Part shown: piece after piece, positions 1 through 34,775 of the stretch | How positions within the stretch are numbered: the stretch's first letter is position 1 | Layout of the letters: each line of letters starts with the position of its first letter | Origin: Deltaproteobacteria bacterium | GTDB lineage: Bacteria; Desulfobacterota; RBG-13-43-22 | Length of the DNA: 34,775 nt | Assembly: GCA_016219225.1 (NCBI GenBank) | Contig: JACRBX010000162.1 | Location: 1 to 34,775 of the forward strand | Direction: 5' to 3' | Position numbers and translations under genes: made by a program | The notes under the pieces: model-generated | What the model was told of the DNA's origin: nothing | What the model saw: the letters and a program-made list of their open reading frames with translations, nothing else | The model's database searches: none

Positions 1-108
1 GGTATTTTTTCAATGCCTTGGAGATCGTCTGAGTGTTCCTGACTGGGCGGTTTCAGGATTAATTGGAAAATAGTTTTCAGGATCAGGGGTCGGGGGTCAG
101 TTGAGAAT

Positions 109-258
109 AAAGTTTCAAGTTCCAAGCCGCAAGTTTCAAGTGAAAAACCTGGATTCGGGAGTTCAAGGATTTTATTTCCAAGCCATTCACTTGAATCCTT
201 GACCCCCTGAATCCTTGAATCCTTTTTCATGCTTCATGTCGCCCCTTGAGGGGCGAGG
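109..258. repeat. Dispersed intergenic repeat, copy 1
   Basis: Two blocks, 109-148 (a run of 'TTCAAGTT'-like units ending in TGAAAAAC) and 215-258 (TGAATCCTTTTTCATGCTTC then an inverted repeat GCCCCTTGAGGGGC at 241-254), recur in the same order at 6481-6562. Both copies lie just upstream of a plus-strand gene, here the lytic transglycosylase. The spacing between blocks is longer in this copy. This looks like a species-specific intergenic repeat; its function is unknown. The in-frame TTG at 215 lies inside the repeat, which argues against it as a gene start. Confidence 0.6.
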
Positions 259-274
259 ATTTAACAAGAACCCA

Positions 275-1192
275 ATGGCATTAAAAAAATCGGACATAAT
301 TCTTCTGCTGAGTCTGGGTTTGTGTTTGGGCCTGTCTTGGCTCGGGACGAGCCCGGCCCAGGCCTTTTATTATACCTTTCCCCACTCCCTGTCGCTCTGT
401 GGTGAACCGGTTCCCCTTGCAGACCGAAAGATCTGGGAACGAATGGACCGGGAGTTTACCATTAATGTCTATGACCGGGCCCAGGTCTTTCTGTGGCTAA
501 AGAGGAGTAAACGGTATTTCCCTTATATTGAGGCCAGGCTTAAAGAGAAAGGGATGCCTGATGACCTGAAGTATCTGCTGGTGGCGGAAAGCGCCCTACG
601 ACCCCAGGCCCTCTCCAACAAAGGGGCGGCCGGATTCTGGCAATTTATTGAAAAAACAGGCAAAAGATTCAGTCTGCAGAAAAAACCCTGGATCGACGAA
701 AGGCTGGATTTGATCAAATCCACCGATGCAGCCATCAATTACCTGAAGATTTTATACGATCAATTCGGTAAATGGACCCTGGCTATGGCCGCCTATAATT
801 GCGGGGAAGAACGGGTTAAAGAGGAAATTACTCTCCAGGGAGAAAATGATTATTACCGAATGGCTTTGCCCCAGGAGACCGAGCGCTATATCTTCCGGAT
901 CCTGACGGCCAAGGTTTTATTGTCCGATCCTAAAAAATACGGTTTTGAGCTTCCTGAAAAAGAAGGATATCTCCCTATAGAATACGATCAAGTCCTGGTT
1001 CAGCTTCCTCATCCGGTTCCCCTTCGGGATATTGCCAAAGCCTGCGGCTCCTATTTCAAGGAACTCAAAGAGTTAAACCCGGAAATTCAAGGGTATAACC
1101 TTCCGGCAGGTGTGCATCAACTTAAAATTCCAGTGGGGAAAAAAATTCTTCTGGAAAAAAATTGTAAGGATTGGCTGAAGATACTTCCCTAA
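275..1192 (+). CDS. MltD-like membrane-bound lytic murein transglycosylase
   Basis: Cleaves the glycan strands of peptidoglycan in the periplasm. The N-terminal hydrophobic stretch (residues about 7-30) ending in ...SPAQA is a Sec signal peptide. The SLT domain spans roughly residues 75-210, with the motif AESALRPQALSNKGAAGFWQ holding the putative catalytic Glu105, and the later AMAAYNCGEERV segment typical of the fold. The last 65 residues (VPLRDIAKACG...LKELNPEI...LPAGVHQLKIP) resemble the LysM-like tail of MltD proteins. I chose the ATG at 275; an in-frame TTG at 215 would add 20 residues encoded by an intergenic repeat and would place extra sequence before the signal peptide. At about 305 residues it is shorter than E. 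coli MltD, with a single C-terminal repeat. Confidence 0.85.
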   Translation: MALKKSDIILLLSLGLCLGLSWLGTSPAQAFYYTFPHSLSLCGEPVPLADRKIWERMDREFTINVYDRAQVFLWLKRSKRYFPYIEARLKEKGMPDDLKYLLVAESALRPQALSNKGAAGFWQFIEKTGKRFSLQKKPWIDERLDLIKSTDAAINYLKILYDQFGKWTLAMAAYNCGEERVKEEITLQGENDYYRMALPQETERYIFRILTAKVLLSDPKKYGFELPEKEGYLPIEYDQVLVQLPHPVPLRDIAKACGSYFKELKELNPEIQGYNLPAGVHQLKIPVGKKILLEKNCKDWLKILP

Positions 1193-1210
1193 ACCTCTTC
1201 CTTTTTTTGA

Positions 1211-1239
1211 TTGACACCCAATATATAGTATAGTAAAAT
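1211..1239 (+). promoter_or_regulatory. Sigma-70-type promoter of the 61-aa Cys-rich protein
   Basis: TTGACA at 1211-1216, a 17-bp spacer, then TAAAAT at 1234-1239. The downstream gene begins 35 bp later behind a GAGGAGGGG ribosome binding site. The exact -35, ideal spacing and a start of transcription near 1246 fit a strong housekeeping promoter; no experimental support. Confidence 0.6.
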
Positions 1240-1274
1240 TTTTATATACTCTATAAAGGGATAGAGGAGGGGTC

Positions 1275-1460
1275 ATGGAGGAAAAAATGCAGGAAAACCA
1301 TTTCTGTTTTAACTTAAAGCTCCCGGATCTCCAATGTCAGCAATGTATCTGGCTGGAATGGAATGAAAACACCTTGAGTTGCCTCAACCGGAAAAGGATG
1401 ATCTGTAGTCTTTACGTTGAAGAAATTTTTGGGGAGTTGATCCCCAAGACGATTAATTAG
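1275..1460 (+). CDS. Small Cys-rich protein of unknown function (61 aa)
   Basis: I do not recognise a family. The ATG is preceded by a good Shine-Dalgarno (AGGAGGGG, about 5 nt upstream) and a near-consensus promoter at 1211-1239, so expression is likely. It has five cysteines: C11, the pair C21-x2-C24, C36 and C44. The last four (C-x2-C-x11-C-x7-C) could bind zinc or an Fe-S cluster, which is inference from spacing only. No signal peptide or membrane segment. It ends only six bases before the convergent stop of the zincin gene on the other strand, so it appears to be a single-gene unit. Confidence 0.6.
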   Translation: MEEKMQENHFCFNLKLPDLQCQQCIWLEWNENTLSCLNRKRMICSLYVEEIFGELIPKTIN

Positions 1461-1465
1461 CCTTA

Positions 1466-1837
1466 TTAATATCCCAAATGGCGTATCCGGGTCTCCGGAA
1501 AGCCGAAATGATGGGCTATTTCATGGACCAGGGTCTTTCTGATCTGGTCCTTAACCCTGCCTTCGGACGGACAGGTACGCAGAATAGGGCCACGAAAAAG
1601 GGTGATGCGATCTGGAAAATTGATCCCTTGAAAATAGCTTTTTTCCGGCCGGGGGACCCCTTGATACAAACCGAAGAGCAGCTCCCGTTCCCCCAGCCCC
1701 AATTCCTTTAAAAGTTGCGCAGAAGGTTCCTCTTCAACGACAATTTCCACATTTTCCAGCTTTTCGAGGAATTCTGCGGGAATTTCTTCCAGGGCCTGGC
1801 TGACCAGGGCTTCAAATTGATCAAGGTTTAACCGAAT
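1466..1837 (-). CDS. Zincin-like metallopeptidase family protein (PF06262/DUF1025 type)
   Basis: The HEIAHHFGF motif near the C terminus is a zinc-metallopeptidase HExxH signature, and the segments GLYQGVP, PDRITLFRGPI and the terminal HLGY are characteristic of the small zincin-like family usually 115-130 residues long. The role of the family is poorly known. The first conventional start is GTG at 1750 (94 aa), but the reading frame stays open upstream and translates to RLNLDQFEALVSQALEE..., which matches the expected family N terminus. No ATG, GTG or TTG exists there; the best start is ATT at 1835-1837, overlapping the stop of the upstream HD-GYP gene by 10 nt and suggesting translational coupling. 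It is the third gene of the minus-strand kinase operon. Family assignment is firm; the start is inferred. Confidence 0.8.
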   Translation of the reverse strand: MRLNLDQFEALVSQALEEIPAEFLEKLENVEIVVEEEPSAQLLKELGLGERELLFGLYQGVPRPEKSYFQGINFPDRITLFRGPILRTCPSEGRVKDQIRKTLVHEIAHHFGFPETRIRHLGY

Positions 1838-3348
1838 CGTTCTTTCCCTTCTTCCGCTAAAAGAGTTAAAAAAATATCGACGGCCTGGGGATCGAATTGG
1901 AATCCGGCTTGCAGTCGAATCTCCTCTATGATCATTCCTTTACTCAATGGACGGCGGAATGGCCGCTCGGCGGCCATGGCATCGAAGCTGTCGGCCACAG
2001 CCAGGATCCTGGCCCCGAGATGGATGGCCTCCCCTTTCAACCCCTGAGGGTATCCCGTACCGTCATACCGTTCATGATGCTGGGCGATGATTGTCTTGGC
2101 TTCTCCCAAAAAGCCGACATGCTTAATGATGTTGAGCCCCAAATCGGGGTGCTCTTGAATCAAAGCGCGTTCCGATGGGTCTAATGGACCGGCTTTGCTT
2201 AAAATGCCTTCGGGAATCCCGATTTTTCCCACATCGTGAAGGAGCCCTGCTAAGAGGATATCCCGTATTTGCTGAATGGGAAGCCCCATGGTTTTGGCTA
2301 TCTTAAGCGATACTTCGGTGACCCTTTCACAATGTCCTCGGGTATAAGAATCTTTGGTCTCGATGGCCTCGGCCAGGCTCTTGACCAGTTCCAGATAAAC
2401 CGTTTCCATCTCCCGCCGGCGCAGTTCATTCTGAATGGCCACCGAGACGGAAGCGGACAACGATTCGAGGATTTTCAGGTCCTCTGGATTAAAAGGGAGA
2501 TCCCCTTCTTTATCGGTAACATTAATAACTCCAAATGGCTTATTCTGGATTTTAAGAGGGATTTGCAGGATCGGCAGGCTGATAAAAGCCTTGGAATCGG
2601 AGTATCCCTTGGCCCCATTTTTTTTCTGGATCGCATCCATTATAAAGGCCTTCCCCTCGGCATATACCCTGCCGGCTATAGGTTCTCCTACCGGTTGTCT
2701 TGTTTTTTTAACAATTTCTAAGGGAATTCCTTTGGCTTTTATAATTTCCAAACAATTTCTGGATTCGTTATGGAGCATAACGGATACCCGCCGGCTATGG
2801 GTCAACCGGCTGATGGTTTCAACCAGAAAGCCGGTGATGGTTTCTAAGCCTTCCAGGGTATTGAGCTGTATGGAGATATCGAAAAGCTGTTCGATCAAGG
2901 CGGTTTGCTCGGTCACCTTTCGTTCCAGATCTTCCTGATGTTTTCGATTTTCTTCCTGTAAACGCCTTCGATCATCGATCAGTTCTTTATAGTCCAACCC
3001 GCGCTTTACCGACAGGATTAAGACATCCCGTTGAATCGGTTTGGTTAAATAATCCAAGGCCCCGCAACGCATGACCTCCAGGGCCGTCTTCATATCCACA
3101 AAGCCTGAGAGCATGATAACCGGGACCAGAAGGCCTTTCTCCTTTAAACCCTTCAAAAAATGGATACCGTCCATACGGGGCATCTTAATATCGCAAAGCA
3201 CCAGGTCGACCGGTTCTTTTTCCAATACTTCCAAGGCTTCGGCTCCATCACCGGCTTCGATACCTACCCACCCTTCTCGCTCCAAATGGAGACGAACGAC
3301 CCGCCGAACAATTTCTTCATCATCAACCACCAAGATCTTATGGTTCAT
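1828..3348 (-). CDS. Response regulator with receiver, GAF and HD-GYP domains
   Basis: A cytoplasmic two-component output protein probably hydrolysing cyclic di-GMP. Residues 1-125 are a CheY-like receiver with acidic pair D9/D10, phospho-acceptor D53 (LVLCDIKMP), S81 and K103. A short coiled coil (about 125-160) leads into a GAF domain (about 160-310). The C-terminal 190 residues are an HD-GYP domain: HDVGK at 371-375 and HHERYDGTGYPQGL at about 424-437, with the metal- and substrate-binding residues intact, so catalysis is expected. The ATG overlaps the stop of the upstream histidine kinase by 4 nt, so the two are cotranscribed and most likely cognate. The full-length domain set shows no truncation. 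Confidence 0.92.
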   Translation of the reverse strand: MNHKILVVDDEEIVRRVVRLHLEREGWVGIEAGDGAEALEVLEKEPVDLVLCDIKMPRMDGIHFLKGLKEKGLLVPVIMLSGFVDMKTALEVMRCGALDYLTKPIQRDVLILSVKRGLDYKELIDDRRRLQEENRKHQEDLERKVTEQTALIEQLFDISIQLNTLEGLETITGFLVETISRLTHSRRVSVMLHNESRNCLEIIKAKGIPLEIVKKTRQPVGEPIAGRVYAEGKAFIMDAIQKKNGAKGYSDSKAFISLPILQIPLKIQNKPFGVINVTDKEGDLPFNPEDLKILESLSASVSVAIQNELRRREMETVYLELVKSLAEAIETKDSYTRGHCERVTEVSLKIAKTMGLPIQQIRDILLAGLLHDVGKIGIPEGILSKAGPLDPSERALIQEHPDLGLNIIKHVGFLGEAKTIIAQHHERYDGTGYPQGLKGEAIHLGARILAVADSFDAMAAERPFRRPLSKGMIIEEIRLQAGFQFDPQAVDIFLTLLAEEGKERFG

Positions 3349-4484
3349 TCTGGTCTCCTCGGGAATGGAAAAATCACCCTGAAGGTCGTCCCTCTTCCTT
3401 CTTTGCTCTCCACTTCGATACTTCCCCGATATTTAGTGATCAGCCGGTGGGTCACCGTCAGTCCTAATCCGGTCCCCTGGCCCGGGGGTTTGGTCGTAAA
3501 AAAAGGATCAAAGATCTTTTTCAGGGTTTCCTTAGCAATCCCCGGTCCGGTGTCCTGGATCACCACCTCCAGACCACGACTGGTTTTTCGATTAGCCAGT
3601 CTTAACATCCCGTTACCCTCCATGGCTTCCACGGCATTGCTGATCAGGTTGACAAATATTTGTTGGATCTCACTGTCGCTGGCCCGGATAGGTTCCAATT
3701 CCATCAGATCCTCGGTCACCTCGATATCCCCGAACATGGCCGCGCGACTGACCATACGCAGGGCATCTTTAAGGGCCTGCTGCAGGTTGACCGACGAAAT
3801 AGCATCGCTCCGGGGGATTCGGGAATAGGTGGAAAGATCTTTGACAATTTCTGCGATTCTCCCGGAATATACGATGATCTCCTTCAAGTATTGGTTTCTA
3901 AGCGTTGGGGAATCGGTATGCTGAAGGATCTCGGCCAGGCCTAAGATACCGGTCAGGGGATTATTGATCTCGTGGGCCACCCCTGAGGCCAGGATCCCGA
4001 TCCCGGCCAGCTTTTCGGCCTGGATAAGTTGTTCCTGCAACCGTTTCTCCCCGGTAATATCACGGGAGTATTGGATAATGGAAGTCAACGCCCCCCCTTC
4101 ATTATAAATAGGGTAGGCCTGTTGAAAGTGAATTTGATTGATATCTTCCACATAGCGCTCCCCGGAAACGGCCTGACCGGTAAGGAGGGTTTGGGTGACC
4201 GCACAGCCCGGGCAGGGTCTTTCAAACCCATGCCTGACCTGGTAACATTTTCTGCTTTTCAGTTCCTCTAAGGATCGTACACCGCTCTGGGTGATGAAAG
4301 TCTGGTTAGCCAACAAGATTTCGTATTGGGGATTCAGGATAAACAAAGGATCTTGGAAGCCTGAAAAGATGGCTTCCAATTGGGCCTTTTGACGAGCGAT
4401 TGCATCCCGGCTGACCTCCGGGTCCTCTGGTTGAGAAGCCTTGTCGGCCAACAGGGACTCCACCGATTGATATTCTGGTTTCAT
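3345..4484 (-). CDS. Cytoplasmic PAS-domain sensor histidine kinase
   Basis: First gene of the minus-strand signalling operon; its likely partner is the HD-GYP regulator that it overlaps by 4 nt. A PAS domain occupies about residues 30-145. The HisKA box around H171 (GVAHEINNPLTGI) is followed by an HATPase domain with N box (FVNLISNAVEAM), DTGPGIA (G1), FDPFFTTK (F) and GTGLGL (G2) motifs, all intact. There is no membrane segment, so the signal is cytosolic. The PAS domain contains C80 and the cluster PCPGC (C91, C94), a three-cysteine arrangement that might bind a metal or respond to redox; that is inference. Start at ATG 4484, about 110 nt after a candidate promoter. Confidence 0.92.
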   Translation of the reverse strand: MKPEYQSVESLLADKASQPEDPEVSRDAIARQKAQLEAIFSGFQDPLFILNPQYEILLANQTFITQSGVRSLEELKSRKCYQVRHGFERPCPGCAVTQTLLTGQAVSGERYVEDINQIHFQQAYPIYNEGGALTSIIQYSRDITGEKRLQEQLIQAEKLAGIGILASGVAHEINNPLTGILGLAEILQHTDSPTLRNQYLKEIIVYSGRIAEIVKDLSTYSRIPRSDAISSVNLQQALKDALRMVSRAAMFGDIEVTEDLMELEPIRASDSEIQQIFVNLISNAVEAMEGNGMLRLANRKTSRGLEVVIQDTGPGIAKETLKKIFDPFFTTKPPGQGTGLGLTVTHRLITKYRGSIEVESKEGRGTTFRVIFPFPRRPE

Positions 4485-4888
4485 TGGATTCCTATTGAAG
4501 GTAAAGAGGTAAAATTAACCCTGTTGGATAAATTCCCATAATGGATTTCAAATTTACTTCCCTTATCTTCCAGGAATTAATAACCGATTAAAAGGATTGT
4601 ATCTTAACGGAGGGTTGGGAAGTTGTCAAAATTTTTATTTATAATTTAGAAAATTTAAGCTAAAAACCCCGAGAACGATCTGGTCTGGAAAAATATTTTC
4701 GGTATTGGCCCACATTTATGTAGGATAATATGGAATAGGTTATTATTTTAATGGAAGGCTTAAGAAAAAAAGTTGGGAACCCGGTTAAGTCTATTGGCGG
4801 CACCATTTCCGACCACCTCATCAGCGTTATGGGGGGGCAGTCCAGTGCCCGGTTTCCGGGGTACCAAAAGAGTTGAAGCGGGCAAAAA
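4485..4888. other. Intergenic region between two minus-strand operons
   Basis: About 400 bp, AT-rich in its first half. It holds the candidate promoter of the kinase operon (4601-4629) and the downstream region of the flavodoxin gene. I see no convincing rho-independent terminator or small gene. An open frame on the minus strand over 4660-4941 lacks any recognisable protein character and overlaps the flavodoxin 3' end. Confidence 0.5.
4601..4629 (-). promoter_or_regulatory. Candidate promoter of the kinase / HD-GYP / zincin operon
   Basis: On the minus strand: TTGACA (4629-4624), a 17-bp spacer, TAAGAT (4606-4601). Transcription would start near 4594, about 110 nt before the kinase ATG. The exact -35 and optimal spacing make this the best promoter candidate in the gap. 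Confidence 0.5.
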
Positions 4889-5350
4889 TCAATAGATCCC
4901 CGCCTCACAGCCGGCGGCGATGGTCCGGCCCAGGTCTTCACATTGGGCCAGGATATCTACGGTAACAGGACCTTTGGCAATAAGGGGCTCTTGGGATTTC
5001 TTGAATTGATAGGCAAGGCAGATCCTTTCGATATGGGTCAAAGCCCCCTGGCCGTCGTTTCCGGCGCTGATAAAAACGGCATAGGGCTTTCGGAAGATCT
5101 TTTTATTCCCTCTGACCTGCTCATAGGTCCGATCAAAGAGGTCCTTAACCGCCCCGGACATATACCCAAAGTATTCAGGGGAACCCAGCACCAGCCCATC
5201 ACAATCAATCAAGTCTTCGTCCGTTACCTCAAAGGCCCTTTTTAATAGGGCCGTTACGCCTTCGATTTCCCCGGCCCCATGGGCCACCGCTTCGGCCATC
5301 TTTCGGGTATTGCCGCTTTGTGAGTGATAGACTATAAGAATTTTAACCAT
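4889..5350 (-). CDS. Flavodoxin-family / WrbA-like FMN protein
   Basis: A small FMN-binding electron carrier or NAD(P)H:quinone oxidoreductase-like protein of 153 residues. It opens with VKILIVYHSQSGNTRKMAE, the phosphate-binding loop of the flavodoxin fold, and has the second flavin loop LVLGSPEYFGYMSGAVKDLFDRT and a third SAGNDGQGAL. Start: ATG at 5348-5350; an upstream in-frame codon at 5389 would lie deep in the preceding gene. The ATG overlaps the stop of the TolB-like gene by 8 nt, so the two form an operon. Redox partner unknown; it could serve any of the anaerobic redox enzymes of such an organism. Confidence 0.88.
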   Translation of the reverse strand: MVKILIVYHSQSGNTRKMAEAVAHGAGEIEGVTALLKRAFEVTDEDLIDCDGLVLGSPEYFGYMSGAVKDLFDRTYEQVRGNKKIFRKPYAVFISAGNDGQGALTHIERICLAYQFKKSQEPLIAKGPVTVDILAQCEDLGRTIAAGCEAGIY

Positions 5351-6386
5351 TGAATCCCTTCTCGACATACAGGTCCGGCCAGCGGTCATTGGCCGGATTA
5401 TAGGTGATCCGCACCGCCTCTTTCCAGGGGCGGCTCATTTTCCAGAGGAAGATTTCGTAATCGGCCAGGTCATGTTCATGGTCCCCTTCCGAGGCGCCCC
5501 AGACCAGCCATTTCCCGTCGTTGGAAACCTTGGGAAAGTATTCGTGACTGAAGGTCAAGGGCAGGTCCATCAACACCTTTTTCCCTCTCCCGTCCAGGCC
5601 GGAACTCAGCATTTGCGTTCCACCCCGGCCCCCTACTTCCACCCAGGCCAGTGTCCGGCCGTCAGGCATCCAGGTCAGCTCGCAACTGTTGTCTCCCAGC
5701 CGGATCAGGCGATTTTGGGATAAGCGGAGGAGAAATACCCCGGAAAGCTTCCCCCGCAGGGTTATGGCCAAAAGATCGGGGTCCTTGGGAGACAGCTCCG
5801 GGGTCTGGGGTTCGGCCTCGTAGGGGGGCTTCCGCCCGTTAAAAAGGAGGGTTTCCCTTGATCCGCCAAGCCTTTTCATCAGGACCAGATCGCCCCTTAA
5901 AAAGGTAAAATGCTCTCCATCCGGCAACCAGGCAGGAAAATTACCGTTTTTAACCACCAGGGATTCCTTACCCGAACCCAGGTCGAAGAGATAGACATCC
6001 CAGGGTCGCTGATCCCGTTCGGAGACCCAGCGCTGCTGGGACCGGGCAAAAAGGATCCGGTTCCCATCGGGGCTGATCCGGGGGTAGTAACTGACGTGGG
6101 GATGGCTGGTCAACTGGTACTGCTTCAAATCCGGCAACGTCAACAAGAAAATCTGATGAGTTCCGGAGCGGCTGGAACTCCAGACCAGTTTTCCCTTGGC
6201 TTCTCCCCATAATTGTCTTATTCTATCCGGTGTTTCTTCGGGCCATTGGGTCTCGGCCGGTTTTAGAAAGTAATATCCAAAATAGCGATAAACGAGCCGC
6301 GGACCGTATTGGTAAGCGAACAGACCTCCCAGCAGTATCAGGAAGGCCAGGAAGGCCCAGGTAATTTTTTTAGAAAAAGGAGTCAT
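5343..6386 (-). CDS. TolB-like beta-propeller protein with N-terminal membrane anchor
   Basis: An extracytoplasmic protein of about 347 residues. An uncleaved or cleavable hydrophobic segment at residues about 9-27 (ITWAFLAFLILLGGLFAYQ) is followed by WD40-like/PD40 repeats of the TolB type: YYPRISPDGNRILFARS, FPAWLPDGEHFTFLR, CELTWMPDGRTLAWVE and YFPKVSNDGKWLVWGAS. Such propellers usually bind proteins; there is no peptidase domain, so it is not a DPP-type enzyme. Start chosen at ATG 6386; a TTG directly before it (6389) is the alternative. It overlaps the flavodoxin gene downstream. The functional link between the two is unclear. Confidence 0.75.
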   Translation of the reverse strand: MTPFSKKITWAFLAFLILLGGLFAYQYGPRLVYRYFGYYFLKPAETQWPEETPDRIRQLWGEAKGKLVWSSSRSGTHQIFLLTLPDLKQYQLTSHPHVSYYPRISPDGNRILFARSQQRWVSERDQRPWDVYLFDLGSGKESLVVKNGNFPAWLPDGEHFTFLRGDLVLMKRLGGSRETLLFNGRKPPYEAEPQTPELSPKDPDLLAITLRGKLSGVFLLRLSQNRLIRLGDNSCELTWMPDGRTLAWVEVGGRGGTQMLSSGLDGRGKKVLMDLPLTFSHEYFPKVSNDGKWLVWGASEGDHEHDLADYEIFLWKMSRPWKEAVRITYNPANDRWPDLYVEKGFNG

Positions 6387-6431
6387 CAAGCTGTAAGGAA
6401 TGGGGTATGCGGTTGATTTTTTAATGGCTTA

Positions 6432-6460
6432 AGCATACCCTGTCGGCGGGAGAAAATCAA
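6432..6460 (-). promoter_or_regulatory. Candidate promoter of the TolB-like / flavodoxin pair
   Basis: Minus strand: TTGATT (6460-6455), 17-bp spacer, TATGCT (6437-6432), placed about 45 bp upstream of the ATG at 6386. Both hexamers match consensus at 4 of 6 positions. The same two hexamers with the same spacing occur before the RHS gene at 23418-23446. Confidence 0.35.
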
Positions 6461-6480
6461 ATTATTCCAGGCGATGTAAC

Positions 6481-6562
6481 AAAGTTTCAAGTTTCAGGTT
6501 GCAAGTGTGAAAAACATTGAATCCTTTTTCATGCTTCGTGGCACCCTCAAGGGGCATGAGGG
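6481..6562. repeat. Dispersed intergenic repeat, copy 2
   Basis: Shares with 109-258 the block AAAGTTTCAAGTTTCAGGTT...TGAAAAAC followed by TGAATCCTTTTTCATGCTTC and a short inverted repeat around CCCTCAAGGGG. It lies upstream of the flippase-like gene. The two blocks are adjacent here but about 65 bp apart in copy 1. Confidence 0.6.
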
Positions 6563-6588
6563 CTTAGTACGAATAAAAGGAGCGTCGT

Positions 6589-7632
6589 TTGCGGCCCATC
6601 ATAAAAAGCCTCCTGCTGTTTTTCGGTTCGGCCACCATAACCGCCTGGCTGGTTTATAGCCTGTTTACGCAAACACAGCGCGGCGACTGGGAGAAGGTAC
6701 TTGGGTTAAATTATCTCCCCCTCCTGGTTTACCTCGCCCTGTATGCCCTCAACCTTTATCTGAGAACCTGGCGATATTATACGCTGCTTAAAGCCACCCA
6801 CACCCCTAGGCTGCCTTCCTTCGGGGACTTAACCCTGGTAACCCTGGTCCGGAATATGCTGGTCGATTTTCTGCCGGCCCGCATAGGCGGCCTTTCGTAT
6901 ATTGTTATATTAAACCAGGTCCTCAAAGTTGAGATGGCCCCCTGTCTGACCTCCTTTACTTACGCCGCTCTATTTGACCTGCTGGGACTGGCTCCTTTGT
7001 TAGGGGTTTTCCTGTTTATATCCCTGCCGGAGTTTTCGGGAACCGGCCTGGCTTTGGGACTGGCCGCCTTGCTTTTAACCGGGTCCTCCCTGTTGTTCCT
7101 CCGGTTTGTCGAACCGGTGTTGGTTTTTTTTTTACGGCTTCTCACCCGTAAAGGAAGGCGCTGGCAGACCAATAAATGGGTTCTGAAAATCGAAGCCCAT
7201 CTCCGGCAGTTGATCGAGTCCCTGGCGGCATTGGGCAGCGGCAGGATTTTTTGGCTGACCCTGACGGTTTCCATCTTGATTCGCCTGGTCAAGTACCTGA
7301 TGTTGTCGATTCTTCTCCTGTCAATTATAAAGGCCGTAACCGGGGAACTTACCGGCCTCCCCTGGTACATACTATTTTTGGGGCTCATCGCTTCAGAGGC
7401 GGCGGCGGCTCTCCCCATTGGGGGGTTGGCCGGGTTCGGCCTTTATGAGGGGGTTCTGGGAATGATCCTGGCGACCCAGGGGATGGATTCATCCCAGGCC
7501 CTGTTGATTTCCTTTATGCAACACCTGATCACCCAGTTTTTCGATTACGGGGCCGGAGCCGGGGCCTTGATTTATTTGCTGACTATTAGGAAGCAGGTTA
7601 AAAGGTGGCCCGGTAAAGACGCTCGGGAATGA
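6589..7632 (+). CDS. Flippase-like integral membrane protein (UPF0104 / LPG synthase TM-like)
   Basis: A polytopic inner-membrane protein of 347 residues with about eight hydrophobic helices. The sequence layout is that of the lysylphosphatidylglycerol-synthase transmembrane / UPF0104 family: YLRTWRYYTLLKA early, LVRNMLVDFLPARIGGLSY in the middle, and EAAAALPIGGLAGFGLYEGVL near the end. Members are thought to move lipid-linked substrates across the membrane; the substrate here cannot be read from sequence. The start is TTG at 6589, supported by an AAAAGGAG ribosome binding site 7 nt upstream. No partner glycosyltransferase is adjacent: the previous genes run the other way, and the next minus-strand gene converges on it 22 bp downstream. 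Confidence 0.8.
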   Translation: MRPIIKSLLLFFGSATITAWLVYSLFTQTQRGDWEKVLGLNYLPLLVYLALYALNLYLRTWRYYTLLKATHTPRLPSFGDLTLVTLVRNMLVDFLPARIGGLSYIVILNQVLKVEMAPCLTSFTYAALFDLLGLAPLLGVFLFISLPEFSGTGLALGLAALLLTGSSLLFLRFVEPVLVFFLRLLTRKGRRWQTNKWVLKIEAHLRQLIESLAALGSGRIFWLTLTVSILIRLVKYLMLSILLLSIIKAVTGELTGLPWYILFLGLIASEAAAALPIGGLAGFGLYEGVLGMILATQGMDSSQALLISFMQHLITQFFDYGAGAGALIYLLTIRKQVKRWPGKDARE

Positions 7633-7654
7633 CGATAAAAGTGCCACTGTAGTG

Positions 7655-8464
7655 TTAATGTTTATAGAATTCGAACATAGCCGCAGAGATTTCAACACTG
7701 GTCGGCCAATGGCCCCGCCGTTGTCCGGCATGGGTTGTGTAATCGTCCAGACGGGCGGGATCGGGCTGCACCACTTTGCCATCTTTTAGAAAGACCAGCC
7801 CGGCCTTGTCCGTCGGCATGCACCTGACAAAAGCCTCGGCCTCCCCCAATATGTTACGAAGGCGACGATAAAAGGTCTTAGGGTCGATGGGCTCCAGGGT
7901 CGGGACACCCCGTAAATCCTCATTCCGGTAACGGGCCTTGCGGCGAATTTCGGCAATTAAACCTTCAGGCGTGAAGCCCGGGGCCTTTTCGACCGCTGCC
8001 CAGATCACTGCGCCTAAGGGCAATATCCGCTCGTGAATGAAAACGAGATCGAAAAGATCCGCTGGTCTCTGCCGTCCTGCTGCAGCCATAACTTTGTTGG
8101 TGGCAAGGTCGATAGGGTGCAGCACATAGCCAAAAAGCTCATCCTTTATAGTAGGGGAAAAACGGTAGTCGCTATCGACCACCCATTCAAGATGAGTGCG
8201 CTCGTCACCGCCTCGCACTTCGGCGGTGTAAATCGTGGGTTCGCGCCGGAGCCAAATAACCTCAAGTCCCTTGGCTTGCAAAATTTTGCTGTCCGTTTCG
8301 GCAGCGTGGGCCACTCGTTCCTCGCGGTCGTGGAAAATGTCGCTGTCATCCGATATGCGCAATCCGCCGCGGTTAAGGGGCGTACTTCCGGCGACGTAGC
8401 TTTCCGGGTCCCGCTGCGCAGCTAAAAGGCGCAGGATTTGTGATTGGAGCTTAGATAGCGACAC
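7655..8464 (-). CDS. AbiEii/AbiGii-like nucleotidyltransferase (possible toxin)
   Basis: A 269-residue protein of the DNA polymerase beta-like nucleotidyltransferase superfamily. The N-terminal YVAGSTPLNRGGLRISDDSD contains the G-S-x plus S-D-D-x-D active-site pattern, and LHPIDLATNKVMAAAGRQRPADLFDLVFI is the second family hallmark, with the K and the R-x-x-D-x-x-D segment. In AbiE systems the homologue is a toxin that nucleotidylates tRNA. The start is GTG at 8464, overlapping the stop of the 71-aa gene by 14 nt; the longer frame to 8569 lies entirely inside that gene and is rejected. The partner is not a winged-helix AbiEi antitoxin, so this may be a different two-gene arrangement. Confidence 0.78.
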   Translation of the reverse strand: MSLSKLQSQILRLLAAQRDPESYVAGSTPLNRGGLRISDDSDIFHDREERVAHAAETDSKILQAKGLEVIWLRREPTIYTAEVRGGDERTHLEWVVDSDYRFSPTIKDELFGYVLHPIDLATNKVMAAAGRQRPADLFDLVFIHERILPLGAVIWAAVEKAPGFTPEGLIAEIRRKARYRNEDLRGVPTLEPIDPKTFYRRLRNILGEAEAFVRCMPTDKAGLVFLKDGKVVQPDPARLDDYTTHAGQRRGHWPTSVEISAAMFEFYKH

Positions 8465-8666
8465 GGCAGGCCTTCTCAATCTGCTCAGCCAAACGACGAG
8501 CGGCCATGTTGCCTTCAATGCGTAATTGCCGCGTGATCGCCAGGGCCTCTTCGGGACTCGGGTTTTCAATCTGGCGCACGTTCCAAAGCGCGCGGCAGCC
8601 GAATTCCTTAAAGGCCCGGCGGTAAAAGGCCAGGTAATCTTCTTTTTGTATTTGTGCCGCGCCCAT
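8451..8666 (-). CDS. 71-aa helical partner of the AbiEii-like gene
   Basis: I do not recognise a named family. It starts at ATG 8666 and is soluble, mostly helical and charged (EDYLAFYRRAFKEFG..., EEALAITRQLRIEGNMAARRLAEQIEKACR). Its 3' end overlaps the nucleotidyltransferase start, the usual layout of a two-gene toxin-antitoxin operon with the small gene first. By position it is a candidate antitoxin or specificity partner; that is inference. The ribosome binding site is weak, and no clear promoter is visible upstream. Confidence 0.6.
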   Translation of the reverse strand: MGAAQIQKEDYLAFYRRAFKEFGCRALWNVRQIENPSPEEALAITRQLRIEGNMAARRLAEQIEKACRVAI

Positions 8667-8741
8667 AAACTTTGTTTGATAAGATTTTGTTTTTAGATGG
8701 AAAGAGTATAAGGAAGGAAAAAGGCACGGTCAAGGGGAAAA

Positions 8742-8830
8742 ATGGGGACCGAATGTAAAGGGAAACATGCTTTTTCTCACGAAGTCCCCGCAAGACGTTA
8801 TTACAGAAACCGTCATATCGAACCGTTTGT
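8742..8830 (+). repeat. 'RRYYR' dispersed element, copy 1
   Basis: The stretch ACGAAGTCCCCGCAAGACG (8779-8797) and its continuation to about 8820 align with 34542-34583 at about 34 of 41 bases, and most differences leave the translated peptide EVPARRYYRN versus EAPGRRYYRS similar. Here it is in a gap before the MoaD-like gene, within a short open frame (ATG 8742) that runs into the 3' end of that gene on the opposite strand. It looks like the remnant of a repeated element, not a working gene. Confidence 0.4.
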
Positions 8831-8852
8831 TCTTCCTGGCTTTTCAGTCCCT

Positions 8853-9128
8853 TCAGACATTCAACCGGTGGTCCAGCCAGTCGGCGAAGATCGGATATTC
8901 CCTGGGGAAAAGGGATAGGCGGTCTCCGGGTTGAACCAGCCAGTTTTTGGGAACCGACTTGTAATTGATCATGGCCAGGCTAACTTCCTGCGGTTGAATA
9001 TCAAGGAGTTCCAGCATATTCTGCAGGGTCAGCGGTTTTTGAAGTTCCACCTGGACCGGGGCATCGTCCCCCGCCTTCTTTCCTTTCAGCAGGGACCCGA
9101 ACAGGAATACATTAACAGAGGATTTCAT
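8853..9128 (-). CDS. MoaD/ThiS-like beta-grasp protein lacking C-terminal Gly-Gly
   Basis: A 91-residue ubiquitin-fold protein. The pattern VNVFLFGSLLKG...VQVELQKPLTLQNMLELLDI...SLAMINYKSVPKNWLVQPGDRLSLFP is typical of MoaD/ThiS-type sulfur carriers, including the late 'GDRLSLFP' strand. Those carriers end in Gly-Gly, which is adenylated and loaded with sulfur; this one instead continues REYPIFADWLDHRLNV. It therefore cannot act by the normal thiocarboxylate route and may belong with the C-terminally extended Mut7-C/ubiquitin-like or tungsten-pathway relatives. A strong AGGAGG lies 7 nt before the ATG. Upstream is an FNR-type box. It is monocistronic, with no moa or thi genes nearby. Confidence 0.75.
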   Translation of the reverse strand: MKSSVNVFLFGSLLKGKKAGDDAPVQVELQKPLTLQNMLELLDIQPQEVSLAMINYKSVPKNWLVQPGDRLSLFPREYPIFADWLDHRLNV

Positions 9129-9156
9129 AAGGCAACCTCCTCATTATTTTTCCCGT

Positions 9157-9198
9157 AATATACGCTTAGATCTCGGGAATCGCTTTGATCTAAGTCAA
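9157..9198 (-). promoter_or_regulatory. FNR/CRP-type box and -10 element of the MoaD-like gene
   Basis: TTGATCTAAGTCAA at 9185-9198 matches the FNR-family half-sites (TTGAT-N4-ATCAA) at 9 of 10 positions. On the minus strand, toward the MoaD-like gene, a TATATT -10 (9162-9157) would set transcription start near 9150. The box is then centred at about -41.5, the class II activator position. No good -35 hexamer is needed or seen. The regulator is not in the window. Confidence 0.55.
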
Positions 9199-9344
9199 AA
9201 TTTCAAGAATTAATTATTTGATTATTTCGGACTGATACTCCGGGGCCAGGCGTTTTCAAGGCTATAGGGCTTTTTAAGCCTGAAAAGAACTTTAGAGTTA
9301 ACGGGACTCGCCTATTGATGCCTTTCACCACCGCAACGGCATTC

Positions 9345-9372
9345 TTGACATAGCCATAAATATGGCTATAAT
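9345..9372 (+). promoter_or_regulatory. Promoter with embedded palindromic operator of the Phd/VapC pair
   Basis: TTGACA (9345-9350), 16-bp spacer, TATAAT (9367-9372): both hexamers are exact consensus. The perfect palindrome TAGCCATAAATATGGCTA (9351-9368) fills the spacer and reaches into the -10. A Phd-family antitoxin or toxin-antitoxin complex bound there would block RNA polymerase, giving the autorepression known for this family. Confidence 0.7.
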
Positions 9373-9410
9373 AATAAGAAATACCAAAAATCCGGGAGAG
9401 GTGATGCTAA

Positions 9411-9695
9411 ATGGTCAAGAAGGTATCGGTTGCGGAAGCAAAGAACAACCTCCCTTCGATTATCCATGAAGTCGAACAGGGCTCCAGAGTGGAGATAACC
9501 CGTCATGGTAAATCCGTTGCCGTCGTTGTAGCCACAAGTGATTATGCCGGTCTAATGGAAAAAGGCAAAGGGCTTTGGAACGATCTCAGTAAGATAAGAA
9601 ACATCATGGCTTCTGAGGGGATAGTCGTGGAGGGTAGGGATTTTCAGGCCCTTCGGGATGCTTCAGACGGACGGCCGTTTGAGTGGACGGTATGA
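9411..9695 (+). CDS. Phd/YefM-family antitoxin
   Basis: The N-terminal half, VKKVSVAEAKNNLPSIIHEVEQGSRVEITRHGKSVAVVV, is the DNA-binding Phd/YefM fold; the C-terminal half (residues about 50-94) would wrap around and inhibit the toxin. At 94 residues it has the usual length. The start at ATG 9411 has a GGAGAGGTG ribosome binding site. It is followed directly by a PIN-domain toxin with a 4-nt ATGA overlap. Autoregulation through the palindrome at 9351-9368 is expected from the family. Confidence 0.88.
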   Translation: MVKKVSVAEAKNNLPSIIHEVEQGSRVEITRHGKSVAVVVATSDYAGLMEKGKGLWNDLSKIRNIMASEGIVVEGRDFQALRDASDGRPFEWTV

Positions 9696-10105
9696 AGTAT
9701 TTGCTGGACACCAATATTGTGTCAGAAATGGTAAAGCCTGATCCAGACGCCGCTGTTTTGATAAAATGCAAACAATATCAGAATGATTTGGCTATAGGGG
9801 CACCGGTTTGGCACGAACTTCAGTATGGTTGCTATCGCCTGCCGCTGTCGCGAAAGCGGGAATTAGTCGAAATGTTTCTTGAAGATGTCGTTAGAAAAAA
9901 TCTTCCCATCCTGCCTTATGACGAACAGGCAGCGCGGTGGCATGCCATGGAAAGGGCCCGGCTGTCTCTGGAGGGAATGACCCCTTCCTTTGTTGATGGA
10001 CAGATTGCCGCCATTACCATTACAAACGGCCTCATTCTCGTCACGCGCAACCAGGCAGACTTTAAAGGATTCTCCGGTCTGAAAGTGGAGAATTGGCATT
10101 CATGA
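9692..10105 (+). CDS. vapC: VapC-type PIN-domain RNase toxin
   Basis: A 137-residue PIN-domain endoribonuclease. The acidic metal-binding residues are visible: D6 (YLLDTNIVSE), E42 (VWHELQYG), D102 (PSFVDGQIAAI) and D123 (VTRNQADF), so the active site looks intact. VapC toxins cut tRNA or rRNA; the target here cannot be predicted. The start is ATG 9692, overlapping the antitoxin stop (ATGA); an in-frame start 9 nt upstream is less likely. The pairing of a Phd-type antitoxin with VapC is common. Confidence 0.9.
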   Translation: MKYLLDTNIVSEMVKPDPDAAVLIKCKQYQNDLAIGAPVWHELQYGCYRLPLSRKRELVEMFLEDVVRKNLPILPYDEQAARWHAMERARLSLEGMTPSFVDGQIAAITITNGLILVTRNQADFKGFSGLKVENWHS

Positions 10106-10169
10106 GGAAAGTATTTGAGGGGAATTCCTATTTATCTTAGAGAATCAAGAAATCCTGAGAATCCTTCTG

Positions 10170-10571
10170 TTAAAACTTTGAACTTGAATTCAGTTTCTGC
10201 CTTTTTGGTCTCGGATCCAACAATCCCGACAAAGTCACCGGAACACGGCATTCCACGCGTTTCCTAAGTTCTGTGAGTATCTTAAAAAGACAAGGGTCTG
10301 CATCCGGCCGTTCTTCCAGATGGACTCCAAGGAGAATGGCTTGTTCACATTGCTTGACGTATCGGATGGCTCTGTTGCGCATATGTTCGATAAGTCTCAA
10401 ATTAACGTGACTGGGCTTGTCGATAGCATAATGTGCCGAGATGATCTCATTTCCCATCTCGTAAAGATGATCAAATCCGCGATTCCAGTTGGGAAAAGTA
10501 TTCGAGTATTCACGTGAAGTTGATGTAAATCGCGCTCCGGGTTCGTTTGGATGAAGTTTGTCACGATCCAT
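10170..10571 (-). CDS. Hypothetical protein (133 aa)
   Basis: I do not recognise a family. The translation has a protein-like composition, with a probable helical core (HLYEMGNEIISAHYAIDK..., LRLIEHMRNRAIRYVKQCEQAILLG) and a basic, Ser/Lys-rich C terminus (RPKRQKLNSSSKF). No signal peptide or membrane segments. It is an isolated minus-strand gene between VapC and the alginate-type acetylation genes. Start taken at ATG 10571; the ribosome binding site is weak. Frames on the other strand across the same bases are shorter and less protein-like. It could be a decayed or horizontally acquired gene. Confidence 0.45.
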   Translation of the reverse strand: MDRDKLHPNEPGARFTSTSREYSNTFPNWNRGFDHLYEMGNEIISAHYAIDKPSHVNLRLIEHMRNRAIRYVKQCEQAILLGVHLEERPDADPCLFKILTELRKRVECRVPVTLSGLLDPRPKRQKLNSSSKF

Positions 10572-10873
10572 GTTCCCAACCCAGTTTGCCGGAACCGGAT
10601 AAAATTCCAGGGTTTCTGCTGGGAACTGTTTTCGATTATAGGTTATCTTCCCCGATTCGCTCTCCAGAAATTTCTAAATGGTATTTACATTTCCTCTTAG
10701 TATGGGTTAAACTTTTTCATTTTTCTCCCAATGAGTTGAGAGAAAGTTTTCAAGGACAATAAGTAAATAATTTAGTCAGCCTGAGGCTGACATGCGTTTC
10801 AAAGGGTTAAGGTATTAAGAATGCCCCACTTTTTTGGAGTTGCACCCATTTTAATTCCGCGATTAAGGTCATA
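10572..10873. other. Intergenic region before algI-like gene
   Basis: About 300 bp between a minus-strand hypothetical gene and the plus-strand acetylation operon. It holds one perfect inverted repeat, GTCAGCCTGAGGCTGAC (10775-10791, 7-bp arms, 3-nt loop), not followed by a T-run, and an AAGG ribosome binding site at 10865-10868. No clear promoter hexamers; a short plus-strand open frame (10547-10762) has no recognisable product. Confidence 0.4.
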
Positions 10874-12343
10874 ATGATTTTCAGCTCCCCCATTTTTCTA
10901 TTTCTGTTTCTGCCCATCGTCTTATCCCTCTTTTTGTTAATCCCCAGAAGGCTGCGGATTTTTTTTCTTTTACTGGCCAGCCTGGTCTTTTTTTTCTGGG
11001 CCGAGAAATGGTTTGTCCTGGTGGTTATGGTTTTAACGGTCGTTAATTATTTCTTCGGGCTGCTGATGGAGGTCTGCTGTAACTCGGAGGAGCCGAGGCC
11101 AAAAGGGATGAAGATTGTTTTGGGGTTGGCTGTCGTCTTTAATCTGGGCCTTCTCGGTTATTATAAATATGCCGATTTTGTACTATCTAATGTAAACGCC
11201 TTCGCGCAATCCATCGGCCTGGCTATGGCGCTCTCCCCCTATTCGCATCACCTTCCCATGGGCATCTCCTTCTTCACCTTTCGAGCCCTTTCCTATGTCA
11301 TAGATGTCTACAACCGGAAGGTGACCGGCTCGAAAAGCCTGATGAATATATCCCTCTTCATCGCTTTTTTCCCGACCGCCATCGCCGGCCCCCTGGTCCG
11401 CTATGGCGAAATGGCCCGCGGGTTTGGGGAACGGACCGTGACGATCGAACAGTTTTCTATCGGCCTGAGGCGGTTTATCGTCGGTTTGGGGAAAAAATGT
11501 CTGATCGCCGATACACTAGGACCGGTAGTCAATCAGATATTTGCCCTATCTCCCGGCCAACTCAATTTAGAAGTGGCCTGGCTCGGAATCCTGGCTTATA
11601 CCCTTCAGATCTATTTTGATTTCTCCGGATATTCGGATATGGCCATCGGCCTGGGGAAAATGTTCGGGTTCGATTTACTTGAAAACTTCAACTATCCTTA
11701 TATCTCACAGTCCGTTCGAGAGTTCTGGAGAAGGTGGCACATCTCCTTGTCCACCTGGTTTCGGGATTATCTTTATATCCCCTTGGGAGGAAACCGCTTG
11801 AAGTCTTCCCGTCTCTATCTGAATCTGATCATCGTTTTTTTCTTCTGCGGGTTATGGCATGGAGCCAGTTGGAACTTCGTTATCTGGGGCCTCTGGCATG
11901 GATCTTTTCTCATCCTGGAAAGGCTCAAGATAGGCCAATGGATCCATTCCCTTTGGCGGCCTATGCGGCATTTATATCTTTTGCTGGTCGTTATCCTCGG
12001 GTGGGTATGGTTTCGGGCAGAGACCTTGCCCTTGGCTTTGACCTATTTTAAAGCCTTGTTCGGCATTTCCGGAGCCGGGGGTATTGAATATCCCATGGCA
12101 TTATTTCTGAACCGAAAAGTGGAACTGACCCTCTGGGCAGGTCTCATTTTTTCCGGACCGGTCTCAGTATTTTTAGTGAAAATAAGAAAAACCGCCTTGC
12201 AGCAAACCGGCCACCTTTTCTTCCGGATGGCCGATCAGGGGATATCGATCGGGCAGGCGATTGTCCTGGCCTGCCTTCTGGCAGCCTCTTCTCTTTCAAT
12301 AGCCGGGGGGACCCATACCCCCTTTATCTATTTTAAATTTTGA
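10874..12343 (+). CDS. AlgI-like MBOAT O-acyltransferase
   Basis: A polytopic inner-membrane acyltransferase (489 aa) that passes acetyl groups across the membrane for exopolysaccharide O-acetylation. MBOAT/AlgI hallmarks are present: HLPMGISFFTFRALSYVIDVY, FFPTAIAGPLVRY, YFDFSGYSDMAIGLGKMFG, SVREFWRRWHISLSTWFRDY with LYIPLGGNR, and FFCGLWHGASWNFVIWGLWHG, which carries the catalytic His. About ten hydrophobic segments; normal length. It overlaps the SGNH-type gene downstream by 4 nt, the usual AlgI/AlgJ pairing. No polymer synthase is nearby, so the acceptor polysaccharide is unknown. Confidence 0.93.
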   Translation: MIFSSPIFLFLFLPIVLSLFLLIPRRLRIFFLLLASLVFFFWAEKWFVLVVMVLTVVNYFFGLLMEVCCNSEEPRPKGMKIVLGLAVVFNLGLLGYYKYADFVLSNVNAFAQSIGLAMALSPYSHHLPMGISFFTFRALSYVIDVYNRKVTGSKSLMNISLFIAFFPTAIAGPLVRYGEMARGFGERTVTIEQFSIGLRRFIVGLGKKCLIADTLGPVVNQIFALSPGQLNLEVAWLGILAYTLQIYFDFSGYSDMAIGLGKMFGFDLLENFNYPYISQSVREFWRRWHISLSTWFRDYLYIPLGGNRLKSSRLYLNLIIVFFFCGLWHGASWNFVIWGLWHGSFLILERLKIGQWIHSLWRPMRHLYLLLVVILGWVWFRAETLPLALTYFKALFGISGAGGIEYPMALFLNRKVELTLWAGLIFSGPVSVFLVKIRKTALQQTGHLFFRMADQGISIGQAIVLACLLAASSLSIAGGTHTPFIYFKF

Positions 12344-13455
12344 AGTCATTTATGCAGCCCCCTTTATTGAGTAAGTCCAGCGCCAAGCAGCCCCCCAAAA
12401 AGTCCGAAGGGACCGGCTGGCGGGTACTTTCGATCGGTCTTTTTTTTCTCTTCTTGTGGCTGCCCCTGGTGGATATGTTTTTGCCCCTTCTGCCGAAAAT
12501 GGAACAAACCGAAAAACGGGCACTTGCTCAGGCTCCGAAGCTTCGATGGAATTCCCTCAAGGATTTTCCCGTCTCCTATGACCGGTTCTTCAACGATCGG
12601 TTTGGGGGGCGGACCCTCTTGATCCGATTGAACAATTTTATCCACCTAAAATGGTTTCAGGTATCGCCTGCCAAAAGCGTCCTGATCGGAAAAGAAGGAT
12701 GGCTTTTTTATACCCAGGATAAAAGCATTGCCGATTATAGAGGCTCAGTTCCCTTTTGGCCGATCCATTTAGAGAAGATCAAACAAAACATCTCCAGGCA
12801 AAGGGTCTGGTTGCGGGACCGGGGAATTCTCTACGTCATTTTGATTGGCCCGAATAAAAGCACCATTTATCCCGAATATATGCCTGACAACATTAACCGG
12901 ATATCCCTGAAAACCAGACTGGATCAAGTCCTGGAATTTTTAAGTGCCGATGAAAAAGCGGTCATGGTAGATGTCCGGAAGGCCCTCCGAACAGCCAAAA
13001 AAGAACAGTGGGTTTACGGAAAGACGGATACTCACTGGAACTCCTATGGAGCCTTTATTGCCTATCGGGAAGGGATAAAGTCCCTACCTGAAAATTTCCT
13101 TCCGGTGAAACCCCTTTCTTTTTCGGATTTTACCGTTTCCGTTCGACCGAACAAGGGAACTGGAGATTTGGCGGGGATGCTGTCCCTGGCCGGGTTGCTG
13201 GAGGATAGAGAGGTTCATCTAGAGCTGAAAGGAGAGCCTTCCTGCAGGCCCGGGAAAATATCCAAGGCCGTCTTATTTCATGATTCATTTGCCGAGGCCT
13301 TATTACCATTTTTAGAACACCACTTTGAACAGATCGTTAGACAGCATTGGGGGAAAAAGGGATTTGATTATTTGCTGATCGAAAGAGAAAAACCCCAGGT
13401 CGTCTTGTATGAAATTGCCGAACGCCACCTGGATGCCTTAATCAAATATGAATGA
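12340..13455 (+). CDS. AlgJ/AlgX-like SGNH-fold polysaccharide acetyltransferase
   Basis: A periplasmic enzyme tethered by an N-terminal membrane segment (residues about 28-52, VLSIGLFFLFLWLPLVDMFLPLL). It would take the acetyl group from the AlgI-like partner and place it on the polymer. Catalytic elements of the AlgX/AlgJ SGNH domain are visible: D230 and H232 in GKTDTHWN, and Ser316 in LFHDSFAEALLP. The last gene of the pair. Start: TTG at 12340 overlaps the algI-like stop by 4 nt; ATG 12352 is the alternative and removes only four residues. Sequence similarity is clear for the fold, but AlgJ, AlgX and related proteins cannot be told apart here. Confidence 0.85.
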   Translation: MKSFMQPPLLSKSSAKQPPKKSEGTGWRVLSIGLFFLFLWLPLVDMFLPLLPKMEQTEKRALAQAPKLRWNSLKDFPVSYDRFFNDRFGGRTLLIRLNNFIHLKWFQVSPAKSVLIGKEGWLFYTQDKSIADYRGSVPFWPIHLEKIKQNISRQRVWLRDRGILYVILIGPNKSTIYPEYMPDNINRISLKTRLDQVLEFLSADEKAVMVDVRKALRTAKKEQWVYGKTDTHWNSYGAFIAYREGIKSLPENFLPVKPLSFSDFTVSVRPNKGTGDLAGMLSLAGLLEDREVHLELKGEPSCRPGKISKAVLFHDSFAEALLPFLEHHFEQIVRQHWGKKGFDYLLIEREKPQVVLYEIAERHLDALIKYE

Positions 13456-13601
13456 TTTTGAAAGAGGGTGGTGGAATTCAGAAAATGGCTTTGCTAAAAT
13501 AATGTATTTGAAGCCGGCCCCGGGTGCCCTGGATCTTGCAGCCTCCGAGACTTTTGCAGACCCGAGGTCAGGCGGCCACTTATAAGAGAGGGGAACATTA
13601 T

Positions 13602-14387
13602 ATGGATGGTTGGAAAGGGATGGGGAAGCGAATTGCAGTTCTCATACTGATCAGTCTGGTCTGGCCCGCGGTGACGGAGGCCGAAGGTCTTTACCTTCGC
13701 GGCGGAATGGGCCTGGAATGGGCCTTGTCCGCGGATTTCCAGGATAAAAATCCGGGGGCCACCAATCCTCCGGCCCTGTTCGGGGAAGCCAGTGGGTCGG
13801 ACGGCCGCCCGATAGCCGCCCGGGGCGGGTTCGGCCGGATACCCTTGCTGGAAATGGCCTTGGGCCTGAAGGTCCTTCCCTGGCTGAGGACGGATATTTC
13901 ACTGGCCCATCGCTTCGACATGAACTATTCCGGCCAGGCCAATTTCCGGAATGTGCCCGGAGACCAGCCGGTCTCCACCCAGGCCACTTCCACCAGCGGC
14001 CTGGTCAATATCTTTGTCGAGCTGTCCGAACTTTTGGATATCCAACTGGGACCCTTAAAACCTTATCTGGGAGGCGGGCTGGGCCTTGCCTACAACCGCC
14101 TCGATCAGGTAAAGTTCCTGTTCCCGGGATTGACCCGGCATAAGATCACCCTGACCCCTTCGGGGGAAAATTTTAACCCGGCCTTCATGCTGACCGTGGG
14201 CACGGGGTGGGTGTTGTCCAAACATCTGGTACTGGATGTGGCTTTCCGCTACTGCGATTTAGGCCGGGTGTCCACCGATCCGGGCCGGGCCTTTATGAAC
14301 CATGTCCCTTCGGGGATCGAAATCGATAGTATCCATTCCCTCTTATCCACTCAGGGCCTTTTTCTGGGCCTGCGTTACTATTTTTAA
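13602..14387 (+). CDS. Outer-membrane beta-barrel protein (porin-like)
   Basis: A 261-residue exported protein. The signal peptide (RIAVLILISLVWPAVTEAEG) is followed by alternating amphipathic strands with the GLYLRGGMGLEWAL opening, PLKPYLGGGLGLAYN and the C-terminal GLFLGLRYYF, whose last residue is the aromatic needed for BAM recognition. This fits an OmpA-like or OMP_b-brl eight-strand barrel; the ligand or function is unknown. The start is ATG 13602 with a GAGAGGGGAA site upstream; an earlier in-frame ATG at 13524 has no role before the signal peptide. It follows the AlgIJ-like pair by about 145 bp, and may be transcribed alone. Confidence 0.75.
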   Translation: MDGWKGMGKRIAVLILISLVWPAVTEAEGLYLRGGMGLEWALSADFQDKNPGATNPPALFGEASGSDGRPIAARGGFGRIPLLEMALGLKVLPWLRTDISLAHRFDMNYSGQANFRNVPGDQPVSTQATSTSGLVNIFVELSELLDIQLGPLKPYLGGGLGLAYNRLDQVKFLFPGLTRHKITLTPSGENFNPAFMLTVGTGWVLSKHLVLDVAFRYCDLGRVSTDPGRAFMNHVPSGIEIDSIHSLLSTQGLFLGLRYYF

Positions 14388-14685
14388 AACGCCAAGCGGC
14401 TAATCCGGATTGAAAAGGCTGGGTATGATTTGAAAAGCAAATTGCAAAAAAATAGGGAGAAAGGCCGGGGGATTGAGGACGTCTTCTGACGGAACCGGTC
14501 CAGTGATCCGCGGAAACTCCGAAATCCTGGTCAAAGGCTTCTTCATTATAAGGTAATTTTTCCACCCGGCGCAGTATTTCACAAAAGGAATGGCCACGCC
14601 AGCCCCCTGGTTGTTTTTTCTTGACAAAAGTATTATGTTCCATTAAGTAATAATTTTCACATTATAGGATTGGCATGATATTTAA

Positions 14686-14699
14686 CTGCCGTGCGGCAG
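14686..14699. promoter_or_regulatory. Palindrome upstream of the acs promoter
   Basis: CTGCCG-TG-CGGCAG is a perfect inverted repeat ending 9 bp before the -35-like TTGAGA of the acs operon promoter candidate. No T-run follows, so it is not a terminator. Its position fits an activator or repressor site; the binding protein is unknown. Confidence 0.35.
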
Positions 14700-14708
14700 G
14701 GTCTGCTC

Positions 14709-14736
14709 TTGAGAAAAATAAGGTTCCTTATAGAAT
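14709..14736 (+). promoter_or_regulatory. Candidate promoter of the acs operon
   Basis: TTGAGA (14709-14714), 16-bp spacer, TAGAAT (14731-14736): each hexamer matches consensus at 5 of 6 positions. Transcription would begin near 14743, leaving a leader of about 88 nt before the TTG start of acsD. Confidence 0.5.
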
Positions 14737-14830
14737 AGAATAGAGACTTCCTGTTGCCTGCTTCTAAGGTATCTAACCAACCAGTAATACTCATCAAAGT
14801 ATTATACTTCAACAAAAGGAGGGAATACCA

Positions 14831-16390
14831 TTGGCCTTTGAAATTCCTAAAATTTCCTATTCAGGAAAAATAAACGAGGTTGCCATCGGAAAAGCTTCTC
14901 CCGTTACCATGGGCGGGGAGAATTCCTATCCCTTTCATCTATTTGAAGGGCAGATGCCGAATCCACCCAAAATTGCTATGGAAATCTGGGACATGAAACC
15001 GGATGATTGGCCGGAAACCGCTATGGCCCCCTTTGCCGACGTGTTGGATGACCCGGCGGCCTGGGCCAAAAAATGCGTGGAGAAATATGGTGCTGAAATC
15101 ATCGTGGTCCAACTTAAAAGCACAGACCCCAACGGCCTGGATAAAGGGCCGGAGGAGGCCTCGGTCGTAGTCCAGAAGGTTTTAAAGGCGGTGAAAGTCC
15201 CGATTATCGTCTGGGGATCGGGGAATGAGAAAAAGGACACCGATGTTCTTCGGAAGATCAGTGAAGATTGTCAAGGAGAAAACCTGACCCTTGGCCCGGT
15301 GGCGGAAGGAAATCATAAACAGATCGGCGCCTCGGCTCTGGGTTATAATCATACTCTGATCGCCTCCACTCCGATTGATGTAAATTTAGCCAAACAATTG
15401 AATATATTACTGGAAAATTTGGGGGTCCCCAAGGAAAAAATCGTTATCGATCCGACTACCGGTGGCCTTGGGTACGGGCTGGAATATTCCTATTCGGTCA
15501 TGGAGCGGATCCGCATGGCTGCCCTGGCCCAGGAGGATGAAAAACTCCAATACCCCATGATCAACAACGTGGGCAATGAAGTCTGGAAGTCCAAGGAGGC
15601 CAAGCTGACCGCCGAGGAGGCCCCGACCTTAGGGGATGCGGCCAAGCGGGGATACCTGATGGAGGCTGTGGCCGCTGTATCCTATCTCCTGGCCGGATCG
15701 GATGTTTTGATTTTGAGACATCCCGAGACGGTAAAGCTGGTCAAAAAATTAATGGATCAACTGATTACCGGGGATTTGGATATCAGCCCGGCGGACCTGG
15801 CGGCCAAACTGAAGGCCTTGAATGCCAAACCGGCCGGAGAGTATCCCGAAATAGTCAAGACTAAAATTGCGGCCGCCGAACCGGCCAAGGAAGAAAAGAA
15901 AGCGGCCCCGGCCAAGGCCAAAGAGGCGGCCCCGAAAGCCGCTCCGGCCAAACCGGCCCCGGCGCCTAAGGCCGAACCGGCCGCACCTGCGGCAGCGGCC
16001 CCCAAAGTGGAAGAACCTCCCAAGATAACGCCCGAGGAGGAGGCCAAAATAAAAGCCGAGGCCGAAGCTAAAGTCAAAGCCGAAGCAGCAGCCAAGGCCA
16101 AGGCCGAGGCCGAAGCCAAAGCCAAAGCAGAAGCCGACACCAAGGCCAAAGCCGAGGCGGAAGCCAAAGCCAAATTGGAAGCAGAAAAACAGGCCAAAGA
16201 GGAGGCCAAAGTCAAGGCCAGGGCCGAGGAAGAGGCCTTGATAGCGGCCAGGGCTGCAGAAAGGATTAAACGAGAGGCTGAAAAAGAAGTTTGTGCCGCC
16301 GGCCCGAAGGAGATGAAGGTGGCGGAGATCCAGCTTTCTCCTGTGGACAAATTGCTGGCCCAAATCAATCGTGTCAATAAAAGAACGTAA
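14831..16390 (+). CDS. acsD: Corrinoid iron-sulfur protein small (delta) subunit AcsD with long Ala/Lys/Glu tail
   Basis: With AcsC it forms the corrinoid protein that carries the methyl group from methyl-H4folate to acetyl-CoA synthase. Residues about 1-330 are the TIM-barrel delta subunit (e.g. GENSYPFHLFEGQMPNPPKIAMEIWD in overlapping parts, IDPTTGGLGYGLEYSYSVMERIR, AGSDVLILRHPETV). The start is TTG 14831, fixed by AAAGGAGGG about 8 nt upstream. The family is normally about 320 residues; this one has 519. Residues about 340-395 are a Pro/Ala/Lys linker, and about 395-480 a TolA-like run of repeated K-A-E-A units, probably one long charged helix. It ends with a more ordinary segment (MKVAEIQLSPVDKLLAQINRV). 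First gene of the operon; the role of the tail is unknown. Confidence 0.92.
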   Translation: MAFEIPKISYSGKINEVAIGKASPVTMGGENSYPFHLFEGQMPNPPKIAMEIWDMKPDDWPETAMAPFADVLDDPAAWAKKCVEKYGAEIIVVQLKSTDPNGLDKGPEEASVVVQKVLKAVKVPIIVWGSGNEKKDTDVLRKISEDCQGENLTLGPVAEGNHKQIGASALGYNHTLIASTPIDVNLAKQLNILLENLGVPKEKIVIDPTTGGLGYGLEYSYSVMERIRMAALAQEDEKLQYPMINNVGNEVWKSKEAKLTAEEAPTLGDAAKRGYLMEAVAAVSYLLAGSDVLILRHPETVKLVKKLMDQLITGDLDISPADLAAKLKALNAKPAGEYPEIVKTKIAAAEPAKEEKKAAPAKAKEAAPKAAPAKPAPAPKAEPAAPAAAAPKVEEPPKITPEEEAKIKAEAEAKVKAEAAAKAKAEAEAKAKAEADTKAKAEAEAKAKLEAEKQAKEEAKVKARAEEEALIAARAAERIKREAEKEVCAAGPKEMKVAEIQLSPVDKLLAQINRVNKRT

Positions 16391-16394
16391 CTTA

Positions 16395-16410
16395 TTGTTT
16401 ATATAAACAA
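16395..16410. promoter_or_regulatory. Perfect 16-bp palindrome between acsD and acsA
   Basis: TTGTTTATATAAACAA is an exact palindrome five bases after the acsD stop. It has the form of an operator for a dimeric regulator, but it could also be fortuitous in AT-rich spacer DNA. No promoter hexamers are clear around it. Confidence 0.4.
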
Positions 16411-16415
16411 GATCA

Positions 16416-16440
16416 GAAGATAGTCCAGGAGACTGTCTTC
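16416..16440 (+). promoter_or_regulatory. Intercistronic hairpin just before the acsA ribosome binding site
   Basis: GAAGATAGTC, loop CAGGA, GACTGTCTTC: a 10-bp stem with one T-G wobble and a 5-nt loop. It ends two bases before the AAGGAGG of acsA. There is no T-run, so it is not a terminator. It may stabilise or mark processing of the mRNA between acsD and acsA and so set the ratio of their products; inference. Confidence 0.5.
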
Positions 16441-16457
16441 CCAAGGAGGAACATAAT

Positions 16458-18500
16458 ATGGCATCAGAAGAAGCCAAAGAAACTTTGAAGGTTGTGGAAA
16501 AAGAAAAGAAAAAAATCAAACCCGAGGAAAAGAGCGTCGATCCCGCCACCATTCAGATGCTTTATAAGGCCCAGGAAGAAGGCATAGAGACGATCTTTGA
16601 TCGGGCCGAATCCATGAAACCCTGTAATATAGGGATCCAGGGCACCTGTTGTAAGATGTGTGCCCAGGGTCCTTGCCGTCTTCCCCTGACCAAAAAGGAT
16701 TTGGAGGGGAGGGACAGCCGCATGGGACTCTGCGGGGCCACTCCCGAAACCATTGCCGCCCGTAACTTCGCCCGGATGATTGCCGCCGGTTCCGCGGCTC
16801 ACTCCGACCATGGTCGGGGCATAGCCGAGGTTTTCCTGTCTGCGGCCCGCAAAGAATCGGAAGATTATAAAATAAAAGACGAAGTCAAGCTCCTGGCCAT
16901 TGCCAAGGATTTTGATGTGGCCACCACCGTTTGTGTGGATGGTGAAGATAAGGATCGGGATAAATACGATATCGCGGTGGAGGTCGGCGAAAAGATATTA
17001 GGGGAATGGGGTAAGCAGGAAGGCGAAGTCTATTATGCCAAGCGCGCCCCCAAGGCCCGCTACGACTTGTGGAAAAAATTGGATGTCATTCCCCGGGGGA
17101 TTGATCGGGAGATCGTGGAAATCATGCATCGCACCCACATGGGGGTGGATCAGGATTACGAAAACCTGATGAAACAAGGCACCCGGGCCGCCCTGGCCGA
17201 CGGCTGGGCCGGGTCCATGATGGCCACCGATATGCAGGATGTCCTTTTCGGGACCCCCTACCCGGTTCACGGGGAGATTAACCTGGGCGTCCTGAAACAG
17301 GACCATGTCAATATGATCGTCCATGGTCATGAACCCCTTCTTTCGGAAATGATCGTTGTGGCCGCTCAAGACCCGGAGATGATCCAGTATGCCCAATCCA
17401 AAGGGGCCAAAGGGATTGTCCTGGCCGGTATGTGCTGTACAGCCAACGAGATCCTGGTCCGCCACGGTATGCCCATCGCCGGGAACTACCTCCAGCAGGA
17501 ACTGGCCTTGATTACCGGGGCCGTGGATGCCATGGTGGTGGATGTCCAGTGTATCATGGAAAATCTGGCCAACATCGCCAAGTGTTTTCATACCAAGCTG
17601 ATTACCACCAACCCGCGCTGCAAGATTGCTTCCGGAGAAACCGTCCATATCGGGTTCGACGAGCACCATGCCCTGGAAGATGCCAAACGGATCGTCAAGA
17701 CGGCCATCGATAATTTCCAGAATCGCCGGTCCGAAGTGCTTATTCCCAAATATAAAGAAAAGATGGTGGTCGGTTTCAGCTATGAGGCCATCAACTATCA
17801 TCTGGGCGGGACCTTCCGGGGTTCCTATACCCCTTTGAATGACAATATCATCAACGGCCGTATCCGCGGGATCGGCGGGGTAGTGGGTTGCAATAATGCC
17901 CGCTGCATGCACGACAGCGCCCACCTGATCGTCGTCAAAGAGCTGTTAAAAAACGATGTCATCGTCCTGACCACGGGCTGCGATGCCATGGCCTGCGGCA
18001 AGGCCGGTTTGCTGACGCCCGAGGCGGCCAAGGTCTATTGCGGACCCGGACTGGCCGAGGTTTGTGAGACCGTGGGTATCCCGCCGGTGCTGCATATGGG
18101 CTCCTGTGTGGATAACAGCCGGATCCTCATGGCTGCCACCGAGGTGGTCAAGGCCGGGGGGCTGGGAAACGACATCAGTGATCTGCCGGCGGCCGGCTGC
18201 GCCCCGGAATGGATGAGTGAAAAGGCCATCTCCATCGGACAATATTTTGTGGCCTCCGGGGTTTATACCATTTTCGGGGTTAACCTGCCGGTTGAAGGGG
18301 CCCCGGTTTTCAAGGAACACCTCTTCAGCGGTATGGAAAGTATTTATGGCGGGAAATGGGATCTGGTCGAAGACCCCTATGAAATGGCCCGCAGGATGAT
18401 CGCCCACATCGATGCCAAACGCAAGGCCCTGGGGATCGACAAGGCCCGGGAACGGGTGCTCATGGATATGGCTGACCGGCAGAAGCTGGAGGCCGTTTAA
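16458..18500 (+). CDS. acsA: Anaerobic Ni-Fe carbon monoxide dehydrogenase catalytic subunit
   Basis: Interconverts CO2 and CO at the Ni-Fe-S C-cluster and supplies CO to AcsB. The 680-residue length is normal for a monofunctional CooS/AcsA enzyme. The B/D-cluster cysteines are seen near the N terminus: C56, C64, C65, C68, C73 and C92 (PCNIGIQGTCCKMCAQGPCR, LCGAT). The AAGSAAHSDHGR segment follows. Later C-cluster motifs are present: GMCCTANEILVRHG, GCNNARCMHDSAH, TTGCDAMACGKAGLL and MGSCVDNSRI, plus GCAPEWMSEKA with the conserved Lys. Start at ATG 16458 with AAGGAGGAAC. The first 25 residues are Lys/Glu-rich. Second gene of the operon; no cooC nickel-insertion gene is adjacent. Confidence 0.97.
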   Translation: MASEEAKETLKVVEKEKKKIKPEEKSVDPATIQMLYKAQEEGIETIFDRAESMKPCNIGIQGTCCKMCAQGPCRLPLTKKDLEGRDSRMGLCGATPETIAARNFARMIAAGSAAHSDHGRGIAEVFLSAARKESEDYKIKDEVKLLAIAKDFDVATTVCVDGEDKDRDKYDIAVEVGEKILGEWGKQEGEVYYAKRAPKARYDLWKKLDVIPRGIDREIVEIMHRTHMGVDQDYENLMKQGTRAALADGWAGSMMATDMQDVLFGTPYPVHGEINLGVLKQDHVNMIVHGHEPLLSEMIVVAAQDPEMIQYAQSKGAKGIVLAGMCCTANEILVRHGMPIAGNYLQQELALITGAVDAMVVDVQCIMENLANIAKCFHTKLITTNPRCKIASGETVHIGFDEHHALEDAKRIVKTAIDNFQNRRSEVLIPKYKEKMVVGFSYEAINYHLGGTFRGSYTPLNDNIINGRIRGIGGVVGCNNARCMHDSAHLIVVKELLKNDVIVLTTGCDAMACGKAGLLTPEAAKVYCGPGLAEVCETVGIPPVLHMGSCVDNSRILMAATEVVKAGGLGNDISDLPAAGCAPEWMSEKAISIGQYFVASGVYTIFGVNLPVEGAPVFKEHLFSGMESIYGGKWDLVEDPYEMARRMIAHIDAKRKALGIDKARERVLMDMADRQKLEAV

Positions 18501-18542
18501 TTTTCATTTTAAAGACCTCTTAAGAAAGGAGGAACGTGTTTC

Positions 18543-20756
18543 ATGTCTAAATTAGTTGCTTTTGCCGCCGTTCAGGGGGCCTATAATATCGTTTCCAAAG
18601 CGGAGGGGACCTTGAAAAAGGCCCTGGACAAATACGGACCGGATCAGAAGATCGAGTTTCCCAATACCGCTTATTATCTACCCATTATCTATTCCATCCT
18701 GGGGATCCCGGTAAAAACACTGGGCGACGCCAAGAAACCCATGGATGTGGCCAGAAAACTTCTGCCGGCCCACATTAAAAACATGTACAACCTGCCCTAC
18801 CTGGGGCCCTTACTCGATGCCGGGATGGCTTCCCTTTTTGCCGAAGAAGTGGCCGAGGCCATTCGCTACCTGGAAGATCCCGATTTCTACTTAGTCAGTG
18901 AAGACATCGACGAGGCCTCGGGCAAGATCTGGCTGGGGGCGGCCGAGGATACGGTCTTCCGGAAAAGGGGCGTTGAGTTTGTGGACGGCACGGCACCTGG
19001 TTTTGCGGCCATCGTCGGCGCCGCCCCGGACCCGGAGACGGCCAAATGGATCGCCGAGGAATACCAGAAAAAGAACCTCTATGTTTTTATGTGCGCCAAC
19101 CAGAGCGGCACCACTTTTTCCGAGCAGCTTCTGGAAGCCGGCGTCCAAATCGGCTGGAACACCCGTCTGGTCCCCTTCGGCCCGGACATTTCGGCCGCGG
19201 TCTTTGCCCTGGGTTTTGCCAACCGGGCGGCCATGGCCTTCGGCGGGATCAAACCCGGCGATTATAAAAAAATGTTACACTATAATAAGGACCGGATCTT
19301 TGCCTTTGTCAATGCCCTGGGTGATGTCAACGCCGAGTGGGCGGCCAATGCCGCCGGCTGCGTCAATTGGGGCTTTCCGACCATCGCCGATACGGACATC
19401 CCGGAGATTTTACCCACTGGCGTCTGTACCTATGAGCACGTGGTGGCCAATGTGAACCACCGTGACATGCCCCAGAAGTCCATCGAAATCCGGGGCCTCA
19501 AGGTCACCGTGGCCAATGTCGCAATACCTTTGGCCTACGGCCCGGCCTTCGAGGGCGAGCGGGTCCGCAAGGAAGACCTGTATCTCGAGATGGGCGGCGG
19601 CAAGACCCAGGCCACCGAGCTGGTCCAGATGGCCGATATGAATGCCATCGAAGACGGAAAGGTGATCGTTGAGGGTCCGGATGTGGGTGATATTAAAAAA
19701 GGGGATCGCCTGCCCTTGGGGATCCTGGTCCAGGTGGCCGGCCGCCAATTCCAGGAAGACTTCGAACCCATCCTGGAGCGGCAGATCCACCATTTGATCA
19801 ACTACGCCCAGGGGGTCATGCACATCGGACAAAGGGATATCGCCTGGGTCCGGGTGGGAGAGCCGGCTGTTCAAAAAGGGTTCACCTTGAAGGACATCGG
19901 GGTCATCCTCCACGCCAAGTACCATCAGGATTTCGGGGCCATCCTGGATAAGGTCCAGGTCACCCTGTATACCAAAAAGGAAGACGTGGACAAGCTGACC
20001 AAAAAGGCCCGAGCCATTTATCGGACCCGTGACGAACGGGTGGAGAAGATGACCGACGAGAGCGTGGAAACTTATTATTCCTGCACGCTGTGCCAGTCCT
20101 TCGCCCCCAACCATGTCTGCATGGTCAGCCCGGAGCGGACCGGCCTCTGCGGGGCCTATAACTGGATGGACTGCAAGGCCTCTTTTGAGATCAACCCCAC
20201 CGGGCCGAACCAGCCCGTTCAAAAAGGGGAGTGTCTGGATCCCAAACTGGGTCAGTGGAAAGGGGTCAACGATTTCGTGTATAAGGCCTCCCGCCAGAAG
20301 GTGGAAGGCTATAACTTCTACAGCCTGGTCTATGATCCCATGACCACCTGCGGCTGCTGCGAATGTATCGCCGCGGTCCTGCCCTCCTGCAACGGGGTCA
20401 TGACCGTCAACCGCGATTATACCGGCATGACGCCTTCGGGAATGAAGTTCACCACCCTGGCCGGGGTCATGGGCGGCGGGGCTTCTTCGCCGGGCTTTGT
20501 CGGGCACAGCAAGTTCAACATTACCCAGAGAAAATTCATTCTCGGTGACGGCGGATTGCTGCGCATGGTCTGGATGCCCAAGCAGCTTAAGGAAGAGCTC
20601 CGCGACCGCTTGATTAAACGGGGGGAAGAGTTGGGTTACCCCAACCTGATCGACATGATTGCCGACGAGACCGTAGGCATGTCCGAGGATGAGATCCTGC
20701 CCTTTCTCCAGGAGAAGGGCCATCCGGCCGTGTCCATGGAATCGATTGTAGGATAA
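18543..20756 (+). CDS. acsB: CO-methylating acetyl-CoA synthase
   Basis: Joins CO, a methyl group and CoA at the Ni-Ni-[4Fe4S] A-cluster. The 737 residues give a three-domain bacterial-type enzyme, including the N-terminal CODH-binding domain. A-cluster ligands are intact: C514, C517, C526 and C536 (spacing 3-9-10, the same as Moorella C506/509/518/528), and the C603-G604-C605 motif within TCGCCECI, which corresponds to C595-G-C597. The start is ATG 18543 after AGAAAGGAGGAACG. It lies 42 bp downstream of acsA, in the usual order. Nothing suggests loss of activity. Confidence 0.97.
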   Translation: MSKLVAFAAVQGAYNIVSKAEGTLKKALDKYGPDQKIEFPNTAYYLPIIYSILGIPVKTLGDAKKPMDVARKLLPAHIKNMYNLPYLGPLLDAGMASLFAEEVAEAIRYLEDPDFYLVSEDIDEASGKIWLGAAEDTVFRKRGVEFVDGTAPGFAAIVGAAPDPETAKWIAEEYQKKNLYVFMCANQSGTTFSEQLLEAGVQIGWNTRLVPFGPDISAAVFALGFANRAAMAFGGIKPGDYKKMLHYNKDRIFAFVNALGDVNAEWAANAAGCVNWGFPTIADTDIPEILPTGVCTYEHVVANVNHRDMPQKSIEIRGLKVTVANVAIPLAYGPAFEGERVRKEDLYLEMGGGKTQATELVQMADMNAIEDGKVIVEGPDVGDIKKGDRLPLGILVQVAGRQFQEDFEPILERQIHHLINYAQGVMHIGQRDIAWVRVGEPAVQKGFTLKDIGVILHAKYHQDFGAILDKVQVTLYTKKEDVDKLTKKARAIYRTRDERVEKMTDESVETYYSCTLCQSFAPNHVCMVSPERTGLCGAYNWMDCKASFEINPTGPNQPVQKGECLDPKLGQWKGVNDFVYKASRQKVEGYNFYSLVYDPMTTCGCCECIAAVLPSCNGVMTVNRDYTGMTPSGMKFTTLAGVMGGGASSPGFVGHSKFNITQRKFILGDGGLLRMVWMPKQLKEELRDRLIKRGEELGYPNLIDMIADETVGMSEDEILPFLQEKGHPAVSMESIVG

Positions 20757-20760
20757 AAAA

Positions 20761-20848
20761 AACAGCTAACAGCGGTCAGCCTTCAGCACTCAGCAACGAC
20801 TTTTTATCAAGTTTAGGCTGATAGCTGATAGCTGACTGCTGAATACTT
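20761..20848. repeat. Imperfect inverted-repeat element between acsB and acsC
   Basis: The left arm is built of 'CAGC' units (CAGCTAACAGCGGTCAGCC..., 20763-20792), and the right arm of complementary 'GCTGA' units (GCTGATAGCTGATAGCTGAC, 20817-20836), around a 24-nt spacer. Such 'AGCTGATAGCTGA' palindromes are a type of dispersed intergenic repeat. In the transcript it would fold into a long, imperfect stem-loop ahead of the acsC ribosome binding site. Confidence 0.55.
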
Positions 20849-20865
20849 TATATAAGGAGATACAC

Positions 20866-22206
20866 ATGGGATTAACAGGCATTCAGATTTTCAAGCTGCT
20901 GCCCAAAACCAACTGCGGGGATTGCGGGGTACCTACCTGCCTGGCCTTTGCCATGAACCTGGCCTCCGGCAAGGCAGAGCTGGCCTCCTGCCCCTATGTT
21001 TCTGAGGAAGCCAAGGCACAGTTGGCGGAGGCCTCGGCCCCGCCCATTCGCCCATTAACCATTGGGGCCGGCGATCATATGGTCAGGACAGGAGGGGAGA
21101 CGGTTCTGTTCCGCCATGAAAAAACCTTCTTTAACCCTACCGGTTTTGCCGCCCTGCTGACTACCGATATGGGTGAGGAGGTTGTTTCGGCCAAACTGAA
21201 GAAATGGGACACCTACCAGTATGAGCGTGTGGGATTGACCTTAAGACCGGAACTGGTGGCGGTGAAGGATATGACCGGAGATGCCGGTCAGTTCAAAAAA
21301 ACCGTTCAACAGGTTTTTGAAACCAGCAACTTCAGTCTTATTTTGATGAGTGAGAAACCCGAAGTCCTGAAGGAAGGGCTTGCGGCCTGTCCCGGGGGCC
21401 GGCCCCTGCTCTATGCCGCCACCGATGCCAACTGGCAGGCCATGGCCGAGTTGGCCAAAGAAGCCAATTGTCCCCTGGCCGTCAAAGGAGATGGTTTGGC
21501 AGGCTTAATTTCCCTGACCGATAAGCTGACCAAAGCCGGATTAAAGGATCTGGTCCTGGATTCCGGGGCCAGGGCCGTTAAAAAGGTCTTTGAAGACCAG
21601 ATTGCTATTCGCCGGGCCGCCCTTTCCGGAAAAGAGAAAGGCTTGGGGTTCCCGACCATCTGTCTGCCCTTTGAAATGGCCAAGGACCTGGAAACGGAGA
21701 CCCTGATGGGGGCCGTCATGGTCGCCAAATACGGCGGGTTGGCCGTCTTTTCCGACTTTGAAGGACAGACCATTTTCCCCCTCCTCTTGGAACGGCTGAA
21801 TATCTTTACCGATCCGCAGCGCCCCATGACCGTAACCCAGGGGATCTATGAAATCAACGGACCGGACGAAAATTCACCGGTCCTGGTTACCTCCAACTTC
21901 TCCCTGACCTATTTTATCGTTTCCGGAGAAATCGAAAGCAGCCGGGTGCCCAGTTGGCTTTGTATTATGGATACCGAGGGCTTGTCGGTCATGACCGCCT
22001 GGGCGGCCGGCAAATTCGTCGGGGATGCTGTCGGGATCTTTATTAAAAAAAGCGGGATCGCCGACAAAGTCAAGCACCGCAACCTGATTATCCCAGGGTA
22101 TTCGGCGGCTATTGCCGGAGACCTGGAAGAGGAGCTGCCGGGCTGGACCATTAAGGTCGGCCCCCGGGAAGCGGCCCATATCCCCAAGTTCCTTCGGGAG
22201 CTCTAA
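20866..22206 (+). CDS. acsC: Corrinoid iron-sulfur protein large (gamma) subunit
   Basis: Carries the cobamide that receives the methyl group from AcsE and hands it to AcsB. The N-terminal domain binds a [4Fe-4S] cluster with C17, C20, C25 and C42 (TNCGDCGVPTC...ASC), at the same positions as in the Moorella protein. The remainder is a TIM barrel followed by a Rossmann-like corrinoid-binding domain (TYFIVSGEIESSRVPSWLCI..., near residues 345-445). The 446-residue length is normal. The start is ATG 20866 after TAAGGAGATA. It lies 109 bp after acsB, the gap being filled by an inverted-repeat element. Confidence 0.96.
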   Translation: MGLTGIQIFKLLPKTNCGDCGVPTCLAFAMNLASGKAELASCPYVSEEAKAQLAEASAPPIRPLTIGAGDHMVRTGGETVLFRHEKTFFNPTGFAALLTTDMGEEVVSAKLKKWDTYQYERVGLTLRPELVAVKDMTGDAGQFKKTVQQVFETSNFSLILMSEKPEVLKEGLAACPGGRPLLYAATDANWQAMAELAKEANCPLAVKGDGLAGLISLTDKLTKAGLKDLVLDSGARAVKKVFEDQIAIRRAALSGKEKGLGFPTICLPFEMAKDLETETLMGAVMVAKYGGLAVFSDFEGQTIFPLLLERLNIFTDPQRPMTVTQGIYEINGPDENSPVLVTSNFSLTYFIVSGEIESSRVPSWLCIMDTEGLSVMTAWAAGKFVGDAVGIFIKKSGIADKVKHRNLIIPGYSAAIAGDLEEELPGWTIKVGPREAAHIPKFLREL

Positions 22207-22248
22207 AGTAGTAACGAGAAACCGGTACCGGGGAAAGAAAGTTTTTTC

Positions 22249-22276
22249 TCGTCACTCGTCACTCGTCACTCGTCAC
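22249..22276. repeat. Four tandem copies of TCGTCAC between acsC and acsE
   Basis: TCGTCAC repeats exactly four times (28 bp), ending just upstream of the AAAAGGAG site of acsE. Copy number of such heptamers can change by slippage. It lies in the transcribed spacer; effect unknown. Confidence 0.75.
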
Positions 22277-22298
22277 TATTTTTTAAAAGGAGAATATT

Positions 22299-23177
22299 AT
22301 GTTTACCATTGGAGAAAATCTCAATGTAATCAACAAAGGGATCGGCCGGGCCTTTAAGGAAAAAGATCCCAAACCGATCCGGGAGATGGCCGAAAAGCTG
22401 GCTCAAGCCAAGGTGGATTTTATTGATATCAACCTGGGACCGGCCAGAAAAAACGGTGAAGAGCTGATGCCCTGGGTGATCCAGACCGTTCAGGAAGTCA
22501 CCGATATCCCCCTGGCCCTGGACACCTCCAACATCGGGGCCATCGAGGCCGGGTTGAAGGTGCATAAGGGAAAGGCCATCATCAACTCCATCATGGCCCG
22601 TCCCGAACGGTACACGGCCATGATCCCCATCTGTAAGCAATACGACGCCATGATGATCGCCCTGCTCTGGGGACCGGACGGTCTGCCCAGGGATGAAAAT
22701 GAGCGAGCGGCCCTGGCCGTCGAGCTTTTGTATGCGGCCAACGAGGCCGGTATCCCCAACGAAGACATCTTTGTGGATCCGATCATTACCCCGGTCAACA
22801 TCCAGCAGCAGCAACTGATGAGCACCCTGACCTTCATGAGCATGCTCCAGGACATCGCCCCCGGGGCCAAGTCCACCTGCGGCTTGTCCAACGTCTCCAA
22901 CGGGCCCCCGGATCATCTGCGGCCCATTCTCAATCAAACCTATATGATTATGCTGGAGCGGAACGGTATGTATTCCTGCATCGTCGATGGCTTTGATGAG
23001 AAGATTCTGCAAATCGCCCGAGGCGAACGGTCCGACATCGTCGAGATCGTCCATAAGGTCATGGACGGCGAGGCCATTAATCTGGGCAGCCTGTCCAAAG
23101 AGATGGTGGATTATGTCAAAACGGCCAAGGTTATCCTGGGCCAAACCCTTTTTTCCGATTCCTGGCTGGAGATCTAA
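22299..23177 (+). CDS. acsE: 5-methyltetrahydrofolate:corrinoid iron-sulfur protein methyltransferase
   Basis: Moves the methyl group from methyl-H4folate to the cobalt of AcsCD, linking the folate branch to acetyl-CoA synthesis. It has the pterin-binding TIM-barrel motifs: FTIGENLNVINKGIG, FIDINLGPAR, IPLALDTSNIGAIEAGL, KAIINSIM, IFVDPIITPV and STCGLSNVSNGPP, with the conserved Asp and Asn residues of the family. At 292 residues it is about 30 longer than the Moorella enzyme, mainly at the C terminus. The start is ATG 22299 after AAAAGGAGAAT. Last gene of the operon; a strong terminator follows. Confidence 0.95.
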   Translation: MFTIGENLNVINKGIGRAFKEKDPKPIREMAEKLAQAKVDFIDINLGPARKNGEELMPWVIQTVQEVTDIPLALDTSNIGAIEAGLKVHKGKAIINSIMARPERYTAMIPICKQYDAMMIALLWGPDGLPRDENERAALAVELLYAANEAGIPNEDIFVDPIITPVNIQQQQLMSTLTFMSMLQDIAPGAKSTCGLSNVSNGPPDHLRPILNQTYMIMLERNGMYSCIVDGFDEKILQIARGERSDIVEIVHKVMDGEAINLGSLSKEMVDYVKTAKVILGQTLFSDSWLEI

Positions 23178-23258
23178 GCCAGCATCGTCATTCCGGGCCA
23201 GCCAAGGGCGACCCGGAGTCCGGTTTTAACCGGTTTTGAAATTGTATTTTTTTATCTG

Positions 23259-23294
23259 ACGGCCATTTTCTTTCTTGAAAATGGCCGTTTTTTT
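23259..23294 (+). terminator. Rho-independent terminator of the acs operon
   Basis: ACGGCCATTTTC, loop TTTCTT, GAAAATGGCCGT: a perfect 12-bp stem with a 6-nt loop, followed directly by seven T. It lies 82 bp after the acsE stop, and marks the end of the five-gene transcript. Confidence 0.93.
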
Positions 23295-23417
23295 ATTCAG
23301 GGCGAACTATCACCCCTCTTTCGAGTGTGTGATCTGGATAGAATAAGGTCAGCCTTCTTTCCTGAACATTATTTCCTACAAATCACCGTAATTTTTTTAC
23401 ACTGTAAATTCTTACAA

Positions 23418-23446
23418 TTGATTTTGGATAAAAATCTGTTTATGCT
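23418..23446 (+). promoter_or_regulatory. Candidate promoter of the giant RHS gene
   Basis: TTGATT (23418-23423), 17-bp spacer, TATGCT (23441-23446), about 75 bp before the ATG. Each hexamer matches consensus at four positions. It lies past the acs terminator, so the RHS gene is probably transcribed on its own. Confidence 0.35.
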
Positions 23447-23520
23447 GATCCCCCATTGAGGCAGGAAAACCATTCGGGCAGTGCGCCTGATGGCGGAACA
23501 TACTGATATAGGGGGACTTT

Positions 23521-26500
23521 ATGAAATCATTCAAATGGCTCCTGGTGGTTATTTTATTTTTTTCAGGCTTCTTTATCGTCAAAAATTATGTCTATTCCAC
23601 AACACCACCCCCTGAGGACCTTTCCAGCATCCCATTGGAAGGGGAACCTCGCAATCTGGTCATAAACCCCTATACCGATCAGGCTCTGGTCACAAGCACC
23701 AGGCCCAACGAATTATCGGTTATCGACCTGAATACCGGGCAGATAACGGCCACCCTCCAGGTAAAGAAGAAACCCTTTGGATTGGCCATCGATTGCGGGA
23801 AGAATCTGGCCCTGGTGGGTTTTAAGGCCCACCAGCGACTGTCTGTGATCGATCTTTCCACCTATCAATGCCTGGCTGAGATCCCTGTTGGAAAATCTCC
23901 CTGTAATGTGGCTGTTTATGAGGCCGCCGGCGGTCCTCATCTGGGCCTGACCGCCAATTATGGGTCCGATACGGTCTCTGTTATTAATCTGGAGACCTTC
24001 AGAGTCATTAAAACCCTCCGGGTTGGAAGAGGGCCGCGGGATATCGCCATAGACCCGGGACTTAAACTGGCTCTGGTGGTCAATGAAGATACCCATAATG
24101 TTGCGGTTATTGATCTTAACAGCTTCCGGGTCAGCGGCTGGGTCCCTGTCGGGCGCCATCCCCGGAGTATCAGCATTAATCCCGAGACCCACCTGGCAGC
24201 CGTGGCTAATGGCCGGGAAAATTATATCACCACAATCGATTTGACCAACTGGCAAAGCCTTCGGATTCCGGTGGATAAAAACCCCCTGGATGTGGTGATC
24301 AATCCTTTGGATAACCGGGCCCTGGTGGTCTGTAATAAATCCCATAGCCTCCATCTGATAGACTTAGATACCCATACCACCCTCCAAAAATATCCTTTAA
24401 ACCGTCAAACCAGAGGCGTGGCCGTCAACCCTTTCACCAATATAGCCGGGGTGGTGGATAGACATACGGACCGCCTGACCCTTATTCAATTACCCAATCC
24501 GGTGCCGGATATTAAAAGCATTACCCCGGTTACGGTCCTCCGGGGCAGCCAGGGGACCCAAGTAAGTCTTCAGGGTTCGGGGTTTATTAAAAGCTCTACG
24601 GTAACCCTTCAGCCATCCCCGGCCACCTTCCCGGTTACCTTCGTCGACAATCACAACCTGACCGCAACCCTTCCTGCCGGCTTCTTTACCCAGGCCGGGT
24701 CCTATCAGGTAACCGTTAACAACCCCACTCCGGATGGCGGTCCATCCAATACCAGGACCTTTCAGGTGGAAAACCCCATTCCGACCCTGACCGCCCTGGA
24801 CCCGGCCTCGACCCGGGCCGGAGGACCGGGAATGAACGTGAAGCTCTACGGCACCGGATTTTTCCCGGAGACCACCATTTCGGTCAACGGGCAGGCCCGG
24901 ACCATCAACTATGTCAGCGGGAGCGAGCTTGAGCTGCCCCTTGGCCCGGCCGACCTGGCCTCTTCCGGTGACCTGGAGTTGAAGGCCATCAACCCAGGCC
25001 CTGGAGGCGGCTCCTCCAACCCGATGAACTTTACGGTTACAGTGGTAAATCCAATACCGGTCTTATCCTCCCTGAGCCCGAACGTCATAAAGGCCGGCAG
25101 CCCGAGCTTTACCCTGATCCTGACCGGGAGCAACTTTATCAGCAGCTCATCGGTCCTGTTCAATAACACCCCGGTTTCCGGCACCTTGGTGGATAATACC
25201 CGGATCGAGGCTTCTATCCCCGGGACGGCCATCATGACACCCGGCACTTACCCGGTTGTGGTCCAAAACCCCGGACCGGGAGGCGGCAGCTCAGGAACCC
25301 TGAATTTCACCGTTACCCCGGCTTCAAACGTCCTCCCCCTTCCCGACGGCTCCTTTGGCAAAACCTATGAAGACCTCATCCCCCCGGATGCCACCCTTCC
25401 AAGCTATGACCCGAAACGCTTTTCCTTGATTACCGGGTTGGTCAAAGATGGATCGGGGAATCCTTTAGCCGGAGTGGCCGTAGGCATCCACGGTCAATCG
25501 GAATATGGAACGGCCCAAAGCGATGCCACCGGCCGCTTTTCCATCCCCCTGGACGGAGGGGGGACGATCACGGTAGCCTATCAGAAAACCGGTTTCATCC
25601 CGGCCCACCGTCAGGTCCAGGTGGGTTGGAATACCATCGCCAATGTGGAGACCATCGTCCTGATCCCGGAGGATACCGCGGCCACGGTTATCAACTTTGA
25701 CGGCAACGCCGCCACCATTTTGACCCACAAAAGCACCCCTACTACCGATTCTTTCGGCAGCCGGTCCCTGACCATGGTCTTAACCGGGGACAACCGGGCC
25801 TGGGTCAAAGACGCCCAGGGGAATGAACAGCCCCTGACCAATATCACGGTCCGGGCCACCGAATACCCCACGCCGGAGTCCATGCCGGCCAAGCTCCCGC
25901 CCACCTCAGCCTTTACCTATTGCGCCGAGCTCTCTGTGGGCGGGGCCAAGAGTGTGCGGTTCGAGAAACCGGTGGTGGTCTATGTGGACAACTTCCTGGG
26001 CTTTGATGTGGGTGAGATCGTGCCGGTCGGCTACTACGACCGCGACCGGGCCGTCTGGGTGCCGGCCAATAACGGCTTGGTGGTCCAGCTTCTCGATACC
26101 AACGGAGACGGCCTCGTCGATGCCTATACAACAGATGGACAGAACCAATATCCTGCTCCTGGGCTGACCGATCCGAATCAATATAGACCGGGGGCCACCT
26201 ACTGGCGGATGGAACTTAGCCACTTTTCTCCTTGGGATTGCAATTGGCCGATAGGATTTCCTTCCGGTGCAATTTCACCCAACCCGGATGGGAAACCTGT
26301 TATAGACAGAAAATGCCCTGATGATGATAAGAGATGTATTAACTCTTACATTGAAGAACGAAGCCGGATTTTTCATGAGGATATCCCCATTCCCGGTACG
26401 GATATGACCCTCCATTATGCCAGTGATCGGACAAAGGGGTATAAATCAGTAATCACAATTCCGGCAAGTGGACCCAGTGTCCCGGCAAGTCTTAAAGGTA

Positions 26501-29500
26501 TCATTGTCAAATTGGAAGTGGCTGGACGATCTTTTGAAACAAATCTTCCTCCCCTACCAAACCAAATGGCAGAATTTGTTTGGGATGGCTTCGATTATCT
26601 CGGCAGAGAGGTATCCGGTTCGACCATAGCCGATATTAGTATAGGTTTTATTTATCAGGCAGTTTATTATTCAGCCTTTGACAGTAGTTGGTTTCAATCA
26701 TTTGCCCTGGTGGGAAAGGACCCAACCTATATTGATGCCAGATCTGAGGCGATTTCCTGGAAACGGGATTCGATAACCCTCAATCAAGGGGCAACCGAGG
26801 CGGGAGCCTTGGCTGACGGTTGGACTCTTTCATCCCATCATTATTTCCATCCCACTGATCCATATACCCTGTATAAAGGAGACGGGACAACAATTAAGAA
26901 TAATACAAAAGTCATTACCACCATTGCCGGCAATGGGCAGGCAGGCTATAGTGGAGACGGAGGACCGGCTACCCAGGCAAATCTTTACGCCCCAGGTGGC
27001 ATAGTATTAGATAGTGCAAGGAATATTTATATAGCAGATGGTTGGAATGACCGTATAAGAAAAGTGGATACCAATGGGATTATTAGTACCATCGCCGGAA
27101 ATGGTCAGCGAAGTTTCAGTGGAGATGGAGGCCCCTCTTTACAAGCAAGTTTTTTTTATCCGAGTCATGTTACATTGGATAATGCTGGAAATATTTATAT
27201 AGCGGACTTTAGTAATCACCGTATAAGAAAAGTGGATACCAATGGAATTATAACCACCATCGCTGGAAACGGTCAGGGAGGGGAGTATGTGCCGTTTGTT
27301 GGAGATGGAGGCCCGGCTACACAGACGCCTCTTGGCTATATAAATGGAATAGCAATAGATAATGCCGGGAATCTTTATATTGCAGATGGTTGGTATAACC
27401 GTATAAGAAAGGTAGATATAAATGGGATTATCACAACTATTGCTGGTAATGGGCAGTGGGGTTACAGTGGAGATGGAGGTCCGGCCACACAGGCACGCCT
27501 TGGTAACCCGAATGGAGTGGCAGTAGATAACGCGGGAAACATCTATATAGTAGATGGATACAACACGAATCGAATAAGGAAGGTGGATGTCACCGGTATT
27601 ATTACTACTTTTGCCGGGGATGGTCAGGCGGGTTATAGTGGGGATGGAGGACCTGCTGTCCAGGCCAGTCTAAGTGGGGTAGGTGGTATAGCGGTGGACA
27701 ATTCAAAGAATATTTATATAGGAGATAGTTGGGGCAACCGCATCAGAAAGGTGGATACTAATGGTATTATCACCACCATTGCCGGAAATGGCCAGCAAGG
27801 ATACAGTGGGGATGGAGGTCTGGCTATTCAGGCAAATCTTTGGGGGGTAAATTATTTAGCAGCAGATAGTGCAGGTGCTGTATATTTAGGAGATAATGGA
27901 AATCATCGGATAAGGAAGGTATCCTATCCGGATGCTTTCAAGTCTGTTGACACGGCCGGAAACACCGACTTCTCCGATGAAAATGGCCAAGGCTATATCA
28001 TGAGCAGCACCGGTCTCCACAAATCCACTATTGATTTGGCCGCGGGAAAGACATTGCTTACTTTTGGTTACGATTCGGCCAATAAATTGGTCTCCATTAC
28101 CGACCGATTCGGCAACCAGACGACGCTCCAGAGAGATAGAAGCGGGGCACCTATTTCAATCACCTCACCGGATGGAATTGTGACCCGATTGACCGTGGAT
28201 GGCAATAACCATCTGACCCTCGTCACCTATCCGGATAATTCCGCTTATTCCTTCATCTATACTTCTGATGGCCTCATGGCCGAGAAATACGACCCCAAAG
28301 GGAATCATTTCGTCCATCAATTCGATGCCAACGGATTGATTACCAATGTCTTTGATCCGGAGGGCGGAATCTGGAACTATTCACGGAGTGTGGATAATTC
28401 CGGGACCGCTACGGTCACCCTGCAAACCGCCGACGGCAATGTCACCACCTACCAGGATCGTACGGATTCAACCGGGGCTTATACCTCCATCACAACCAGT
28501 CCCTTCGGCTCTATAAGTACCTTTACTCGTTCATCGGATGGGCTCACCGAAACCGAGCGACCTTCCTGCGGCATGAATCAGACCCTGAAATACGACCTTG
28601 ATCCGGCCTACAAATATAAGTACCTCAAAGAATTCACCCAAAGTTCCCCCTCAGGGCTAACCCAGACAACCACAGATACGAGGACATATCAGGACACCGA
28701 TGGGGATACGGTGCCTGATCTGATTACCAGAACCCTGAGTGCAAACGGCAATAACTGGGTCACCGTTAATAATACGTTGACCGGGACTTTGACCAGTACC
28801 TCGCCTTTGGGAAGGACTATAATCCGCAGCTATGATCCTTCAAATCTGCTCACCCAAAGTATGTCCGTAACGGGTCTTCTGCCTGTCAGCTATGGATACG
28901 ACACCAAAGGGAAGCTAACCGCCACCACAACCGGGAGCAGGACCTCCACGATTACTTATAATAACCAGGGTAATATCGAAAGCCTGACCGCCCCGGATGG
29001 GAAGACATTTTATTATACCTATGATACAATGAATAGACTTAAAACCCAGACCATGCCGGATACCACTATGATTCGCTATGATTATGATGCCAACGGCAAC
29101 ATGACCGTGCTGACCAATTCCAGAAATGTGAATTATGGCTTCGATTACACCGGCGTGAACCTGCGCAAGACCATGACCATGCCACTGTCTGGAAATTATC
29201 AATACTTTTATGACAGAGAACGTAATTTAAAATCCATTCTTTTTCCATCAGGAAAGCAGATTGACAATACATACAGTGCCGGTCTCCTCAGCGCCACTAC
29301 CACCCCGGAAGGAATTACCAGCTACACACACAACTGCAGTTCAAGCCTCAAGGATGTGACCAGAGGTACAGAAAAGGTAACCTATACCTATGATGGCTCC
29401 CTGCTAACCTCCGACACCCGCACAGGTCTGCTGAATCAGACCATCGGATATGGTTACAACAGCGACTTTCGTTTGACATCGTTAAGCTATGCCGGCATCT

Positions 29501-30900
29501 CTCAGCCCTTAGCCTATGACAACGACGGATTGTTGAGCGGTGCCGGAGGATTTACCATAACCCACTCTGCGCAGAATGAATTGCCGGTATCGGTTTCAGA
29601 TGGAACCATGACCAATACCGGTACCTTCAGCGGATATGGGGAACTAGATGGAAGGGTTTATTCTAATGGCGAAGCTAATAAATACAGTTACAATCTGATC
29701 CGTGATCTGGCTGGAAGGATCACCCAAAAGGTTGAGACGTTGGAAGGGATGACCGATACCTATGACTACGCATACGATACCACTGGCAAGCTGACCGAGG
29801 TCAAGAAAAACGGCTCGACGGTCGAAAGCTATACCTATGATCCCAACGGTAATCGCTCGACTGAGGTAAATAGTCTACGAGGAATTAACCGTTCTTATAC
29901 CTTCTCATCTGAAGATCATGTCATCACTGCCGGAGCCGAAACCTACCAGTTCGATGAGGATGGGTTTCTGACCCAAAAGACAAGCATAGCAGGAACCATG
30001 GCCACGACCTATTCCTCCCGAGGTGAACTCTTTTCGGCAATCCTTCCAGGAGGCATAAGCATAACTTATGACCATGACCCCATGGGCAGAAGAATAGCCA
30101 AAAGAGTCAATGGGATGATTATTGAAAAATATCTCTGGAAGGATGCTATTACACTTTTGGCTGTCTATGATGCCGCGGACAATCTCCTTATGCGTTTTAC
30201 CTATGCTGACGGTAGAATGCCGGTCTCCATGAGTTATAACGGAAGCACCTATTACCTTATTTATGATCAAGTTGGTTCCTTAAAAGCAGTTATCGATTCA
30301 GCCGGAAATATCATAAAACGCATTGACTATGATTCCTTCGGAAGTATAATCACTGACACCAATCCTTCACTACGGATTCCCTTTGGCTTTGCTGGCGGTC
30401 TCCATGATCGAGATTCCGGTCTTGTCCGCTTCGGCGCCCGGGACTATGACCCTTCCATCGGACGATGGACCGCCAAGGATCCGATAGATTTTAGTGGAGG
30501 AGATACTAATCTCTATGAGTATGGTCAAAATAATCCTTTGAACTTTATTGATCCCACAGGTTTAAAGGTTATGCTATGTGCAAGACAAGCATTCGCGAGT
30601 GATTGGAGAAAAAAAGACAAGACCTATTTAATCCCGCACTGTTATATTGTTGCGGGTGGTCAAATTTTTAGTTGGAATGTGCAAGCCGGTGGCGGGATCC
30701 ACAATAATGAATATCCAGAAAAGAATAGTTGTAGTGAAATTAAATGTTGCGGTGATAAAGCAGCTTTTGAAAATTGTGTCATCAAAGAAGCTAATGCTGC
30801 TCGCGGCCATGAAGGAAATACCTGGGTTCCCACAATTCATGATTGTTGTACTTGGGCACATGGTATAGTTGGAAAGTGTATGAAAAAACATTGTAAATAA
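23521..30900 (+). CDS. Giant exported teneurin-like YVTN/TIG/NHL/RHS polymorphic toxin-type protein
   Basis: 2459 residues. Order: Sec signal or anchor (7-20); seven YVTN-like beta-propeller repeats (about 38-335); three IPT/TIG domains (about 333-600, ending 'NPGPGGGSS'); a carboxypeptidase-regulatory-like domain (about 637-718); a linker with paired Cys; six NHL repeats (about 1131-1470); RHS/YD repeats (about 1480-2300); the RHS core end RFGARDYDPSIGRWTAKDPID...DPTG (to 2347); and a variable C-terminal domain (2348-2459). In RHS toxins the YD repeats form a shell that holds the C-terminal toxin, which is cut off after the DPxG region. The C-terminal domain has nine cysteines, H2373 (PHCYIV) and C2442/C2443 (HDCCTWAHG), a His-then-Cys order like permuted papain-type amidases; this is inference. 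A small membrane protein gene follows after 7 nt. No type VI secretion genes are near, so Sec export is more likely. Confidence 0.9.
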   Translation: MKSFKWLLVVILFFSGFFIVKNYVYSTTPPPEDLSSIPLEGEPRNLVINPYTDQALVTSTRPNELSVIDLNTGQITATLQVKKKPFGLAIDCGKNLALVGFKAHQRLSVIDLSTYQCLAEIPVGKSPCNVAVYEAAGGPHLGLTANYGSDTVSVINLETFRVIKTLRVGRGPRDIAIDPGLKLALVVNEDTHNVAVIDLNSFRVSGWVPVGRHPRSISINPETHLAAVANGRENYITTIDLTNWQSLRIPVDKNPLDVVINPLDNRALVVCNKSHSLHLIDLDTHTTLQKYPLNRQTRGVAVNPFTNIAGVVDRHTDRLTLIQLPNPVPDIKSITPVTVLRGSQGTQVSLQGSGFIKSSTVTLQPSPATFPVTFVDNHNLTATLPAGFFTQAGSYQVTVNNPTPDGGPSNTRTFQVENPIPTLTALDPASTRAGGPGMNVKLYGTGFFPETTISVNGQARTINYVSGSELELPLGPADLASSGDLELKAINPGPGGGSSNPMNFTVTVVNPIPVLSSLSPNVIKAGSPSFTLILTGSNFISSSSVLFNNTPVSGTLVDNTRIEASIPGTAIMTPGTYPVVVQNPGPGGGSSGTLNFTVTPASNVLPLPDGSFGKTYEDLIPPDATLPSYDPKRFSLITGLVKDGSGNPLAGVAVGIHGQSEYGTAQSDATGRFSIPLDGGGTITVAYQKTGFIPAHRQVQVGWNTIANVETIVLIPEDTAATVINFDGNAATILTHKSTPTTDSFGSRSLTMVLTGDNRAWVKDAQGNEQPLTNITVRATEYPTPESMPAKLPPTSAFTYCAELSVGGAKSVRFEKPVVVYVDNFLGFDVGEIVPVGYYDRDRAVWVPANNGLVVQLLDTNGDGLVDAYTTDGQNQYPAPGLTDPNQYRPGATYWRMELSHFSPWDCNWPIGFPSGAISPNPDGKPVIDRKCPDDDKRCINSYIEERSRIFHEDIPIPGTDMTLHYASDRTKGYKSVITIPASGPSVPASLKGIIVKLEVAGRSFETNLPPLPNQMAEFVWDGFDYLGREVSGSTIADISIGFIYQAVYYSAFDSSWFQSFALVGKDPTYIDARSEAISWKRDSITLNQGATEAGALADGWTLSSHHYFHPTDPYTLYKGDGTTIKNNTKVITTIAGNGQAGYSGDGGPATQANLYAPGGIVLDSARNIYIADGWNDRIRKVDTNGIISTIAGNGQRSFSGDGGPSLQASFFYPSHVTLDNAGNIYIADFSNHRIRKVDTNGIITTIAGNGQGGEYVPFVGDGGPATQTPLGYINGIAIDNAGNLYIADGWYNRIRKVDINGIITTIAGNGQWGYSGDGGPATQARLGNPNGVAVDNAGNIYIVDGYNTNRIRKVDVTGIITTFAGDGQAGYSGDGGPAVQASLSGVGGIAVDNSKNIYIGDSWGNRIRKVDTNGIITTIAGNGQQGYSGDGGLAIQANLWGVNYLAADSAGAVYLGDNGNHRIRKVSYPDAFKSVDTAGNTDFSDENGQGYIMSSTGLHKSTIDLAAGKTLLTFGYDSANKLVSITDRFGNQTTLQRDRSGAPISITSPDGIVTRLTVDGNNHLTLVTYPDNSAYSFIYTSDGLMAEKYDPKGNHFVHQFDANGLITNVFDPEGGIWNYSRSVDNSGTATVTLQTADGNVTTYQDRTDSTGAYTSITTSPFGSISTFTRSSDGLTETERPSCGMNQTLKYDLDPAYKYKYLKEFTQSSPSGLTQTTTDTRTYQDTDGDTVPDLITRTLSANGNNWVTVNNTLTGTLTSTSPLGRTIIRSYDPSNLLTQSMSVTGLLPVSYGYDTKGKLTATTTGSRTSTITYNNQGNIESLTAPDGKTFYYTYDTMNRLKTQTMPDTTMIRYDYDANGNMTVLTNSRNVNYGFDYTGVNLRKTMTMPLSGNYQYFYDRERNLKSILFPSGKQIDNTYSAGLLSATTTPEGITSYTHNCSSSLKDVTRGTEKVTYTYDGSLLTSDTRTGLLNQTIGYGYNSDFRLTSLSYAGISQPLAYDNDGLLSGAGGFTITHSAQNELPVSVSDGTMTNTGTFSGYGELDGRVYSNGEANKYSYNLIRDLAGRITQKVETLEGMTDTYDYAYDTTGKLTEVKKNGSTVESYTYDPNGNRSTEVNSLRGINRSYTFSSEDHVITAGAETYQFDEDGFLTQKTSIAGTMATTYSSRGELFSAILPGGISITYDHDPMGRRIAKRVNGMIIEKYLWKDAITLLAVYDAADNLLMRFTYADGRMPVSMSYNGSTYYLIYDQVGSLKAVIDSAGNIIKRIDYDSFGSIITDTNPSLRIPFGFAGGLHDRDSGLVRFGARDYDPSIGRWTAKDPIDFSGGDTNLYEYGQNNPLNFIDPTGLKVMLCARQAFASDWRKKDKTYLIPHCYIVAGGQIFSWNVQAGGGIHNNEYPEKNSCSEIKCCGDKAAFENCVIKEANAARGHEGNTWVPTIHDCCTWAHGIVGKCMKKHCK
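26911..27930 (+). repeat. Six NHL-type repeats of about 168 bp in the RHS gene
   Basis: Six successive units of roughly 56 codons, each with the pattern ITTIAGNGQ-GYSGDGGPA-Q--L---G-A-DNAGNIYIADG--NRIRKVD-NG. Units begin near 26911, 27082, 27247, 27424, 27601 and 27769. They would form a six-bladed propeller. The DNA is visibly more AT-rich than the flanking TIG region, and the units are alike enough for unequal crossing-over to change their number. Confidence 0.85.
29458..30552 (+). repeat. RHS-core direct repeat, copy 1 (inside the full gene)
   Basis: The 3' RHS-core segment of the giant gene, from codons N-S-D-F-R to I-D-P-T, is repeated at 31203-32300 in the same orientation with clear nucleotide identity (for example AGAAGAATAGCCAA and GTCAATGGGATGAT occur in both) and only one net codon difference. 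The repeats flank the first C-terminal domain and its small membrane protein. Confidence 0.85.
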
Positions 30901-30907
30901 CAATCTC

Positions 30908-31195
30908 ATGGACCAAAATTTATTAATCGGATACATCACTTATTTGTTGATATTTTTTCTTTCAACAACCAGTCCCCTCTTTATATTTTTTAAAACTCGG
31001 TTGATGAAAGAAATTTGTGTCTTAATCAGTCTCGTTCTGAGTATTGGTTTAATCAATCTCTATTTTCATATTGGAGGAAAAATGAACTTGGGTTCAACCG
31101 CTTTTTTGGGTGAATTTTATGAAATTTTTTGGGTAATCCCTCCCATAGTTACATATTTTTCCTGTCTATCATTAAAAAAAGGACACAACAATTAA
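30908..31195 (+). CDS. Small membrane protein, candidate immunity protein 1
   Basis: A 95-residue protein with three predicted membrane helices (residues about 6-28, 33-54 and 69-88). I do not recognise a family. The ATG lies 7 nt after the stop of the giant RHS gene, and the gene ends where the duplicated RHS core begins. That is the position of an immunity gene in RHS loci. Immunity by a membrane protein would fit a toxin acting in the envelope or periplasm. The coding sequence is AT-rich compared with the RHS core. Function is inferred from position alone. Confidence 0.6.
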   Translation: MDQNLLIGYITYLLIFFLSTTSPLFIFFKTRLMKEICVLISLVLSIGLINLYFHIGGKMNLGSTAFLGEFYEIFWVIPPIVTYFSCLSLKKGHNN

Positions 31196-31202
31196 ATATT
31201 TT

Positions 31203-32300
31203 AACACCGATTTTCGGCTGGCCTCTTTGAGTTATTCCGGGGCATCCCAATCCTTCACTTATGATAACGACGGTCTCTTGACCGGCGCCGGTTCATTCAC
31301 CATAACCCGTAATGCCCAGAATGGATTACCGGAAAGCATCAATGACGGAATTCTAAATACTACTCGTACATTCAGCGGGTATGGGGAACTGGATGCCCTA
31401 TCTTATGCCATTGCCGGAAACATTCTATACGGCTATACTCTGACCAGAGACCTTGGCGGCAGGATCACCCAAAAAGTCGAGACCCTTGGTGGAGCAACCG
31501 ACACCCATGATTATACCTATGATGCCAACGGGAGACTTACCGAAGTAAAGAGAAACGGGTTAGCAGTCGAGGCTTATTCCTATGATGCCAACGGCAACCG
31601 AATCCAGGAGACCAATGCCTTCAAAGGCTTCACCGACCGTCCTTATACCTTTTCTACCGAAGATCATCTTATCACCGCCGGTCCCGATACATACCAATTT
31701 GACCCTGATGGCTTCTTGATCCAGAAAACAACCCCCTCCGGAACCATGACCACCAGCTACTCTTCCCGGGGTGAACTCCTTTCTGCCACCCTGCCGGGAG
31801 GCACTACCGCCACCTACGATCATGACCCTATGGGAAGAAGAATAGCCAAGAGAGTCAATGGGATGATCACTGAAAAATATCTTTGGGCAAACATAATTAC
31901 CCTTCTGGCCGTTTATGACGGTAATGACAACCTATTAATGCGCTTCAACTATGCCGACAGTCGAATGCCGGTTTCCATGACCTACAATGGAAGCACCTAT
32001 TATTTCTTCTATGATCAGGTCGGCTCTCTCAAAGCCGTAAGCGATTCGGCGGGAAATATTTTAAAACGGATTGACTACGATTCCTTTGGCAGTATAATCA
32101 ATGATAACAATCCTTCTCTAAGGATTCCCTTTGGCTTTGCCGGTGGTCTTCATGACCGGGATACCGGTTTGGTTCGCTTTGGTGCCCGAGACTATGACCC
32201 GGCCATAGGCCGTTGGACTGCCAAAGATCCGATTGATTTTGCGGGTGGAGATACGAATCTATTTATGTATATAGCAGGAGACCCGGTAAATGGGATAGAT
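31203..32300 (+). repeat. RHS-core direct repeat, copy 2 (displaced)
   Basis: Homology to 29458-30552 starts at codon N of NTDFR (31203), eight bases after the stop of the small membrane protein gene, and continues through DPMG. Frame is kept over the whole copy, so a crossover anywhere in it would fuse the upstream RHS gene in frame to the second C-terminal domain. Confidence 0.85.
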
Positions 32301-32723
32301 CCGATGGGACTTTTCGGCGCTGGTTTGAATGCTGGAGAAAAATTCCTTGGGCACAGTGATTTTGTGGGAAATGATAGATTTGACTGGAATAAGGAAGACT
32401 ATGACTGGATGACAAGTCCATTTAATCCTTTTTCAACATGGCGTCATTTTAGAGATCTTTATCATGTCTTACCTGAGATAGAGTCAGCAGTTATTTCTTG
32501 TGATAAAAATAAATTTGAAAGACTGATGCATCAGGCCCAGGATTATTATTCTCACTTTCGTGCGGGTTATAGAGCACATGGCACTAAAAACCATCCACTT
32601 GTTGGCCATATTCTTGATGGAACGAGACCTGATAAAAATGCCATAGCATGGGAGGATGCAAATAATTTCACAATAAATATGATCAAGAAATGGGATAATA
32701 ACTGCAAATGCAAAAGAAAATAG
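31227..32723 (+). CDS. Orphan RHS-core fragment with an alternative C-terminal domain
   Basis: About 360 residues of RHS core (YDNDGLLTGAGSF..., GRRIAKRVNGMITEKYLW, RFGARDYDPAIGRWTAKDPIDF, ending DPMG) followed by a 137-residue domain unrelated to that of the upstream gene. The frame stays open upstream of the first plausible start (TTG 31227) back to 31176, and no ribosome binding site is evident, so it may be silent until recombined with the full gene. The C-terminal domain contains H435, D439, H443, H461 and D464 in HQAQDYYSHFRAGY...GHILDG, a His/Asp pattern like the alpha-helical zinc-dependent phospholipase C fold; this is inference. A second small membrane protein follows. Confidence 0.8.
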   Translation: MSYSGASQSFTYDNDGLLTGAGSFTITRNAQNGLPESINDGILNTTRTFSGYGELDALSYAIAGNILYGYTLTRDLGGRITQKVETLGGATDTHDYTYDANGRLTEVKRNGLAVEAYSYDANGNRIQETNAFKGFTDRPYTFSTEDHLITAGPDTYQFDPDGFLIQKTTPSGTMTTSYSSRGELLSATLPGGTTATYDHDPMGRRIAKRVNGMITEKYLWANIITLLAVYDGNDNLLMRFNYADSRMPVSMTYNGSTYYFFYDQVGSLKAVSDSAGNILKRIDYDSFGSIINDNNPSLRIPFGFAGGLHDRDTGLVRFGARDYDPAIGRWTAKDPIDFAGGDTNLFMYIAGDPVNGIDPMGLFGAGLNAGEKFLGHSDFVGNDRFDWNKEDYDWMTSPFNPFSTWRHFRDLYHVLPEIESAVISCDKNKFERLMHQAQDYYSHFRAGYRAHGTKNHPLVGHILDGTRPDKNAIAWEDANNFTINMIKKWDNNCKCKRK

Positions 32724-32756
32724 TTGGTAAAGTTAATACATGGAACGAATTATAGC

Positions 32757-33092
32757 ATGACGATTAAAGTTTTCAAACAGAATGTAACCATTTGGCTTTT
32801 TATAACAATATTTTCTCTTCTTATCGGCATCATAGCTGCGGGGGGCGGGGACGGCTCTTATGTTCCGTTAAAATTATTGTTTCCGTTTATGATGTTGTCT
32901 ACGATTTTTAAGGATAGGATTGATACACCATTCATAATCTTTTTGTTCATTCAGTTTCCTCTATACGGACTACTGATAAATGCAGCTAAGAAGAAAGGCA
33001 ATTCCGTTTTGTGGATAACGACTTCTTTAATTATAACAATTCATTTCACTATTGTTTATATTTGTTTTAGATATGGCAGTAAATACTTTTAG
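32757..33092 (+). CDS. Small membrane protein, candidate immunity protein 2
   Basis: A 111-residue protein with about four hydrophobic stretches (TIWLFITIFSLLIGIIAAG, LKLLFPFMMLSTIF, FIIFLFIQFPLYGLLI, LWITTSLIITIHFTIVYICF). No family recognised. It follows the orphan RHS cassette as the 95-residue protein follows the full gene, but the two proteins are not alike in sequence, as expected if each is matched to a different toxin. Start taken at ATG 32757; a TTG directly after the RHS stop (32724) would add 11 residues. Function is inferred from position. Confidence 0.55.
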   Translation: MTIKVFKQNVTIWLFITIFSLLIGIIAAGGGDGSYVPLKLLFPFMMLSTIFKDRIDTPFIIFLFIQFPLYGLLINAAKKKGNSVLWITTSLIITIHFTIVYICFRYGSKYF

Positions 33093-33235
33093 ATAAATAA
33101 ATGGGCGATTTGTTAAAACTCGGGTCGTGACCAGATTTATACCCAACCCAGACCCATTGAGCATCTGACGATCGGCCGCAGCAGATCATGAGAAAAGGCG
33201 ACCATTCTCCTTGATCTGCGTTAGATAAGAAAAAA

Positions 33236-33520
33236 ATGAAAATTGGATCCCTTTTGTTGATTCCTATGCTTTGCCTGCCTTGTCTGGTTAGTGCCAAGGA
33301 ACGCAAAATCAATGAGCTGCCGATGTATGGAGGAAAACACACCCCGGAGGTCGAGCAAGACAAGAAAATCAGTGAATCCGCGGCCAAACTCGGATGGCAG
33401 TATTATTCTCGGGACGATTTGGACACGGCCATTAAGCCGTTCAATCAGACCTGGATGTTCGACCGCAATAGCATCGATGCGTTGTGGGGCTTTGGCTTGA
33501 TACAAAACCATCCTGGCTGA
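33236..33520 (+). CDS. Truncated exported TPR-like protein
   Basis: A signal peptide (KIGSLLLIPMLCLPCLVSA) is followed by ISESAAKLGWQYYSRDDLDTAIKPFNQTWMFDRNSIDALWGFGLI, a tetratricopeptide-like helix pair of the type found in longer exported or lipoprotein TPR proteins. The frame then stops (QNHPG, stop at 33518-33520) where further repeats would be expected. The following bases do not continue the repeat in another frame, so it seems a deletion or rearrangement joined foreign DNA here, not a simple frameshift. It sits at the right boundary of the RHS locus. It may be a remnant. Confidence 0.5.
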   Translation: MKIGSLLLIPMLCLPCLVSAKERKINELPMYGGKHTPEVEQDKKISESAAKLGWQYYSRDDLDTAIKPFNQTWMFDRNSIDALWGFGLIQNHPG

Positions 33521-33724
33521 CATGGAAAGGCTGGGGGCCGTGGCCCGATTCCTTCCCAATCCCGGGCGGATAACAAGAACTGAAAATGCCTCAACAACCA
33601 TTGGCTTCAAGGAACCTTTTTCTCCCAGGGTCGGGCCGTATGATCCGCCGCCGATCATCTTCCTCAGAGATCGGTTCAAAAAAATTTTGGGGCTTCAGAT
33701 AAAGGCGGTCTTCTTTAAAAACTA

Positions 33725-34240
33725 ATGAAAAAAATCTTTCTCATTTTTATTCTGACTTACCTGGTCTTGCATTTTAATGAAAGGGCAGGAGCCGATTTAT
33801 TCAAATGGGTGGACCCAAAAGGAGTAATCCATATTTCCGATCACCCCCCGCAAAATAAGGAAGTAAAGGGACCGGTCGAATCACTTCCGATCAATAAAGA
33901 AGGCCCTGGACCTAAGAGCCCACCTCATGCAGAGACCCAAAGCCGGTTTGACAAACCCGCACAGACGGCCAATACGGATAAAGAATTAAAGCAACCTAAA
34001 ACGCCTCGAGTCGAAATTTATACTACAAGTTGGTGTCCCTATTGCAGGCAAGCACGCGGCTTTTTTCAGTCGCGCGGCATTTCTTTTACGGAATATGACA
34101 TTGAAAGGGACAAAAACGCCGCCCTTCGTTTAAAAGAAATGAACCCCAGAAAAGGAGTCCCCTTAGCCATAATCAACGGGCAACGTGTCCTTGGTTTTTC
34201 GGAAGCTTCGTACAAAAAGGCATTAAAAGAGACTCCTTAG
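33725..34240 (+). CDS. Exported DUF4124-glutaredoxin fusion protein
   Basis: A 171-residue protein. A signal peptide (KKIFLIFILTYLVLHFNERAGA) leads into a DUF4124 segment (DLFKWVDPKGVIHISDHPP, residues about 24-42), a Pro/Lys-rich linker (about 43-94) and a glutaredoxin domain (95-171) with the redox motif C104-P-Y-C107 and the GVPLAIINGQRVLGFSE glutathione-site region. It probably acts as a thiol-disulfide oxidoreductase outside the cytoplasm, though its substrate is unknown. The architecture is common in Gram-negative bacteria. It starts at ATG 33725, with no strong ribosome binding site, and appears to stand alone. Confidence 0.88.
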   Translation: MKKIFLIFILTYLVLHFNERAGADLFKWVDPKGVIHISDHPPQNKEVKGPVESLPINKEGPGPKSPPHAETQSRFDKPAQTANTDKELKQPKTPRVEIYTTSWCPYCRQARGFFQSRGISFTEYDIERDKNAALRLKEMNPRKGVPLAIINGQRVLGFSEASYKKALKETP

Positions 34241-34280
34241 CCGTTACACAAAAAGCGTCTTTGGGGGCAGATCTTTCAAA

Positions 34281-34307
34281 TTGACAATGACAATATTTGC
34301 TTAGAAT
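34281..34307 (+). promoter_or_regulatory. Weak promoter candidate in the right-end intergenic region
   Basis: TTGACA (34281-34286), 15-bp spacer, TAGAAT (34302-34307). The hexamers are good, but the spacer is short. It would serve the genes at 34472 and 34662 and would transcribe the 78-nt inverted-repeat-closed element at 34384-34461. Confidence 0.35.
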
Positions 34308-34471
34308 TGGATCATGGGGATCCCTGCTTCGGAGCCCCCTCCCTGGAGAACTTGTCATCAGGATGGCGATTCTCTTCCCAAGTGATTCCAGCGTGCTAAA
34401 GAAAACCGAAGGGGACGGGCGAAAGAAAGGGGGCCGGGCCTAAAGGTAATACCGTGGAATCCTGAAAATCC

Positions 34472-34672
34472 ATGCCTAAAAATGGCCCCTATCTAATCAA
34501 GTCAGGACACAGGGAAGGACGGCATCTTGATTTTCTTTTTGACGAAGCCCCCGGAAGGCGTTACTATAGAAGTCCTATATCTATGAATTATGTCTCCCGA
34601 ATTCACAATCTTCTACAGCGAGGGCCAATCGGGGTTCAGGGATTAAAGGAAATGCCAAGAAATGTTCGCTAA
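34472..34672 (+). CDS. Small hypothetical ORF containing the 'RRYYR' element
   Basis: 66 codons from ATG 34472. The translation (FDEAPGRRYYRSPISMNYVSRI near residues 23-44) shares a short peptide with the non-coding element at 8742-8830, which suggests that this is part of a dispersed repeat and perhaps not a real gene. There is no convincing ribosome binding site. It overlaps the start of the next frame by 11 nt. Low confidence. Confidence 0.25.
   Translation: MPKNGPYLIKSGHREGRHLDFLFDEAPGRRYYRSPISMNYVSRIHNLLQRGPIGVQGLKEMPRNVR
34530..34600 (+). repeat. 'RRYYR' dispersed element, copy 2
   Basis: GACGAAGCCCCCGGAAGGCG and the following bases match 8778-8820 with about seven differences in 41. 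This copy lies within the small open frame at 34472-34672. Confidence 0.4.
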
Positions 34673-34775
34673 AACTCTCAAAAAATTTGGAGCAAAAGGC
34701 GCGACCCTCATCTTTACGGTTGGGACAGTAGTCCTTTCACTGGTCCTTACAAAACTGAGTGCGATCCTGATCGGA
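34662..34775 (+). CDS. N-terminus of a membrane protein, cut by the window edge
   Basis: Thirty-eight codons from ATG 34662 to the end of the window with no stop. The peptide begins MFAKTLKKFGAKGATLIF and continues with a hydrophobic helix (TLIFTVGTVVLSLVLTKLSAILIG), so this is the amino-terminal membrane segment of a longer protein. The basic-then-hydrophobic start resembles that of membrane-bound sensor or diguanylate cyclase proteins, but too little is visible to name it. AAGGA at 34645-34650 could be the ribosome binding site. Confidence 0.55.
   Translation, partial: MFAKTLKKFGAKGATLIFTVGTVVLSLVLTKLSAILIG

What the first reader, a model, noticed from the sequence alone, without database searches (positions are those of the whole stretch)
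23521..30900. Teneurin-like architecture: YVTN propeller, TIG, NHL, then RHS shell
One chain carries two different propellers, three TIG domains and a carboxypeptidase-regulatory-like fold before the RHS shell. NHL followed by YD repeats is the order found in animal teneurins. The long N-terminal part probably displays or anchors the RHS capsule at the cell surface.
Basis: partly seen in the sequence, partly recalled or inferred. Interest (0 to 1): 0.6.

Follow-up and report, generated by a model that had tools for sequence, protein, structure and literature searches.

The report
Bacterial teneurin-like toxin with spare tip
This is a bacterial relative of the animal nerve-wiring proteins called teneurins, a hollow protein shell that very likely carries a toxin; such proteins were described in 2018 and 2026, so this is a new member of a known kind, notable mainly because a spare toxin tip with its own candidate protective gene lies just downstream.

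Summary
One intact 2459-aa ORF (23521-30900) encodes, in order: Sec-type N-terminal segment, seven-bladed YVTN propeller, three Ig/TIG-like domains, TTR (carboxypeptidase-regulatory-like), a ~190-aa TIP domain, FN-plug, six-bladed NHL propeller, YD/RHS shell with intact autoproteolysis residues, and a 111-aa C-terminal tip. It is not merely teneurin-like: residues 626-2388 match the solved bacterial Teneurin-Like Protein BiTLP (1009 bits), and an AlphaFold2 model of residues 930-2129 (pLDDT 89) has BiTLP as best PDB match (TM 0.83), then animal teneurins, with T6SS Rhs proteins far below. Same-genus and more distant relatives carry the architecture in one ORF, so no frameshift joined two genes. 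Bacterial TLPs are already published as polymorphic toxins with downstream immunity genes, so this is a new member of a known kind. Such displaced tips lie behind 8 of 38 TLP genes examined; the held main text on TLPs does not mention them, although the arrangement is classical for rhs genes. Surface display remains an inference.

The parts
23258..23289 (+). intrinsic-terminator-like hairpin that ends the upstream CODH/ACS gene set; the TLP gene starts its own unit
   Evidence: 13-bp stem, 6 GC, followed by T run
23510..23515 (+). ribosome-binding-type sequence AGGGGG, 5 nt before ATG 23521
   Evidence: sequence read directly
23521..23598 (+). N-terminal hydrophobic segment, residues 1-26 (Sec signal peptide or anchor; no Cys in first 60 residues)
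   Evidence: helix 2-22 in model; similar hydrophobic starts ending VxS/T in L103, L037 and, after an upstream extension, L033; no lipobox Cys
23626..24489 (+). seven-bladed YVTN propeller, residues 36-323
   Evidence: TIGR02276 E 2.5e-25; 28 strands in the model; best PDB fold match 1l0q archaeal S-layer YVTN propeller, then YncE among the best
24508..25317 (+). three TIG/Ig-like domains, residues 330-599
   Evidence: NF058597 three stretches, E 3.7e-65; Ig-like strands in the model. Pfam TIG itself did not reach E 1
25408..25662 (+). TTR / carboxypeptidase-regulatory-like domain, residues 630-714
   Evidence: PF25020 TTR_TEN1-4 E 4.7e-17, PF13620 E 1.4e-9
25678..26250 (+). TIP domain (Teneurin insertion protein), residues ~720-910
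   Evidence: collinear with the TIP stretch of BiTLP between TTR and FN-plug; highly conserved in 52 aligned sequences; folded in the model
26338..26901 (+). FN-plug, residues ~940-1127, with conserved Ser942 (= BiTLP Ser724, the published cleavage site)
   Evidence: PF24329 E 3e-4; BiTLP alignment; Ser invariant in 9 TLPs and >=90% in 53
26902..27960 (+). six-bladed NHL propeller, residues 1128-1480
   Evidence: PF25021 E 2e-49, six stretches; six GDGG repeats about 56 residues apart; model
27988..30564 (+). YD/RHS shell and Rhs-associated core, residues 1490-2348; autoproteolysis residues Arg2307, Asp2320, Asp2344, predicted cut after Leu2348
   Evidence: PF25023 E 2.2e-46, TIGR03696 E 6.7e-22; same spacing as BiTLP R2103/D2116/D2140/L2144 (PMC13018210)
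30565..30897 (+). C-terminal tip (putative toxin), residues 2349-2459, Cys-rich, no recognised family
   Evidence: no hit in Pfam, PDB, plasmids or phages; in 395 genomes of the phylum only itself and four weak matches at E 0.003-0.009
30908..31195 (+). small membrane ORF, 95 aa, 7 nt after the TLP stop: probable cognate immunity gene
   Evidence: two hydrophobic stretches; small ORF adjacent in 41 of 42 TLP loci; no known family
31203..32309 (+). displaced half-shell (C-terminal part of the YD shell plus Rhs core with R, D, D motif)
   Evidence: 72.7% DNA identity over 1064 nt to the intact gene's 29458-30512, begins about 8 nt after the first immunity-type ORF
32310..32720 (+). second, unattached tip (137 aa), with an HxxQDxxxH motif also in the attached tip of the congener G001
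   Evidence: 25% identity to L033 tip, alignment A2; no Pfam hit
32724..33092 (+). second small membrane ORF, 122 aa: probable immunity gene of the second tip
   Evidence: directly after the orphan stop; hydrophobic stretches read from sequence; no family

Best explanation
A bacterial Teneurin-Like Protein: a Sec-exported polymorphic toxin. [quoted passage not shown] the Rhs core cuts the chain after Leu2348, leaving the 111-residue tip sealed inside; the YVTN propeller, TIG, TTR and TIP domains in front display or dock the capsule at the cell surface or on a target. The tip is released into a neighbour by an unknown trigger; the small membrane protein encoded 7 nt downstream protects the producer. 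The second half-shell, tip and small membrane ORF behind it are a displaced toxin/immunity cassette that can exchange with the attached tip by recombination in the shared half-shell. Shown here: the domain order, fold, catalytic residues, the adjacent small ORF, the displaced cassette, and unrelated tips in the sequenced congeners. Inferred: toxicity, immunity, surface display, tip exchange by recombination.
For: 1009-bit match to BiTLP, 357 bits to Ten3; teneurin-specific Pfam models in order; AlphaFold2 model with best PDB hit 9ifo BiTLP TM 0.83, teneurins 0.58-0.65, T6SS Rhs 0.19-0.42; R/D/D/L autoproteolysis residues at exact BiTLP spacing and the conserved FN-plug Ser; attached tips differ completely between congeners while the rest is 64-67% identical, one being a prokaryotic PLA2 domain, PF09056 E 5e-9; small ORF right behind 41/42 TLPs; displaced same-strand half-shells behind 8/38 TLPs, up to 95% DNA-identical to the intact gene; a displaced tip in G001 (L033) is homologous to the attached tip of Desulfosarcina alkanivorans (E 1.5e-9). 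Published: TLP tips kill E. coli, and in the one pair tested (Methylosarcina fibrata) the neighbouring gene blocks the tip (PMC13018210).
Against: No experiment on this protein. Its tip matches no known toxin family, so its activity is unknown. FN-plug Pfam score is below the curated cut-off. No outer-membrane export route or anchor was identified; a T6SS marker is absent. The window's displaced half-shell is only 73% identical to the intact one, no closer than the congener orthologues, so exchange here is not recent. The published capsule chimeras remained toxic, so sealing inside the shell may not protect the producer.
Confidence: 0.86

Rival explanations
1. An ordinary Rhs or Tc-type toxin in which propellers were added independently; resemblance to teneurins is convergent.
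For: YD shells and propellers occur in many bacterial toxins; the same genome holds conventional RHS genes without the TTR-NHL front on contigs C115, C303, C330.
Against: TTR, TIP, FN-plug, NHL and shell all match BiTLP collinearly over 1760 residues; fold match to TLP/teneurin is far above T6SS Rhs and Tc; in Tc toxins the NHL-like propeller is inserted within the shell (PMC5851990); no T6SS sheath gene in a 99% complete genome.
Confidence: 0.03
2. A surface adhesin or communication receptor, like animal teneurins, with the tip no longer a toxin.
For: Adhesion-type N-terminal domains; teneurins act by adhesion; PMC13018210 leaves signalling roles open.
Against: Autoproteolysis residues are intact here but absent in mammalian teneurins; tips are polymorphic between congeners and followed by small immunity-type ORFs and displaced tips, as expected of toxins.
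Confidence: 0.08
3. Assembly chimera or frameshift that joined two genes (a surface propeller protein and an RHS gene).
For: The contig comes from a fragmented metagenome bin of 353 contigs.
Against: Congeners G001 and G002 and several Nitrospirota genomes carry the same fusion as one collinear ORF, 62-63% identical over residues 1-945 in the congeners.
Confidence: 0.01
4. The downstream half-shell is a dead partial duplication, not a reservoir for tip exchange.
For: It has only a TTG start without a clear ribosome site, and its half-shell is 73% identical, not recently homogenised.
Against: Reading frame, core motif and tip are intact; its tip is unrelated to the attached one; other loci show recent copies (95% in L069, 89% in L033); a displaced tip type in one genome is the attached tip type in others.
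Confidence: 0.3

Closest known systems
BiTLP, Bacillus inaquosorum Teneurin-Like Protein (PDB 9ifo, 9pt5; PMC13018210)
   Same: TTR-TIP-FN-plug-NHL-YD shell-Rhs core order, collinear 1009-bit match, same autoproteolysis residues and FN-plug Ser (residue before it is Asn here, Gly in BiTLP), model TM 0.83
   Different: N-terminal module is YVTN propeller plus TIG instead of bacterial Ig domains; tip unrelated; Gram-negative-type lineage; a displaced tip cassette downstream
Metazoan teneurins Ten2/3/4 and fly Ten-m (PMC5851990)
   Same: TTR, FN-plug, NHL, YD shell in the same order; same superfold (TM 0.58-0.65)
   Different: No EGF repeats, no ABD or Tox-GHH domain; TIP present, which PMC13018210 reports absent from metazoan teneurins; autoproteolysis residues intact; not the closest bacterial branch to animals in the tree
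T6SS Rhs effectors (RhsA, RhsP, Tre23, Tse5)
   Same: YD shell with Rhs core and exchangeable tip plus immunity
   Different: No TTR-TIP-FN-plug-NHL front there; weak fold match; no T6SS sheath gene in this genome
rhs C-terminal displacement arrays (Jackson et al. 2009, PMC2935791)
   Same: Partial core plus alternative tip lying dissociated behind an intact gene, same strand
   Different: Described for enterobacterial rhs; here behind teneurin-like genes

Membership tests
[quoted passage not shown]
   Pfam TEN models (FN-plug below cut-off) plus BiTLP alignment and AF2 model
Bacterial Teneurin-Like Protein (TLP) | TTR followed by a TIP domain before the FN-plug (TIP in 96% of TLPs) | tested here: met
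   PF25020 E 5e-17; TIP collinear with BiTLP and conserved in 52 aligned sequences
Bacterial Teneurin-Like Protein (TLP) | Rhs-core autoproteolysis residues (Arg, two Asp, DPxG-L) | tested here: met
   R2307, D2320, D2344, L2348 at BiTLP spacing
[quoted passage not shown]
   Ser942 conserved, preceded by Asn instead of Gly; cleavage itself not testable
Bacterial Teneurin-Like Protein (TLP) | Variable, short (~15 kDa) C-terminal toxin and downstream immunity gene | tested here: inconclusive
   111-aa tip unrelated to congeners' tips and a 95-aa membrane ORF 7 nt downstream; function not shown
Bacterial Teneurin-Like Protein (TLP) | Secretion signal and surface-adhesion modules at the N-terminus | tested here: inconclusive
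   Hydrophobic Sec-type start, YVTN and TIG modules; no signal predictor available, localisation untested
Metazoan teneurin | EGF repeats, ABD and Tox-GHH | tested here: not met
   No such Pfam hits up to E 1
T6SS Rhs effector | PAAR/VgrG association and a T6SS in the genome | tested here: not met
   TssB/VipA absent from the own genome; no PAAR domain in the protein
Tc toxin TcB-TcC | Shell built of two chains with the propeller inserted in the YD region | tested here: not met
   Single chain, propeller precedes the shell; Tc entries rank far below
rhs-type C-terminal displacement array | Dissociated core fragment plus different tip downstream, same strand | tested here: met
   31203-32720; 72.7% DNA identity over 1064 nt, tips unrelated

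The most novel reading that the evidence does not exclude
Teneurin-like toxins keep banks of displaced toxin/immunity cassettes and exchange their tips by C-terminal displacement, as classical rhs genes do. This would explain why their tips are polymorphic and how the animal lineage could have received a capsule with a tip unlike that of its nearest bacterial relatives. In addition, TLPs extend to Nitrospirota and Planctomycetota (Ca. Scalindua), beyond the six phyla listed in the 2026 survey.
Probability: 0.65. Interest if true: 0.42.

Novelty: new member of a known kind. Interest (0 to 1): 0.33.

Why it matters
Bacterial TLPs are thought to resemble the source of animal teneurins, yet how their tips change and how they are delivered is open. 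Loci with an attached and a displaced tip, each with its own small membrane ORF, in closely related genomes make tip exchange directly testable. The YVTN-TIG front module, shared with Nitrospirota TLPs, is a candidate docking device to test for surface display. The capsule itself is already published, so the gain is incremental.

Tried and rejected
Frameshift or chimera: rejected, relatives carry the same single ORF. Identity of the 111-aa tip: no hit in Pfam, PDB, plasmids or phages, only four weak matches in 395 genomes of the phylum; a papain/LRAT-like reading from His2373 and the HDCC stretch at 2440-2443 is only an eye impression and was not tested. A BLAST alignment that seemed to continue from P0001 into the G002 tip was spurious: that tip is a phospholipase A2 domain. 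Close affinity to animal teneurins: not supported; Ten3 groups on the BiTLP/Streptomyces/Methylobacter side, on a long branch, in a quick search without Paenibacillaceae. T6SS delivery: sheath gene absent. Viral carriage: two IMG/VR contigs only, not pursued. A plasmid hit in Paenibacillus was NHL only. A CODH/ACS search in viral contigs, made in passing, gave nothing.

Full report
What is there. The window is a complete 34,775-bp contig (C162) of a 5.9-Mb metagenome bin. Same-genus genome G001 has a contig of the same length as MGQB01000026.1, titled 'Deltaproteobacteria bacterium RBG_13_43_22', so the organism belongs to that deltaproteobacterial group. ORF 23521-30900 is intact, 2459 aa. 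It starts after a terminator that closes an unrelated CODH/ACS gene set and has its own AGGGGG ribosome-binding-type sequence.

Domain order. Profile searches and two AlphaFold2 models agree: hydrophobic N-terminal helix; seven-bladed YVTN propeller (36-323); three Ig/TIG-like domains (330-599); TTR (630-714); TIP (about 720-910); FN-plug (about 940-1127); six-bladed NHL (1128-1480); YD shell and Rhs core (1490-2348); tip (2349-2459). The TIG label rests on NF058597 and the Ig-like fold in the model; Pfam TIG did not hit.

Family. phmmer against solved structures gives 1009 bits over residues 626-2388 to BiTLP (9pt5/9ifo) and 357 bits to Ten3. Foldseek of the 930-2129 model ranks BiTLP first (TM 0.83), then all teneurins (0.58-0.65), then T6SS Rhs proteins (0.19-0.42) and Tc toxins. 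BiTLP catalytic residues R2103, D2116, D2140 and the last residue L2144 correspond to R2307, D2320, D2344, L2348 at identical spacing. The FN-plug Ser at which BiTLP is cut is Ser942, invariant in nine TLPs and in at least 90% of 53. By the criteria of PMC13018210 this is a bacterial TLP. That paper describes TLPs as polymorphic toxins with downstream immunity genes in six phyla; PMC5851990 already noted in 2018 that bacterial teneurin-like proteins are widespread.

Relatives. A pattern scan of 84,980 species genomes found 348 stretches encoding relatives of the TTR-TIP-FN-plug region; the 80 kept are mostly Thermodesulfobacteriota and Myxococcota (by submitter title), with Nitrospirota, Pseudomonadota, two Ca. 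Scalindua (Planctomycetota) and single Chlorobiota and Hydrogenedentota bins. Bins can hold foreign contigs; the Scalindua contigs are 87 and 129 kb and a Nitrospiria one 194 kb. All five held genomes of the window's family carry one. The YVTN-TIG front occurs in the window, its congeners, L034, L036, L037, L041 and five Nitrospirota loci. In the tree of FN-plug, NHL and the first part of the shell, the window groups with its congeners (SH-aLRT 99) inside a set with Nitrospirota TLPs (97); mammalian Ten3 lies across a 99-supported split with BiTLP, Streptomyces, Methylobacter and Archangium. That tree is a quick search, Ten3 is a long branch, and Paenibacillaceae, the published nearest kin of animals, are not in it.

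The toxin end. The attached tips of the three congeners are unrelated while the rest is 64-67% identical: here a Cys-rich domain of unknown fold; in G002 a prokaryotic phospholipase A2 domain (PF09056, E 5e-9); in G001 a tip with an HxxQDxxxH motif. A small ORF follows within about 170 nt in 41 of 42 TLP loci; here it is a 95-aa membrane protein 7 nt downstream. Small-ORF presence alone is weak evidence, since such ORFs are common by chance; the published co-expression test carries the immunity argument.

Displaced cassette. About eight nt after that ORF begins a half-shell 72.7% identical in DNA to 29458-30512 of the intact gene, with intact core motif, a different tip (32310-32720) and another small membrane ORF. 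This tip shares HxxQDxxxH with the attached tip of G001, but overall identity is only 25%. Displaced half-shells, all on the same strand, follow 8 of 38 intact TLP genes with at least 2 kb of downstream sequence: window, L026 (three short), L033 (three), L042, L069 (two), L086, L101, L102 (broken loci L040, L049, L081 left out by hand). The copies are 95% (L069) and 89% (L033) DNA-identical to their intact gene over 820-900 nt. One displaced tip of G001 is homologous to the attached tips of Desulfosarcina alkanivorans and L058 (E 1.5e-9 and 3e-8). This is the pattern of rhs C-terminal displacement (PMC2935791). The words orphan and cassette do not occur in the held main text of PMC13018210 and displacement only in a reference title; its supplements were not readable, so priority is not certain.

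Mechanism. Best supported: Sec export, capsule with the tip cut and sealed inside, N-terminal propeller and Ig-like domains for display or docking, release into a neighbour by an unknown trigger, producer protected by the membrane ORF, and tip exchange from the downstream cassette. The T6SS sheath gene is absent, secretins are present, so crossing the outer membrane is unexplained, as in the published work. Toxicity, immunity, display and exchange are inferences here.

Verdict. Observation confirmed; teneurin-like reading supported and sharpened to membership in bacterial TLPs; display claim plausible but untested; novelty limited to a new member with a YVTN-TIG front, extension to further phyla, and displaced tip cassettes.

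Noticed in passing
window 14831-23177 (+): Carbonyl branch of the Wood-Ljungdahl pathway: CdhD-like, CODH (Prismane family), ACS beta, CdhD/FeS and a pterin-binding methyltransferase, in a row. Different neighbours flank the TLP gene in congeners G001 and G002.
   Followed up: no
L030, L031, L032 (own genome contigs C303, C115, C330): Further RHS genes without the TTR-NHL front (1304, 1437, 688 aa), so the genome holds conventional Rhs proteins beside one TLP.
   Followed up: partly
L040, L041, L049, L053, L081: TLP reading frames that stop inside the NHL or shell; L040 and L081 resume in another frame downstream. Assembly errors, decay or switching cannot be told apart.
   Followed up: no
L035, L044, L045, L047, L051, L074, L089: Many attached TLP tips are glycine-rich and hydrophobic, reminiscent of membrane-acting tips such as that of BiTLP.
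   Followed up: no
model m5459cc513d7f (window residues 1-945): Plexin ectodomains (propeller then IPT/TIG arrays) are among the best fold matches of the N-terminal half, as loose whole-chain alignments.
   Followed up: no
L113, L114: Two IMG/VR contigs labelled viral encode TLPs; probably bacterial sequence, not checked.
   Followed up: no
L050: A TLP fragment on a 3.2-kb contig titled 'archaeon'; likely mis-binned.
   Followed up: no
window 33725-34240 (+): DUF4124 domain fused to a glutaredoxin-type domain, 171 aa.
   Followed up: no
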